Origin: Alphaproteobacteria bacterium
GTDB lineage: Bacteria; Pseudomonadota; Alphaproteobacteria; CADEGL01
DNA length: 48,037 bases
Direction of reading: 5' to 3'
Assembly (NCBI GenBank): GCA_026400755.1
Contig: JAPLOM010000063.1
Location: 146,353-194,389, forward strand
The translations under genes were made by a program, and so were the position numbers. Below the pieces are notes generated by a model. That model worked only from the letters and a program-made list of their open reading frames with translations. It searched no databases and had not been told where the DNA came from. Of this stretch, positions 1-48,037 are shown one piece after another. Position 1 is the first letter of the stretch, and each line of letters opens with the position of its first letter.

Positions 1-2
1 TG

Positions 3-266
3 GACGGCAAGCGCGGCCGGCCGCCGTCCGATGTCGGTTCCTTCGCCAAGGCCGCGTCGCGCCTGTCACTGCTGGCGCACGATCTCGGCGATCTTCTGGC
101 CGAGCTGGACGTCAACCCGGTGATCGTGGGGCCGAAGGGCGCGGTTGCCGTGGACGCGTTGGTGGTGCCGAAGGCAGCCGTAGGCGTGAAGCACGCTGCA
201 CCCAAGGCCAAGGCGCCCGCGAAGAAAGCGCCGAAGCCCAAGAAGGCCGCGAAGAAGAAGCGATAG
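3..266 (+). CDS. acyl-CoA synthetase (NDP-forming), C-terminal fragment
   Basis: The gene runs in from the left edge; only the last 87 codons are visible, ending in TAG at 264-266. The motif ELDVNPVIV matches the end of the ATP-grasp domain of NDP-forming acetyl/acyl-CoA synthetases (family knowledge), which make acyl-CoA from acid, CoA and ATP in the cytoplasm. The last 27 or so residues form a Lys/Ala/Pro-rich basic tail that is not part of the ATP-grasp fold. Substrate unknown. Its 3' end meets the convergent tautomerase gene with no gap. Family is fairly sure; everything upstream is unseen. Confidence 0.75.
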   Translation, partial: DGKRGRPPSDVGSFAKAASRLSLLAHDLGDLLAELDVNPVIVGPKGAVAVDALVVPKAAVGVKHAAPKAKAPAKKAPKPKKAAKKKR

Positions 267-626
267 TTAAGCGGGCAGCGGAAACGTTCCGCCGATGCCC
301 CAGTTCTCGGGCGGCATCTCGATCAGGATAATTTTAACGTCCTGTTTCGAGATGCCGAGTCCCGCGAGGCTTTCATACGTCGCGTCATAGTAGGCGCGCT
401 TGGTTTCCGTCGTCCGGCCCGTGTACAGCAGCACTTCGATCTTGGTGAAGCGCTCGGAGCAGCCAGTCGGGATGATCCGACGCTCTTCGGGGATCAGGTG
501 AAGCGCTGTATCGCGGTCCCAATCGGGAACCTTGAGGCCCATCAGCACGCCCTGGTGGACGGCATCGACCAGTTGCCGCTCCCGCCCACGCACCCAATCA
601 CCCGTCGACACGCGCACGCTCGGCAT
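267..626 (-). CDS. tautomerase family protein (4-oxalocrotonate tautomerase-like)
   Basis: This 119-residue protein begins Met-Pro; after Met removal the Pro becomes the N-terminal catalytic base typical of the tautomerase superfamily, whose members interconvert enol and keto forms or dehalogenate small acids. Length and the end motif (ENWGIGGTFP) match the trimeric longer form (tautomerase_3-like) rather than the 62-residue 4-OT type. It lies 24 bp downstream of the FAD oxidoreductase on the same strand, so it is probably the last gene of that operon. Substrate not predictable. Confidence 0.8.
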   Translation of the reverse strand: MPSVRVSTGDWVRGRERQLVDAVHQGVLMGLKVPDWDRDTALHLIPEERRIIPTGCSERFTKIEVLLYTGRTTETKRAYYDATYESLAGLGISKQDVKIILIEMPPENWGIGGTFPLPA

Positions 627-650
627 CGGAAATCCTTTCGACGTGATTCC

Positions 651-2105
651 TTAGCTGACCTGCTCGCCGCGGGGCAGATGCGGGTCCTTCGGCATTTCGA
701 TCGGCGGCAGCTCTTCCTGCAGCAGGTCGCCGATGGTGACGAGGCGCGCCGGCAGGCGCGGGCGCGGCATCATCACTTGGTCGATCGGCTGGCCGCTGGC
801 CTGCGCGATCAGCGCCAATAGGGTGCGCAGGCAATTGCGGCCCTGGCAGCGTCCCATGGTGGTGCGCGTGGTGCCCTTCAGCGCCGCCGTGCTGCCGAAG
901 CCCGCGTCCTGGCGCGCGCGCAGCTCGCCCGCCGTCACGTCCTCGCAACGGCAGACGATTGTTTCAGGCGTCAGCAGGTCGAGGAATGCAGGCGGCATGG
1001 CATAGAGCCGCTCCAGCCCGCGGCGGAAGGTCTCCACCTTGGCGATCTCGGACTGGATCGGCGCCTTCAGGCTCGCGGCTTGATCGCGCGACAGCTTGCC
1101 CAGGCGTTCGGCGGCGATCACGCCCGCCAGCTTGCCCTCGCGCAGCGCCATCTCGACGCCGCCGATGCCGGCGCCGTCGCCAACCGCCAGCACGCCCGGC
1201 CGCGAGGTCTCGAAATTCGCGCCGCGCACGGGCACCCATCCACCGCGCAAGGGCTTCCATTCCAACTTGCAGTCCATGAGCCGCACCATTTCGATGGACG
1301 GCATCAGGCCGAAGCCAACCACCAACAGGTCCGCTTTCACGGTGCGCGAGCGCGAGCGGTTCACCTTGCCCGCTTCGTCGATTGGCGCCAGAACGACCTC
1401 TTCCAGCTCGTTCGCGCCGCGTGCCTCGATCACGGTCCAGCCGGTACGCAGCTTGGCGCCCGATTTCATGATGGCCAGGCGGTAGTCGGCAGCCTGGCGC
1501 ACGATCTTGGGCATGGCCAGCAGATCGGCGATAGAGCCCGCCAGCCGCTTCAGGATCGGCGCGGCCTCGACGACTTCGCGCAACTCGGCGCCCGCGCGCG
1601 CGAGTGTCGCGCCGACCAGCAGCACCAAGGGCCCGTTGCCCGCCACCACGGCGCGGCGGCCTGGGATGACGCGCTGGCCTTTGAGAAGATTCTGTAAGCC
1701 GCCCGCGGTGACAACACCGGGCAGGGTCCAGCCGGGAAAGGGCGCGGGTCGGTCGTGGGCGCCAGAGGCGATGATCGTCAGCTTGGCGCGGATGCGGCCC
1801 GAATCGGCGCCGCGTGCAAACGCAAGCACGCCATCCTCGGGCGCTTCCCACACCACCGCGTCGTTCAGATAGGTGACGCCCTTCTGACCGGTTGTGGCAT
1901 AGAGCGCATCGGCCCGCGCGCGCTCCTTGTCGAATACGGTCTCTTTCGTGTGGCGGTAGCTGGTCGGCAGGCGGCGGAAATACTGACCGCCGGGCAAAAG
2001 GTTATCGTCCAACACCGTGACCGAAAGCCCATGCTTGGCCGCTTCGGATGCGGCGGAGAGGCCAGCGGCGCCAGCGCCGACGATGACCAGGTCGGTCTCC
2101 CTCAT
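651..2105 (-). CDS. FAD/NAD-binding amine or imino-acid dehydrogenase subunit (HcnB/OoxA type)
   Basis: A 484-residue flavoprotein. A dinucleotide-binding motif VGAGAAG lies near residues 9-15, a second Rossmann region is central, and the C-terminus carries a BFD-like [2Fe-2S] motif: CRC at 385-387 with Cys420 and Cys425. This architecture is the alpha subunit of octopine/nopaline oxidase, HcnB and D-hydroxyproline dehydrogenase complexes (established families). I chose the ATG at 2105 because the frame upstream is a shadow of the ferredoxin-like gene and because this ATG overlaps that gene's TGA (ATGA), indicating translational coupling. It is likely to pass electrons from the DAO-type subunit to an acceptor. 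Exact substrate unknown. Confidence 0.85.
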   Translation of the reverse strand: MRETDLVIVGAGAAGLSAASEAAKHGLSVTVLDDNLLPGGQYFRRLPTSYRHTKETVFDKERARADALYATTGQKGVTYLNDAVVWEAPEDGVLAFARGADSGRIRAKLTIIASGAHDRPAPFPGWTLPGVVTAGGLQNLLKGQRVIPGRRAVVAGNGPLVLLVGATLARAGAELREVVEAAPILKRLAGSIADLLAMPKIVRQAADYRLAIMKSGAKLRTGWTVIEARGANELEEVVLAPIDEAGKVNRSRSRTVKADLLVVGFGLMPSIEMVRLMDCKLEWKPLRGGWVPVRGANFETSRPGVLAVGDGAGIGGVEMALREGKLAGVIAAERLGKLSRDQAASLKAPIQSEIAKVETFRRGLERLYAMPPAFLDLLTPETIVCRCEDVTAGELRARQDAGFGSTAALKGTTRTTMGRCQGRNCLRTLLALIAQASGQPIDQVMMPRPRLPARLVTIGDLLQEELPPIEMPKDPHLPRGEQVS

Positions 2106-2410
2106 GCGCCGTCTCCCGGACCCACGCCGTGTTGGGTCTGGACCTTCATGCCCGGCTCGGCGGGCGTCATGCAGGCGCGCACGGCGGGCTTGCCGTCGAC
2201 CACCATGATGCATTCCCAGCACACGCCCATGCCGCAATAGAGGCCGCGCGACATCTGGCTGCGGGCGCTGACGCGCGTGCGGCGGTGCCCTGCCGCCATC
2301 AGCGCGGCGGCGATCGATTCGCCGGGATAGGCAGTCACGGCCTCGCCATCACAGGTGAATTGAAAGGCGGTGCCGCGGTCGATGCCGTCCGTGATGCGGA
2401 AGCCGGTCAT
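2102..2410 (-). CDS. (2Fe-2S)-binding small subunit (HcnA/OoxX-like)
   Basis: A 102-residue ferredoxin-like protein. The plant-type cluster motif is visible as CGMGVCWEC (Cys59, 64, 67) with a fourth Cys at 80, matching the small iron-sulfur subunit of heterotrimeric opine, cyanide-forming or D-hydroxyproline dehydrogenases. It overlaps both neighbours by ATGA junctions (2407-2410 and 2102-2105), so the three subunits are almost certainly made together in fixed ratio. It would carry electrons between the two flavoprotein subunits. Confidence 0.85.
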   Translation of the reverse strand: MTGFRITDGIDRGTAFQFTCDGEAVTAYPGESIAAALMAAGHRRTRVSARSQMSRGLYCGMGVCWECIMVVDGKPAVRACMTPAEPGMKVQTQHGVGPGDGA

Positions 2411-3552
2411 GCGTGTGCCCCGGTCAGTAGGCGGGCGGGATCGAAGCGCCCGATGGGAGTGGAGGGCGGCTGGCCCAGGATCATCTCGGACATGAGAAGA
2501 CCTTGCGCCGGGCCGAAGGTAAAGCCGCCGCGCGCGGCGGCCGCGATATAGGCGTCGTCCGTACCCGGCAGGCGGCCGAAGGCGGGCAGGGCGTCGGGCG
2601 CCACGGCTTCGTAACCGGCCCAGGTGCGCACCAGGCGCAGCTTGGCCAGGTCGGGCACGACGCTGACCGCCGTGGTCAGGTTCTGGCCCAGGCGCACATG
2701 GTCGGCGAACTTCTCCATCCCGGCGAAACGGCCGCGGCCTTGCCAGCCGCCGCCGATCAGGATCGTGCCGTTGGGAAGCTGCTTCAGCGACAGGATGCCC
2801 CCGATATGCGTGATGACGCGGTCCAAGAGCTTCGGCGCGGATTCGGTGATCGACAGCATGTTGACGTCGACATAGATCGGCAGCGCCACGCCCAGCATGC
2901 GTGCAAGGCCGCCCGACCACGGGCCGGCGGTGATGATCAGGATTTTGGCGCGTGTCGCGCCCTTGGTCGTCTCGATCCTATAAGCGCCGTTCTCGCGCGA
3001 AAGACCGGTCACTTCGGCATGGCCGACGATACGCCCGCCGGCCTTGGCCACGGCCGCGATCAGGGAGCCGCCGGCCAGGAGCGGGCTCGCATAGGCGTCA
3101 CCGCTGCAAAAGGTCGCGGCGCGCACGCCGGTGCTGAGCCACGGCGCCATGTCGCGCAGTTGGTTGCCTTCCAGCCATTCGAACTCCAGCCCGCCCCCGC
3201 GCTGTTCGTCGGAGTACTCGCGCAGGTGGGCGACCTCAGCGTCGGTGGTGGCCACGCGCAGGCCGCCCGGCTGGCCAAAGCCCACATCGACGTCCATCTC
3301 GGCGCCGAAGCGCCGCCAGACGTCGAGGCTCAGCTTGCAGAGGTCGAGAACCTCGGCGCGTTTGACTTGGAGGGACAGGGTGCCTGCGTTGGCGCCCGAG
3401 GCGACACCCCAGGGCACACCGCGTTCCAACAGAACGACGTCGCGCCCGGCGCGCGCCAGGAACAGCGCCGTGGACATGCCCGCGACGCCGCCGCCCACGA
3501 CGACGATCTCGGCGTCGCGGGGCGGCGTCTCGACGAAGACGCTCCCCGCCAT
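2407..3552 (-). CDS. DAO-type FAD-dependent oxidoreductase, catalytic subunit (HcnC/OoxB-like)
   Basis: 381 residues with the ADP-binding motif VVGGGVAGMS near residues 18-27 and the D-amino-acid-oxidase fold throughout. In HcnABC, opine oxidases and LhpB-type D-hydroxyproline dehydrogenases this subunit oxidises the C-N bond of a glycine-, opine- or proline-like substrate (family knowledge). First of the three overlapping subunit genes and 32 bp downstream of the DapA-family gene on the same strand. No strong Shine-Dalgarno precedes its ATG, so coupling to the upstream gene is possible. Substrate is inference only. Confidence 0.85.
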   Translation of the reverse strand: MAGSVFVETPPRDAEIVVVGGGVAGMSTALFLARAGRDVVLLERGVPWGVASGANAGTLSLQVKRAEVLDLCKLSLDVWRRFGAEMDVDVGFGQPGGLRVATTDAEVAHLREYSDEQRGGGLEFEWLEGNQLRDMAPWLSTGVRAATFCSGDAYASPLLAGGSLIAAVAKAGGRIVGHAEVTGLSRENGAYRIETTKGATRAKILIITAGPWSGGLARMLGVALPIYVDVNMLSITESAPKLLDRVITHIGGILSLKQLPNGTILIGGGWQGRGRFAGMEKFADHVRLGQNLTTAVSVVPDLAKLRLVRTWAGYEAVAPDALPAFGRLPGTDDAYIAAAARGGFTFGPAQGLLMSEMILGQPPSTPIGRFDPARLLTGAHA

Positions 3553-3584
3553 GACGCTGGCCGTCTATTCCGGTGAAGCCCCGC

Positions 3585-4511
3585 CTACTCGGCGGCGAGG
3601 CGCTTGCCGGACCGCTTCACGGGGATCTCGGCGAGGCCGGCCTCGATCTTCTTCCGCGTCGCGTCATCCACGCGCAGATAAGGACGGCGCAGCGTGCCGC
3701 CGCCCGCGCGGCCCAGAATCTCCATCGCTTCCTTGACGAAGACATAGTTGGGCGCGCCTGCGTTGGACAGCAGGTGGTACAGGCGGTCCACGGTCCTCTG
3801 CGGACCCTTGGCCTCTTCCCAGCGACCCTTCGCGCACAGGCCGAAATACTCGACCAGGTCCGGGCCGCAGACGTTGGCCATCATGGAGACGGTGCCGACC
3901 GCGCCGCGATGGACGTTCGACATGATGTAGGGCTCGAGGCCGGCGAACATAGCCAGCGTGTCGCCGACGGCGTAGATCGTCTCGCTCTTCTGGTACAGGT
4001 CGCGGGTCGAATCCTTGAGCGCCACGATCGTGTCGATCTTGGCCAGGTCGCGCGCGAGGGAGGCATCGATGTTGATGCTGGTCCGCGGCGGGTTGTTGTA
4101 GAGCATGATCGGCAGGCCGACTTTGCCCACTTCCTCGAAGTGCGCGATGACCTCGCGGCGCGAGGGCAGGGCATAGGGCGGCGGCAGAACCATGCAGCCC
4201 GCCATGCCCAGCTTCTTCGCGGCCTGCGTCAGCTGCACGGCTTCGCGCGTGCCGATGGCCGACGTGCCGGCCAAGACCGGAACGCGGCCCGCCGTGTGCT
4301 CCTGCGCCAGCGCGAACAGGTCGACGCGCTCCTTGTCGGTCAGGGAAAACCATTCGCCGGTCGAGCCGGCGATGATCAGACCGTCCACGCCGTCGGCGAG
4401 GAACATGTCGATCATCTTGCGCGTGGCCGCCTCGTCCACCGAACCGTCCTTCGCAAACGGGGTGACGCAGGCTGGAAACACGCCCTTCCAATCGGTCCGA
4501 AGCTTCGCCAT
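3585..4511 (-). CDS. DapA/DHDPS-family lyase or deaminase
   Basis: 308 residues, the usual length for the dihydrodipicolinate synthase/N-acetylneuraminate lyase (beta/alpha)8 family. Visible: GSTGE (49-53) for carboxylate binding, Tyr138 in LYNNP and Schiff-base Lys166 in ALKDS. It is probably not biosynthetic DHDPS, because it heads a catabolic operon with the three-subunit dehydrogenase. In hydroxyproline catabolism a DapA-family deaminase (LhpC/HypD) acts on the product of exactly such a dehydrogenase, which makes a related cyclic-imine deaminase the best guess. Other options are a keto-deoxy-sugar acid dehydratase or aldolase. Confidence 0.8.
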   Translation of the reverse strand: MAKLRTDWKGVFPACVTPFAKDGSVDEAATRKMIDMFLADGVDGLIIAGSTGEWFSLTDKERVDLFALAQEHTAGRVPVLAGTSAIGTREAVQLTQAAKKLGMAGCMVLPPPYALPSRREVIAHFEEVGKVGLPIMLYNNPPRTSINIDASLARDLAKIDTIVALKDSTRDLYQKSETIYAVGDTLAMFAGLEPYIMSNVHRGAVGTVSMMANVCGPDLVEYFGLCAKGRWEEAKGPQRTVDRLYHLLSNAGAPNYVFVKEAMEILGRAGGGTLRRPYLRVDDATRKKIEAGLAEIPVKRSGKRLAAE

Positions 4512-4542
4512 CTGATCCTCTCCCGGAATATGCGTTTTGCGG

Positions 4543-4619
4543 GGCGCGCCCTGCGCGCCGCCTTTACAAGCTCGTCATCCTTCATTAGCAGAGTTGGTTT
4601 AGGGGCGCGACTCGCGCCC
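4543..4619. other. two short GC-rich hairpins upstream of the thioesterases
   Basis: GGCGCGC-CCT-GCGCGCC (4543-4559) and GGGCGCG-ACT-CGCGCCC (4603-4619) are perfect 7-bp stems in the divergent interval between the DapA-family gene and the thioesterases. Neither has a T tract, so they are not convincing intrinsic terminators. They may structure the leaders. Confidence 0.3.
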
Positions 4620-4626
4620 AGCCGAT

Positions 4627-4645
4627 CGTATTATATCGCAATACC
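4627..4645. promoter_or_regulatory. operator candidate CGTATT-N7-AATACC
   Basis: An imperfect inverted repeat 50 bp upstream of the first thioesterase. It shares half-site sequence and 7-bp spacing with the perfect CGTATT-N7-AATACG palindrome at 18104-18122 next to the IclR gene. An AT-rich TATTAT (4629-4634) lies inside it and could be a -10 element. The likeness of the two sites is seen directly; common control by the IclR protein is inference. Confidence 0.35.
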
Positions 4646-4694
4646 GTTCATCGGACCGCGATACGCCCGTCACCCGCCTGCGAGGACCCCTTCC

Positions 4695-5132
4695 ATGAGC
4701 CGGGACCAGCTTGAAACACCCGATCCGCGCGACCCTGCCTCCTACAAGTGCTGGGAGAGCTACCCGCTGCGCTTCAAAGACCAGGACATCATGCAGCACG
4801 TGAACAACGTGGTGTTCAGCCGCCTGTTCGAGAGCAGCCGCATCGAGTTCTGGCGCGGGCTGGGCCAGTTTCCGTTTCCGAAGGAAAGCGGCCTGATCAT
4901 GGTGCGGGGTGCGATCGACTATCTGCGCCAAGTTCACTATCCGGATACGGTCAAGATCGGCACGCGCATCAAGCAGATCGGCACGTCCTCGCTGCGGGTG
5001 CGCCAGGCGCTGTTCAACGGCAAGGGCGAATGCTGCGCCCTGTCCGAAACGGTCAGCGCCCACGCGCACTATGCCAGCAGCAAGTCTTCGCCCATCCCGG
5101 ACAAGCTCCGCAAAATCCTCGAATCGGTCTGA
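4695..5132 (+). CDS. acyl-CoA thioesterase, hotdog fold (4HBT-like), copy 1
   Basis: 145 residues of the 4-hydroxybenzoyl-CoA thioesterase type. RFKDQDIMQHVNN (27-39) resembles the active-site strand-loop of the family, where an Asp followed by HVNN begins the long central helix. Cytoplasmic hydrolysis of an acyl-CoA is the expected activity. The open frame extends far upstream, but the ATG at 4695 marks the start of homology and of the hotdog fold. It is followed after 8 bp by a second, divergent copy. Substrate not predictable. Confidence 0.8.
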   Translation: MSRDQLETPDPRDPASYKCWESYPLRFKDQDIMQHVNNVVFSRLFESSRIEFWRGLGQFPFPKESGLIMVRGAIDYLRQVHYPDTVKIGTRIKQIGTSSLRVRQALFNGKGECCALSETVSAHAHYASSKSSPIPDKLRKILESV

Positions 5133-5140
5133 GGCATCCC

Positions 5141-5572
5141 ATGGCGCACGAAATTCCCGCCCATCTCGGCGACAAGGCTTTGTACAAATTCTGGCGTGAG
5201 AGCAAGACGCGCTTTGGCGACATGGACCTGACCTACCATGTCGATCAGTCGGTCTACGTGACCTTGTTCCAGGATGCGCGCCTGCAATTTTGGCAATGGG
5301 CCAAGCATGACGTGATGGGACCGGTGAACGGCCTGGTCATGGTGCGCTTCTCGGTCGACATCGTGCGCGCGATCGAACACCCGACCACGACGCGCATCGG
5401 TACGCGCATCACCAAGATGGGCAACAGCTCGGTGGCGTACGGTCAGGCCATGTACGACCACACGGACACGCTCTGCGCAATCAGCGAATCGGTCAACGTC
5501 CAGGTCAACCTGAAGGCCGGCAAATCCGTACCGTGGGACGCAGAGTTGAAGAAGCGGTTGCTGGCGCTCTGA
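5141..5572 (+). CDS. acyl-CoA thioesterase, hotdog fold (4HBT-like), copy 2
   Basis: 143 residues, a tandem paralogue of the preceding gene: the same layout RFGDMDLTYHVDQ (25-37), the same VMVRFSVD strand and the same length. The HVNN of copy 1 is HVDQ here, so helix-start residues differ and substrate or activity may have diverged. The 8-bp gap suggests one transcript and perhaps a heteromeric hotdog dimer. Family call is sure; role unknown. Confidence 0.78.
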   Translation: MAHEIPAHLGDKALYKFWRESKTRFGDMDLTYHVDQSVYVTLFQDARLQFWQWAKHDVMGPVNGLVMVRFSVDIVRAIEHPTTTRIGTRITKMGNSSVAYGQAMYDHTDTLCAISESVNVQVNLKAGKSVPWDAELKKRLLAL

Positions 5573-5637
5573 TCCGTCGAACCTTACGCCCGGCCGCGCA
5601 TTGATCTTCGAGAGGCAATGAAGCGCAGGAGGCGGCC

Positions 5638-6078
5638 ATGTCTCGCGTCGTCGGCATCGACCATCTGGTGATCCGGGTTGGCAATTACCGGAAGTCCAAG
5701 GAATTTTACGGCGCCCTGTTCAAGTTCCTGGGCTTTGAGGTTTCGGACGAATACGACCAGGCCATCGGCTGGACCAACGGTCAGACGCGCTTCTGGATCT
5801 ATCCGGCCGATGCGAAAGGGCGGAAACACAAACACCGTGATGGTGATATCGGCTTTCACCACTATGCGTTCCAGCTTCGCAGCCGGAAGGATGTGGACGC
5901 GCTGCAGGCATTCCGCAAGCGCCGCAAAGCTCGGATTGTCGATGCGGCCGCCGAGCATTACGACGACTACTACGCCGTTTTCTTCCTCGACCCAGACGGG
6001 CACAAGCTGGAGGGGGTGAAATACGGCGAACGCCGCGCCAAGGCGGCGAAGAAGGGTGCGCGAAAGCGGGACAGTTGA
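5638..6078 (+). CDS. VOC-family (glyoxalase/dioxygenase fold) protein
   Basis: 146 residues with the vicinal-oxygen-chelate pattern: His9 in GIDHLVIRV, a His pair in GFHHYAFQL, and a final FLDPDGHKLEGVKY strand whose Glu is the usual third metal ligand. Members bind a divalent metal and act as glyoxalases, extradiol dioxygenases, isomerases or resistance proteins. The last 15 or so residues are a Lys/Arg/Ala-rich tail outside the fold. A GGAGG site precedes the ATG. Function cannot be narrowed. Confidence 0.75.
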   Translation: MSRVVGIDHLVIRVGNYRKSKEFYGALFKFLGFEVSDEYDQAIGWTNGQTRFWIYPADAKGRKHKHRDGDIGFHHYAFQLRSRKDVDALQAFRKRRKARIVDAAAEHYDDYYAVFFLDPDGHKLEGVKYGERRAKAAKKGARKRDS

Positions 6079-6165
6079 ATTCGGGCGAAATGCACCGCAC
6101 GAAGCTGTCAGCCTGTAAGACCTCGGCCGCGGCCAAGTCGTCAATGATGCGGCTTTCCGATCCGA

Positions 6166-6360
6166 CTAGCTGCGCTCGCGAATCCCATCGCACGGAATAC
6201 CGGCATCCAGGCCATCCATCGGCGGGACGTAGGTCCCGGGCGGCAATGGGTCAGGCAACGTTATCGCCTTTCCCTTGATTTTCGAATCCCGCAAAACCGG
6301 ACGCGTCAGCGATTTAGGTCGCTTTGGTTTTTTAAGGCCGAAATTCCGATGGATGCTCAT
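6166..6360 (-). CDS. small hypothetical protein, 64 aa (uncertain)
   Basis: A 64-codon frame in the otherwise empty 6079-6560 interval. The product is basic at the start (GLKKPKRPKSLTRPVLRDSK) and Pro/Gly/acidic at the end, without membrane segments or a motif I know. No clear ribosome-binding site precedes the ATG. The rest of the interval is lower in GC than its flanks and holds only a weak stem (6308-6323) followed by a T-rich stretch on the plus strand. The frame may be fortuitous. Confidence 0.25.
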   Translation of the reverse strand: MSIHRNFGLKKPKRPKSLTRPVLRDSKIKGKAITLPDPLPPGTYVPPMDGLDAGIPCDGIRERS

Positions 6361-6560
6361 GAGATGCTCTGATCAGTTTCGTACTGTTTAAACCTGCACG
6401 ATCCCGCAGAGTTCCACTCTGATAACGACTTAAACCGGCCTGCTTTGGCATACAGGGCTCAACGTGAGGGGCTTTGCGTGAGTGCATCCCCGCTTTCATT
6501 GGTGTAATCGTTTGCCCGTCGCGCGCGCCGCGCGGCCGCCAGTTCGAGAGCAAGGTCGCC

Positions 6561-7256
6561 ATGCAAGGTAAAGCCGTGAATCCAGACACCGTCCCGGTCC
6601 TCGACGCCATTGCCGGGCGCAAGTCCGTCCGCCGCTTCCTGCCCGATCCGGTGCCGGAGGAGACGGTACGGAAGATCCTGGAGGTTTCGGCGCGCGCGCC
6701 CTCGGGCACGAACTCGCAGCCCTGGCTCGTTCATGTCGTCACGGGCGCCGCGCGCGACCGGGTCAGCCGCGAGGTGATCGCGGCGGCCAAGGCGGGCGAA
6801 CGCAAGGAGGAATACGAGTATTCGCCGCACCCGTGGTTCGAGCCCTATGTCTCGCGCCGGCGCAAGGTGGGCTACGACCTCTATGCTCTTTACGGAATCA
6901 AGAAAGAGGACATGGCGGCGCGCACGGCCGCGGCTTTGCGCAACTTCGAGTTTTTCGGCGCCCCCGTCGGCTTGTTCGTCAGCATGGACCGCAGGTTGTT
7001 ATTCGGCTCATGGCTCGACGTCGGCATGTTTATGCAGAATGTGATGGTGGCCGCGCGCGGCTTCGGACTCGAGACCTGTCCGCAGGAAGCCTGGTGCTCC
7101 TACGGCCCCGCCGTTCGTCGCGCATTAGACGTCCCGGACGACCAGATCCTCATGTCCGGCATGTCGCTCGGCTACGAGGACACATCCGCGCCCGAGAACA
7201 AGTTGGTCACGGTGCGCGAGCCGCTGGAAGGCTTCGTGAAGTTCTTGAAGGATTAA
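6561..7256 (+). CDS. nitroreductase-family FMN oxidoreductase
   Basis: 231 residues. RKSVRRFLPDPV near the N-terminus and ARAPSGTNSQPW just after it are the FMN phosphate- and ring-binding signatures of NfsB-type nitroreductases. The C-terminal half has the expected GLETCPQEAW and MSLGYED segments. Members are homodimeric and use NAD(P)H to reduce nitro compounds, quinones or enones. I chose the ATG at 6561 because homology begins there. It stands alone with no obvious operon partner; true substrate unknown. Confidence 0.85.
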   Translation: MQGKAVNPDTVPVLDAIAGRKSVRRFLPDPVPEETVRKILEVSARAPSGTNSQPWLVHVVTGAARDRVSREVIAAAKAGERKEEYEYSPHPWFEPYVSRRRKVGYDLYALYGIKKEDMAARTAAALRNFEFFGAPVGLFVSMDRRLLFGSWLDVGMFMQNVMVAARGFGLETCPQEAWCSYGPAVRRALDVPDDQILMSGMSLGYEDTSAPENKLVTVREPLEGFVKFLKD

Positions 7257-7369
7257 GAAAGCCGCAGGGCACCGCTGCTGGATAGTCGTTATGACCGGCT
7301 TTTTCGTGTATGCTTAAGGCGGTATTGAAGTCGTCGGTTCGACCATGCACCAAGATCCGGGGTGATCTC

Positions 7370-7528
7370 ATGAATCAGTCAAATGGTCTCTCTCGAGAGT
7401 TCGATGAATTTTCCGACGATCTCTCCGACGAGGCCCTAGACCGCGCACTTGAAGCCAGGGGCTGTATCCCCGGCGGGACGTTTTTTTCTAGGAATTCTAG
7501 CGGCGCCGAGCGAAGCACCGCTCGATGA
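7370..7528 (+). CDS. small RiPP-precursor-like peptide 1
   Basis: 52 codons. The N-terminal 25 residues include EFDEFSDDLSDEALDRA, almost the same as in the next small gene, while the C-termini differ completely (GCIPGGTFF... here). An acidic conserved leader with a short, variable, Cys-containing tail is the usual look of a ribosomally made, modified peptide precursor, but no modifying enzyme or exporter is nearby. GGGGTGA lies 5 bp before the ATG. A T7 run at 7481-7487 falls in the tail; one extra T would end the peptide at 40 residues. Not recognised as a named family. Confidence 0.45.
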   Translation: MNQSNGLSREFDEFSDDLSDEALDRALEARGCIPGGTFFSRNSSGAERSTAR

Positions 7529-7581
7529 GGACCGAAGCAACTTGATCTGCCGGATGTCGACAAAAAAGGAGGGGAGTTACC

Positions 7582-7701
7582 ATGAATCAGCCGGATGAAC
7601 GGACTGAAGATTTCTCCGAGTTTTCCGATGAGCTGTCCGATGAGGCGCTCGACAGCGCGCGGGAGCAGCTCATGTGTTACTGCGCGTCCAGGCGCTCCTA
7701 G
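7582..7701 (+). CDS. small RiPP-precursor-like peptide 2
   Basis: 39 codons plus stop, with a strong AAAGGAGGGG ribosome-binding site 8 bp ahead of the ATG, which argues that it is translated. EDFSEFSDELSDEALDSA repeats the leader of the preceding peptide, and the tail MCYCASRRS is short with a Cys-Tyr-Cys motif. Too short for routine gene callers. Conserved acidic leader plus divergent Cys tail suggests a modified peptide or a small signalling or regulatory peptide; this is inference. Confidence 0.5.
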   Translation: MNQPDERTEDFSEFSDELSDEALDSAREQLMCYCASRRS

Positions 7702-7721
7702 ATAGTATGATTGACGTCATG

Positions 7722-7742
7722 TCTGGCGGCTAACCCGCCAGA
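7722..7742. repeat. hairpin, 8-bp stem, downstream of the peptides
   Basis: TCTGGCGG-CTAAC-CCGCCAGA, a perfect inverted repeat 20 bp after the second peptide's stop. No T tract follows on either strand, so termination is possible but not shown. Confidence 0.35.
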
Positions 7743-7776
7743 TCATCGCGCCATGGAACGGAAGCAAGTTGGCGAT

Positions 7777-7802
7777 CGGGCACCGGCGGAAGCCGGTGCC
7801 CG
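7777..7802. repeat. strong hairpin, 11-bp stem with GGAA loop
   Basis: CGGGCACCGGC and GCCGGTGCCCG flank a GGAA tetraloop (GNRA class), a very stable RNA fold. It sits between the peptides and the 3' end of the acyl-CoA dehydrogenase, so it may mark or protect transcript ends in this convergent interval. It lacks the T run of an intrinsic terminator. Confidence 0.4.
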
Positions 7803-7866
7803 AAGACCGTTAACGCCTGTTCGACGGCGGCTGTTCCTTGGTAACGTCGTTCCTTGATAGGGCGCC

Positions 7867-9027
7867 CTATCGCCGCTGGTCGAACCGCCGGCCGACCAGG
7901 GCCGAGGCGATGTTGATCTTCTGGATGTCGACCGTGCCGCCCGCGATGCCCCAGGCCCAGCCGTCGCGCATGCGCTGCTCCATGCCGTAGGACTTGGCGT
8001 AGCCGTAACCGCCCATGAGCTGCAGCGCGGCGCCGGTGACGTCGCGCACCATCTCGTTGGCGAAGCACTTGGCCACGCTCGATTCCAGCACCGAGGGCAA
8101 GCCCGCGGCCGCGTTGGAGACCGCGCGGTGGAGCAGAAGGCGCGAGCCTTCGACCTTGATCTTCATCTCGGCCAGTTTGATCTGCACGGCTTGGAAATCG
8201 CAGATCGGCTTGCCGAACTGCTTGCGCTCCTGGCTGAAGGCCAACGCGGCTTCAAACGCGCCGGCTGCGACACCCAGCGCCATGGTCGCGTTGCCGCAAC
8301 GCTCCAGATCGAAGGCCTCCATCAGCTTGCCGAAGCCGCCCGCGGGCACGATCAGGTTTTCCTTGGGCACGGTCACGTTGTCGAAGTGGATGTCGGCCGA
8401 GGGGATGCCTCGGAAGCCCATCAACTCCTCGCGCTTGCCGAAGGAGAGGCCGGGCGTGCCCAGCTCCACATAGACCGCGCCGATACCTTTCGCACCCGGC
8501 TGGTCCGACAGACGGCAATAGACGACATAGCCCTCGGCATGGCCGCCGCCGGAGGTCCAGCGCTTCTGGCCGTTGAGGACGATTGTGTCGCCCTCGATGC
8601 GTGCCTTGGTGGTGAGGTCGGTCAGGCCCGAGCCCGCTTGAGGCTCCGACATGGCGACGGCCACTTGGATCTCGCCCGCACAGACCTTGGGCAAGACGCG
8701 GCGCTTCAGCTCCTCGCTGCCGAATTTCTCGATCGCCTTCACCGGACCGACATTGGCCTCGAAGATGGGGAAGGCGACGGCGACGGAGACTTGCGCGAAC
8801 TCCTCCAGCACCAGCACGGCTTCGAGATTGCCGAGGCCGAGCCCGCCATATTCCTCCGGCATGTTGACGCCCAGGAAACCCATCTCGGCGTAACGCTTGC
8901 GCCAGGCGTGGGAGGGCGGTTCGTTCGTGTCCTCGCACTCGCGCGCGACCGTGGCCATCTGCTCGCGCGCGAAGGCGCGCGCCGCTTCCTGCAGCTCGCG
9001 CTGCTCGGGCGTCAGGGAGAAATCCAT
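7867..9027 (-). CDS. acyl-CoA dehydrogenase
   Basis: 386 residues covering all three ACAD domains: N-terminal helices, the middle beta domain with AMSEPQAGSGLTDL and RWTSGG, and the C-terminal helical domain with ERKQFGKPICDFQ and MGGYGY. Such enzymes form FAD-bound tetramers that introduce a 2,3 double bond in acyl-CoA and feed ETF. Where medium-chain enzymes have the catalytic Glu in YEGTSQIQ this one has AGGTVDIQ, as in the GGGTNEIQ-type subfamilies, so the base must come from elsewhere. It shares a strand with a cupin and a CoA-transferase. Confidence 0.9.
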   Translation of the reverse strand: MDFSLTPEQRELQEAARAFAREQMATVARECEDTNEPPSHAWRKRYAEMGFLGVNMPEEYGGLGLGNLEAVLVLEEFAQVSVAVAFPIFEANVGPVKAIEKFGSEELKRRVLPKVCAGEIQVAVAMSEPQAGSGLTDLTTKARIEGDTIVLNGQKRWTSGGGHAEGYVVYCRLSDQPGAKGIGAVYVELGTPGLSFGKREELMGFRGIPSADIHFDNVTVPKENLIVPAGGFGKLMEAFDLERCGNATMALGVAAGAFEAALAFSQERKQFGKPICDFQAVQIKLAEMKIKVEGSRLLLHRAVSNAAAGLPSVLESSVAKCFANEMVRDVTGAALQLMGGYGYAKSYGMEQRMRDGWAWGIAGGTVDIQKINIASALVGRRFDQRR

Positions 9028-9057
9028 CGTCGATCCTTAAAAGACTGAGAAGAACGT

Positions 9058-9534
9058 TCAGGCGGCCTTGCGGCGCTTCTTGCCCTTGCCGCCCGCGATC
9101 ACGCGCAACGCAGGCTTCTTCGCGGCCGGCTTGGTCTTCGCCTTGGCCAGCTTGTCCGACATCTTGTCGTCGAAGATGACGTAGTACTTGCGCACCGTGA
9201 CCAGCATGTTCCAGGTGCCGTTGAAGCCCTTGGGAATCATGAAGGCGTCGCCGGGGCCGAAGGTCTCGGCTTTGCCCGCTGCGTCGGTGATGATCACCGA
9301 ACCCGAGAGCAGGATGCAGAACTCATCGGAGGGGAAGTTCTTGATGGCGACTTTGCCCGCTGTGCATTCCCACACGCCGGAGATCAACTGCTTGGTGCCG
9401 TCGGTGTAGAAATTGTAGCCCGACTCGCGCGGCTTGCCGACGAGCTGGCGCCCTTCCGCGAAGTTGCCCCAGTCCTGCAGCTTCTTGCCGCCTAGACCGT
9501 TCTTGTTCAGCCGGGTGATCTTCAAGGTCGCCAT
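9058..9534 (-). CDS. cupin-domain protein (cupin_3/DUF861 type)
   Basis: 158 residues. The cupin barrel is visible between VWECTAGKVAIKNFPSDEFC and GPGDAFMIPKGFNG, the two conserved cupin motifs of the DUF861 group. The ATG at 9534 is preceded by GGAGG and begins the homologous region; the longer upstream frame is not supported. The final 30 or so residues are rich in Lys, Ala and Arg. It lies 30 bp upstream of the acyl-CoA dehydrogenase on the same strand. A second cupin of this type is at 41880-42251. Function unknown; related proteins bind small ligands or act as ureidoglycolate-type enzymes. Confidence 0.78.
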   Translation of the reverse strand: MATLKITRLNKNGLGGKKLQDWGNFAEGRQLVGKPRESGYNFYTDGTKQLISGVWECTAGKVAIKNFPSDEFCILLSGSVIITDAAGKAETFGPGDAFMIPKGFNGTWNMLVTVRKYYVIFDDKMSDKLAKAKTKPAAKKPALRVIAGGKGKKRRKAA

Positions 9535-9626
9535 GGTCGCCTCCGTGCGTTGGATGCGGCGCAGAATGAAGCGCCCGCCGCTATCCGGCAAGCGCGCGAT
9601 GCGTGGTTCCGATACCCGAACCAAAA

Positions 9627-9703
9627 GCCCTCATGCTGAGCCCGTCGAAGCATGAGGGCCGTCGATTCTAAAGAAGCTCACCCTTCGACGGGCTCAGGGT
9701 GAG
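9627..9703. repeat. paired inverted dispersed repeats (TGAGCCCGTCGAAG family)
   Basis: Two hairpins: GCCCTCATGC/GCATGAGGGC (9627-9659) and CTCACCCT/AGGGTGAG (9677-9703). Their loops hold TGAGCCCGTCGAAG and its exact reverse complement CTTCGACGGGCTCA, so the two units also pair with each other. Short intergenic palindromes of this sequence are common in alphaproteobacterial genomes (general knowledge). The unit lies at the 3' end of the CoA-transferase gene. Confidence 0.7.
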
Positions 9704-9713
9704 GGCATTTCTT

Positions 9714-10916
9714 TTAGATCACGCCATCGGCCTTCAATGCCGTGATGTCCGCGTCCGAAAGCCCCAGGCGGCCGCGATAGATGTCGTCATTGGCGTCGCC
9801 CAGCTTCGGTCCGACGCTGGTGATGCGGCCAGGCGTGCGCGACAGCTTCGGCACCGGAGAGGGTAGGACGACTTCGCCGGCTTCCGGATCGGTCATCCGC
9901 GTGAACATCTCGCGCGCCTGATAGTGCGGGTCTTTGTAAATATCCTCGATGGATAGGATCGCACCGCACGGCACTTCGTTCTCGTCGCAGATCTTTACCA
10001 GTTCCGCGCGCGTCAGCGTCCGGGTCCAGTCGGAAACCAGCTTTTCGACCTCGGGCCGGATCTTGAGGCGCGCGGTGTTGGTGGCCCAGCGCGGATCGTC
10101 GATCAGCTCGGCCCGGCCCATGGCCGTTACAATGCGGCCGAACATCTTGTCGTCGGTGCAGGAGATGGAGGCGTAGCCGCCGTCCTTGGTCGGATAGTTG
10201 GCGTTGGGCGCAGCGTTGGAGGTGAGCGAGCCGGTCGGCTGGCGGATCTTGCCGTGCTTGGCATAGGCCGGAAGCGTCTCGTCGAGGGAGCGGAACACGG
10301 CCTCGTACAGCGCCAGGTCGACATACTGGCCGATGCCTGTCTGGTCGCGCGAGCGCAGGGCCAAGACGATGCCGAGCGCGCCGTAAACCGCGGTGATGTA
10401 GTCGGCGAGGGACGGCGGGCCGGGGTTGACCGGCGGCTCGCCAGGGTTGCCGGCCAGATAGCCGATGCCGCTCATCGCGTGTGCCATACGCGCGAAGCCG
10501 ACGCGACTGCTCATCGGTCCCGTCTGGCCATAGGCCGTCAGGCGCAGCATGACCATGCGCTTGTTGAGCGCGTGCAGCGTGTCCCAGCCCAAGCCCCATT
10601 TCTCCAGGGTACCGGGGCGGAAATTCTCCACCACCACGTCCGTGTCCTTGACCAGGCGCTTGAACAGCTCGGCCCCTTTGGGCTTGCGCAGGTCGAGGGT
10701 GATCGAGCGGCGGTTGCGCGCGTCGTTCAGCCAATTGAGCGTGCCGTCGGCCCGCGCGGGGCTGCCGAACTTGCGAAGAGGATCGCCGATACCGGGCTTC
10801 TCGATCTTCAGCACGTCGGCGCCGAACTCGCCTAAAATTCCGGCGGCGACCGGGGCGGCGATGTAGGTGGCGGCGTCCAGCACCTGGACGCCCACGAGCG
10901 GACGTTCGTCGGTCAC
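9714..10916 (-). CDS. CaiB/BaiF (family III) CoA-transferase
   Basis: 400 residues, the normal length for formyl-CoA/oxalate or carnitine-type CoA-transferases. VLDAATYIAAPVA, the DVLKIEKPG strand, NARNRRSITLDL-like and VVENFRPGTLEKWGLG segments are typical; Asp172 in SLADYITAVYG is the expected residue that forms the acyl-enzyme anhydride. The start is GTG at 10916, with no ATG in frame nearby. It probably activates the acid consumed by the downstream acyl-CoA dehydrogenase. A paralogue is at 39910-41097. Confidence 0.9.
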   Translation of the reverse strand: MTDERPLVGVQVLDAATYIAAPVAAGILGEFGADVLKIEKPGIGDPLRKFGSPARADGTLNWLNDARNRRSITLDLRKPKGAELFKRLVKDTDVVVENFRPGTLEKWGLGWDTLHALNKRMVMLRLTAYGQTGPMSSRVGFARMAHAMSGIGYLAGNPGEPPVNPGPPSLADYITAVYGALGIVLALRSRDQTGIGQYVDLALYEAVFRSLDETLPAYAKHGKIRQPTGSLTSNAAPNANYPTKDGGYASISCTDDKMFGRIVTAMGRAELIDDPRWATNTARLKIRPEVEKLVSDWTRTLTRAELVKICDENEVPCGAILSIEDIYKDPHYQAREMFTRMTDPEAGEVVLPSPVPKLSRTPGRITSVGPKLGDANDDIYRGRLGLSDADITALKADGVI

Positions 10917-11087
10917 GATGCGGTATCCCCGTCAGTGGTGCGCCGGATGGTAGCGGAGGCGATGGGGCGAGGCCACCGGGCGCGCAGTGCGATACGCCCG
11001 ACGGACATTCCCATTCCCGACCGCAGCAAGACTATTGCCGTTGCCCGTGCCCTGTGGTGACTCTGTCGCCCGGTGCGGAGGGCGCAA

Positions 11088-12056
11088 ATGGACATCCAGG
11101 TCGGCAAGCAGATCCTTTATCTGTCCAAGGCGGACGTCGTTTCCCTGGGCATTACGCCCAAGCAGATGAACGACGCGGTCGAAGCCATGTTCAGGGCCAA
11201 GGCCGAAGGCAAGACGACCATGCGCCCCAAGCTGGCCATGTATCCCGGCAACAAGATGTTTATGGCGAAGGCCGGCGTGATGGAGCCCTTCGCCGCCGTG
11301 AAATGGCTGGGCTACGTCAAAGGCAACGCGGCCAACGGCTTCCCCGACTTCAACCCGATGGTGATGTTGAACGAGACTGTCACCGGCCTACCGGTCTGTT
11401 TCATGGACGGCAATTGGCTGTCGGGCACGCGCACGGCATCGTTCTCAGCCGTCGCCGCGAAGCAGTTGGCCAAAAAGGATTCGCGTTCGCTCGGCTTCGT
11501 CGCCTGCGGCCTGCAGGCGCACACGCATCTGGGCGCGTTGACGGCAGAATTCCCGATCGAGCGCATCGTGGCCTATAGCCGCAATCCGGCGACGGCCGAG
11601 AAATTCGCAGCCGAAGCCAGGGCGCGCGGCCTCAGGGCCGAGACCACGACCGATCCGCGCAAGGCGGTCGAAGGGCAGGACATCGTGATCTCCAGCGTGC
11701 CGGAAAAGGAGGGCTTCAAGTCCTTCCTCGACTGCGCGTGGATCTCGCCCGGCAGCTTCGTCACCATGGTGGATGTCGGCCGGTCGTGGCATCACGACTC
11801 GATCAAGACGTTGGACAAAATGGTCTGCGACGATCTGGAGCAAAGCGGGCCGAACAGCCCGGAGAAGACCAACTATTCCGGCCCGTTCCATGCCGAGATC
11901 GGCGAGATGCTGGTCGGACGCAAACCGGGCCGCGAAAACGGCCAGGAGCGCAACGGCCTGATCTTCTCCGGCATGGGCCTGGGCGACGTGGCCGCGAGTG
12001 CGCTGATCTACGAACAGGCGCTCAAGAAGAACATCGGCCACGTTCTGCCGTTGTGA
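11088..12056 (+). CDS. ornithine cyclodeaminase/mu-crystallin family protein, copy 1
   Basis: 322 residues. Lys72 (AAVKW) and Arg115 (SGTRTAS) match substrate-carboxylate residues of the OCD fold, and GFVACGLQA (136-144) is the glycine-rich NAD(P) loop. Members are NAD(P)-dependent ornithine cyclodeaminases, ketimine reductases, alanine or opine dehydrogenases. I preferred ATG 11088 over GTG 11073 because GGAGG lies 10 bp upstream of the ATG. First of four consecutive paralogues and the most divergent together with copy 2. Substrate unknown. Confidence 0.85.
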   Translation: MDIQVGKQILYLSKADVVSLGITPKQMNDAVEAMFRAKAEGKTTMRPKLAMYPGNKMFMAKAGVMEPFAAVKWLGYVKGNAANGFPDFNPMVMLNETVTGLPVCFMDGNWLSGTRTASFSAVAAKQLAKKDSRSLGFVACGLQAHTHLGALTAEFPIERIVAYSRNPATAEKFAAEARARGLRAETTTDPRKAVEGQDIVISSVPEKEGFKSFLDCAWISPGSFVTMVDVGRSWHHDSIKTLDKMVCDDLEQSGPNSPEKTNYSGPFHAEIGEMLVGRKPGRENGQERNGLIFSGMGLGDVAASALIYEQALKKNIGHVLPL

Positions 12057-12079
12057 CGAAGCGCGGGAAGGAAATCTCC

Positions 12080-13039
12080 ATGAAGCTCGGTAGCGAAATC
12101 CTCTACCTCTCCCGCGCGGACATCGCGGCGTGCGACGTGCCGCTGGAAGATGTCGAGGCGTCGGTCGAAGCCATGTTCGTGTCCAAGGCCAAGGGCACGG
12201 CGATGATGAAACCGAAGCTCGCGCTTCACTCGGACAGTGGCTGGTTCCTGGCCATGATCGGTGGCATCAAGGACAAGGGCTATACCGGCATGAAGTGGGT
12301 GGGCGTCACCTCGACCCAGACCCATGGCGGGCAGCCCCATATCAATGGCCAGATCGTGATCAACGACTTCGTGACCGGCATGCCGGTCGCGGTGATGGAT
12401 GCGCAATGGATCACGGGCGTGCGCACGGCGGCCATCTCGGCTGTCGGCGCCAAGTATCTTGCGAAGAAGGATTCCACCTCGATCGGTTTCGTTGCTTGCG
12501 GCCTGCAGGCGCGAACCAATCTGGACGCGCTGCGCCTGCGCTATCCGCTGAAGCGCCTCAAGGCCTATAGCCGCCGCAAGGAAACGGCCGAAGCCTTCGT
12601 CGCCGAGGCGTGCAAGCTGGGCTTGGAGGCCGTGGCGGTCGATTCGCCCAAGGCCGCCATGGAAGGGATGGACATCGTCGTGACCACGGTGCCCGTGGTG
12701 CCGAAGCCGGAGCGCACCTTCGATGGCGCCTGGCTGGCGCCGGGATCGTACGCCGCCATCGTCGATCTGGGACATCCGTGGAAGGGCGAGACGCTGACGG
12801 CGCTTGATTGCGTCGTGACCGACGATCTGGCCCAAGCCGTGACCGAAAAGCTCACCTATCCCAAGCCCTATAACGGCGAGGTGTCCGACCTGGTCGTGGG
12901 CAAGGTGATGGGGCGCAAGTCGGACAAGGACCGCACGGCACTGATGTTCGGCGGGCTGGGTCTGGCCGACGTGGCGGTGGGCGGCGTCGTTTACGAACGC
13001 GCGCGCGCCAAGGGCATTGGCCGCGTGTTGAAGTTGTAA
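12080..13039 (+). CDS. ornithine cyclodeaminase/mu-crystallin family protein, copy 2
   Basis: 319 residues, same layout as its neighbours: Lys72 in MKWVG, VRTAAISAVGAKYLA (114-128) and GFVACGLQARTNL for the dinucleotide. It differs from copies 3 and 4 by an insertion STQTHGGQPHING before the second conserved strand. GGAAGGA precedes the ATG; 23 bp separate it from copy 1 and 14 bp from copy 3, so one transcript is likely. Could be a cyclic-imine reductase or amino-acid dehydrogenase; not resolvable by eye. Confidence 0.85.
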   Translation: MKLGSEILYLSRADIAACDVPLEDVEASVEAMFVSKAKGTAMMKPKLALHSDSGWFLAMIGGIKDKGYTGMKWVGVTSTQTHGGQPHINGQIVINDFVTGMPVAVMDAQWITGVRTAAISAVGAKYLAKKDSTSIGFVACGLQARTNLDALRLRYPLKRLKAYSRRKETAEAFVAEACKLGLEAVAVDSPKAAMEGMDIVVTTVPVVPKPERTFDGAWLAPGSYAAIVDLGHPWKGETLTALDCVVTDDLAQAVTEKLTYPKPYNGEVSDLVVGKVMGRKSDKDRTALMFGGLGLADVAVGGVVYERARAKGIGRVLKL

Positions 13040-13053
13040 GGGGGAGAGGCGCC

Positions 13054-14028
13054 ATGAAAGCGGGACAGGAAATCCTCTTCCTCTCGGATGCTGATATCGC
13101 GGCGGCCAACGTGGGCCCGCGCGCGCTCGGCGATTCCGTCGAGACGATGTTGCGCGAGAAGGCATCTGGGCGCGCGGAGACGGCGCCCAAGGTCGGCATC
13201 TTCCCGGAACAGGGACGCTTCTTTCTCGCCATGGCCGGCGTGCTGGAGAAGCCAGCCTATGCGGCGGTGAAGTGGACTGGCGTGGTCCATGACAACGATG
13301 CAAGGGGTTTACCCAGCATCAGCCCGATGATTGTCCTGTCGGACCGCGCCACGGGCTTGCCGCTGTCGATCCTGGATGGCAAATGGATCACCACCCACCG
13401 CACGGCGGCCATCACGCTGGTCGGTGGCCGCTATCTTGCGCGCAAGGACAGCGAATCGATCAGCTTCATCGCCTGCGGCGTGCAGGCACGCAGCCATCTT
13501 CTCGCGTTCCGCGAACATTTCCCGATCAAGCGCGTCGTGGCCTACAGCCGCCGCAAGGAAACGGCCGAGGCTTTCGCCAAGGAGGTTCGCGCGCAAGGAC
13601 TTGAAGCCAAGGTCGTCACCGAGCCGCGCGAGGCAGTCGAAGGCATCGACATCGTGATCTCCAGCGTGCCGGAAGGGCCGGGCTTGAAGCCCTTCATCGA
13701 TCCGGCCTGGTTCTCGCCGGGCTCCTATGCGGGGCTGCTCGATATCGGCCGCGCGGTCATGTGGGACAAGCCGGACCAGACGGATGTCATGGCGACCGAC
13801 GATCACGTTCAGAGCGCGGAGCACATCAAGTCTGGCCGTTTGAAATATGCCGGGAAGTTCCACGCCGAGCTGTCCGAGTTCGCCTCGGGCGCGAAGAAGG
13901 CGCGCACTGATGCTAAGCAGCGCACGGTGCTGATCTTCTCCGGCATGGCATTGGCCGACGTGGCGGTGGCCGCCGCCATCTACGAAGGGGCGCTTAAGGC
14001 GGGCAAGGGCACCGTTCTTCCCCTCTAA
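13054..14028 (+). CDS. ornithine cyclodeaminase/mu-crystallin family protein, copy 3
   Basis: 324 residues. Lys73 in AAVKWTG, HRTAAITLVGGRYLA and the nucleotide loop FIACGVQARSHLL are in the expected order. It is strikingly similar to copy 4 over the whole length, for example FREHFPIKRVVAYSRRKETA against FREHFPLKRAFAYSRRKETA, which points to a recent duplication. GGGGGAGAGG lies just upstream of the ATG. The gap to copy 4 is only 4 bp. Confidence 0.87.
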   Translation: MKAGQEILFLSDADIAAANVGPRALGDSVETMLREKASGRAETAPKVGIFPEQGRFFLAMAGVLEKPAYAAVKWTGVVHDNDARGLPSISPMIVLSDRATGLPLSILDGKWITTHRTAAITLVGGRYLARKDSESISFIACGVQARSHLLAFREHFPIKRVVAYSRRKETAEAFAKEVRAQGLEAKVVTEPREAVEGIDIVISSVPEGPGLKPFIDPAWFSPGSYAGLLDIGRAVMWDKPDQTDVMATDDHVQSAEHIKSGRLKYAGKFHAELSEFASGAKKARTDAKQRTVLIFSGMALADVAVAAAIYEGALKAGKGTVLPL

Positions 14029-14032
14029 GGCG

Positions 14033-15010
14033 ATGCAACCCGGCCGCGACATCCTCTATCTCTCCGACGCCGACATCGAAGCGGCGGGCGTGGGGCCGCG
14101 CGCGCTCGGCGATGCGGTCGACTTCATGCTGTGCGAAAAGGCGGCGGGCCGGGCGGTCACGCGCCCCAAGACAGGCATTTTCCCAGATCCCGACCGCTTC
14201 TTCCTGGCCATGGCAGGGGTGATGGAGAAACCTGCCTATGCCGCGGTGAAGTGGGGCGGCACTGTGGTGGGCAACGAGGCGCGCGGCGTGCCCGCCATCA
14301 GCCCGATGATCATCCTGTCCGAACGCGCGACAGGACTGCCTCTCTGCATCCTGAGCGGGCGTTGGATCACCTCGCACCGCACGGCCGCGATCACGCTAGT
14401 GGGCGGCCGCTACCTCGCGAAGAAGAACAGCGAGACGATCGGTTTCGTGGCTTGTGGCGTACAGGCGCGCAGCCACCTGCTGACCTTCCGCGAACACTTT
14501 CCGCTGAAGCGCGCTTTCGCATACAGCCGCCGCAAGGAGACGGCCGAGGTCTTCGCCGCCGAGGCACGCGCGCAGGGATTGGAAACCACTGTCGTGACCG
14601 ATCCGCGCAAGGCGGTGGAGGGGATGGATATCGTCATTTCCAGCGCGCCCCAGGGCACGACGCTTCCGAAGCCCTTTATCGATCCGGCTTGGTTCTCGCC
14701 CGGCTCCTATGCCGGGCTTCTGGATATCGGCCGCACGGTCGATTGGAGCAAAGGGGATGCCTTCGACCTGATGGCGACCGACGACCATGCCCAGAGCGCT
14801 GAGAACGTGAAGCTGGGCCGGCTCGGCTATCTGAAACCGTTCAACGCGGAACTGGCTGATCTGGCCTCGGGCAAGATCAAGGCGCGCACGGATGACCGGC
14901 AACGCACGGGCCTGATTTTTTCCGGTCTGGCTCTGGGCGACGTGGCGGTCGCGGGTGCCATCTATGAGGGCGCGCTCAAGTCGGGCAAGGGCACGCTGCT
15001 GCCGCTCTAG
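14033..15010 (+). CDS. ornithine cyclodeaminase/mu-crystallin family protein, copy 4
   Basis: 325 residues, closest to copy 3. Lys73 (AAVKWGG), HRTAAITLVGGRYLAKK and FVACGVQARSHLL are all intact, so no copy looks like a decayed pseudogene. Four intact paralogues imply either different substrates or heteromeric enzymes (mu-crystallin/OCD proteins are dimers). The gene is followed 30 bp later by the LrgA/LrgB pair on the same strand. Confidence 0.87.
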   Translation: MQPGRDILYLSDADIEAAGVGPRALGDAVDFMLCEKAAGRAVTRPKTGIFPDPDRFFLAMAGVMEKPAYAAVKWGGTVVGNEARGVPAISPMIILSERATGLPLCILSGRWITSHRTAAITLVGGRYLAKKNSETIGFVACGVQARSHLLTFREHFPLKRAFAYSRRKETAEVFAAEARAQGLETTVVTDPRKAVEGMDIVISSAPQGTTLPKPFIDPAWFSPGSYAGLLDIGRTVDWSKGDAFDLMATDDHAQSAENVKLGRLGYLKPFNAELADLASGKIKARTDDRQRTGLIFSGLALGDVAVAGAIYEGALKSGKGTLLPL

Positions 15011-15040
15011 CCGCCCGCCGCGCGATGCTATGATCCGGCC

Positions 15041-15400
15041 GTGATCGGGGCTCTCACTCTTTTGCTTCTCTGTCAGCTCGCGGGCGAATTGCTCGCGCGC
15101 CTGTGCGGCCTGCCCGTGCCGGGCCCGGTCCTGGGTCTGGTCATGCTGTTCGTCATCTGCGTCGCGCGCGGGTCGATGCCCGAGCCGCTGCGCGAGACTT
15201 CGCAGACGATCCTGCGCCATTTGTCGCTTCTGTTCGTGCCCGCGGGCGTCGGCGTCATGGTCCACGCGGCGCGTATCGAATCGGAATGGGTCGCCATCCT
15301 GGTCGCGCTTCTGGTCAGCGCCGTTCTCACCATCGCCGTCACGGCCTTGGTCTTCCGCTGGGTCGCGCGCTGGAGCGGCACGGGCGGAGAGGCGCCATGA
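15041..15400 (+). CDS. LrgA/CidA-family membrane protein
   Basis: 119 residues, almost entirely hydrophobic, with four predicted membrane spans. The PVPGPVLGLVMLF segment and FVPAGVGVM are typical of LrgA. The start is GTG at 15041. Although the family was first called holin-like, LrgAB complexes are now linked to pyruvate transport and the plant homologue to glycolate/glycerate transport (established knowledge). Its stop overlaps the start of LrgB (ATGA). Downstream of four OCD-type enzymes, transport of a keto or hydroxy acid is a reasonable but untested idea. Confidence 0.85.
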   Translation: MIGALTLLLLCQLAGELLARLCGLPVPGPVLGLVMLFVICVARGSMPEPLRETSQTILRHLSLLFVPAGVGVMVHAARIESEWVAILVALLVSAVLTIAVTALVFRWVARWSGTGGEAP

Positions 15401-16116
15401 TGCCCCGCTTCGGTGATGTTTGGGTCTATCTCAGCGCGACGCCGCTTCTGTGGCTAACGGCCACGCTGGCGGCCTATGTCGCCGCCTTCTGGCTTTACCA
15501 GCGCGCGGGCCAGAATCCCTTGGTCAATCCCGTCGCGGTGTCGGTCGCCGCTCTCGTCGCGGTCCTGATCGTCAGCGGAACGGATTATCCGACCTACTTC
15601 AACGGCGCGCAGTTCGTTCATTTCCTGCTGGGCCCCGCGACCGTCGCGATTGCCGTGCCGCTCCATCTCAATTTCGCGGTGGTGCGGCGCAATCTTGTGC
15701 CGATGGTCGCGGCGCTTCTGGCCGGGTCGGTCACGGCGGCGGTTTCGGTCGTCGGTATCGCCTATGCGTTGGGCGCCAGCCGCGAAACGCTTCTGTCGTT
15801 GGCGCCCAAGTCAGTAACGGCGCCTATCGCCATGGGCATCGCCGAGCAGATCGGCGGCGTGCCCTCGCTCACGGCCGTGCTGGTGATCTTGACCGGCATC
15901 ACGGGCGCCATGATCGCAAAGCCGGTCTTGAATTTTCTCGGCATTCGAGACTGGCCCGCGCGCGGGTTCGCGGTCGGATTGACGGCGCACGGCATCGGCA
16001 CGGCGCGCGCGTTCCAGGTCAACGAGGTGGCTGGGACCTTCGCGGGAATCGCGATGGGGCTGAACGGCCTGGCGACGGCGTTCCTGGTGCCGCTGCTGGC
16101 GGCGCTCCTGGGCTGA
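15397..16116 (+). CDS. LrgB-family membrane protein
   Basis: 239 residues with multiple hydrophobic spans and the family signatures SLAPKSVTAPIAMGIA and GLTAHGIGTARAFQ. It starts at the ATG 15397, inside the TGA of LrgA, so the pair is translationally coupled. LrgB is the larger inner-membrane partner. Its 3' end is 11 bp from the convergent PhyH gene. Family assignment is firm; the transported molecule is unknown. Confidence 0.92.
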   Translation: MMPRFGDVWVYLSATPLLWLTATLAAYVAAFWLYQRAGQNPLVNPVAVSVAALVAVLIVSGTDYPTYFNGAQFVHFLLGPATVAIAVPLHLNFAVVRRNLVPMVAALLAGSVTAAVSVVGIAYALGASRETLLSLAPKSVTAPIAMGIAEQIGGVPSLTAVLVILTGITGAMIAKPVLNFLGIRDWPARGFAVGLTAHGIGTARAFQVNEVAGTFAGIAMGLNGLATAFLVPLLAALLG

Positions 16117-16127
16117 CGCGCCGCGCC

Positions 16128-16994
16128 CTAAATCGCTATCGGCGGCTGAGGCCAAACCCGGGGGAAAAGTTCGCCGCCTATGGGCTCGCCGGGGCGGAAA
16201 ACTCCCGCGCCGAAGCTGGGCGAAGTGCCCTCCGGCCTCTCCACGAAGGTTGTGCCGTCGCCTGCGAAGCGGAACGTAACCGCGCGCAATTTTCGTGCGT
16301 CGTCCTTGTTCCCCGGCGAGCCGTGCAGCGCGAAGCCGTGAAACACCAGACAATCACCGGGGTTCATGGCTTGGCGGACGACCTTGAAGCCAGACGCGCC
16401 GGCATCGATATCCGGCAGCGGAATCGCGTCGCTTCGATCCCCGGCCGAGAAGTGGGGTGATCTGCCGCCGTCGCGAAACGACGGCCGTTTGAAATGGCCC
16501 ATACGGTGCGAGCCGCGCACAAAGCCAAGAACGCTGTGTTCCAATGCGGGGTCGAGCGGCATCCACACGCTTACGATCTTGTCACCTTCGACTGGCCAGT
16601 AGGGCGCGTCCTGATGCCATGGCGTCGGCTGGTCTAGGCCTTCGGTGCGATAGAAGACGCCATCCCAGAGCAGGTCCACAAAGGGCGAGCGCGCGATGCG
16701 CGCGGTCATTTCGGCGATGCCCGATTCCCAAATGAATCGGCGGAATGCGGTTATGCGTGGCCAGGATCGGCTGACATTGAAAAACACCCTCTCCTCGCCG
16801 GGACCGCCGGCATACCAATGATAACCTTCGGCCGGATCGGCGCGTACTTGCTCAACGCCGTCGCGCAGGCTCGCGATCCAGTCGTCTGAAAAGACATCGC
16901 GAAGAAGTACGGCGCCATCGCGCCAGTAAGAGGCGACGTTCGCTTCGGTTACGGCATGCGCAGGAGTCGCATGCACCGCATCGACAATTCTCAT
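16128..16994 (-). CDS. phytanoyl-CoA dioxygenase (PhyH)-family Fe(II)/2-oxoglutarate oxygenase
   Basis: 288 residues with the complete facial triad: His127 and Asp129 in WHQDAPYW, and His224 in LHGSPGN. Arg237 or Arg242 is the likely 2-oxoglutarate ligand. PhyH enzymes hydroxylate CoA esters, osmolytes or free small molecules. It is the only gene between the LrgAB operon and the IclR regulator and is co-directional with the regulator (125-bp gap). Substrate unknown; the nearby IclR protein may control it. Confidence 0.88.
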   Translation of the reverse strand: MRIVDAVHATPAHAVTEANVASYWRDGAVLLRDVFSDDWIASLRDGVEQVRADPAEGYHWYAGGPGEERVFFNVSRSWPRITAFRRFIWESGIAEMTARIARSPFVDLLWDGVFYRTEGLDQPTPWHQDAPYWPVEGDKIVSVWMPLDPALEHSVLGFVRGSHRMGHFKRPSFRDGGRSPHFSAGDRSDAIPLPDIDAGASGFKVVRQAMNPGDCLVFHGFALHGSPGNKDDARKLRAVTFRFAGDGTTFVERPEGTSPSFGAGVFRPGEPIGGELFPRVWPQPPIAI

Positions 16995-17119
16995 GTCAGG
17001 CGCCCTTTTCAGAGCCTGCCAAACCTACGCGGCTATGCGAAGTCAAAGATTGAAACGAGTCAACAAAGCGGAAAAATCCGTTGTCGGGCCCGTATGCGGC
17101 TGATCGGCGATGAGAGCCG

Positions 17120-18007
17120 TCAGCGAGAGGCGCGCTTCACCTGCGGCAGGCGCGTGCGGCGCAAGGGCGGCAGGTCGGTCGTGCCGCCCTCGCTGCGGGC
17201 GATGGCTTGGGCCGTTTCCATCAGCACGGGCACCAGCTTTCGCTCGATCATCTGCAGCGTCCAGCGCGACATCGGCACCGCCATATTGACGGCGGCGATG
17301 GGCTGGCGTGCGAAATCGAGCACGGGTGCCGCGATCGAAATTTCGCCCGGCGAAAACTCCTCGCTGACCAGTGCATAGCCGTCGCGTCGCGCGCGCGCGT
17401 GGGCGGCCGCCAGCGCGTTCAGATCGGTAATCGTCTTGTCCGTATAGGCGATGCGATTGGAGCGCTCAGCGATCGAGCGCGATTGCTCGTCCGGCATGAA
17501 CGCCAGCATGGCGCGGCCGGGGGCCGTGCAATAGGCGGGCAGGGATGTGCCCAGCACGACGTCGAAGGTGATTTGGTGGCGGCTTGGCACACGCGCGACA
17601 TAGATGATGTCGGTGCCGTCCAGCTCGGTCAGGTTGACGGTCTCCTCGGTGCGCTTGTGCGCTTCGAGCAGATACGGAGTCGCGCGCTCGACCAGATTGT
17701 CGGTGCGCAGATAGGTGAAGCCCAATTCCAACACTTTGGGCGCAAGCCGGTAATGCTTCGTCTTTGGGTCTTTCCGCAGATAGCCCAACTCGTGCAGCGT
17801 GTGGGTGAAGCGTTGCGCCGCGCTCTTGTCCAGGCCCGTGACGGCCGCGATTTCGGTTAGCCGCAGCGCGCGGTGCGTGTCGTCGAAGGCGGAGAAGACA
17901 CGCAGGCCTTTCTCAAGCGAGCCGACGAACAGCGGCGAATCGCGGCCGACGCGCGGGGTGCGAACGGGCGGAACAGCGGCGGCTGGCTGGGGGCTGGCGT
18001 GACGCAT
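17120..18007 (-). CDS. IclR-family transcriptional regulator
   Basis: 295 residues. The winged helix-turn-helix spans about 27-90 (SLEKGLRVFSAFDD, RLTEIAAVTGLDKSAAQRFTHTL), followed by the GAF-like effector domain with APGRAMLAFMP and GYALVSEEFSPGEISIAAPV. IclR proteins bind palindromes and sense aromatic or small organic acids. It is divergent from the crotonase gene; the 199-bp interval holds a TATAAT and a perfect palindrome, consistent with autoregulation and control of 18207-18992. Effector unknown. Confidence 0.93.
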   Translation of the reverse strand: MRHASPQPAAAVPPVRTPRVGRDSPLFVGSLEKGLRVFSAFDDTHRALRLTEIAAVTGLDKSAAQRFTHTLHELGYLRKDPKTKHYRLAPKVLELGFTYLRTDNLVERATPYLLEAHKRTEETVNLTELDGTDIIYVARVPSRHQITFDVVLGTSLPAYCTAPGRAMLAFMPDEQSRSIAERSNRIAYTDKTITDLNALAAAHARARRDGYALVSEEFSPGEISIAAPVLDFARQPIAAVNMAVPMSRWTLQMIERKLVPVLMETAQAIARSEGGTTDLPPLRRTRLPQVKRASR

Positions 18008-18093
18008 GGGCTCCGTTTCTCACGATACGCGGACGCGCGCACGATTGGGCGCGATTCGTTGACTTAAAGAAGGGGTGCGTGTTTGTATCGGAC

Positions 18094-18123
18094 TATAATA
18101 TCTCGTATTGTCATTCAATACGA
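18094..18123 (+). promoter_or_regulatory. TATAAT box and palindromic operator candidate
   Basis: TATAAT at 18094-18099 is followed by TCGTATTG-TCATT-CAATACGA (18103-18123), a perfect 8-bp inverted repeat with a 5-bp spacer. The palindrome would overlap the transcription start of the plus-strand crotonase gene, a typical repressor position. A TTGACT at 18059 is too far away (29 bp) to be its -35. Binding by the adjacent IclR protein is inference. Confidence 0.5.
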
Positions 18124-18206
18124 TGATAGCGCTGGCAACGCAAGGCCGGTATGGGAAAATGCTTGTGCGCCGGCCGTATCGGCCGGCGCCTCACGGTGGG
18201 GAAATC

Positions 18207-18992
18207 ATGCCTGAATTCATCAAGGTCGAACGCAACGGCGATGTCGCGGTCATCACGTTGAATCGTCCCGAAAAGCTCAACGCGTGGCATAAGCCCATGC
18301 GCGACGAGCTGCGTCAGGCCTTCATTGATGCGAATAAAGACTCCGCGGTGGGCGCGGTGATCGTGACCGGTTCAGGCGACCGCGCCTTCTCGGCGGGCCA
18401 GGACCTGGAGGAAACCAAGCAGTTCGTGGGCGGTGCCCAGGGCGGTGCGCAGGGCAGCGAGTGGCTTGATTCCTGGCGCGTGTTCTACACGACCATGCGC
18501 GAGGTCGATAAACCGATGATCGCGGCGCTGAACGGCGTTGCCGCGGGTTCGGCCTTCCAAGTCACGTTGCTGTGCGACATCCGTATCGGCCATGCCGGCG
18601 TGCGCATGGGCCAGCCCGAGATCAACTCTGGCATCCCCTCGGTCATGGGACCCTGGATGATGAACGAGCGTCTGGGACTCTCGCGCACGGTCGAGCTGAC
18701 GCTCACAGGCCGAATGATGAATGCCGACGAATGCCACCGCATCGGCATCCTCCATTACCTAATGCCGCAGAATCAGGTCATGCCGAAGGCGCTCGAGATC
18801 GCGAAGCATTTAGCGGGCAAGCCCAGCATCGCGATGAAGCTCAACAAGAAGCGCCTCCGCGAAGTGACGCAGCCTGCCTTCGACGACGCTTGCAAGTCTG
18901 GCAAGCGAATCCAGGGCGAGGCCTACGCGTCTGGCGAACCGCAGCGCTACATGGCCAAGTTCTTCGAGGATCGCGCTAAAAAACGGGCCTGA
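18207..18992 (+). CDS. enoyl-CoA hydratase/isomerase (crotonase) family protein
   Basis: 261 residues with the crotonase oxyanion-hole segments AFSAGQDL (60-67) and ALNGVAAGSA (107-116). Of the two catalytic Glu residues of classical hydratase, the second is kept (Glu138 in GQPEIN) but the first is replaced by Gln118. Loss of one Glu is found in isomerases, hydrolases and lyases of the superfamily, so simple hydration of enoyl-CoA is uncertain. The ATG at 18207 has GGTGGGGAAA before it. Likely regulated by the divergent IclR gene. Confidence 0.87.
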   Translation: MPEFIKVERNGDVAVITLNRPEKLNAWHKPMRDELRQAFIDANKDSAVGAVIVTGSGDRAFSAGQDLEETKQFVGGAQGGAQGSEWLDSWRVFYTTMREVDKPMIAALNGVAAGSAFQVTLLCDIRIGHAGVRMGQPEINSGIPSVMGPWMMNERLGLSRTVELTLTGRMMNADECHRIGILHYLMPQNQVMPKALEIAKHLAGKPSIAMKLNKKRLREVTQPAFDDACKSGKRIQGEAYASGEPQRYMAKFFEDRAKKRA

Positions 18993-19137
18993 GTATAGGT
19001 ACTCATCACGTCCGTATCGGCGGCTCGGGGGAGCACGACAAATAAAAGGCGCAATCGCGCAACACGCTGTGACAGCCTCGTGACGGCGTGGCGATGAAGA
19101 GTGCCTACAGTTTGAAATCGTGAGCGGGAAGAGAAGC

Positions 19138-20202
19138 ATGAAGGACGGAGCGAAATCTATCGGCGCCGTAAAGCGCCGCGACGTGCTCAAGGGCGCTGGC
19201 ATCGGTGCCGCGGCCCTGGCATTCCCGGCGGTGTTGACTCCGCGCAAGACGCGGGCCGCCGAAAAGCTCGTGGTTCGCGATCCGGGCGGGCCGTTCGAGA
19301 AAGCTTTCCAAGAGGCCTTCTACAAGCCCTTCACCAAGGAGACGGGTATCGAGATCGTCGGCGTAGCCGGGCAACATGAGCCTGTCGCGCTTATCAAGGG
19401 CATGGTCGAGACGAAGGCCTATCAGTGGGATTGCACGATCCTGGGATATTCCACCCAAGAGACGCTGCGCAACCAAGACTTCCTGGAAGAGCTGAAGCTG
19501 GATAACGATCCCGCCGTGGCGGAGATTCCGAAAGAATTCCGCACGTCGACGATGGTCGGCAGCGACGTGTATTCCACCGTGCTGGCGTACCGCACCAACT
19601 ACTACTGGAAGGATATGTGGGACGTTAAGGGCGTTCCCGGCCGGCGAGGAATGCGAAAATATCCGCACGACACGCTGGAAGAAGCTCTGTTGGCCGATGG
19701 CGTGCCGGGCGACAAGCTGTACCCACTCGACATCGACCGCGCTTTCAACAGCCTGGCGAAGATCAAGAAGGACGCGGCCATCTGGTGGACTGGCGGCGCC
19801 CAGACATCGCAGATGCTCAAGACCGGCGAGGTCGACATGTGCGCGACCTGGAACGGCCGCGCCCAGGCCGCCATCGACGACGGCGGGCCGGTCGCGATCT
19901 CCTGGAACCAGGGGCTGTGGGCCTACGAAGGCTGGTGCATTCCCAAGGGTGCGCCGAAGATCGAGCTTGCGCGTAAATTCATCGCGTTCTGCTCGCGCGC
20001 GGATCGCCAGGCGGCCTATACGCCGTTCCTGGCGTATGGTCCGCCCAATCCTGGCGCTTTCAAGCACATCGATCCGAAGCGCGCCGTGCTGCTGCCGACG
20101 TTCCCGGACAACTTTAAGCAGATGTACCGGATCGATGCGGCGTGGTGGGGCACCTTGCAGGAAAAGGTGCTTGAGCGAAACAACCAGTGGATGCTGACCT
20201 AA
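19138..20202 (+). CDS. ABC transporter periplasmic binding protein (PotD-like), Tat-exported, copy 1
   Basis: 354 residues. The N-terminus VKRRDVLKGAGIGAAALAFP (11-30) is a twin-arginine signal with likely cleavage after TRA (38-40), so the protein is exported folded. The rest is a class II periplasmic binding fold of the spermidine/putrescine group. I prefer ATG 19138 to GTG 19120 because GGAAGAG sits just ahead of it. A 303-bp interval separates it from copy 2, so it may be transcribed separately. Ligand unknown; polyamine-like cations or amino-acid derivatives are plausible. Confidence 0.88.
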   Translation: MKDGAKSIGAVKRRDVLKGAGIGAAALAFPAVLTPRKTRAAEKLVVRDPGGPFEKAFQEAFYKPFTKETGIEIVGVAGQHEPVALIKGMVETKAYQWDCTILGYSTQETLRNQDFLEELKLDNDPAVAEIPKEFRTSTMVGSDVYSTVLAYRTNYYWKDMWDVKGVPGRRGMRKYPHDTLEEALLADGVPGDKLYPLDIDRAFNSLAKIKKDAAIWWTGGAQTSQMLKTGEVDMCATWNGRAQAAIDDGGPVAISWNQGLWAYEGWCIPKGAPKIELARKFIAFCSRADRQAAYTPFLAYGPPNPGAFKHIDPKRAVLLPTFPDNFKQMYRIDAAWWGTLQEKVLERNNQWMLT

Positions 20203-20505
20203 GATCTTCGGCGATCCAGTGCGTTTCGAGAGAATTTAGAAGATCGGCGCCGCCGTGCCGCCATTCCCCGAGACGGGGAAGGATGGCCGGCGGTGGTGGC
20301 CGTTGCTTGCCTTCCGGGGCGGGGGCGGCGGGTCGGCGCTATCGAATAGCGGTTTGTGCTCGTTGCTTCGCCGTCCCTTGTTTGGCTAAAATTATTGTAA
20401 TGATATGGCGTACTTTCCATAGAGGACGGGCGCCATAAAAGACCGTGCTGGCGATTGTCGCTCAAGTGCGGGGGCCAACATGGCCACAACGAGGAGGCTT
20501 CATCT
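20203..20505. other. 303-bp gap between the two binding-protein genes
   Basis: No convincing gene here. TTCCCCG-AGA-CGGGGAA (20264-20280) is a short perfect hairpin without a T run. A low-GC patch around 20380-20415 (TTGTTTGGCTAAAATTATTGTAATGATAT) is split here by position only: TTGTTT near 20380 and TAATGA near 20400 are the sort of elements expected of a promoter for the downstream operon, but spacing is not canonical. GAGGAGG at 20491-20497 is the ribosome-binding site of copy 2. Confidence 0.4.
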
Positions 20506-21576
20506 ATGCGCATCAAATCGGCGGTCAGCCGTCGTTCAATTCTTAAGGGGGCAGGCGTCGGTGCAGCCGCTGTTGCCTTCCCGACCGTGCTTGTGCCCCG
20601 CAAGACGCGCGCGGCGGTGCAGATCACCGTCCGCGATCCGGGCGGGCCGTTCGAAAAGGCCTTCGGCGAGGGCCTCTACAAGCCGTTCAACGAAAAGTAC
20701 AAAGGCCAGTGCGAAGTGATCGGCGTGGCCGGCAAGCACGAGCCGACGGCGCAGGTCAAGGCGATGGTCGATACCAAGACGTACACTTGGGATGCTGCGC
20801 TGCTCAGCATGTCGGCCCACGATGCGTTGCCCGGCTATCTCGAACCGCTCGAGCTGAAGGGTACGGCCTATGACGAGCTGAGGGCGGAGTACAAGACGCC
20901 GACTTTTTCGGGCAACGACGTTTACTGCGCCGTCATCGGTTATCGCACCGACAAGGTGAAGAAGGCGCCCAAGTCCTGGGCCGACCTTTGGAACGTGAAG
21001 GACTTCCCGGGCCGCCGCTCGCTCCGCAAGTACCCCTTCGACACGATCGAAGAAGCGCTGATGGCGGATGGCGTGCCGACCAACAAGGTCTATCCCTGCG
21101 ATTTCGACCGTGCGTTCAAGTCCCTCGACAAGATCAAGAAGGACGTGGCCGTGTGGTGGGACCAGGGCGCCCAGGCTTCGCAGATGCTGAAGACCAACGA
21201 AGTCGACATGCTGCCGTGCTGGAACGGCCGTATTCAGGCCGTGATCGACGACGGCGCGCCGGTGGCGATGGAGTGGAACCAGAACATCGCGGGCGTCGAA
21301 GGGTGGTGCATCTTGAAAGGCACGCCGAAGGCCGAATGGTGCCGCAAGTTCATCGCCTTCGCGGCCGAGGGCAAGACGCAGGCCGGCTGGGTCGAGCATC
21401 TGACCTATGGCCCCACGAACCCGAACGCGTTCAAGTTCATCAAGCCGGAACGCGCCAGGCTCGTGGGAACCTTCCCCGAATACCAGACTCAAGCGTTGTT
21501 GATTGACAACGGATTCTGGGGCAAGGAGAAGGACAAGGCGATCGACCAGTTCAACGCCTGGATGCTCAAGGGCTAG
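20506..21576 (+). CDS. ABC transporter periplasmic binding protein (PotD-like), Tat-exported, copy 2
   Basis: 356 residues, clearly a paralogue of the preceding gene: same Tat signal (SRRSILKGAGVGAAAVAFP), same VRDPGGPFEKAF start of the mature domain, same FPGRRSLRKYP and YGPTNPNAFK motifs. The strong GAGGAGG 9 bp before the ATG fixes the start. It stands first in the gene set with ATPase and permease, so this copy is the likely main receptor. A long hairpin lies just downstream of its stop. Confidence 0.9.
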   Translation: MRIKSAVSRRSILKGAGVGAAAVAFPTVLVPRKTRAAVQITVRDPGGPFEKAFGEGLYKPFNEKYKGQCEVIGVAGKHEPTAQVKAMVDTKTYTWDAALLSMSAHDALPGYLEPLELKGTAYDELRAEYKTPTFSGNDVYCAVIGYRTDKVKKAPKSWADLWNVKDFPGRRSLRKYPFDTIEEALMADGVPTNKVYPCDFDRAFKSLDKIKKDVAVWWDQGAQASQMLKTNEVDMLPCWNGRIQAVIDDGAPVAMEWNQNIAGVEGWCILKGTPKAEWCRKFIAFAAEGKTQAGWVEHLTYGPTNPNAFKFIKPERARLVGTFPEYQTQALLIDNGFWGKEKDKAIDQFNAWMLKG

Positions 21577-21612
21577 AGCCCGGGTATCCGGTCCAACCAA
21601 ACCGTGGAGTAA

Positions 21613-21647
21613 GGATACGCGGGTGCGCGTGACGCACCCGCGTATCC
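21613..21647 (+). promoter_or_regulatory. long intercistronic hairpin between binding protein and ATPase genes
   Basis: GGATACGCGGGTGCG and CGCACCCGCGTATCC form a perfect 15-bp stem with a CGTGA loop, 36 bp after the binding-protein stop and 22 bp before the ATPase GTG. No T tract follows. Such structures after binding-protein genes typically stabilise the upstream mRNA or cause partial termination so that the receptor is made in excess over membrane parts. Confidence 0.65.
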
Positions 21648-21669
21648 GCTTAGAGGGGGATCTCGCACC

Positions 21670-22779
21670 GTGTCCGAACCAGCTTACAAACTTAAGATCA
21701 GAAACCTGCGCAAGACGTATGGTCCCGTCATCGCCTTGGCGGACGCCAACGTCGATATGCGCGAGGGCGAGTTTCTTACCCTTCTCGGGCCTTCGGGTTC
21801 GGGTAAGACCACGATGCTCATGGCCGTTGCGGGCCTGTTGCAGCCGGATGGCGGCGAGGTCTGGATCGATGGCCGCTTGGCCACCTACATGCCGCCCAAC
21901 AAGCGCGACATCGGCATGGTATTTCAGAACTACGCGCTGTTCCCGCACCTGACGGTCGCCGAAAACATCGCGTTCCCCTTGCGTATGCGCAAGGTGGACG
22001 AAGCCACGATCAAGAAAGAGGTCACGCGCGTCCTCGACGTCGTGCGCCTTCCCCAGGTCGCCGAGCGTCAGCCGCGCCAGCTTTCGGGCGGCCAGCAGCA
22101 GCGTATCGCGCTGGCCCGCTGCATCGTCTACAAGCCGTCGATCATCTTGATGGACGAGCCGCTGGGCGCATTGGACAAGAAGCTGCGCGACCAGATGCAG
22201 CTCGAGATCAAGCACTTGGCCGTGCAGCTTGGCATCACCGTGCTCTATGTCACGCACGACCAGGAAGAAGCGCTGGTCATGTCCGACCGCATCTGCCTCA
22301 TGAACGACGGCGAGATCGAGCAGTTGGGCACGCCGGACGAGCTCTATTTCCGTCCCACCTCGGTGTTCGCGGCCGACTTCCTTGGCGAATCGAACCTGAT
22401 TAAGGCGACGGTTTCCGCGGTCGATGGTAGCGCCGTCACCCTGAAGGCACCTGGCGGCGCCATCGTGCGCGCCGCGCCGTCCCGGTTCGAGGTGCGCCCC
22501 GGCCAGCAGGTCACCTTCATGGTCCGGCCCGAGAACGTCCATCTGCTTAACCCTGGCGACAAGACCGACAACGAGGTGTCCGTGAAGCTGGACGACGTCG
22601 TGCTCGTCGGCCAGGTCACCAAGGCATATGCCAAGTTGGGCGGCGAGACGAAGCTGTCGTCCACACAGTTGACGCGCGTCGGTGCCAAGATGCCGAAGTC
22701 CGGCGAAGAAGTCCGCTTCGGCTGGTCCGTCGATGCCACCGTGCTGGTCGCCGAAAAGCGCCCGGGAGCGGCAGCGTGA
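21670..22779 (+). CDS. ABC transporter ATPase (PotA-like)
   Basis: 369 residues. Walker A GPSGSGKTT (40-48), Q-loop in VFQNY, signature LSGGQQQR (138-145), Walker B IILMDEP (158-164) and switch His196 are all intact. The C-terminal 130 or so residues form the TOBE domain typical of spermidine/putrescine- and iron-type importers. The start is GTG at 21670. Its TGA overlaps the GTG of the permease gene (GTGA), coupling the two. It powers import of the ligand captured by the Tat-exported receptors. Confidence 0.95.
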   Translation: MSEPAYKLKIRNLRKTYGPVIALADANVDMREGEFLTLLGPSGSGKTTMLMAVAGLLQPDGGEVWIDGRLATYMPPNKRDIGMVFQNYALFPHLTVAENIAFPLRMRKVDEATIKKEVTRVLDVVRLPQVAERQPRQLSGGQQQRIALARCIVYKPSIILMDEPLGALDKKLRDQMQLEIKHLAVQLGITVLYVTHDQEEALVMSDRICLMNDGEIEQLGTPDELYFRPTSVFAADFLGESNLIKATVSAVDGSAVTLKAPGGAIVRAAPSRFEVRPGQQVTFMVRPENVHLLNPGDKTDNEVSVKLDDVVLVGQVTKAYAKLGGETKLSSTQLTRVGAKMPKSGEEVRFGWSVDATVLVAEKRPGAAA

Positions 22780-24611
22780 CCACACTCAACCAAATGCGTG
22801 CGGTTCACGGGGACAAGGTCTACAAGCCGCGTCCGGGTTGGCATGCGGGACTTCCGCTCGTCCCGGTTTTCATTTTCCTGGCCCTTTTCTTCTTTTTCCC
22901 GGTCATCCAGCTTCTGAGCCTGTCGGTCCAGACCAAGGGTGAGCTGTCGGGCATCCACTATCTCCGCCTGGTCGAATCGGACGTCTATGTCCGCTCGCTC
23001 CTGATCACCCTGAAGGTCGCGTTCTACACGACTCTCATCTGCGTGGTGGCGGCCTATCCTTTGGCCTACATGCTGGCCACGGCGTCGGGCCAGACGCGCA
23101 ACTCGCTCATTCTGTGGGTGCTGATGCCGTTCTGGACCAGTTTCCTGGTCCGCACCTTTGCATGGCTGGTCCTGTTGGGACGCCACGGCCCGCTTAACAA
23201 GTATCTGATCGAACTGGGTCTCCTCAGTGAACCGCTAGAATTCTTCAACATGCTTGGAACCATGATCGGCATGGTGCATGCGCTCATGCCGCTCGCGGTC
23301 ATGACCATGCTGTCGGTCATGGAGACGATCGACGCCAACCTGCCCAAGGCGGCGGCCACCCTCGGCGCGCGCGGCGGTCAGGCGTTCTGGCGAATCTACT
23401 TCCCGCTCTCGCTGCCGGGCCTCGCGGCCGGCGGACTTCTGGTCTTCATCACTGCCCTCGGCTTCTTCATCACGCCCACGATTTTGGGCGGCGGCCGCAT
23501 CATGATGATCGCCCAGTTGATCATCGAGCAGGTCGAGCAGTTGCTGAACTGGGGTTTCGCGGGCGCCATCGCGCTTCTCTTGCTTCTGACGGCGCTGGTG
23601 GTCTTCTACCTCTATGACCGCCTCTTGGGCATGTCGACCTTGTCGGGCAGTGGGGCGGCCGACCGCAGCGGTGCGGGCCTTGGCTCCAACCCCATCGGCA
23701 AGGCCGGCGTGTGGATCGGCGGCATCTTCATCAACGCCATCGGCTGGGTCTGCGACCGCTTTGGCGAACTGGTCGAGGTGGTGCGCCCGATCCGTCCCGA
23801 CCGGCCGCGCAAGACGATGTCGCGCACGGTCATGTGGATCACCGGCATCACCATCCTGGTGTTTCTGTCGGCGCCGTCCTTCTTCGTCGTGCCGGTGTCG
23901 TTCACCGGCGGCGGCTTCCTGGAATGGCCGCCCCAAGGCTTTTCCACGCGCTGGTACGATCTCGTGTTCGAGTCGGCGACGTGGCGGGCCGCGGGTATCC
24001 GCTCCTTCAGCGTGGGCGTCATCTCGGCGCTTCTGGCCATGGCGATCTCGGTGCCGGCGGCTTTCGTGCTGACCCGGCAGCGGCTCAAGGGCAGGACACT
24101 CTATATGTCGCTCCTGCTCTCGCCGTTGATCATTCCGCGCATCTTGATCGCGGTGGCGCTGTTCTACAGCTACGCCTACGCCGACCGGTTCCTGCAGATT
24201 GGGCTGATCGGTTCCTCGCTTGGCCTCGTGCTCGGCCACGCGATGCTGGCCGTGCCCTATGTCGTGGTCACGGTCATGGCGGTGTTGAAGAACTACGACT
24301 ACCGCCTCGACCAGGCCGCGTGGAGCTTGGGCGCCAACAAGGCGCGCACGCTGTGGCACATCACGTTCCCGCTGATCCGCGCGGGTCTGTTGGCCGCGTT
24401 CCTGTTCGCCTTCGTCACGTCGTTCGACGAGCTCACCATCGCGCTGTTCGTCAGCGGTGGCCTCGCCACGACCTTGCCGAAGCAGATGTGGGACGATGCG
24501 CTGCTCAAGGTCAGCCCCGGCCTCGCGGCCGCTTCGACGCTGATCCTGATCTTCGTGACCAGCATGATCTTCCTGGCGGAGTTCCTGCGCAGGAAGGCGG
24601 CTAAGTCTTAA
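22776..24611 (+). CDS. fused ABC permease (PotB-PotC in one chain)
   Basis: 611 residues, about twice a single permease. Two full membrane domains are joined by a polar linker around 285-345. Each half carries its own ATPase-coupling EAA loop: AAATLGARGGQAFWRIYFPLSLPG-like near 195-217 and AAWSLGANKARTLWHITFPL near 515-535 (given in part). In PotABCD systems these halves are separate genes, so this is a gene fusion seen directly in one frame. The GTG start at 22776 overlaps the ATPase stop. Confidence 0.93.
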   Translation: MTTLNQMRAVHGDKVYKPRPGWHAGLPLVPVFIFLALFFFFPVIQLLSLSVQTKGELSGIHYLRLVESDVYVRSLLITLKVAFYTTLICVVAAYPLAYMLATASGQTRNSLILWVLMPFWTSFLVRTFAWLVLLGRHGPLNKYLIELGLLSEPLEFFNMLGTMIGMVHALMPLAVMTMLSVMETIDANLPKAAATLGARGGQAFWRIYFPLSLPGLAAGGLLVFITALGFFITPTILGGGRIMMIAQLIIEQVEQLLNWGFAGAIALLLLLTALVVFYLYDRLLGMSTLSGSGAADRSGAGLGSNPIGKAGVWIGGIFINAIGWVCDRFGELVEVVRPIRPDRPRKTMSRTVMWITGITILVFLSAPSFFVVPVSFTGGGFLEWPPQGFSTRWYDLVFESATWRAAGIRSFSVGVISALLAMAISVPAAFVLTRQRLKGRTLYMSLLLSPLIIPRILIAVALFYSYAYADRFLQIGLIGSSLGLVLGHAMLAVPYVVVTVMAVLKNYDYRLDQAAWSLGANKARTLWHITFPLIRAGLLAAFLFAFVTSFDELTIALFVSGGLATTLPKQMWDDALLKVSPGLAAASTLILIFVTSMIFLAEFLRRKAAKS

Positions 24612-24622
24612 CAGGCAACAAG

Positions 24623-24650
24623 AGCGGGGGGCTTCGGCCCCCCGCTTCCT
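24623..24650 (+). terminator. intrinsic terminator after the ABC operon
   Basis: AGCGGGGGGC-TTCG-GCCCCCCGCT (24623-24646), a 10-bp GC stem with the very stable TTCG loop, followed by TCCTTTC. It lies 12 bp after the permease stop and before the FAD oxidoreductase, so the latter may depend on read-through or its own start site. Confidence 0.75.
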
Positions 24651-24672
24651 TTCAAGGCAATGAGGTCCAGCC

Positions 24673-25923
24673 ATGGCGAACACCGGCCCCCGCAACGTCA
24701 CGGTCATCGGCGCGGGCATCGTGGGCACGGCCACCGCGAACTATATGCTGCGCGAGGGCCATAAGGTCACCCTGATCGAGCGTAACGAGCCGGGGAAGGC
24801 AACCTCCTTCGGCAACCTGGGTGGCATCAGCCCGGGCTCGGTCGTGCCCGTGGCCACGCCTGGCATGCTGAAGCAAATTCCCAAGTGGCTCTTGGATCCC
24901 GAAGGGCCGCTCTTCGTGCGCTGGTACTATCTGCCGCAGGTCATGCCCTGGCTGGTCAAGTTCCTGATGGCAGGCCGGCGCGATCGGGTCTACGGCATCT
25001 CCAAGGCGCTGTCCGCGCTGAACGGACCGACCTTCGAGGCTTACCAGCCGCTGCTCAAGGCCGCGGGCGTGGAGCATCTGTTTCATCGCACGGGCCAGCT
25101 CTTCCTCTACCAATCGGACGAAAGCCGGAAGAAGGACGCGCTCGGTATCGAGCTGCGCGCCATGACGGGGCAGCGCTGCGACGTGCTGAACAAGGACGAG
25201 ATCCGCCAACTCGAGCCCGCGCTGGCACCGGTTTTCGAGTCCGCGATCCTCATGCCCGACCATGGGCACTGTAAGAATCCCTTTGGCCTGGTGCAGGCCT
25301 TGGCCCAGCACTTCACACGCAGCGGCGGCACCTATCTCAACCGCGAGGTGCGCGGCTTCGAGATGGGGCCGAACGGGCCGACCAAGCTGCGCACCGACCA
25401 GGGGGATCTTCCGGTCGAGGACGTGATTATCGCGGGCGGAGCCTGGTCGAACATGCTGACCAAGCAGCTCGGCCACAGCGTGCCGCTGGAAAGCCACCGC
25501 GGCTATCACGTCACGGTCGAGGACCCTGGCATCGTGCCGCGCATCATGTGTTTCCCCATCGAGCACAAATTCGCCATCACGCCGATGGAGATGGGATTGC
25601 GCATCGGTGGCACGGTCGAACTGGCCGGCCTCGACGCCGAGCCCAACTACGAACGTGCGCGCGTGCTCCTGCGCATGGGCAAGCGCCTGATTCCGGGCCT
25701 AAAGCCGGACAAGTTCACGGAATGGATGGGCCATCGCCCGTGCCATCCGGACAGCCTGCCCGTCATCGGCGCTTCGCCCAAGTGGAAGAACGTCTTCTTC
25801 GCCTTTGGCCACGGCCACCAGGGCCTCTTGGGCGCATCGCAGACGGGTAAGGTCCTGTCCGAGCTTCTGTCGGGCAAGACCCTGTCGATGGACCTCACGC
25901 CGTTCCGGGTGGATCGCTTCTAA
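24673..25923 (+). CDS. FAD-dependent oxidoreductase, D-amino-acid dehydrogenase (DadA)-like
   Basis: 416 residues. The N-terminal VTVIGAGIVGTATANYML is a classical FAD-binding beta-alpha-beta motif with the acidic LIERN strand end; HRGYHVTVEDPG and GHGHQGLLGASQTGKVLSELL are DadA-type C-terminal motifs. DadA enzymes deaminate D-amino acids or related amines and feed electrons to the respiratory chain at the membrane. Placed directly after the importer, it probably oxidises the imported compound. Its stop codon overlaps the stop of the convergent exporter gene by 3 bp. Confidence 0.88.
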   Translation: MANTGPRNVTVIGAGIVGTATANYMLREGHKVTLIERNEPGKATSFGNLGGISPGSVVPVATPGMLKQIPKWLLDPEGPLFVRWYYLPQVMPWLVKFLMAGRRDRVYGISKALSALNGPTFEAYQPLLKAAGVEHLFHRTGQLFLYQSDESRKKDALGIELRAMTGQRCDVLNKDEIRQLEPALAPVFESAILMPDHGHCKNPFGLVQALAQHFTRSGGTYLNREVRGFEMGPNGPTKLRTDQGDLPVEDVIIAGGAWSNMLTKQLGHSVPLESHRGYHVTVEDPGIVPRIMCFPIEHKFAITPMEMGLRIGGTVELAGLDAEPNYERARVLLRMGKRLIPGLKPDKFTEWMGHRPCHPDSLPVIGASPKWKNVFFAFGHGHQGLLGASQTGKVLSELLSGKTLSMDLTPFRVDRF

Positions 25924-26834
25924 TTTTCGCGGGTAGCGGTTTTGGCCCGGGCGATCTGGGCCTCGCGCCGGGCGATATAAGTCGCCGCGGCGACGATCAG
26001 GGCCGCGCCCGCCCAGGTCCACAAATCCGGATGCTCGTCGAAGGCGATGTAGCCGATGGCGGCCGCGATCGGCATTTTCGAGAAATCGAAAGGCAGCACG
26101 ACCGACGCCTCCGCGGCGGCGAAGGAGCGCGCCAGACAGAGATGGCCGACGGTGCCGAGCGAGCCGAGCGCCACCAGCCATAGGATGTCGACCAGCCCCG
26201 GCGTGCGCCAGACGAACAGCGACAGAATCAATGCCACTGGCGTCAGCAGGATGGCGTGGTAGCAGACGATCACGTTGGTCGGCTCGGTGCGCGACAATGT
26301 TTTGAGCACGATGTGCTGGCTGCCCCAGCAGGCCGCTCCAACCAGCATAACCAGAGCCCAAACCGAGAAATCCTGAAAGCCCGGCCGCAGCACGACCAGA
26401 ACGCCCGCGAAGCCAATGGCCGTCGCGGTCCAGCGCCGCAGGCGTATCGGCTCATGCAGAATGAGCGCGGCGAACACAGTGGCCCAAAGAGGCGCCGTGA
26501 AGTTGATCGCCGTTGCATCCGCCAGCGCCAGGTTGGGTACGGCGTAAAACCACAGAACGGTCGAGATGAAACCAAGCAGTCCGCGCAGGGCGATGAGCGG
26601 AAACCGCTTCGTCCGTAGATTTCCCACTCCCAGCCGAAGCATCCACGGCAGCATGACCAGGAGCGTGAAGAAGTGGCGGAAAAACGTGACCTCGAACGGA
26701 TGCAGGTTTTTGCTGGCCGGTTTCACGGTCCCCAGCATCGCGGTGAACGCGAAAGCGGATATCAGCATCCATAGGATGCCGCGTGTCGTGCTTGGCAGGG
26801 CGGTCCAGCGTGCCTTGGCCGCCGTAAGGGTCAC
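25920..26834 (-). CDS. EamA/DMT-family transporter, copy B
   Basis: 304 residues with ten hydrophobic spans arranged as two EamA repeats; the conserved LADATAINFTAPLWATVFAAL and WTATAIGFAGVLVVLRPG segments are diagnostic. DMT proteins are mostly exporters of amino acids and metabolites. I placed the start at GTG 26834, which overlaps the TGA of the upstream EamA gene (GTGA); the longer frame upstream is a shadow. The pair could form a heterodimer, since short DMT proteins are known to pair, but full-length ones usually work alone. Confidence 0.85.
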   Translation of the reverse strand: MTLTAAKARWTALPSTTRGILWMLISAFAFTAMLGTVKPASKNLHPFEVTFFRHFFTLLVMLPWMLRLGVGNLRTKRFPLIALRGLLGFISTVLWFYAVPNLALADATAINFTAPLWATVFAALILHEPIRLRRWTATAIGFAGVLVVLRPGFQDFSVWALVMLVGAACWGSQHIVLKTLSRTEPTNVIVCYHAILLTPVALILSLFVWRTPGLVDILWLVALGSLGTVGHLCLARSFAAAEASVVLPFDFSKMPIAAAIGYIAFDEHPDLWTWAGAALIVAAATYIARREAQIARAKTATREN

Positions 26835-27778
26835 CCTTGTACCTCGGGTGGTGGCGCGGGCGTCTTCACGTGCGCCTCTTTGCGCAGGCGCGCTTCGCGC
26901 CGGGCGATGTAGAGGGTCGAGCCGGCGATGATGAGCGCGCCGACGGCCGTGTTGAGGCCGGGGATTTCCGAAAAGAAGATGAAGCCGAGGATCACGGCGT
27001 AGAGCAGCCGCGAATAGTCGAAGGGCGCGATGGCCGTGGCCTCGGTCGCGGCGTACCAGCCGTGGGCCGCGAACATCTGGCTCAACGTGCCGGTCAGACC
27101 CACGCCGAACAGAAGCAGCAGCTCCCAATAGGTCGGCGTCTTCCAGACCAGCATGGCCGGAACGAAGGCGATGCAGCTGGCGATGATGGTGAAATAAGTC
27201 ATCAGCGTGATGATGCGCTCGCTGCCCGTCAGCCGCTTGATGATGGCCATCACGAGCGCAGTGAAGAACGCGCCGACCAGCGCCACCGGCACGGCCAGGT
27301 GAACCTCGCCGTCCGGCCGCACCATGATCAGGACGCCCACGAAGCCGATCGCGGTCGCCGTCCAGCGGCGCCAGCGCACTTTCTCGCGGAACATGACCAG
27401 CGCGATCGGAATCATGAACAGGGGAATGGTGAAGCTGTAGGCCGTGGCGTCGGCCAGGGGCAAATGCGCGAGGGCGTAGAACGAGCAGGCCATGGAGGTC
27501 AGGCTGATGCCCGCGCGCATGAGATGCAGATGCATGCGCCCGGTCTTGAGCGTGCTGAGCCCCGATCTGAGCGCCAAGGGCAAGAGGATCGTCAGGCCGA
27601 ACAGGCAGCGCAGGAAAACGACCTGGAACACGTGCAGGTCGTCGCCCACTTGCTTGACCATCAGGCTCTGCACCGTGGTCATGAAGCCGGCGACCAGAAT
27701 CCAGATCGCGCCGCGCGTGTTGCCGTGCAGCGCGAGCCAGCGTCGTTCGTAGATGACGAGGGAGGAGCGGATGCTCAC
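26831..27778 (-). CDS. EamA/DMT-family transporter, copy A
   Basis: 315 residues, ten predicted spans, with LADATAYSFTIPLFMIPIAL and RRWTATAIGFVGVLIMVRP matching copy B position for position; the two are tandem paralogues. The start appears to be GTG at 27778; no strong ribosome-binding site is visible. The end motif LYIARREARLRKE is also shared with copy B. Likely exporter of an amino acid or catabolic product; substrate unknown. Confidence 0.87.
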   Translation of the reverse strand: MSIRSSLVIYERRWLALHGNTRGAIWILVAGFMTTVQSLMVKQVGDDLHVFQVVFLRCLFGLTILLPLALRSGLSTLKTGRMHLHLMRAGISLTSMACSFYALAHLPLADATAYSFTIPLFMIPIALVMFREKVRWRRWTATAIGFVGVLIMVRPDGEVHLAVPVALVGAFFTALVMAIIKRLTGSERIITLMTYFTIIASCIAFVPAMLVWKTPTYWELLLLFGVGLTGTLSQMFAAHGWYAATEATAIAPFDYSRLLYAVILGFIFFSEIPGLNTAVGALIIAGSTLYIARREARLRKEAHVKTPAPPPEVQG

Positions 27779-27829
27779 GTCGGCGGAGCCGTTGCGGAAG
27801 GGGCGGGGCTGCCCGCCCTCAAAAGGAAT

Positions 27830-27908
27830 GGGGCCGGCGGGCGGACCAGGAAGCGGCCCGCTGCCGGCCCCATAGATGGCCTTGTGGTGGGCCCGCGCGA
27901 AGCGGGCC
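27830..27908. repeat. two GC-rich hairpins between aldolase and exporter genes
   Basis: GGGGCCGGC/GCCGGCCCC (27830-27871) and GGCCCGC-GCGAA-GCGGGCC (27890-27908). The second lies directly after the aldolase stop on the minus strand and could act as a transcript end, although no T run follows. The GTAGGCCCGC-type sequence resembles dispersed repeats of alphaproteobacteria. Confidence 0.4.
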
Positions 27909-27914
27909 TACCGG

Positions 27915-28673
27915 TCACGAGGCGTAGTCGGAGCCTTCGCGGTCCAGATAGACGCGCTTCAGCGCCTCGAAATGGCGGACGGCGTTGATGCGGAAATTTT
28001 TGTAGACCTCGCGGGTTTCCTCGACTATCGGCTGGCGGCAGATGGCCAGCGGCTTGCCCGTCGACTGCGCCAGGATCTGCACTTCGGAGGCGCGCTCGAT
28101 GAAATACATCATGTCGAACGCCTCACCGATGCTCTCCGCCACGGTGATGACGCCGTGATTTTCGAGGAACAGGACGCTCTTGTCCTTCAGAACGGCGCCC
28201 ATGCGCTCGCCCTCATCGTGAGTCATCGCCAGACCGTAGAACTCGTGGTCGTAGGCGATGTCGTCGTAGAAGCGCATGGCGTTCTGATGGATCATTTCCA
28301 GACGGCCGCCCTTGATCGCCGCAATCGCGGTCGACCACGGCATGTGGGTGTGGAACACCGCGCCGCCGCGGGGATGCAGCTTGTGGATCGGGAAGTGGAT
28401 GCAGGGGCCCGATTTCGGCGGGGCATGCTCGCCTTCCAGCACGTTGCCCTCGTAATCGCACATCAGCACATCGGACGCCGTGATCTCGGCCCAGTGCAGA
28501 CCCTTCGGATTGATGAAGAACTTGTCCGTCGTGCCGGGCACGCGCACCGTGAAATGGTTGTCGATGCCTTCGGTCATGCCCATTTTGGCGGAAAGCTGGT
28601 ACGCGGCGGCCAGATCGACGCGCGTCTGCCAGACCGGATCCTTCTTCGGCGTAAGCTTCTCTACGACTGCCAT
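27915..28673 (-). CDS. class II aldolase/adducin-family protein
   Basis: 252 residues. The Zn-binding histidines are in place: His108 and His110 in FHTHMP and His173 in ENHG. The fuculose-phosphate aldolase catalytic Glu (SSE in known enzymes) is replaced: the segment reads KSGPCIHF with Gly89 at that site, so retro-aldol activity of the usual kind is doubtful. I used the internal ATG at 28673 (MAVVEKL), preceded by GAAAGGG, not the upstream one at 28709. Alternatives: a decarboxylase, dehydratase or adducin-like metalloprotein. Confidence 0.85.
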   Translation of the reverse strand: MAVVEKLTPKKDPVWQTRVDLAAAYQLSAKMGMTEGIDNHFTVRVPGTTDKFFINPKGLHWAEITASDVLMCDYEGNVLEGEHAPPKSGPCIHFPIHKLHPRGGAVFHTHMPWSTAIAAIKGGRLEMIHQNAMRFYDDIAYDHEFYGLAMTHDEGERMGAVLKDKSVLFLENHGVITVAESIGEAFDMMYFIERASEVQILAQSTGKPLAICRQPIVEETREVYKNFRINAVRHFEALKRVYLDREGSDYAS

Positions 28674-28822
28674 GGGTGCGACCCTTTCGTCCCTGTTGCG
28701 GCGGGCCAAGGGACCCGCGCGACAAGAATGCCTTGAATAAAGTTAATGATACGGCAAGACCCGCCGGGCTCCAATGCAGAGCGTCGCGGAAAAGCTGTGC
28801 ATTTTCAGCAATTTATCGCAAT

Positions 28823-29608
28823 TCAATACATGCTGCGGATCAGGCCGCCGTCGATGGGAATGCTCTGGCCGGTGATGTAGCCGGCGTGGCGCGAGGCCAA
28901 GAAAGCGCACAGGGCGCCGCATTCCTGAATGGTGCCTAGGCGTTTGGCGGGCACGCTTTCGCCGAACAGGCGCGTGGCTTCCTCGTCGGAGAGCTCGGGC
29001 CGGTTCAGCATGTGCTTGGTGAACCGGCGCAAGAGGTCCGTCTCGATCGGGCCGGGCAGGATGTTGTTCACCGTCACGCCCTTGTCCGCCACTTCGCGGG
29101 CGAGCGTCGCCATGGCGCCGACCATGGCGGCCTTCACGCCGTTGCCGAGCGGGGTGTTGTAGCTAGGCTCCTTGGCCGACATGGAGTTGATGTTGACGAT
29201 GCGGCCATAGCCCGCTTCCATCATGCCCTTGATCGTCTTGTAGGCGAAATCGACGGCGTTCAGCATGTTGCCTTCGAACGCCTCGCGCCAATCGTCCAGC
29301 GACTTGGACATAAAGCTGCCCGCGGCGGGGCCGGTGGAATTGGTGACCAGGATGCTGACGTCCTTGCCCAGCCACGCGCGCGCCTCGTCGTAGATGCGAT
29401 CGCGATCGCGCGGTTTCATCACGTCGCCCTGGACGTAATGGACGTCATGCCCCTTGAGCTTGGCCAGCGCGATGCGGCCGCTATCAGGCGTGACACCGTT
29501 GAAAACGACACGGCAGCCAGCCTCGGCCAGTGCCTCGGTGCAGCCGAAGCCGATCCCGCGCGTGCCGGCCAGGACGAGGGCGGTTTGGCCCTTGATGCCC
29601 AGATCCAT
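28823..29608 (-). CDS. SDR-fold protein lacking the catalytic Tyr, copy 1
   Basis: 261 residues of short-chain dehydrogenase fold: nucleotide loop AGTRGIGFG (14-22), Ser142 and Lys159 in the expected places, and the C-terminal GYITGQSIPIDGG. At the Tyr position of YxxxK there is Gly155 (GNGVK). This matches the divergent BKR-like SDR group that departs from the catalytic tetrad (family knowledge). It is followed upstream by a paralogue with the same change. Reductase chemistry of the standard type is unlikely unless another residue donates the proton. Confidence 0.85.
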   Translation of the reverse strand: MDLGIKGQTALVLAGTRGIGFGCTEALAEAGCRVVFNGVTPDSGRIALAKLKGHDVHYVQGDVMKPRDRDRIYDEARAWLGKDVSILVTNSTGPAAGSFMSKSLDDWREAFEGNMLNAVDFAYKTIKGMMEAGYGRIVNINSMSAKEPSYNTPLGNGVKAAMVGAMATLAREVADKGVTVNNILPGPIETDLLRRFTKHMLNRPELSDEEATRLFGESVPAKRLGTIQECGALCAFLASRHAGYITGQSIPIDGGLIRSMY

Positions 29609-29619
29609 GGCGCCCTCCC

Positions 29620-30399
29620 TCAGTAGATTGCGTGGACGTGGCCGCCGTCGATGACGACGCTTTGTCCCGTCATGTAGCCCGCCTGGCGCGAGGCTAGGAA
29701 CGCGCACAGGGCGCCGAACTCGGCCACCTGGCCGATGCGTCCGACCGGCGCGCGTTCGCCATACAGCTTCACGGCTTCTTCCTGCGGCATCTCGGGCTTG
29801 GCGACGAGGAACGGCGCGACCCGGCGCAGCAAGTCGGTATCGAATGGTCCGGGCAGGATGTTGTTCACGGTCACACCCTGGCGCGCCACCTCGCGCGCAA
29901 GAGTCGCCATCGCGCCGATCAGGCCCAGCTTCAGGCCGTTGGCCAAAGGCGTGTTGGGCGTCGGCTCCTTGGCCGAGATCGAACTGATGTTGATGATGCG
30001 CCCAAACTTGCGCGCGGTCATGTCGGGCACGCAGCGCTGAGCCAAGTCGATGGCCGGCAACATGGTCAGCTCCAGACCTTGGCGCCAATCGTCCAGGTTG
30101 CGTTCCAGAAATGGCCCGGTCTTGGGTCCGTCGGCATTGGTGATCAGGATCGAGATGTGGCCCAGGTGACGTTTAGCCTCATCGAACAGGCGCGCCCGGT
30201 CGGCATCGCTGGTCAGGTCGGCGGGGATGAAAGCCGCGCCATTGCCGAGGGACGCCACCGCTTTCTTACCGCGTTCGGCGTTGCGGCCGTTGATGACGAC
30301 CTTCACGCCGGCTTCGGCCAGGGCCTTGGCGCACGCGAGGCCCAAGCCTTGTGAGGCCGCCAGGCACAGCGCGGTTTCGCCCTTGAGACCCAGGTCCAT
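29620..30399 (-). CDS. SDR-fold protein lacking the catalytic Tyr, copy 2
   Basis: 259 residues, tandem paralogue of the preceding entry: shared MDLGxKGxTAL start, SAKEP, NTPLxNGxK and GAMATLAREVA segments. Ser140 and Lys157 are present, but Ala153 takes the place of the catalytic Tyr, and the nucleotide loop is the unusual AASQGLGLA. The gap between the two genes is 11 bp, so they are co-transcribed and may form a heteromer. Function unknown. Confidence 0.85.
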   Translation of the reverse strand: MDLGLKGETALCLAASQGLGLACAKALAEAGVKVVINGRNAERGKKAVASLGNGAAFIPADLTSDADRARLFDEAKRHLGHISILITNADGPKTGPFLERNLDDWRQGLELTMLPAIDLAQRCVPDMTARKFGRIINISSISAKEPTPNTPLANGLKLGLIGAMATLAREVARQGVTVNNILPGPFDTDLLRRVAPFLVAKPEMPQEEAVKLYGERAPVGRIGQVAEFGALCAFLASRQAGYMTGQSVVIDGGHVHAIY

Positions 30400-30420
30400 C
30401 GATCCTGCCTTTCGGGACCG

Positions 30421-31512
30421 CTATTCGGCGACGCTGCGCAGCGGTGCCGCGGCGGGTCCCAGCTTCTTGAGGTCGCCCAGTTCCTTCGCGACCGCGGGCA
30501 TGACCTTGGTGGCGAAGCGCTCCAGCGACGCCATGGCGGCCGCATGGGTGGTGCCGCCGAACTGCATGCAGCAGCTCAGATGGCTCGGGCGCAACAGGCG
30601 GAACTCTTCGACAAGCTGGCCTGCGCATTTCTCCCAGCCGCCGATGATCGCGTTCTTGGCGATCGTCTCGAGGTCCGGTTCACCCTGTGCCGGCGCGTCC
30701 TGGATGACGTGGCGGTCGATCTGGTAATGCGGCGTGCGCAGGTTGTGCGCGATGCGGTAGCTGTAGCGAAGCTGCTCGGCTGCGTGCAGCGCCTCGCCAT
30801 GGTCTTCGGTTACGTGAACGAAGCGGTTCACAGCCAGCGGAAATTCGCTTTCTGTGCGTCCGGCCTTGGTGCGGTGCGCCGCGATGCGCTCGCGCTGGGC
30901 CAGCATCTCCTTGGCCGTCTTCCACTGGCCCGAAATGAAGGGCGTGTAGCCCGCGCGGGCGATGCGCGTCTGCAAATCGGCGTCGTCCGGACCGCCGGCG
31001 ATATAGACCGGCAGCATCGCCTTGGGGCGATAGGGCAGATAGGACTGCGGCATCTGGTTGAACTTGCCGTCGTATTTGAACCCGTCGTTGGTCAGCGCCA
31101 GTTCCAGGATGTCCAGCGCCTCATGGAACAGGGGACGCGCGTCCTCCAGGCGGTAACCCAGCCGCTCGAACTCCGCCTTCTGGAAGCCGATGCCCAGGCC
31201 CAGCACGAAGCGGCTGCCCGTCACGTCGTCCAGGAACGCGACTTCCTCCGCAAAGCGGCCGGGGTTGTAGAGGGCCAGCACATGCACCGCCCCGCCGAAC
31301 TTGATGTGCTTGGTTTGCGGAATCAGATAAGCGGCCAGAAGGTGCGGCGAAGGGACGAGTGAGAAGTTCGTGTAGTGGTGCTCGGTGAACCAGGCGATGT
31401 CGAAGCCGGCGTCTTCCGCCGCTTTGATCTGCGTCAGGCTTTCGCTGACCGCCTGCCGCGGGCGTTTCTTGCCGTCGGCCTGGGGCAGGACGTTGAAGTA
31501 AGCGAATTCCAC
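30421..31512 (-). CDS. luciferase-like (LLM class) flavin-dependent monooxygenase
   Basis: 363 residues of the bacterial-luciferase TIM-barrel fold. Typical segments: AAEDAGFDIAWFTEHHY near the start, VLALYNPGRFAEEVAFLDDVTGSRFVLG-type strand (given in part), and AGGPDDADLQTRIARAGY. These enzymes use FMNH2 from a separate reductase and O2. The start is GTG at 31512. The reductase partner is not in this operon; the FMN reductase at 41247 is a possible source. Substrate unknown. Confidence 0.87.
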   Translation of the reverse strand: MEFAYFNVLPQADGKKRPRQAVSESLTQIKAAEDAGFDIAWFTEHHYTNFSLVPSPHLLAAYLIPQTKHIKFGGAVHVLALYNPGRFAEEVAFLDDVTGSRFVLGLGIGFQKAEFERLGYRLEDARPLFHEALDILELALTNDGFKYDGKFNQMPQSYLPYRPKAMLPVYIAGGPDDADLQTRIARAGYTPFISGQWKTAKEMLAQRERIAAHRTKAGRTESEFPLAVNRFVHVTEDHGEALHAAEQLRYSYRIAHNLRTPHYQIDRHVIQDAPAQGEPDLETIAKNAIIGGWEKCAGQLVEEFRLLRPSHLSCCMQFGGTTHAAAMASLERFATKVMPAVAKELGDLKKLGPAAAPLRSVAE

Positions 31513-31525
31513 CTTGGCCGCTCCC

Positions 31526-32287
31526 CTAGATGCCCACGATGGCCATGCCGCCGTTTTGGCTCAGCACCTGGCCGGTGATGAAATCGGATTCGGGCGAGCA
31601 GAGGAAGGCCACGGAGTAGGCGATCTCCTCGACCTGCGCCGGGCGCTTCAGCGGGATCAGGTCCCAGCGCTTCTGCGCCGCTTCCAGCCCGTCGCGCTCG
31701 ATCACCATCTGGGAGTAAACGCTGCCCGGCGCCACCGCATTGACGCAGATGTTCCAAGGCGCGAACTCCTTGGCCCAGGATTTCGTCAGCGCCAGGATGG
31801 CGCCCTTGGCCGCGCTGTAGGTCGCGCCATAGGCGTTGCCCGTCATCGCCCACATGGACGAGACCAGCAGGATCTTGCCCTGCTTGCGCTCCTTCATTCC
31901 CGGCACGACGGCCTTGGTGGTGAAGAACGTGCCCTTCACGTGGATGTCGAACATGTTCTGGAACCACTCGGGCGTCACCTCCGCGATGCCCGAGCGCTCC
32001 GCTCCGATGCCCGCGTTGTTCACCAGGATGTCGATACGGCCCAGCTTTTTCTCGCCTTCGGCGGCGTATTTCGCCATGGCGTCGATGTCGGTGACGTCGG
32101 CATAGGAGACGAGGACCTTACGGCCGAGCTTGCGGACCGCATCGGCTGCCTCGTCGGCTTCGGCTTTCTTCACGTCGTGGATCATGATGTCGGCGCCGCG
32201 CCCGGCCATCTCCAGCGCGTGCGCACGGCCCATGCCGCGGCCCGAGCCCGTGATCAACGCTACTTTGCCGTCGAGTTGTCCCGCCAT
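31526..32287 (-). CDS. short-chain dehydrogenase/reductase (canonical)
   Basis: 253 residues with a complete SDR active site: GSGRGMG nucleotide loop (14-20), NNAG (90-93), Ser144, Tyr157, Lys161 and the C-terminal ITGQVLSQNGG. NAD(P)-dependent oxidation or reduction of an alcohol/ketone. I chose ATG 32287 because GAAAGGG lies about 8 bp upstream of it; ATG 32305 would have this site too close. First gene of the minus-strand run down to the exporters; its leader holds an intrinsic terminator 32 bp ahead of the start. Confidence 0.88.
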   Translation of the reverse strand: MAGQLDGKVALITGSGRGMGRAHALEMAGRGADIMIHDVKKAEADEAADAVRKLGRKVLVSYADVTDIDAMAKYAAEGEKKLGRIDILVNNAGIGAERSGIAEVTPEWFQNMFDIHVKGTFFTTKAVVPGMKERKQGKILLVSSMWAMTGNAYGATYSAAKGAILALTKSWAKEFAPWNICVNAVAPGSVYSQMVIERDGLEAAQKRWDLIPLKRPAQVEEIAYSVAFLCSPESDFITGQVLSQNGGMAIVGI

Positions 32288-32319
32288 TTCATTCCCTTTC
32301 GCCATTCCCTTTCGCCACG

Positions 32320-32351
32320 AAAAAAGCCGTCGGCAGGATGGTGCCGACGGC
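32320..32351 (-). terminator. intrinsic terminator inside the leader of the SDR operon
   Basis: Read on the minus strand: GCCGTCGGCA, a 6-nt loop, TGCCGACGGC, then TTTTTT (six T, 32320-32325). A 10-bp stem plus T6 is a textbook rho-independent terminator. No minus-strand gene ends just upstream, so it cannot serve a preceding gene; it lies 32 bp before the SDR start codon. This is the arrangement of a leader attenuator or of a short stand-alone RNA. Confidence 0.7.
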
Positions 32352-32428
32352 GTTGCCATAATCGGATTTTCGCGCCGCCTTCGTTGCCGAAACGGCGCGC
32401 ATCTCTCCCCTGAATCGCTATCGCGATC

Positions 32429-32443
32429 CGATATCTGTTATCG
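32429..32443. promoter_or_regulatory. palindrome CGATA-TCTGT-TATCG upstream of the SDR operon
   Basis: A perfect 5-bp inverted repeat with 5-bp spacer, within an AT-rich patch just upstream of the terminator-bearing leader. Its size and spacing fit a dimeric repressor such as IclR, GntR or TetR type. Binding protein unknown. Confidence 0.35.
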
Positions 32444-32551
32444 CCTTGCGATGGCCGAGTAAGCACCCGGCCGCCGGGGCGCGTCAAGGCGAGGGGAGGG
32501 GTGTTCAAGCCGTTGTAGTAAGGTCCCGGGTTCTGAAACGGGAGGATGGAT

Positions 32552-32926
32552 ATGGCGTCGATAGCCGGCGGATGTTTGTGTGAGCGCTTGCGCTACAACG
32601 TTTCGGCGGAACCTTCGAATCCTCACTATTGTTCGTGCCGCCAATGTCAGCGCTGGTCGGGCGCGCCCGTCGTCGCCTGGATCGACGCGCCGCTGGGCGC
32701 GACGCGCATCGACGGCGCACCGGCGTGGCACCGCTCCTCGGAGCGGGCTCAGCGCGGATTTTGTCCTTCGTGCGGTAGCGCGATCTTCTATCGTTCCGAT
32801 GATGCTCAATCGATTGGCATCACAACGGCAAGCCTCGATGAGCCGGATCGTTTTCGCCCGGTGAAATGGAGTTACCCCGCTTCGGCCGCCATCTGGCTGC
32901 CGCACATGCTGGACAGCGCCAAATGA
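32552..32926 (+). CDS. GFA/CENP-V family zinc protein
   Basis: 124 residues with the family's seven cysteines: Cys8 and Cys10 (CLC), Cys27, Cys29, Cys32 (CSCRQC), Cys71 and Cys74 (CPSC). These bind two Zn in glutathione-dependent formaldehyde-activating-like proteins; the formaldehyde role is disputed and the family is better named CENP-V/GFA. GGGAGG directly abuts the first ATG (32546), so the second ATG at 32552 is the better start. It stands alone, bounded by a bidirectional terminator. Confidence 0.88.
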   Translation: MASIAGGCLCERLRYNVSAEPSNPHYCSCRQCQRWSGAPVVAWIDAPLGATRIDGAPAWHRSSERAQRGFCPSCGSAIFYRSDDAQSIGITTASLDEPDRFRPVKWSYPASAAIWLPHMLDSAK

Positions 32927-32954
32927 ACCTGAGTCAAAGCGGCTGTCCAAAATA

Positions 32955-32980
32955 AAGCCCGGCGCTTTTGCGCCGGGCTT
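32955..32980. terminator. bidirectional intrinsic terminator
   Basis: AAGCCCGGCGC-TTTT-GCGCCGGGCTT, an 11-bp stem, between the convergent GFA and aminotransferase genes. CTTTC follows on the plus strand and TATTTT on the minus strand, so it can end both transcripts. Confidence 0.8.
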
Positions 32981-33010
32981 CTTTCGTCTCCATCCGATGG
33001 GATCGGACGT

Positions 33011-34330
33011 TTAAGCCTTCTGCAGCAGCGCCGAGCGCTCGCCCAGGAAGGCGTCGAACGCCGTGGCGAACGCGTCGAACTCTTTGTCGCCCATGGGGAT
33101 CGACATATTCACCATGCCGCGGCGGGTCATGTAGATGCCGCGGCTCAGCATGTCGAGGTGCATCAGGTCGCGCGCCGAGGCGTTGGATTTGTTGGCGTCG
33201 TCCGGCGTGCGGACCGGCCCTTCGCAGAAGTGGATCATGGTGACCGAGCCCATGCCGGTCAGCGTGATGGGCAGGCTGCGCTTCTTCACGATGTCCTGCA
33301 GGCGGGCGCGGAAGCCTTCGCCTTTCTTGTTGAAGGCGACGCACGCCTCCTCGGTGAACACCTGGCTGATGCCGGCATAGCCCGCCGACATGGTCAGCAT
33401 GTTCTGGTTGAACGTGCCTGCGTGCGGCCAGGCCTTGGCGCCCAGGCGCGGATCGAAATTGTCCATAATGTCCGCCCGGCCGCCGAAGCCGCCGAAGGTC
33501 AGGCCGCCGCCGATATACTTGCCGAACGACATCAGGTCGGGCTTCACGCCGTAGATCTGCTGGGCGCCGCCCGGAGCCAGGCGCGAGGTCACCACCTCGT
33601 CCAGGATCAAGAGCACGCCGTGCTTCTTCGTCTCGTCGCGCAGCGCGTGTAGGAACTCCTTGTCCGCCGGCAGACAGCCCGCACCGCCCATCATCGGCTC
33701 GATGATGACCGCGGCCAGGTCCTTGGCGTTCTCGGCGATCAGCTTCTTCGCATTCGTCGTGTCGTTGAACTTGCAATAGATGAAGTCATAGGGCGCGTTG
33801 GTGGGCGACCCGCCGGGCTTCGCCGAGAGCCCGCCGCCGTGATAGCCGTGCTCAAACACCATGATCTTGTTCTTGCCCGTGAAGGCGCGCGCGGAGTTGA
33901 GCGCCATCAGATTGCCTTCGGTGCCGGAGTTGGTGAAGCGCAGCCGCTCCATGCCCCAGCGGCGACACACCTCGGTCGCCAGCTTCACTTCGATCTCGTT
34001 GTGGCCGCCCAGCACGATGCCGCGCTCCAGACCCTCCTGGATGGCCTTCTTGATGACTGGATGTGAGTGGCCGTAGAGGCCCGCCGTGTATTCGCCCAGG
34101 AAGTCGGTATAGGTGTGCCCGTCGATGTCGGTGACGTAGCAGCCTTCGCCCTTGGCGATGGTCAAGGGATAGGGCGCATAGAACAGGACTGTGCGCGTGT
34201 TGCCGCCGGGCATAGCCTTGCAGGCGGCCTCGAAGTTGGCCTTGCTCTTTGGATTGGCCGTGACGAAGCGCTGCTCCGCCTCCAATACGGCGGCCTGCAG
34301 GTCATAGTTGCGCGCGCTCTGAAGGTTCAT
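33011..34330 (-). CDS. class III PLP aminotransferase (glutamate-1-semialdehyde aminomutase-like)
   Basis: 439 residues of fold-type I, subgroup III. Visible: the GTEG phosphate-binding segment (136-139), EPMMGG, Asp244 in DEVVTSR that binds the pyridine nitrogen and Schiff-base Lys271 in SFGKYIGGG. Length and SFGK suit the HemL-like catabolic group rather than the true haem enzyme. I used ATG 34330, preceded by GGGGAG; the long upstream frame is a shadow of the divergent SDR. Acts on an omega-amino or beta-amino acid by inference. An interrupted relative is at 42410. Confidence 0.88.
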   Translation of the reverse strand: MNLQSARNYDLQAAVLEAEQRFVTANPKSKANFEAACKAMPGGNTRTVLFYAPYPLTIAKGEGCYVTDIDGHTYTDFLGEYTAGLYGHSHPVIKKAIQEGLERGIVLGGHNEIEVKLATEVCRRWGMERLRFTNSGTEGNLMALNSARAFTGKNKIMVFEHGYHGGGLSAKPGGSPTNAPYDFIYCKFNDTTNAKKLIAENAKDLAAVIIEPMMGGAGCLPADKEFLHALRDETKKHGVLLILDEVVTSRLAPGGAQQIYGVKPDLMSFGKYIGGGLTFGGFGGRADIMDNFDPRLGAKAWPHAGTFNQNMLTMSAGYAGISQVFTEEACVAFNKKGEGFRARLQDIVKKRSLPITLTGMGSVTMIHFCEGPVRTPDDANKSNASARDLMHLDMLSRGIYMTRRGMVNMSIPMGDKEFDAFATAFDAFLGERSALLQKA

Positions 34331-34453
34331 AAACCGTCTCCCCAAGGGTGTTTTTGCGCCCCTCGCCATTGCGATGCGATAGGGGGCGCGAGAAACCGCT
34401 GAAACATTGTCCTCTCCCGCGCGGCACCGGGTCAAGGATGCGGGAAGCGCGCG

Positions 34454-34482
34454 TTGACAGGGCTTGTTGGCCCCTCGTACCG
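34454..34482 (+). promoter_or_regulatory. promoter candidate for the SDR pair
   Basis: TTGACA at 34454-34459 is a perfect -35 hexamer; 17 bp later GTACCG (34477-34482) is only a weak -10. The position, about 36 bp before the SDR ATG in the divergent interval, is suitable. Confidence 0.35.
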
Positions 34483-34517
34483 TCGCGGCCTCGATTAGAA
34501 ACCAGGGGGATTTCCCA

Positions 34518-35264
34518 ATGAGTGATGCGGAATTCGCGGGCCAGGTGGCTGTGGTTACGGGCGGTGCGGCGGGCATCGGTTTTGCCATCTCGCGGCTGCT
34601 GTCGGAGCGCGGCGCGACGGTCTGCCTCCTGGACCTGGACAAGAAAGCCATGGACGCGGCAGTCGAGAAGCTGACCAAGAACGGCGGTAAGGCCAAGGGC
34701 TTCGAGGCCGATGTGACGAAGGAGGCGACGCTGCAGAGTGCGCGCGACGCCATCCTCAAGGAGTTCAAGCGCACCGACGTGCTGGTCAACAACGCCGGCA
34801 TCTATCCCAAGGCCACCCTCAAGGAGATCACTGTCGAGGGCTGGAACAAGATGTTCGACGTCAATGCGCTGGGCATGTTCCTGACCACGCGCACCTTCAT
34901 GGACCAGATGATTTCCAAAAAGTATGGGCGCATTGTCAGCATCATCACCAATGACGCCTATATCGCGAAGCCCACGACGCCGCACTATGCCGCGTCGAAG
35001 GCTGCGGTGTTGTCGCTGACCAAGACCTTCGCGGCCGAATTGGGCCCGCACGAAGTCATCGTCAATGGCGTGTCGCCGGGTGCGGTCGCGACCGAGCGCG
35101 CGAAGAGCGAGGGTTGGATCCCTTCGCGCATCCCGTTCATCCCCGTGCGCCGTCCCGCGGAGCCGGAGGACATCGCCGAGGTGGTGCTGTTCCTGGCCTC
35201 CAAGCGCAACCGCTTCGTCGTCGGCGAGACCGTGATCGCCAACGGCGGCTTCACGATGCTCTGA
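34518..35264 (+). CDS. short-chain dehydrogenase/reductase, tandem copy 1
   Basis: 248 residues: GGAAGIG loop (15-21), NNAG (91-94), Tyr157 and Lys161 (YAASK). The usual catalytic Ser, 13 residues before the Tyr, is Thr144 here. AGGGGGA precedes the ATG at 34518. Closely related to the next gene, sharing NNAGIYPxATL and DAYIAKPT; 68 bp separate them. Likely NAD(P)-dependent oxidation of a hydroxy acid or related alcohol; substrate unknown. Confidence 0.88.
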   Translation: MSDAEFAGQVAVVTGGAAGIGFAISRLLSERGATVCLLDLDKKAMDAAVEKLTKNGGKAKGFEADVTKEATLQSARDAILKEFKRTDVLVNNAGIYPKATLKEITVEGWNKMFDVNALGMFLTTRTFMDQMISKKYGRIVSIITNDAYIAKPTTPHYAASKAAVLSLTKTFAAELGPHEVIVNGVSPGAVATERAKSEGWIPSRIPFIPVRRPAEPEDIAEVVLFLASKRNRFVVGETVIANGGFTML

Positions 35265-35332
35265 ATATTTTCGTCAAGTTTTCTCCGCGCCGCCCGAGTG
35301 GCGGCGCGGAGGCGATTTAAAGGAGTTCGCAT

Positions 35333-36079
35333 ATGGCTGAGAAAGAATTTGAAGGACAAACGGCGGTCGTCACCGGCGGGGCCAACGGCCTTGGTTTCGC
35401 TATCGCGCGGCTTCTGGCCGAACGCGGCGCCAAGATCGCGCTTTGGGACATCGACAAGGACAAGCTGCGCCAGGCCAAGGAACGGCTCACCCAGCTGGGC
35501 GCGGAGGCCGCCACTTACGAGGCCGACGTCACCGACGAGGCTTCGATCAAGCGGGCGCGTGACGCCGTGCTGAAGGACCATGGCAACGTCCAGGTCCTGA
35601 TGAACAACGCGGGTATCTATCCGCACGCGACCTTGCGCGAGATCACGCCCGAGGCGTGGAAGCGCATGTTCGACGTGAACACGCTGAGCATGCTGCTCGT
35701 CTCGCGCGCCTTCGTGGACAACATGGCCGCACAGAAATACGGTCGCATCGTCACGATCGTCAGCGAGGATGCCTATATCGCAAAGCCGACGATCGCCCAT
35801 TACGGCGCGTCCAAGGCGGCGCTTTTGCCGTTGATCCGTACCTTCGCGTTGGAGCAGGCGCCGAACCAGATTCTCGTCACCGGCGTTGCGCCCGGCCCGA
35901 TCGCGACGGATCGCGCCAAAGGGCAAAGCTGGCTGGTCGAGCACACGAAGCAAATTCCGCTCGGCCGCGCGGCCGAACCCGAGGACATCGCCGAGGTCGC
36001 GGCGTTCCTGGGCTCCAAGCGGAACCGTTTCGTGACCGGCGAAACGGTGATCGCCAGCGGCGGGCGCTACATGTTCTAG
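35333..36079 (+). CDS. short-chain dehydrogenase/reductase, tandem copy 2
   Basis: 248 residues, exactly the length of its neighbour, with a complete triad Ser144, Tyr157, Lys161. The pair align without gaps by eye, so they arose by tandem duplication and have since diverged in about half their residues. AAAGGAG lies upstream of the ATG. Probably in one transcript with copy 1; the pair may handle different stereoisomers, which is speculation. Confidence 0.88.
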   Translation: MAEKEFEGQTAVVTGGANGLGFAIARLLAERGAKIALWDIDKDKLRQAKERLTQLGAEAATYEADVTDEASIKRARDAVLKDHGNVQVLMNNAGIYPHATLREITPEAWKRMFDVNTLSMLLVSRAFVDNMAAQKYGRIVTIVSEDAYIAKPTIAHYGASKAALLPLIRTFALEQAPNQILVTGVAPGPIATDRAKGQSWLVEHTKQIPLGRAAEPEDIAEVAAFLGSKRNRFVTGETVIASGGRYMF

Positions 36080-36093
36080 AACCCCTCCCCCAG

Positions 36094-36164
36094 CCCCTCC
36101 CTCAAGGGGAGGGGAGATTCTATTTGGGGGACTCCCACTTTTCCCCTCCCCAACGAGGGAGGGG
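36094..36164. repeat. dispersed CCCCTCCC/GGGAGGGG hairpin repeats
   Basis: Two hairpins, CCCCTCCC-TCAAG-GGGAGGGG (36094-36114) and CCCCTCCC-CAACGA-GGGAGGGG (36143-36164). The second is base-for-base identical to the core at 43719-43740, and flanking bases also match. Typical short intergenic repeat of GC-rich Proteobacteria. Confidence 0.75.
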
Positions 36165-36221
36165 TAAGGGGAGGGGGAAATGCGATGAATTCGTGCTGAG
36201 AAGCGTAAGGGGGAGGACTGC

Positions 36222-37217
36222 ATGGCCACCAAGAAGCCGGCGCCGCCGGAATTTGCATGGGACGAGGACCTGACCGCGGGCGTGCAGACCTTCATGGGCG
36301 TGCCCTATTCGCGTGACCTGTCGAAGAGCAAGGCCGCGATCCTGGGTATTCCGTTCGACTGCGGCCTGCATCCGGTGCGTCTCGGCGCTCGGACAGGCCC
36401 GGCCGCGATCCGCGAGCAATCGACGCTTGTGCGGCCCTACCAGCCGCCCATCGCCGACTACAACCCGCTCAAGGAACTGAACGTCGTCGATTGCGGCAAT
36501 GTGCGCGTGGTGCTCGGCGATACATCCGAGACCTTCCGCCGGATCGAGGCAGCGGTCTCGCATATCGTGGATGCGGGCTGCACGCCCATCACCTTCGGCG
36601 GTGACGGCAGCGTCAGCCTGCCGCAGGTGCGCGCGCTGCATAGGAAGTATCCAGATCTTTGCCTGTTGCATTTCGATGCCCATACCGACACGTATCCGGA
36701 CGTGGCGGGCCAGCAGATTCCCGGCACCAACATCGTCGAGTTCAATCCGGCGACCACCTTCACCCGTGCGGCGGAGGAAGGCGTGCTGGACGTCAAGAAC
36801 TCGCTCCATATCGGCGCACGCGGCACCATCTCGGTCCAGGGCGTGTTCGACTTCACCCGCAAGCAGGGCTACGAGCTGGTCACCGGCGTCGACCTGATGG
36901 AGATGGGCATTAAGAAGATGGTCGACTACATCCACGACCGTCTGCGCGGCAAGCCCGTCTATTTGTGCTGGGACATGGATTTCTTCGACCCGTCCTGCGC
37001 CCCCGGTGTGTTCACGCCGACCTGGGGCGGTGTCTCCGCGCGTGAGGGGCTCCAGTTGCTGCAGGGCCTATCCGGCCTCGACATCGTGGCGACCGACGTC
37101 AACACGCTCTCGCCGCTGCACGACGTGGGCGGTATGAGCGCGTTCCTGGCCGGCACATGCGTGATGGAGTGCATCTTCCTGGCCGCTGCGGCCGAGCGCG
37201 CGCGCGCGGGCCGCTGA
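36222..37217 (+). CDS. arginase/agmatinase-fold ureohydrolase with altered metal site
   Basis: 331 residues. DAHTD (Asp152, His154, Asp156) and WDMDFFDPSCAPG (Asp251, Asp253) are the Mn ligands of the family. The first ligand motif, normally GGDHS, reads GGDGS with Gly129 in place of His; the codon is GGC, two changes from a His codon, so a sequencing error is unlikely. Loss of this Mn(A) ligand weakens metal binding in arginase (known). It may use one metal, or act on a different guanidino or amide compound. GGGGGAGGA precedes the ATG; the amidohydrolase gene follows after 7 bp. Confidence 0.85.
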   Translation: MATKKPAPPEFAWDEDLTAGVQTFMGVPYSRDLSKSKAAILGIPFDCGLHPVRLGARTGPAAIREQSTLVRPYQPPIADYNPLKELNVVDCGNVRVVLGDTSETFRRIEAAVSHIVDAGCTPITFGGDGSVSLPQVRALHRKYPDLCLLHFDAHTDTYPDVAGQQIPGTNIVEFNPATTFTRAAEEGVLDVKNSLHIGARGTISVQGVFDFTRKQGYELVTGVDLMEMGIKKMVDYIHDRLRGKPVYLCWDMDFFDPSCAPGVFTPTWGGVSAREGLQLLQGLSGLDIVATDVNTLSPLHDVGGMSAFLAGTCVMECIFLAAAAERARAGR

Positions 37218-37224
37218 GCGCATC

Positions 37225-38466
37225 ATGGAGCGGCGCAACCTCATCGAGATCGACGGCAAGCGCCTGTGGTCCACGGTGCTGCGTTCGTCGGAGATCGGGC
37301 CTGGCAAGCGCGGCGGCATGCGGCGCCTCGCGTTGTCCGATTCCGACAAGATCATGCGCGACCAGTTCGTGGCCTGGGCGAAGGAGGCCGGCTGCACGGT
37401 GACCGTGGACCAGGTGGGCACCATCTTCGCCCGCCGCAAGGGACGCGAGGATCTGCCGCCCGTGGTCATCGGCAGCCACCTGGACACCCAGATCGCGGGC
37501 GGCCGCTATGACGGCGTGCTGGGTGTACTGGCCGGGCTCGAGGTGATCCGCACGCTCAACGACCGCGGCATCGAAACCAAGCGCCCGATCGAAGTCGCGT
37601 CCTGGACCAACGAGGAAGGCGCGCGCTTCACCCCCGCCATGACCGCATCGGGCGCCTTCGCGGGCGTCTACTCGGTCGACTATGTCCACTCGCTCAAGGA
37701 CGATGACGGCTTCACCTTCGGCGCGGAGCTGAAGCGCACCGGGTACCTGGGCGCGGCACCTGTCGGCGGCCGTCTGCTCGATGCTTATTTCGAATTGCAT
37801 ATCGAGCAGGGACCGATCCTGGACCGCGAGCGCATGCCCGTCGGCATCGTAACCAAGGGTTATGCCTCCCATGGGCGGCTGGTGGAACTGTTCGGCGAGA
37901 ACGCCCATGTTGGCTCGACGCCCATGGACCAGCGCCGGAATGCGCTCTACGGCGCGTCACTGATGGTTGCGGCGGCGCATGAGATCGGCTGGAGCCGCCA
38001 TGCGAGCGAGGGCAAGGGCAATGCCTCGCGCCTGGTCTGCACACCCAACAAGTTCGGCATCATCCCGGATTTCGCCCAGGTGGCGATCGACGTGCGCCAC
38101 AAGGACGCGACCGAAGCGCAGAAGATGGCGGCCGAGCTGGATCAAGCCATCGCCGACGCCGCCAAGAAGGCCAATGTGGAAACCAAGGTCGTGGCGGCGT
38201 GGAGCTTTGGCAACGAGCGCTTCGATCCGGAGCTGGTCGGCCTTTTAAAAGATGCGGCGTCCGAGCTCGGCGTGCCCACCCGCGAGATGATGAGCCAGAT
38301 CGGCCACGACGCCTATTACGTCAGTCGCGTGGCGCCCACGGCCCTGATCTTCACGCCCTGCAAGGACGGCATCAGCCACAACGAGTCCGAACACACGACG
38401 CTGGAGGACAGCGTGCCTGGTGTGAACGTGCTGCTGAACGCCGTTCTGGCGCGGGCGAACCGCTAG
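37225..38466 (+). CDS. M20-family N-carbamoyl-L-amino-acid hydrolase/ureidopropionase-like amidase
   Basis: 413 residues of the Zn-dependent amidase group (hydantoinase/carbamoylase). Metal-site motifs: GSHLDT with His85, GGRYDGVLG with Asp96, NEEGARF with Glu130/131, ELHIEQGP with His192, and SHNESEHT near the end. Such enzymes release ammonia and CO2 from N-carbamoyl compounds or ureido acids. The 7-bp gap to the arginase-fold gene suggests sequential action on a guanidino/ureido substrate. Its stop is 1 bp from the convergent amidohydrolase stop. Confidence 0.9.
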   Translation: MERRNLIEIDGKRLWSTVLRSSEIGPGKRGGMRRLALSDSDKIMRDQFVAWAKEAGCTVTVDQVGTIFARRKGREDLPPVVIGSHLDTQIAGGRYDGVLGVLAGLEVIRTLNDRGIETKRPIEVASWTNEEGARFTPAMTASGAFAGVYSVDYVHSLKDDDGFTFGAELKRTGYLGAAPVGGRLLDAYFELHIEQGPILDRERMPVGIVTKGYASHGRLVELFGENAHVGSTPMDQRRNALYGASLMVAAAHEIGWSRHASEGKGNASRLVCTPNKFGIIPDFAQVAIDVRHKDATEAQKMAAELDQAIADAAKKANVETKVVAAWSFGNERFDPELVGLLKDAASELGVPTREMMSQIGHDAYYVSRVAPTALIFTPCKDGISHNESEHTTLEDSVPGVNVLLNAVLARANR

Positions 38467-38467
38467 C

Positions 38468-39883
38468 TCAGCGCACCACCGGCCAGCCAATGGCGGGCTT
38501 GAGGCCCAGCCGCTTCATGCGCCGTTCGACCGATGCCTTGGCGCGGGCGAAGACCTGCTCTTCATCCACCCGCGTCGAACGGCCGCCGCGCCAGACCACC
38601 TGGCCGTTCACCAGTACCGTGTCGACGCTGCCCGAGTTACCCATCAGCGCCAATTGGTGCAGCGGGTTCACGGCGGGATAGCTCTCGGCGATACCGGCCG
38701 CGCGGATCACGATGTCGGCGCGCTTGCCCGCTTCCAGGCTGCCGACCTGGCCGTCCAAGCCCGCCACCTTGGCCGCGCGGATGCTCTGCATCTCGACTAC
38801 GTCGCCCGCCGTGATTGGCTCGCCCAGGCCCGCGGCCACGTAGTAGGCCGCATAACCCGCGTCGCCGATGGCGGCGTCCATGGTGCCGTCGGTGCCCAGC
38901 GTCACGTTGACGCCATCCTTATACATGCGCGGGATGCGCGAGTGGTGCTTGAATCCGGCGCTCTGCATATAGGCATGCGGGCACCAGACGATCGAGATAC
39001 CCGTCCTCTTCACCACACGCTCGTCGGCCGCGTCCAGCGCCGTCATGTGAACAAAGGTCGCGTTGCGGTCGAGCACGCCGATCTCGGCTAGATGGCGCAT
39101 GCGCGATTTGCCCAGCGCCTTGGTGTCCGCCGCCGTCGCGGCGGGGATATAGGCTTCGTGCTGATGGAACGGCACCTTGTGTTTGGCCGCCAGCTTCTTG
39201 GCCGCGATTTCCAGTGCGTCCGACGCGGTCGCCAAGCCGTAGACGGAGACGTAGCCCGTGACCAGCGCGTCCTTGTCCTTGTTGCGGTAGAGCTGGCTGC
39301 CCAGCTGGTCGATGGCGTGGCGCGAGCGCCCCGGCGCGCGGCGATAGAGCCGCTTGGAATCGAGCGCGCCGAGATACTTCATGGCGTCGGTGTTATCCCA
39401 CAGGTAGCAGCCGGCCAGCAGCGCGCGCACGCCTACGGCCTCGGCCGCCTTGGCCGCCGCGTCGGGCTCGAAGATGGAGCCGGGCTCGATGAAGCCCGTG
39501 AAGCCGCGCCGCAGCGCTTCGACCGAGGCCAGGGCGGTGGCATCGAACTCGTCCTCGTCTGTCACGTCGGCCTTCCAGTCGGCGAAGGTCAGACGGCCGG
39601 CGGTCAGGCTGGCGTCGAAGACGCCGCGGCAGGTGCCGTGCACGACGTGGACATGGGCATCGATGAAGCCGGGATGGACTACGGCGCCCTGGGCATCAAA
39701 GACGCGCTTGCCCTCCCACGCGGTCAATACGTCTCGCTCGCGTCCGACGGCGGCGATCCGGTCTCCGGTGACGGCGATGGCGCCGGTGGCATAGATGGTG
39801 CGCCGCTTGTCGACGGTGACCACATAGCCGTTGCGGATGATGATGTCGCACGGCTTGCGCCGCGCCGCGTCCTTCGCTGCCAT
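38468..39883 (-). CDS. amidohydrolase (chlorohydrolase/cytosine-deaminase-like)
   Basis: 471 residues of the metal-dependent hydrolase superfamily. HVH (His77, His79) in PGFIDAHVHVVHG, PFHQHEAY for the next His ligand and TLGTDGTMD for the metal Asp are visible; the outer beta-sandwich is formed by both ends (VTVDKRRTIYATG and GKRADIVI). Members deaminate or dechlorinate heterocycles and adenosine-like compounds. The end is convergent with the carbamoylase; CoA-transferase lies 26 bp upstream on the same strand. Substrate unknown. Confidence 0.85.
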   Translation of the reverse strand: MAAKDAARRKPCDIIIRNGYVVTVDKRRTIYATGAIAVTGDRIAAVGRERDVLTAWEGKRVFDAQGAVVHPGFIDAHVHVVHGTCRGVFDASLTAGRLTFADWKADVTDEDEFDATALASVEALRRGFTGFIEPGSIFEPDAAAKAAEAVGVRALLAGCYLWDNTDAMKYLGALDSKRLYRRAPGRSRHAIDQLGSQLYRNKDKDALVTGYVSVYGLATASDALEIAAKKLAAKHKVPFHQHEAYIPAATAADTKALGKSRMRHLAEIGVLDRNATFVHMTALDAADERVVKRTGISIVWCPHAYMQSAGFKHHSRIPRMYKDGVNVTLGTDGTMDAAIGDAGYAAYYVAAGLGEPITAGDVVEMQSIRAAKVAGLDGQVGSLEAGKRADIVIRAAGIAESYPAVNPLHQLALMGNSGSVDTVLVNGQVVWRGGRSTRVDEEQVFARAKASVERRMKRLGLKPAIGWPVVR

Positions 39884-39909
39884 CGTGCCCTCCCCCGAAT
39901 TGTCGTCCG

Positions 39910-41097
39910 CTAGACCACGCCTTCCTTGCGCAAGGACGCGATATCGTCGGCTGCATAGCCGAGGCCGCCCAGCACTTCGTCCGTGTGCTGGCCGAACGTC
40001 GGCGGCGCACTGCGGATGGACGGGCCGCCATGGGCGTAGGTGAAGGAGGCCACGGGCAGGGTGACGTCTTTATCGATCCCCGGCACCTTGATCGTATGGA
40101 GCAGGCCGCGATGTTTGATCTGCTCCTGCGCCATGGCCTCGTCCAGGCGCAGCACGCGTTCCGCCGGCAGGCCCGCCGCGCGCAACTGATGGGCCCATTC
40201 GTCGGCGGTCTTGGTCTTAAGGATTTCCTTGAGCGCCTCGGCGTGGTTGTCGTGGGCCGCGTCGATATCGGTGAGGCCCTTGAGGTTGTCGCCCATCTCG
40301 GGTTTGCCCAGCGCCTTCCACAGGCGCGCATGCTGGCCCGTGGTGTAGGCGCCAATCATCAGGAGCCCATCCTTGGTCTCGTAGCAGGAATAGCCCGCGT
40401 TCGGGCTGTCGTTGCCGCTGAGCGTGGGCATGCCCCCGCCGTTCATGTAGTCGATCACGGTGGACGCCATCAGCATGATGGCGGAATCGAGCATCGACGC
40501 ATCGATGCGCTGGCCCTTGCCCGTGCGCGTGCGCTGATACAGGGCGCAGGAAACGGCGAAGGCCGCCATGGCGCCGCTGCCGTAATCTAGCATTGGTGGG
40601 CCGACCTTGTATGGCTTGGCGCCTGGCTCACCCGAGAGTGTCATCAGGCCCGAGGCGGCCTGGATCACGTTGTCATAGGCCGTCTGGCCGCCCTTGGGGC
40701 CTGTCTGGCCGAAGCCGGTCATGGAACAGTAGATGAGGCGCGGGTTGAGCTTGGACAGATCGTCGTAGCCCAGCCCCAGCTTGGCCATGGCGCCCGCGCG
40801 GTAATTCTCGACCAGCACGTCCGCCGTCGCGGCCAGCCGCTTCAGGATGGCCTGGCCCTTGGGCGTTTTGATATCGAGGGTGATGGCGCGCTTGTTGGCG
40901 TTCTGGGTCAGATAGCTCAGGCCCAGCCCGGCCTTATTGTATTCCTTTACGCCGCCGGCCGGCCGCACCATGTCGGGCTCTTTCGGCGGCTCGATCTTGA
41001 TCACGTCCGCGCCCATCACCGAAAGCTGGTAGGTGCAGAAGGGCCCCGCCAGCACATGGGTCAAGTCCAGCACCTTCACACCGGAAAACGGCTGCAT
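39910..41097 (-). CDS. CaiB/BaiF (family III) CoA-transferase
   Basis: 395 residues with VLDLTHVLAGPFCTYQL at the N-terminus, NKRAITLDIKTPKGQ, VENYRAGAMAKLGLGYDDL and catalytic Asp171 in PPMLDYGSGAMAA. It moves CoA between carboxylic acids without ATP. GGGGAGAGA is the ribosome-binding site. Second enzyme of this family in the window (other at 9714-10916), clearly divergent in sequence, so not a recent duplicate. First gene of a two-gene minus-strand unit with the amidohydrolase. Confidence 0.92.
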   Translation of the reverse strand: MQPFSGVKVLDLTHVLAGPFCTYQLSVMGADVIKIEPPKEPDMVRPAGGVKEYNKAGLGLSYLTQNANKRAITLDIKTPKGQAILKRLAATADVLVENYRAGAMAKLGLGYDDLSKLNPRLIYCSMTGFGQTGPKGGQTAYDNVIQAASGLMTLSGEPGAKPYKVGPPMLDYGSGAMAAFAVSCALYQRTRTGKGQRIDASMLDSAIMLMASTVIDYMNGGGMPTLSGNDSPNAGYSCYETKDGLLMIGAYTTGQHARLWKALGKPEMGDNLKGLTDIDAAHDNHAEALKEILKTKTADEWAHQLRAAGLPAERVLRLDEAMAQEQIKHRGLLHTIKVPGIDKDVTLPVASFTYAHGGPSIRSAPPTFGQHTDEVLGGLGYAADDIASLRKEGVV

Positions 41098-41246
41098 GTC
41101 TCTCTCCCCGTGGGTCGCGCCCGCTCATAGCGGCGAGCTTTCGGGGAAAAGCATACAGGGTCGCGCGCGCCATGCCAGCGTGTGGGCTTGAAACCGCCGG
41201 GTCCGCGAACTAGGTTCCTGCGAAAGCTAAACCCCGGGGGAAACCG

Positions 41247-41819
41247 ATGCCTGCAACACGCCGATTCCAATTCATCCTGTCCAGCGCGCGCCCGGACGGC
41301 AATTCCGAGTATCTGGCCCGCGTGGCCGCCAAGACGCTGCCTTCGGGCGCCGAGGCGCATTGGTTCGACCTCTCGAAAAACATCCTGCCGCCCTATAGCG
41401 ACCGCCGGCACGAGGAGGGGTTCACCTTCAACCAGCCCGCGGGTATCGAGGGCGAGGCTTTTGCGCTCACGCTCGCCGCGACCGACATCGTCATGGTGGT
41501 GCCGCTGTATTGGTACGGTGTGCCCTCGGCGGCCAAGCTCTATCTCGACTATTGGGCCGATTGGCTGCGCGTGCCGGGCGCCGACTTCAAGGCGCGCATG
41601 GCGGGCAAGACCATGTGGGGCGTTTCGGCGATCAGCGACCCGGACTTGGCACTGGCGGAACCGCTGGTCGGAACGCTGCGCTACAGCGGGCGTTTTCTGA
41701 AGATGCAGTGGGGCGGCGTCCTGTTCGGCCTCGGCAGCAAGCCGGGCGACGTGAAGGGTGACGAGAAGGCCCACGCGGACGCCGAACGCTTCTTCCAGCG
41801 TAATCCCGAGACGGCATAA
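41247..41819 (+). CDS. NAD(P)H-dependent FMN reductase/flavodoxin-like quinone reductase
   Basis: 190 residues of flavodoxin-like fold: ILSSARPDGNSEYLA (10-24) is the FMN phosphate loop and VPLYWYGVPSAAKLYLDYW (85-103) the isoalloxazine-binding segment. Members reduce FMN, quinones or azo compounds. It could supply reduced flavin to the luciferase-like monooxygenase at 30421, but there is no operon link. CCCCGGGGGAAA precedes the ATG. It is closed by a strong bidirectional terminator. Confidence 0.85.
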   Translation: MPATRRFQFILSSARPDGNSEYLARVAAKTLPSGAEAHWFDLSKNILPPYSDRRHEEGFTFNQPAGIEGEAFALTLAATDIVMVVPLYWYGVPSAAKLYLDYWADWLRVPGADFKARMAGKTMWGVSAISDPDLALAEPLVGTLRYSGRFLKMQWGGVLFGLGSKPGDVKGDEKAHADAERFFQRNPETA

Positions 41820-41826
41820 ACAAATA

Positions 41827-41858
41827 AAAACCCCGCACGGTTGCCCGTGCGGGGTTTT
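41827..41858. terminator. strong bidirectional intrinsic terminator
   Basis: AAAACCCCGCACGG-TTGC-CCGTGCGGGGTTTT, a perfect 14-bp stem flanked by A4 and T4, between convergent genes. It can stop transcription from the FMN reductase and from the cupin. Confidence 0.88.
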
Positions 41859-41879
41859 CGTTAGTGCTGATTGCGCCGC

Positions 41880-42251
41880 TTATTCCGGCACGATGAAATA
41901 GGTCTTGCGCGTCGTCTCGATGATCTCCCACACGCCGTTCGTGTTGGCGGGGAAGAAGACGGCATCGCCGGCCTCGATCTCCAGCGTCTCGCCGCCGTCA
42001 TGGTGGAACTTGCAGCGGCCCACGATGAAGTGGCTGAACTCGGCTTCCTTCACCTGGCGGCGGAACTTGCCCGGGGTGGCTTCCCACACGCCCGACTTGG
42101 GCGCGGCGTGATAGGCCTTGGAGCGCAGCTTCACGATCGGCTCGCCGACCGGCAGGCCCGCCGGGCCCCTGTCGTCGATGTCGGTGGACGCCAGCTTGTG
42201 CGGCGCCTTGATCATGGTGAGCTTCGCCTTGGGCAGGGTGCCGGAATCCAT
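41880..42251 (-). CDS. cupin-domain protein (cupin_3/DUF861 type)
   Basis: 123 residues. SHFIVGRCKFHHDGGETLEIEAGDAVFFPANTNGVWEI-type core (given by position 78-115) shows both cupin motifs; SGVWEATPGKFRR matches SGVWECTAGKVAI of the cupin at 9058, so the two are paralogues. The ATG at 42251 has GGGAGA before it; the longer frame is not supported. Single gene, divergent from the interrupted aminotransferase. Role unknown. Confidence 0.8.
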   Translation of the reverse strand: MDSGTLPKAKLTMIKAPHKLASTDIDDRGPAGLPVGEPIVKLRSKAYHAAPKSGVWEATPGKFRRQVKEAEFSHFIVGRCKFHHDGGETLEIEAGDAVFFPANTNGVWEIIETTRKTYFIVPE

Positions 42252-42409
42252 CTTCGATCTCCCTCTGGGTGCCTGGATTTGAAAGGAGCCTAGCGGTTCG
42301 GGCCGGGCGCCGGAAGGGGCGGGAAACCCAGCGAATCTGCGGCCTCTAGAGGGTTCCGGCGCGGCGCGCGTCGTGCCAAGATTGCGCATAGGCAACCGGG
42401 AGGTGCGTC

Positions 42410-43708
42410 ATGGCCGCGAGGAAGAAATCCGCCGAGCAGACCGAAATCCTGGCCAAGGCGCGCAAATATTTGCCCGCCGGACATTTCGGCAATATCAGCC
42501 TCGACTGTGTCATCAGCGACGGCCGCGGCGGGCGTGTGCGCGACATGGCCGGCAACGAATACATCGATTACATCCTGGGCTCGGGGCCCATGCTGGTCGG
42601 TCACGCGCATCCGGAAGTGCTGGCCGCTACCCATGCGCGTCTCGATCGCGGTTCGACCTTCTTCGCCGTCAACGACGCGGGCGTGGAACTGGCCGAGACC
42701 ATCGTCCAGGCCGTGCCCTGCGCGTAGAAGCTGCGCTACACCTCCAGCGGCACCGAGGCCACGCTCTACGCCATGCGCGCCGTGCGCGCGTATAGGAAGC
42801 GCGAGCGCATCCTCAAGTTCGAGGGCGGCTTCCACGGCATGAACGATTACGCGCTGATGAGCATGTCACCCAAGCGCCGCGCCAACAGCCCGGAGCCCGC
42901 ACCCGATTCCGCCGGCATCCCCCAGGTTGTGCGCGGCGAGGTTTTGATCGCGCCCTTCAACGACCTGGCCGCCGCGACCGCGCTGATCGAAAAGCACCAT
43001 GACGAGCTGGCTGGCGTGATCTTGGAGCCGTTCCAGCGCGTCATCTCGCCCAAGCCCGGCTTCCTGCAAGGGCTGCGAGACGTCACGGCGAAATATAAAG
43101 TGCCGCTGGTGTTCGACGAGATCGTCACTGGCTTCCGTTTCGCCTATGGCGGCGCGCAGGAGCTTTATGGCGTCACGCCGGATTTGTGCACGCTGGGCAA
43201 GGTGATCGGCGGCGGCTTCCCACTGGCTGCCGTCGTGGGCAAGGCCGCGATCCTCGACCATTTCGACAAGGCCGCCGTGGGCGACGAAGGTTTCATGCCT
43301 CAGATCGGCACCCTGAGCGGCAACCCCATTGCGGCCGCCGCGGGCTTGGCCACGCTCAAGATCCTCCAGCGCCCCGGTGCCTACGAAAAGATCCGCGCGA
43401 CCGGCGAGAAGTTGATGGCCGGCTTCCGCGACCTGTTCCGCAGCGCCGGCATCCCCGCCCAAATCACGGGCGTTGGCTCGCTGTTCGACATCGTCTTCAC
43501 CGACAAGCCCATCGTGGATTACTGGTCCACGGCCGAAGCCGACAACGCCATGCTCGGCCGCTTCAACCAGCTCCTGCTGGAGAACGGCGTGCTCAAGGGC
43601 AACACGAAGTTCTACGTCTCCCTCGCCCACACCGACGAGGACGTGAAGAAGACCTTGGACGCTGCCGGTGTTGCGGTCGCCGCACTGAAGACGGGGAAGG
43701 CGGCTTAA
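42410..43708 (+). pseudogene. class III aminotransferase interrupted by one in-frame amber codon
   Basis: The frame runs 432 codons with a single TAG at 42725-42727. Before it lies the N-terminal part (AGNEYIDYILGSGPMLVGHAHP), after it the rest continues in the same frame: SSGTEATLYAMRA, VFDEIVTGFRFAYGG and Schiff-base Lys in TLGKVIGGG. The residue at the stop should be Glu (PCA-E-KLRYTSSGTEA; GAG to TAG). Everything else is intact, so the mutation is very recent, a sequencing error, or read through by an amber suppressor. GGGAGG precedes the ATG. The protein would be a HemL-like aminotransferase related to 33011-34330. Confidence 0.85.
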
Positions 43709-43718
43709 TACTTTTTTC

Positions 43719-43813
43719 CCCCTCCCCAACGAGGGAGGGGAAGGGGAGGGGGACATAATCACCCCCTCACCCGCTCGCTCACGCTCGCACCCTCTCCCTC
43801 GTCGGGGAGAGGG
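43719..43813. repeat. dispersed hairpin repeats and terminator-like stem
   Basis: CCCCTCCC-CAACGA-GGGAGGGG (43719-43740) duplicates the unit at 36143-36164. A second stem, CCCTCTCCC/GGGAGAGGG (43790-43813), is followed by TTTTC on the plus strand and could end the aminotransferase transcript. The interval lies between convergent genes. Confidence 0.7.
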
Positions 43814-43827
43814 TTTTCATAGCTCCG

Positions 43828-44907
43828 TTAAACGTCCTTCCCCGTATAGCCCTTGAACGGCGGGTCGGAATTCTTCTGCATGCCGGGCTGGGAAACACGG
43901 AACTTGCACATCGAATCGCCGCGCGTCTTGATGGCCTCGAACTGCACGATCATGTCCGGGTGGTAGTGCCGGTAATAGGTCGGGTGCAGCTCGTAGTCGT
44001 AGAGATAGCCTAGGTCGAGCGCGCGCTTGCCGAGCCCCTTCCACGCCGAGGCGTAAGGGCATTCAGTGCAGTCCTGGTGCCAGGTGCCTTCGTTGAGCAG
44101 GCCCTTCTTGAACTTCCAGATCGAGATGAGCTGGCCGTCCCAGTGGTCCATGAGCGTCTTCACGTTCAGGTCCCAGCCGGCCGCCGTGTGCGCCTTCTTC
44201 TGGCGCGTGGCGCGCTCGATGGCCAGGCCGCGCACCTGTTCGCGCAGAGCGGCCTCGCCCTGCATGTCGAACACCTTGGTCTCTTCATCGGCGCAGAAAT
44301 AGTAGAGCGCGCCGTTGTTCATCGAAGTGCGGCGCGCGACCTCGATCGATTCCTTGGTGCGGTCGAACAGTTTGGAGTGGATCGGTGTACGCTCACCTTC
44401 CTTGGCGCCGGCGACGGTCCAGGTCACGGTCCAGGGTCGCTTCAAATCCAGCGCCTTCACGTCGAACTCGACCTTCGCACCTACGCCACGCGCAATGCCC
44501 GGCAGCACGCCCTGGTAGTAGAGGCGGGCCAAGGAGACGCCGTTGTCGTATTCGCGCCAGCGCGACCAATCGGGCGAATCGTGGAAGGTGACGACCGCCG
44601 TGCGCTCCGAACCTTCGATGCGGCCCGAGCCCGTCTCGGTCAGCATGTGATAATCGGCCATGTCCCACTGCTCGATGAGCGTGCGGGCGGTCAGCTTGGC
44701 CTTTTTCTTCTTCAGCTTTTCCTTGATCAGATCGGCGCGGTACTGGCCGTACTCGTGCAGGCCCTTCAGGATCGTCGTCTCGCCCTTCGGTCCGAACTTG
44801 GCCACCGGACCGCCGCCGAAGTGGCGGTGGAACATGGCCTGAAATTTCAGCAAGTCGTCGCAGCTCGAGATTACGCCCCTGCGGTCGACTTTTTCATCGA
44901 AACCCAT
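43828..44907 (-). CDS. duplicated L-2-amino-thiazoline-4-carboxylate (ATC) hydrolase-like protein
   Basis: 359 residues, apparently two copies of an ATC-hydrolase-like domain (about 20-175 and 185-350). The C-terminal half keeps a family-like Cys cluster and end: CTECPYASAWKGLG, LHPTYYRHYHPD and RGDSMCKFRV; the N-terminal half aligns with it loosely but lacks the Cys, so it may be structural. ATC hydrolase makes N-carbamoyl-L-cysteine, which a carbamoylase then cleaves (known pathway), and a carbamoylase of the right family is at 37225. GGGGAGGAC precedes the ATG. Family call by eye only. Confidence 0.6.
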   Translation of the reverse strand: MGFDEKVDRRGVISSCDDLLKFQAMFHRHFGGGPVAKFGPKGETTILKGLHEYGQYRADLIKEKLKKKKAKLTARTLIEQWDMADYHMLTETGSGRIEGSERTAVVTFHDSPDWSRWREYDNGVSLARLYYQGVLPGIARGVGAKVEFDVKALDLKRPWTVTWTVAGAKEGERTPIHSKLFDRTKESIEVARRTSMNNGALYYFCADEETKVFDMQGEAALREQVRGLAIERATRQKKAHTAAGWDLNVKTLMDHWDGQLISIWKFKKGLLNEGTWHQDCTECPYASAWKGLGKRALDLGYLYDYELHPTYYRHYHPDMIVQFEAIKTRGDSMCKFRVSQPGMQKNSDPPFKGYTGKDV

Positions 44908-45029
44908 TCCGTCCTCCCCGTTGAACCGGCGTTCCTGCCGGCAGTCGCGACCGGGCCATGCCGGTCGTCATCGCGCCTGCATCGTTTCAGGATGGGGGCA
45001 GCCGTTTCAAGAGGCGTCTGAAACGCTTC

Positions 45030-46220
45030 CTAGGCGGCGTGGGGCCTGCGCTGAGCGGATGGGCCGATCACCTTGTCGAGCCAGTAGTTGTGCGCGGTGT
45101 TCAGCGACAATTCCGGCTCGCCCATGCGGCCGGGCCTGGAGTGGGGCGAGCGGAGACCGGCCTGGGTGTTCTCGTTGGCGCCATTGTCCTCGGGCACGGC
45201 GATGTCCATGCGCTTGTAGTAGAGCCGGGCGATCTCGTCGAAATCAGGGCGCTTCACCGTGTCTTCGTAGAACATGGAGCCGACCACGAGCTGCATGCGG
45301 TCGGGCGCGCTGGGATACATCTCCAGGAACCAGGCGCTGTCGATGCAGAAGCCGAAGCAGGTGGTGGGGAAGATGGTCGGATAGAAGCTGCCCGAGCGGA
45401 TCGTGCCGTCGGTGAAACCCTTGACGGGCGGGAACCCCTGCACCCCGCCGCCTACGCCGCCGATGATGGCGCGGCTGCCCTCGTGCGGCGTGAAGGCCGC
45501 GTGATAGTTGGCGCCGTCGGAGCGCTCCAAGGGGCCGGTGTAATTCTGCTCCATCTGGTAGAGCGTGTCCTTATGGACCGTCTTGGTGTGGCTCAGATCC
45601 TTGAAGTTCTCGACATAGAGCTTCCAGTTGCATTTCAGTTCGTAGACTTGGCGGCGGGTGAGGACCAGCTTCTCCGGCTCGTAGGGCGTCACTTTGGCCG
45701 GCAGGTCGCCGAGCCATTCGGGCAACGGCGTCGCGTCCTGTTCGAAATGGATGAACATGAAATGCGCCCACATCTCCAGGCGCACCGAAATCAGCCCATT
45801 GTCGGCCTTGTCGAAATTGCGCGCGGCTTCCATGCCGATGGCGCCGGTCAGGCGGCCGTCGGCGCTGTAGACCCAGCCGTGATAAGGGCACTTGATGCCG
45901 GACTTGCAGTTGCCCTCGCCTTGCAGCACTTGCGCGCCGCGGTGACGGCAGGAATTGGCGAAGCAGCGCACCACCCCGTCGCGCCCGCGCACGACGATGA
46001 TGGGGATGCCCGTGAAGTCCATGGTGAAGTAGTCGCCGGGATTCGGAATGCGCCCTTCGTGGCCGATAAAGTTCCACGATTTACGGAACAAGCGCTCGAC
46101 CTCCAGGTCGAACCATTCCTTCGAGGTGTAGCACCAGGGCGGCAGCGTCTCGGCCTCCAGCGGCGGCCGGCGCACCTTGTCGTAAAGGCGGGGGTTCAGC
46201 AGGTCATGCGGCGCGAGCAT
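45030..46220 (-). CDS. Rieske non-haem iron oxygenase, alpha subunit, copy 1
   Basis: 396 residues. Rieske cluster: Cys91-x-His93 (CRHRG) and Cys111-x2-His114 (CPYHGW). Mononuclear iron site: His211 and His216 in DLSHTKTVH, with the family's Asp near the C-terminus. Such proteins hydroxylate aromatic rings or demethylate N-methyl/quaternary ammonium compounds and need a separate reductase, absent here. I took ATG 46220 with AAAGGA ahead of it; it overlaps the upstream paralogue's end by 17 bp. Substrate unknown. Confidence 0.9.
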   Translation of the reverse strand: MLAPHDLLNPRLYDKVRRPPLEAETLPPWCYTSKEWFDLEVERLFRKSWNFIGHEGRIPNPGDYFTMDFTGIPIIVVRGRDGVVRCFANSCRHRGAQVLQGEGNCKSGIKCPYHGWVYSADGRLTGAIGMEAARNFDKADNGLISVRLEMWAHFMFIHFEQDATPLPEWLGDLPAKVTPYEPEKLVLTRRQVYELKCNWKLYVENFKDLSHTKTVHKDTLYQMEQNYTGPLERSDGANYHAAFTPHEGSRAIIGGVGGGVQGFPPVKGFTDGTIRSGSFYPTIFPTTCFGFCIDSAWFLEMYPSAPDRMQLVVGSMFYEDTVKRPDFDEIARLYYKRMDIAVPEDNGANENTQAGLRSPHSRPGRMGEPELSLNTAHNYWLDKVIGPSAQRRPHAA

Positions 46221-47412
46221 CGGATTCCTTTTCCGCGCGGGGCTGCGTCGACGGGCCGAGCACACGGTCGAGCCACCAGGTGTTGAGGACGGTCACGGCG
46301 GTCTCCAGCTTGCCGATGCGGCCGGGTATGGCTTGGGGCGAACCCAGGCCGCGTTGCATCAGCTCGTTGATCGCGTTGTCCTCGGGCACGGCGATGTCCA
46401 TGCGGTCGTAATACATCTGCGCCACTTTCTCGAAATCGGGGCGCTTCAGCGCGTCCTTGTGGAAGCAGGAATTGACCACGAGCTTCATGCGGTCTGGCCC
46501 CAGGGGATACATCTCCAGCGCCCAGGCGCTGTCGATGCAGAAGCCCGTGCAGGCCAGCGGCATGATGGTCGGATAGAAGCTGCCCTCGCGCCCGCGACCC
46601 TGGACGGTGGCGGGGATGGGGTCGAAGCCCTTCACCTTGTCGATGCCGTCGAGCAGCGTGCGCGTGCCGGCATGATAGGAGAAGAAGGTGAAGCCCTCGG
46701 CCTTGCGCGCCTCGTAGGTTGAGGGCTTGTCGTATTTCTCGGACAGTTTCTGCAGCGATTCCTTGTGCACCGTCTTGATGTGGCCCACGTCGTTGAAGTT
46801 CTCGACGTAGAGCTTCCAGTTGCACTTGAGTTCGAATTCCTTGCGCCGCGTGCAGACCAGGTTTTCCGCGTCCCAAGGCGCGATCATGTCGTGGATCTCG
46901 CCAACCCATTCCTTCAGCGTGGGCGCGTCCTTGTCGAAATTGATGAACATGAAGCCACCCCAGGTTTCGAGGCGCACGGGAATGAGGCCGTAATCCGCGC
47001 GGTCGAAATTCTTAGTCTCGTCCATGTCCGGCGCGCCCTGCAGCGCGCCGTCGAGGCCATAGACCCAGCCGTGGTACGGGCACTTGATGGCGGCCTTGCA
47101 GTTACCCTCGCCCTCCAGAAGCATCGCGCCGCGGTGGCGGCAGGTGTTGGCGAAAGCGCGCACCACGTTGTCGCGTCCGCGAGCCACGATGACCGGCACG
47201 CCGGCGTAGGTCAGGGTCACGAAGTCGCCCGGGTTCGGCACGCGGTCGACGCGGCCGATCAGGTTCCACGATTTCATAAAGATGTGTTTGACCTCGAGGT
47301 CGAACCATTCCTGCGAGGTGTAGCACCAAGAGGGAAGCGTCTCGGCTTCCAGCGGCTCCTGCCGCACGCGGTCGTAGTGGCGCGGGTTCAGAAGGTCTTC
47401 AGGCTGTCGCAT
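46204..47412 (-). CDS. Rieske non-haem iron oxygenase, alpha subunit, copy 2
   Basis: 402 residues, paralogue of copy 1 with all ligands at the same numbers: Cys91, His93, Cys111, His114, His211 and His216. The first 120 residues are especially alike (EDLLNPRHYDRVRQEPLEAE against HDLLNPRLYDKVRRPPLEAE), while the 230-300 region that shapes the active site differs. GGAGGACACG precedes the ATG. Overlapping reading frames with copy 1 imply coupled expression and perhaps a mixed trimer. Confidence 0.9.
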   Translation of the reverse strand: MRQPEDLLNPRHYDRVRQEPLEAETLPSWCYTSQEWFDLEVKHIFMKSWNLIGRVDRVPNPGDFVTLTYAGVPVIVARGRDNVVRAFANTCRHRGAMLLEGEGNCKAAIKCPYHGWVYGLDGALQGAPDMDETKNFDRADYGLIPVRLETWGGFMFINFDKDAPTLKEWVGEIHDMIAPWDAENLVCTRRKEFELKCNWKLYVENFNDVGHIKTVHKESLQKLSEKYDKPSTYEARKAEGFTFFSYHAGTRTLLDGIDKVKGFDPIPATVQGRGREGSFYPTIMPLACTGFCIDSAWALEMYPLGPDRMKLVVNSCFHKDALKRPDFEKVAQMYYDRMDIAVPEDNAINELMQRGLGSPQAIPGRIGKLETAVTVLNTWWLDRVLGPSTQPRAEKESDARAA

Positions 47413-47525
47413 CGTGTCCTCCGCGATGCTCCCGGCGCGGTGTCCCGACCGAGCCGGTGCAGCGGTGATCTTAACGGAAGGCCGCCACGATTTCGATGCG
47501 CCCGGCGCCTTCGCTCGCCATGCGA

Positions 47526-48037
47526 TTAGGCCTCGACGCGCCCCAGTACCCACTGCCGGAAGGCGTGCACCACGGGTTCCATGTGCGACAGGCGGCCGGG
47601 CCGCGCGAGGGGGGAGGAGAGGCCCTTTTGCTGCTCCCCGGTGATAGTCGCGTCCTCGGCGGTCGATACGTCCAGGCGGCGGTAATAGGCCTGTGCGACC
47701 TCCGCGAAGTCGGGCCGCGCCACCGTCTCTTCGTGGAAGCAGGAGGCCAGCGTGAGCGTGCAGCGATCCGTGCCGCGCGGGTTGATCTGCACGTACCACA
47801 GGCAATCCACGTTGCCCGCGATCAGGAGGTTGGGGAACGGATAGGTAAAATAGGAGCCTTCGGCCGCTGTGCCGGTCAGGCGCGGCATGGGTGGGAAGCC
47901 TGTGTCGGTCGGCAAGAGTGCGTTGGAGCCCGTGTGGCGCGAGACGATGGCGGAATGGTTCGGGCCGTGATCGAGCCAGATCGGCGCGCCTTCGGTCTCG
48001 CCGAACAACCCGCCGCCTTTGCCCGACAACACCTCCA
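47526..48037 (-). CDS. Rieske oxygenase alpha subunit, copy 3, C-terminal part
   Basis: At least 169 residues of the catalytic C-terminal domain; the Rieske domain lies beyond the right edge. GSYFTYPFPNLLIAGNVDCLWYVQINP-like core and RPDFAEVAQAYYRRLDVSTAEDA correspond to SFYPTIMPLACTGFCIDSAW and RPDFEKVAQMYYDRMDIAVPEDN of copies 1 and 2 (given in part). 113 bp separate it from copy 2, so all three form one run on the minus strand. Confidence 0.82.
   Translation of the reverse strand, partial: EVLSGKGGGLFGETEGAPIWLDHGPNHSAIVSRHTGSNALLPTDTGFPPMPRLTGTAAEGSYFTYPFPNLLIAGNVDCLWYVQINPRGTDRCTLTLASCFHEETVARPDFAEVAQAYYRRLDVSTAEDATITGEQQKGLSSPLARPGRLSHMEPVVHAFRQWVLGRVEA

Follow-up and report, generated by a model that had tools for sequence, protein, structure and literature searches.

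Two small genes with a shared leader and different tails

We analysed a stretch of 48,037 nucleotides of alphaproteobacterial DNA (the window; C10:146353-194389), which belongs to an assembly of 87 contigs and 3.36 Mb (G000). Over positions 1-25923, which hold the window's first 20 called genes, Pfam indicates ordinary metabolism and transport, and for this interval the claim that the window holds no maturase, so that maturation would proceed in trans, holds. The original prediction had also described two small open reading frames at 7370-7528 and 7582-7701, 53 bp apart, with a common acidic leader, different tails and a very strong ribosome-binding site ahead of the second. All of this was borne out by the sequence, in which a Shine-Dalgarno element, AAGGAGGGG, lies 7 nt before the ATG of peptide 2. 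The features of the locus are listed below.

7370-7528, plus strand: peptide 1, putative precursor (MNQSNGLSREFDEFSDDLSDEALDRALEARGCIPGGTFFSRNSSGAERSTAR), 52 aa; supported by sequence, homology and a syntenic orthologue in the congener G001
7370-7441, plus strand: leader of peptide 1
Plus strand, after this leader: tail of peptide 1, GCIPGGTFFSRNSSGAERSTAR, with one Cys
7421-7438, plus strand: L(X)4L motif of peptide 1, LSDEAL, a motif known to bind the RRE of LynD (PMC12455567)
7566-7574, plus strand: Shine-Dalgarno element AAGGAGGGG of peptide 2, seen in the sequence and also present in G001
7582-7701, plus strand: peptide 2, putative precursor (MNQPDERTEDFSEFSDELSDEALDSAREQLMCYCASRRS), 39 aa; supported by sequence, homology and a G001 orthologue
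7582-7653, plus strand: leader of peptide 2
Plus strand, after this leader: tail of peptide 2, SAREQLMCYCASRRS
7633-7650, plus strand: L(X)4L motif of peptide 2, LSDEAL; Leu18 and Leu23 are invariant in alignment A1
7721-7743, plus strand: GC-rich hairpin 3' of peptide 2, a possible terminator or RNA element, kept in G001
7776-7803, plus strand: second strong hairpin, with no convincing Rfam match, kept in G001

A longer alternative frame for peptide 1 begins with an ATG at 7310. We place the start at 7370 because the G001 orthologue begins at the same point, with GTG. Both hairpins sit between peptide 2 and a convergent acyl-CoA dehydrogenase gene, and the region that holds them (7700-7830) gives a folding signal of z -6.4. 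A scan for sigma-70 promoters found none.

Conservation and selection in a congener

G001 is a congener of the window's organism, represented by the MAG RBC064. It carries both genes in the same order and adjoining the same acyl-CoA dehydrogenase, with the orthologue of peptide 1 at L043:7079-7219 and that of peptide 2, whose tail reads MCYCASKS, at L043:6872-6988 (both on the minus strand). Between the two genomes, peptide 2 has accumulated five synonymous and two nonsynonymous changes and one codon indel, which leave MCYCAS intact; with counts this small, dN/dS is about 0.09 (P=0.005), indicating purifying selection. In peptide 1 the leader is more constrained than the tail (0.20 versus 0.58, again from small counts). 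Small as they are, these selection figures argue that the pair is translated.

A paralogous family with one leader and hypervariable tails

In a six-frame search of the whole 3.36 Mb genome, peptide 2 as sole query retrieved peptide 1 (E=4e-5), and contigs C31 and C62 yielded additional members. Because this search recovers relatives and the congener keeps the pair in synteny, the resemblance between the two peptides is not a product of chance. The genome holds nine family genes in total, and six of them lie together on C31 in one array that has a trpD-Ldh pair on one side and trpC on the other; MHRDNDLSGDKEFDGALSDESLDRADAALCICRPNAPLIDG and MDNVRKPAENEPEFTDELSDEALDRVSGRADSTGGACVVSRQTWGG are two of its members. 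This array (L009:4800-9600) repeatedly contains leftover pieces of trpD (3' end) and of a neighbouring cupin-like gene (5' end), and therefore grew by local duplication within the trp region. The C62 member (L010:1099-1197, minus strand) has lost its tail after LTDEALDRTPSGAA; its orthologue in G001 (L048:6257-6400, minus strand) retains a two-Cys tail.

The prediction had turned on the existence of homologues that keep the leader and vary the tail, and we found many. Among 60 relatives, a profile built from the nine G000 members (A1) matched G001 together with G003 and G004, which belong to the same family as the window's organism; the remaining matches were weak and mostly within long open reading frames. 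A wider profile (A4), run against 385 genomes of the class at a cut-off of E<=0.001, was positive in five: G000, G001, G003, G004 and G063, the last a member of another family. Two further MAGs, one of Rhodoplanes piscinae (L091) and one from soil (L094), came from scanning 84,980 species genomes. G063 encodes at least 38 precursors (L183-L191) with the leader MPKTDIKKIESEDVAELSDEALDR, up to ten of them in tandem (for example, L185:8583-10235). Most arrays in the relatives also lie among genes of primary metabolism; this is true of the arrays in G003 and G004, where no maturase was recognised by eye among the neighbours. Plasmids searched for relatives of the leader yielded nothing convincing.

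A census of 147 precursors, drawn from the retrieved stretches of seven alphaproteobacterial genomes, revealed 147 different tails. Cys occurs in 139 of the 147, with several tails having none or a single one, and makes up 9.4% of tail residues versus 0.1% of leader residues; the tails also contain 14% Gly, 10.1% Ser and 7.0% Thr. The CxC pattern is found in 36 tails, compared with 19.3 expected from 2000 shuffles (sd 3.7, maximum 31). The leader is about 22-33 aa long, has no domain and is built around the core LSDEAL; L, D, E, L and D are invariant positions of the leader, and L(X)4L is present in 143 of the 147 precursors. In G063 the tails often finish with SPAE, APSD or a comparable ending that may be a follower sequence.

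Sample members of each type matched nothing in NCBIfam and the relevant Pfam models, and the sample sequences scanned did not match the NHLP and Nif11 leader domains (TIGR03793, TIGR03798/PF07862), although queries this short score weakly in either case. The leader string DELSDEALDR was not found in the literature searched, and the leader has no direct match among solved structures. The architecture is nonetheless the conserved-leader, hypervariable-core design of RiPP precursors. Given the many homologues with a conserved leader and variable, Cys-bearing tails, both peptides are very likely RiPP precursors, as originally proposed.

A TruD/LynD-like cyclodehydratase lies beside precursors in two relatives

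Radical-SAM, YcaO and lanthipeptide genes had been named as partners to look for, and the search for YcaO genes returned a linkage: a TruD/LynD-like E1-YcaO lies beside precursors of this family in two relatives. In G001, two precursors (L133:3240-3562) are flanked by a tRNA-Ser(GGA) on one side and, on the other, by a Band-7 gene, a cyclic-peptide exporter (TIGR01194) and, about 3 kb away, the E1-YcaO gene (L133:6603-8957), so that the exporter lies between precursors and enzyme. The enzyme is a 784-aa fusion that scores above the cut-offs of both TIGR03604 and TIGR03882 and aligns over nearly its full length, N-terminal winged helix included, with TruD (4bs9, 1.5e-141) and LynD (4v1t, 4.7e-139). 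The Rhodoplanes locus (L091) has two precursors and, at a distance of about 2 kb, an E1-YcaO gene that adjoins a SagB dehydrogenase; no SagB dehydrogenase was seen next to the G001 enzyme. By eye, we noticed no PatA/PatG-like protease among the listed genes of either locus (L091 and L133). The Rhodoplanes locus also holds an AurF-like N-oxygenase gene (L091:6425-7396, plus strand) between its TOMM genes and its two precursors.

The two enzymes are 66% identical and, in a tree of 17 E1-YcaOs, form a clade of their own (100/100) apart from the other alphaproteobacterial and the cyanobacterial enzymes. Rough estimates put the probability of finding precursors and enzyme this close by chance at about 2% in G001 and 0.1% in Rhodoplanes; both depend on an assumed locus count, and the Rhodoplanes figure also on an assumed genome size. 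Other alphaproteobacterial E1-YcaOs have no precursors of the LSDEAL-leader family nearby. The precursors that RefSeq annotates beside them are NHLP-like or Nif11-like and have L(X)4L immediately ahead of the tail, as LSELDL, LEELEL and LNEAQL and, in Thalassospira, as LSDEQL. A plasmid cluster of Thalassospira marina (L275:1911-8238) encodes a LanM, an E1-YcaO, a P450 and one precursor whose long leader ends in ADLSDEQLNQ and is followed by a Cys-rich tail.

L(X)4L mediates the binding of the PatE leader to LynD and is enough for short precursors (PMC12455567); the L(X)4L region is also motif 2 of NHLP/N11P leaders (PMC2887384). The presence of precursors beside an E1-YcaO in two relatives supports the reading of the window pair as RiPP precursors matured in trans and points to the azoline type (TOMM) as their likeliest chemistry. 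That a TruD-like enzyme carries out such chemistry in the window's lineage is, in our judgement, somewhat better than an even proposition.

The enzyme interval in the window's genome

No YcaO was found in the G000 assembly, which is interrupted on either side of the stretch that would correspond to the G001 enzyme locus. A tRNA-Ser and a LysR/dioxygenase pair bracket that locus in G001; of these flanks in G000, the tRNA-Ser lies 264 bp from the end of contig C82 (L143:11026-11289), and the start of contig C57 (L252:1-302) is near the other. The enzyme interval is therefore unassembled in G000. The terminal 264 bp of C82 have no resemblance to the G001 island, and hence the content of G000 at this site may differ, which suggests that the tRNA-Ser interval is a variable island. 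A search of G000 for pepN gave no match and is uninformative alone. The nitroreductase gene just upstream of the pair (6474-7256) was considered as a candidate azoline dehydrogenase and set aside, since its product does not match the SagB model.

Do other maturases read the same leader?

The tens of precursors in each of G003, G004 and G063 coexist with no TruD-like YcaO, which raises the alternative that the window pair, too, consists of RiPP precursors served by a different maturase, the leader acting as a general tag as is reported for NHLP and Nif11 peptides. We consider this unlikely, though well worth keeping in view. N11P leaders are reported with TOMM or with lanthionine machinery depending on the genome (PMC2887384), and one G063 array has a SAM methyltransferase gene between precursor genes (L189:4747-5622, minus strand), a candidate tailoring enzyme. 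G063 also shows a conserved SPAE/APSD-like C-terminus. G003 has a standalone YcaO only, and neither G004 nor G063 has a TOMM YcaO. The G003 protein is SagD-like (L069:6544-7869, plus strand) and scores below the TIGR03604 cut-off; its gene overlaps a sirtuin-like gene and is far from any precursor. Across the 385 genomes of the class, co-occurrence of E1-YcaO and precursors is not significant (Fisher P=0.18), because the other alphaproteobacterial E1-YcaOs have other precursors.

Against a different maturase, the other enzyme classes proposed at the outset did not fare well. The LanC domain (PF05147) is absent from G000-G004 and was detected in the controls, so that a lanthipeptide class was rejected for these genomes. 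Neither G000 nor G003 has proteins with the SPASM domain, and those of G001 and, weakly, G004 are not beside precursors; a radical-SAM RiPP was likewise rejected. In the third or so of the G063 genome that was covered, radical SAM genes belong to the pqq operon, to another PqqE-like gene, to polysaccharide-type clusters and to housekeeping functions, none of them linked to precursors, and this partial survey turned up no linked maturase apart from the SAM methyltransferase. The E1-YcaO is the sole linkage between a maturase and these precursors that we found. For G003, G004 and G063, either the assemblies miss the enzyme or the leader is read by a different one, for which Nif11 leaders offer a reported precedent; their lack of a TruD-like enzyme means that other maturases may serve the same leader.

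A second alternative is that the peptides are unmodified, class-II-like microcins, with a double-glycine leader for a C39-peptidase transporter and secreted tails capable of forming disulfides. The L(X)4L motif is itself compatible with double-glycine leaders handled by other enzymes, and peptides of G003 and G004 place L, L, G and G at positions -12, -7, -2 and -1, the same spacing as in the pre-Gly-Gly motif of NHLP/N11P and class II bacteriocin leaders (PMC2887384). However, the window peptides lack Gly-Gly, several tails have no Cys or just one, and the exporter linked in G001 is of the TIGR01194 type, so that we regard a microcin function as improbable. Small intracellular regulatory or metal-binding peptides, which a location among primary-metabolism genes, acidic N-termini and Cys motifs might evoke, are a very remote prospect, given the E1-YcaO linkage in two genomes and the lack of any common metal-site pattern among tails that all differ while the leader stays fixed.

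Discussion

We favour a model in which a TruD/LynD-like E1-YcaO acts in trans on this leader family, and consider it probable on balance. The two window peptides belong to a paralogous family that joins one leader to hypervariable, Cys-bearing cores, and LSDEAL is the predicted dock for the RRE (winged-helix) domain of an E1-YcaO encoded elsewhere in the genome. The enzyme would use ATP to convert Cys, and possibly Ser and Thr, of the tails (CYCASRRS and GCIPGGTFFSRNSS) to azolines, after which the leader would be cut off and the product would leave the cell; in the congener, the neighbouring ABC exporter of the cyclic-peptide type may carry out this last step. A single enzyme would thereby serve many precursors scattered through the genome. 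For the window's organism, the action of this enzyme, the azoline chemistry, the export and an activity of the product are inferred.

The logic of one leader, many tails and a maturase in trans is already known from prochlorosins and from NHLP/Nif11 peptides. The NHLP (TIGR03793) and Nif11-derived (TIGR03798) precursors of Haft et al. 2010 (PMC2887384) likewise form large paralogous sets with hypervariable tails rich in Cys, Ser, Thr and Gly and an L..L motif directly before the tail; they, too, are not always clustered with a cyclodehydratase and have alternative maturases in different genomes. Their leaders, however, are long, with a nitrile-hydratase-like or Nif11 domain (PMC2887384), whereas those of the present family are short and domain-less; the MprE leader measures 81 aa (PMC12455567). 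Prochlorosins comprise many ProcA peptides with one leader and diverse cores served by a solitary, promiscuous maturase (PMC10783134), a plan like the one proposed here, but ProcM is of the LanM type, in contrast to the LanC-free genomes G000-G004, and the ProcA leader is of the Nif11 type.

The fused E1-YcaO of G001 is related over nearly its full length to TruD and LynD of the cyanobactin pathways (TruD/LynD/PatD with PatE/TruE), whose precursors have a short L(X)4L leader and a hypervariable core in common with this family. Cyanobactins differ in several respects: here there is one tail per precursor, the host is alphaproteobacterial, the window pair has no RSII/RSIII or other repeated flanking sites, and no PatA/PatG-like protease was seen by eye beside the enzyme at L091 and L133. 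Linear azol(in)e-containing peptides and other TOMMs, such as microcin B17 and plantazolicin, have the combination of cyclodehydratase and SagB found at the Rhodoplanes locus, and tails rich in Cys, Ser and Thr and in CxC as here; the present precursors differ in being many and mostly unlinked.

Neither the precursors as a family nor the enzyme clade paired with them appears to have been described in the libraries and literature searched. Genome mining that starts from enzymes overlooks the family because the annotation models applied here miss the genes and most of these lie far from biosynthetic enzymes. If the proposed pairing is correct, well over a hundred natural core sequences would be reachable through one short tag, and the matched cyclodehydratases of G001 and Rhodoplanes could be expressed directly; one could then also ask directly what maturase acts on the leader where the TruD-like enzyme is missing. 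We suggest only tentatively that one short leader, in tens of copies per genome and in unrelated alphaproteobacterial families, is read by different, partly undescribed maturases. Were this so, the family would amount to a large combinatorial library of natural peptides whose maturase can be exchanged: some lineages would use a TruD-like cyclodehydratase, and G003, G004 and G063 another enzyme.

Follow-up and report, generated by a model that had tools for sequence, protein, structure and literature searches.

An alphaproteobacterial array of four OCD/mu-crystallin family genes followed by an LrgAB pair

Gene content of the locus

The window, the whole stretch of DNA that was analysed, comprises 48,037 nucleotides from the genome of an uncultured alphaproteobacterium. 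It contains four consecutive genes of the OCD/mu-crystallin family, which fall into three classes, and a pair of genes for LrgAB-type membrane proteins directly downstream:

11088-12056, + strand: OCD1, OCD/mu-crystallin family oxidoreductase, class 1 (322 aa; PF02423 171 bits)
12080-13039, + strand: OCD2, class 2 (319 aa; PF02423 175 bits)
13054-14028, + strand: OCD3, class 3 (324 aa; PF02423 181 bits)
14033-15010, + strand: OCD4, class 3, genus-level duplicate of OCD3 (325 aa; PF02423)
15041-15400, + strand: LrgA-like membrane protein (119 aa, GTG start; PF03788 93 bits; dN/dS 0.144)
15397-16116, + strand: LrgB-like membrane protein (239 aa; PF04172 265 bits; dN/dS 0.065)

A full-length PF02423 (OCD_Mu_crystall) domain places all four OCD proteins in the superfamily, with scores of 146-181 bits against a curated Pfam cut-off of 24. 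Translation of the window gives gaps of 23, 14 and 4 bp between successive OCD genes. The lrgA gene starts 30 bp after OCD4 and is overlapped by lrgB by 4 bp (ATGA), so that LrgA and LrgB domains are adjacent in one operon, as in the LrgAB family. The original prediction of four intact OCD genes of 319-325 codons, with LrgA 30 bp on, is exact to the base on translation. OCD4 is 75% identical to OCD3; the corresponding values for OCD1 and OCD2 are 48% and 45%. A scan for promoters and terminators gave signals not above chance level.

Genes for a flavin dehydrogenase, a lyase, a regulator, an importer and further enzymes lie on both sides of the array:

651-2105, - strand: flavin dehydrogenase alpha subunit with BFD [2Fe-2S] domain (PF07992 and PF04324; 1y56_A, sarcosine oxidase alpha)
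2102-2410, - strand: flavin dehydrogenase gamma subunit (102 aa; [2Fe-2S] motif C-x4-C-x2-C-x11-C; 4-bp overlap with beta)
2407-3552, - strand: flavin dehydrogenase beta subunit, OdhB/D-HypDH-beta-like (PF01266; nearest PDB 1y56_B, sarcosine/dimethylglycine oxidases)
3585-4511, - strand: DHDPS-superfamily lyase (PF00701 218 bits)
17120-18007, - strand: IclR-family regulator, PcaR/PobR-like (TIGR02431 235 bits, below the cut-off of 285)
18147-18992, + strand: crotonase/enoyl-CoA hydratase-like protein
19120-20202, + strand: ABC substrate-binding protein 1 (BLAST cluster shared with other PotD-type binding proteins)
20455-21576, + strand: ABC substrate-binding protein 2 (PF13416; PDB matches)
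21670-22779, + strand: PotA-like ATPase (TIGR01187 363 bits, over the cut-off of 356)
22776-24611, + strand: fused PotB/PotC-like permease (PF00528, two permease regions)
24673-25923, + strand: DadA-like FAD D-amino-acid dehydrogenase/oxidase (PF01266 215 bits, PRK00711 216 bits)

Conservation and evolutionary history of the array

All four OCD genes are under strong purifying selection, with dN/dS values of 0.065 for OCD1, 0.065 for OCD2, 0.051 for OCD3 and 0.045 for OCD4. Decaying copies are ruled out by this range, and the original claim that none of the genes is decaying is borne out. The data support four genuine genes that are maintained by selection and organised as a single operon.

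A neighbourhood search for arrays of three or more OCD genes, proposed with the original prediction, found such arrays in 5/5 genomes of the window's GTDB family, and the array is therefore not strain-specific. The three classes (OCD1; OCD2; OCD3/OCD4) are clustered in all five genomes and in three genera, within a small sample in which the family and the order each comprise these five genomes. A second MAG, CADEGL010000065.1, which belongs to the same genus, carries the same four genes and LrgAB in the same order, with OCD genes 93-96% identical, and related arrays are present in three more genomes, which rules out a strain-specific amplification or a chimeric assembly. In 95 other alphaproteobacterial genomes, the 84 OCD-family genes include no tandem pair; the two closest lie about 15 kb apart. 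Because of this count and the recurrence in the second MAG, the array is not a product of chance or an assembly artefact. In genomes outside the family, members of this OCD subfamily occur as single copies, and a search of the whole phylum contributed no more than further solitary relatives with weaker matches.

The four genes are not the result of one recent amplification. A phylogeny of the copies, likewise proposed at the outset, indicates that the three classes predate the genus split, and that the sole recent duplication, at genus level, is the one that gave OCD3 and OCD4. The OCD3/OCD4 split is seen only in the window's own genus, and the classes are supported across the genera of the family: OCD1 has orthologues in genomes G001 and G002 and class members in G003 and G004, and the OCD2 class has members in 5/5 family genomes and as single genes in three other lineages. 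A single ancestral gene would have diversified into three specialised, co-directional copies before the genera of the family separated, and OCD4 would have arisen from OCD3 later in the window's genus.

It is unlikely that the copies are functionally redundant and serve as gene-dosage duplicates. The recent origin and 75% identity of OCD3 and OCD4 would suit this explanation, but OCD1 and OCD2 are just 45-48% identical to OCD3, every class has persisted from a time before the genera diverged, and the classes have different fixed residues at a few alignment positions (for example, K/M/M at column 60 and G/A/G at column 109). OCD-family members are commonly dimers, and the retention of three tightly spaced, co-directional classes together in all family genomes would also be expected if the paralogues were subunits of a heteromeric enzyme, with the three classes required together rather than providing three separate activities. 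We consider this improbable, as the order of the array genes varies between genera, class 1 is also found away from the array (G002 3959-4924; G001 C19), and other lineages have class 2 by itself. Moreover, the K/K/R set described below is intact in all copies, so none resembles a dead regulatory subunit.

Predicted enzyme type of the OCD proteins

The Lys/Arg positions K46, K73, and R116 (OCD3 numbering) are present in all four proteins, and G142 and Q144 of the nucleotide loop are common to them. The original reading that the substrate Lys, Arg and nucleotide loop are kept in every copy holds, except that all four have Ala in place of the first loop Gly, giving A-C-G-[VL]-Q-A rather than the canonical G-x-G-x-Q-A. 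Ser-Arg follows beta-2, as in NADP binders. In the alignment, the cyclodeaminase Asp position (OCD3 residue 232) is occupied by Gly in OCD1-OCD4, with an Asp two residues earlier. In true ornithine cyclodeaminase, the catalytic Asp belongs to the GAD/GSD motif (D228 in the P. putida enzyme). With Gly at this catalytic position, ornithine cyclodeaminase proper is ruled out.

The best PDB folds for the AlphaFold model of OCD3 (pLDDT 95.4) are Pyr2C reductase (6t3e), AlaDH (1omo), and SbnB (4m54), and 1u7h is also among the matches. The profile and fold neighbours of the array proteins are therefore imine/amino-acid oxidoreductases, in agreement with the earlier expectation that the family acts on amino acids and imines. 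The archaeal AlaDH/Pyr2C reductase branch (1omo, 6t3e) provides the best full-length profile and fold matches (272 and 262 bits, TM 0.84-0.87), and equivalents of K41, K65, and R108 of 1omo are present. Compared to this branch, the array proteins are 28-30% identical and encoded by four clustered genes, not one; they have Gly in place of the 1omo GAD Asp, with a near-invariant Asp two positions earlier, as well as Ala at the first loop Gly and Ser-Arg replacing the Asp after beta-2. SbnB of staphyloferrin B synthesis matches over its full length (231 bits, TM 0.88) and likewise has no aligned GAD Asp, but identity is 25%, the TIGR03944 score is at most 124 of 327 bits, and no siderophore genes are seen nearby.

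None of OCD1-OCD4 reaches an NCBIfam equivalog cut-off, the best value being 167 of 409 bits. Three specific assignments were rejected on this basis: archaeal-type alanine dehydrogenase (TIGR02371, 121-167 bits against 409), SbnB (TIGR03944, 100-124 against 327), and Pyr2C/Pip2C reductase LhpI (NF045512, 62-91 against 400). By family and residues, OCD1-OCD4 are most likely NAD(P)H-dependent imine/amino-acid oxidoreductases and not cyclodeaminases.

Partner genes, LrgAB and the possible role of the locus

Several single-copy OCD loci outside the family keep partners seen in the window, drawn from IclR, crotonase, a MotA/GABA-type ABC importer, a DadA-like oxidase, and the three-subunit flavin dehydrogenase. 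IclR is near OCD at 5/16 outside loci, OdhA/B/C at 3/16, and DadA at 2/16, compared to 0/40 control loci in each case; at 13/16, the flavin dehydrogenase is missing from the OCD neighbourhood. Within the family, IclR lies near the OCD cluster at loci L072, L076, L077, and L078. In genome G130 (L083), a single 15-kb run contains OdhA-C-B, DHDPS, OCD, two crotonases, SBP, PotA, PotBC, DadA, and EamA. G371 (L084) combines OCD, IclR, two crotonases, SBP, PotA, PotBC, and DadA; G294 (L086) has OdhA-C-B, Rieske, OCD, and IclR; and in Elioraea (L017), IclR, a crotonase, weak Odh matches, and two SBP/Pot sets are near OCD. Since these partners are retained at outside loci, the array most likely belongs to a locus that takes up and breaks down opine-, betaine- or proline-like compounds.

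The opine flavin dehydrogenase OdhABC occurs with ABC transporters, and ocd is found in Ti-plasmid operons (PMC4575208). The window has the genes of an Odh/Oox-type opine cluster, with the flavin dehydrogenase at 651-3552 (-), the importer at 19120-24611 (+), and the OCD array; this linkage also exists at L083, partly at L086, and weakly at L017. As in opine clusters with OoxAB/OdhABC and ocd (PMC4575208), a beta-gamma-alpha flavin dehydrogenase accompanies an OCD-family enzyme and an ABC importer with an opine-type binding protein, and solved relatives of the protein at 20455-21576 include polyamine/GABA-type, MotA (mannopine), and agropine binding proteins (PDB, names as deposited). Unlike these clusters, the window has several OCD enzymes, all without the cyclodeaminase Asp; its flavin dehydrogenase genes lie about 8 kb upstream of the array on the opposite strand, and crotonase, IclR, and LrgAB are added.

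OCD-family Pyr2C reductases adjoin DAAO/DHDPS genes in hydroxyproline/proline clusters (PMC4113996), and the same enzyme superfamilies share one neighbourhood here. In contrast to those clusters, the window has no proline-racemase-family gene, and LhpI scores are 62-91 of 400 bits. The six proline-racemase-family genes of the genome are all on other contigs, and no KGSA dehydrogenase is seen among the annotated genes; the standard 4-hydroxyproline pathway is therefore incomplete here and was rejected.

LrgAB is less firmly tied to the locus than the OCD array. The pair lies close downstream of the array in two genera (co-directional gaps of 30 bp in the window and about 16 bp in G002) and is missing in the third, with G003 and G004 (2/5 family genomes) lacking any lrgB. 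An OCD gene within about 6 kb was found at 0/40 other alphaproteobacterial lrgAB loci, which rules out a general LrgAB-OCD association, and LrgAB at 0/16 OCD loci outside the family. According to the original prediction, functional coupling would fail if the array was confined to this strain and lrgAB was linked elsewhere to unrelated genes; the array extends to 5/5 family genomes, but lrgAB does have other neighbours elsewhere. These absences favour a passenger, a generic monocarboxylate/CidAB-type pair that landed downstream in the common ancestor of two genera and shares the transcript with no functional link. The chance of this is close to even, as the tight co-directional placement persists in two genera despite LrgB divergence to 62-79% identity, and LrgB itself has a dN/dS of 0.065.

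The pair resembles LrgAB/CidAB, PftAB, and PLGG1 in its Pfam families (LrgA and LrgB) and adjacent, overlapping genes. It differs from them in its linkage to OCD genes, in the absence of a two-component regulator pair among the annotated window genes, and in its TIGR00659 score (199 against an equivalog cut-off of 250). LrgAB, PftAB, and PLGG1 transport pyruvate, glycolate or glycerate (PMC6790026, PMC5626966, PMC4368765), and by analogy LrgAB may move a keto or hydroxy acid.

The route that we infer, including its substrates, reaction direction, division of labour among the paralogues, and LrgAB cargo, would run as follows. The MotA/GABA-type importer would take in amino-acid-like compounds (opine-, betaine- or proline-like), and the opine/hydroxyproline-type flavin dehydrogenase and DadA-like oxidase would oxidise them to imines. 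The OCD-family enzymes would interconvert such imines, or alpha-keto acids and amines, with amino acids. In two of three genera, LrgAB would probably carry a small 2-keto/2-hydroxy acid product, such as pyruvate or glycolate.

The module had originally been proposed to make a family of keto or imino acids and move them across the membrane. With the importer, IclR, crotonase, DadA-like oxidase, and flavin dehydrogenase as conserved partners, the locus points to uptake and catabolism instead. That the OCD enzymes make opine- or imino-acid-like products for export is very doubtful: one of the closest matches in both sequence and fold is SbnB, and OCD-family tauropine dehydrogenases exist (PMC4575208, PMC4113996), but the partners include binding proteins and flavin oxidases, and no SbnA-like or siderophore/peptide synthetase gene is present among the annotated window genes. 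We therefore lean, by a modest degree, towards a locus for the uptake and breakdown of opine-, betaine- or proline-like compounds, in which the array supplies the oxidoreductases and LrgAB probably moves a product. The equivalog scores below cut-off, the distance and opposite strand of the flavin dehydrogenase and its rarity near OCD at outside loci, the incomplete hydroxyproline route, and the lack of LrgAB in 2/5 family genomes count against this reading. A more specific version is tentative: the three anciently diverged enzymes may work as a unit, either by covering a mixture of related imines between them or as one heteromeric enzyme, within an uncharacterised pathway that degrades amines, opines or betaines, with LrgAB as its dedicated keto/hydroxy-acid carrier in two genera.

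No published account of the OCD array and lrgAB combination was found in a literature search. A three-class OCD array that is stable across a whole family is unusual, given 0/84 tandems in 95 alphaproteobacterial genomes, and offers a natural experiment on the partitioning of substrates within a single imine-reductase fold. From the partners at remote single-copy loci, the pathway can be narrowed to one that probably takes up and oxidises opine-, betaine- or proline-like compounds. OCD1-OCD4 would be new candidates for imine-reductase biocatalysis, and an LrgAB pair tied to a catabolic enzyme set would help to define its cargo beyond pyruvate.

OCD enzymes: fold, residues and predicted activity

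The window spans positions 146353-194389 of contig 10. Its source is an alphaproteobacterial genome of 3.36 Mb, assembled into 87 contigs and probably recovered from a metagenome. Four consecutive OCD genes followed by LrgAB had been reported from the sequence, and this observation was confirmed: translation of the window reproduced the coordinates, gene sizes and gaps exactly. The four OCD proteins are all members of PF02423; the two genes after them encode members of PF03788 (LrgA) and PF04172 (LrgB) and overlap by 4 bases. Orthologue pairs from two members of the window's genus, compared by Nei-Gojobori counting (own script), gave dN/dS values of 0.065, 0.065, 0.051, and 0.045 for OCD1 to OCD4, and 0.144 and 0.065 for LrgA and LrgB. 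No tRNA genes were found in the window, and simple promoter and terminator scans of it returned nothing above chance.

AlphaFold modelled OCD3 with high confidence (pLDDT 95.4). The PDB structures closest in fold to this model are Pyr2C reductase, alanine dehydrogenase, SbnB, and mu-crystallin, the same relatives that a profile search returned. K46, K73, and R116 are retained. OCD1-OCD4 all have Gly at the position aligned with the GAD-motif Asp, the catalytic residue of cyclodeaminases, and a near-invariant Asp lies two residues earlier; in class-3 genes of other family members this position is Ser (G002) or Ala (G003 and G004). The first loop Gly is replaced by Ala in all four proteins. A Ser-Arg pair after beta-2 presumably favours NADP. 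From sequence and model, we conclude that OCD1-4 are putative NAD(P)H-dependent imine/amino-acid oxidoreductases. None of the four reached the threshold of an equivalog model, and therefore no substrate is assigned.

Rarity and history of the array

Among 84 PF02423 genes (E<=1e-30) in 95 other alphaproteobacterial genomes, no two are neighbours, the closest pair being about 15 kb apart. Of 385 genomes of the class searched with a profile built from OCD1-4, 16 have a close relative (E<=1e-70), with more than one copy only in the five genomes of the window's GTDB family, the full set covered for both family and order. Maximum-likelihood analysis of 51 OCD proteins resolved three groups: OCD1-like (support 98/95, taking in one long-branched outside gene), OCD2-like (99/96, with single genes from three other lineages), and OCD3/4-like (100/100). 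Because all three genera are represented in each group, while the OCD3/OCD4 split is confined to the window's genus, an array of three or more genes most likely existed before the genera diverged.

Gene order is OCD1-2-3-4-LrgAB in the window and at L009/L072 (sister genome), class1-OCD2-OCD3-LrgAB at L075 (G002), with an additional class-1 gene 7.5 kb off, and OCD2-class1-OCD3 without LrgAB at L077 and L078 (G003 and G004). Further OCD genes, from G001 and G004, lie outside arrays:

L073 9516-10493, minus strand, class 1
L079 8178-9167, plus strand, class 1
L074 9049-10020, minus strand

LrgAB at the array

Of the five family genomes, three have LrgB (the G002 copy in two pieces at contig ends), always directly after the OCD array. 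At L078 a convergent IclR gene immediately follows OCD3, so LrgAB is truly missing from this site and not merely from the assembly. Elsewhere in Alphaproteobacteria, 52 OCD queries found no OCD gene near LrgB at any of 40 loci, scanned about 6 kb each side as far as the contig permitted. The coupling is therefore a lineage feature of two genera. Relatives of LrgAB transport pyruvate, glycolate or glycerate (PMC6790026, PMC5626966, PMC4368765), and movement of a small keto or hydroxy acid by-product is thus plausible by analogy; that LrgAB is a passenger at the array is about as likely as this by-product transport.

Partner genes and a catabolic reading

Located 3' of the array are genes for an IclR regulator, a crotonase, two binding proteins, a PotA-like ATPase, a fused permease, and a DadA-like oxidase. 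A PhyH-type dioxygenase gene (16128-16994, minus strand) between lrgB and the IclR gene was not found at that place in the sister genome. The related, tandem binding proteins serve one ATPase/permease set:

19120-20202, plus strand, ABC substrate-binding protein
20455-21576, plus strand, ABC substrate-binding protein, matching solved polyamine/GABA-type, mannopine (MotA), and agropine binding proteins

Upstream, on the minus strand, a DHDPS-superfamily gene precedes the beta-gamma-alpha genes of a flavin dehydrogenase (3552-651). The gamma gene of this dehydrogenase, which simple ORF calling had missed, was recovered by inspecting the reading frames and completes the enzyme with 651-2105 and 2407-3552:

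2102-2410, minus strand, [2Fe-2S] gamma subunit, 102 aa, C-x4-C-x2-C-x11-C, overlapping its neighbours

This is the three-subunit plan of flavin opine and D-hydroxyproline dehydrogenases (PMC4575208). The source genome has six proline-racemase-family matches (contigs C17, C29, C36, C42, C63, and C65), none on the window's contig.

The partner genes recur beside single-copy OCD relatives of other families, most fully at L083 (G130) and also at L084 (G371), L086 (G294), and L017 (Elioraea). IclR, flavin dehydrogenase subunits, and DadA were found at none of 40 control loci, a rough comparison as these are lrgAB-centred, at most 12.8 kb, and somewhat shorter than many OCD loci. No core partners were seen at 10 of 16 outside OCD loci, several of which are short contigs or more distant relatives. 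At L084, an MTTB-family (trimethylamine methyltransferase-like) gene (10257-11762, plus strand) lies downstream of the OCD/IclR/crotonase/ABC/DadA run, and a Rieske oxygenase adjoins the OCD gene there and in L086; together these hint at N-methylated or betaine-like substrates. Two adjacent Rieske genes in the window (45030-46220 and 46204-~47430, minus strand) have relatives beside those OCD genes and near the extra class-1 gene of L073.

A literature search, with most subscription journals outside its coverage, returned no paper on the combination of OCD array, LrgAB, and partners. Of the original prediction, the conserved functional OCD array stands, but no evidence was found for a synthesis-and-export module, and the LrgAB link is lineage-limited. 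A catabolic role is the best reading of the locus: a substrate would be imported and oxidized by a flavin enzyme to an imine, OCD-type enzymes would interconvert imines and amino acids, and an IclR regulator is at hand.
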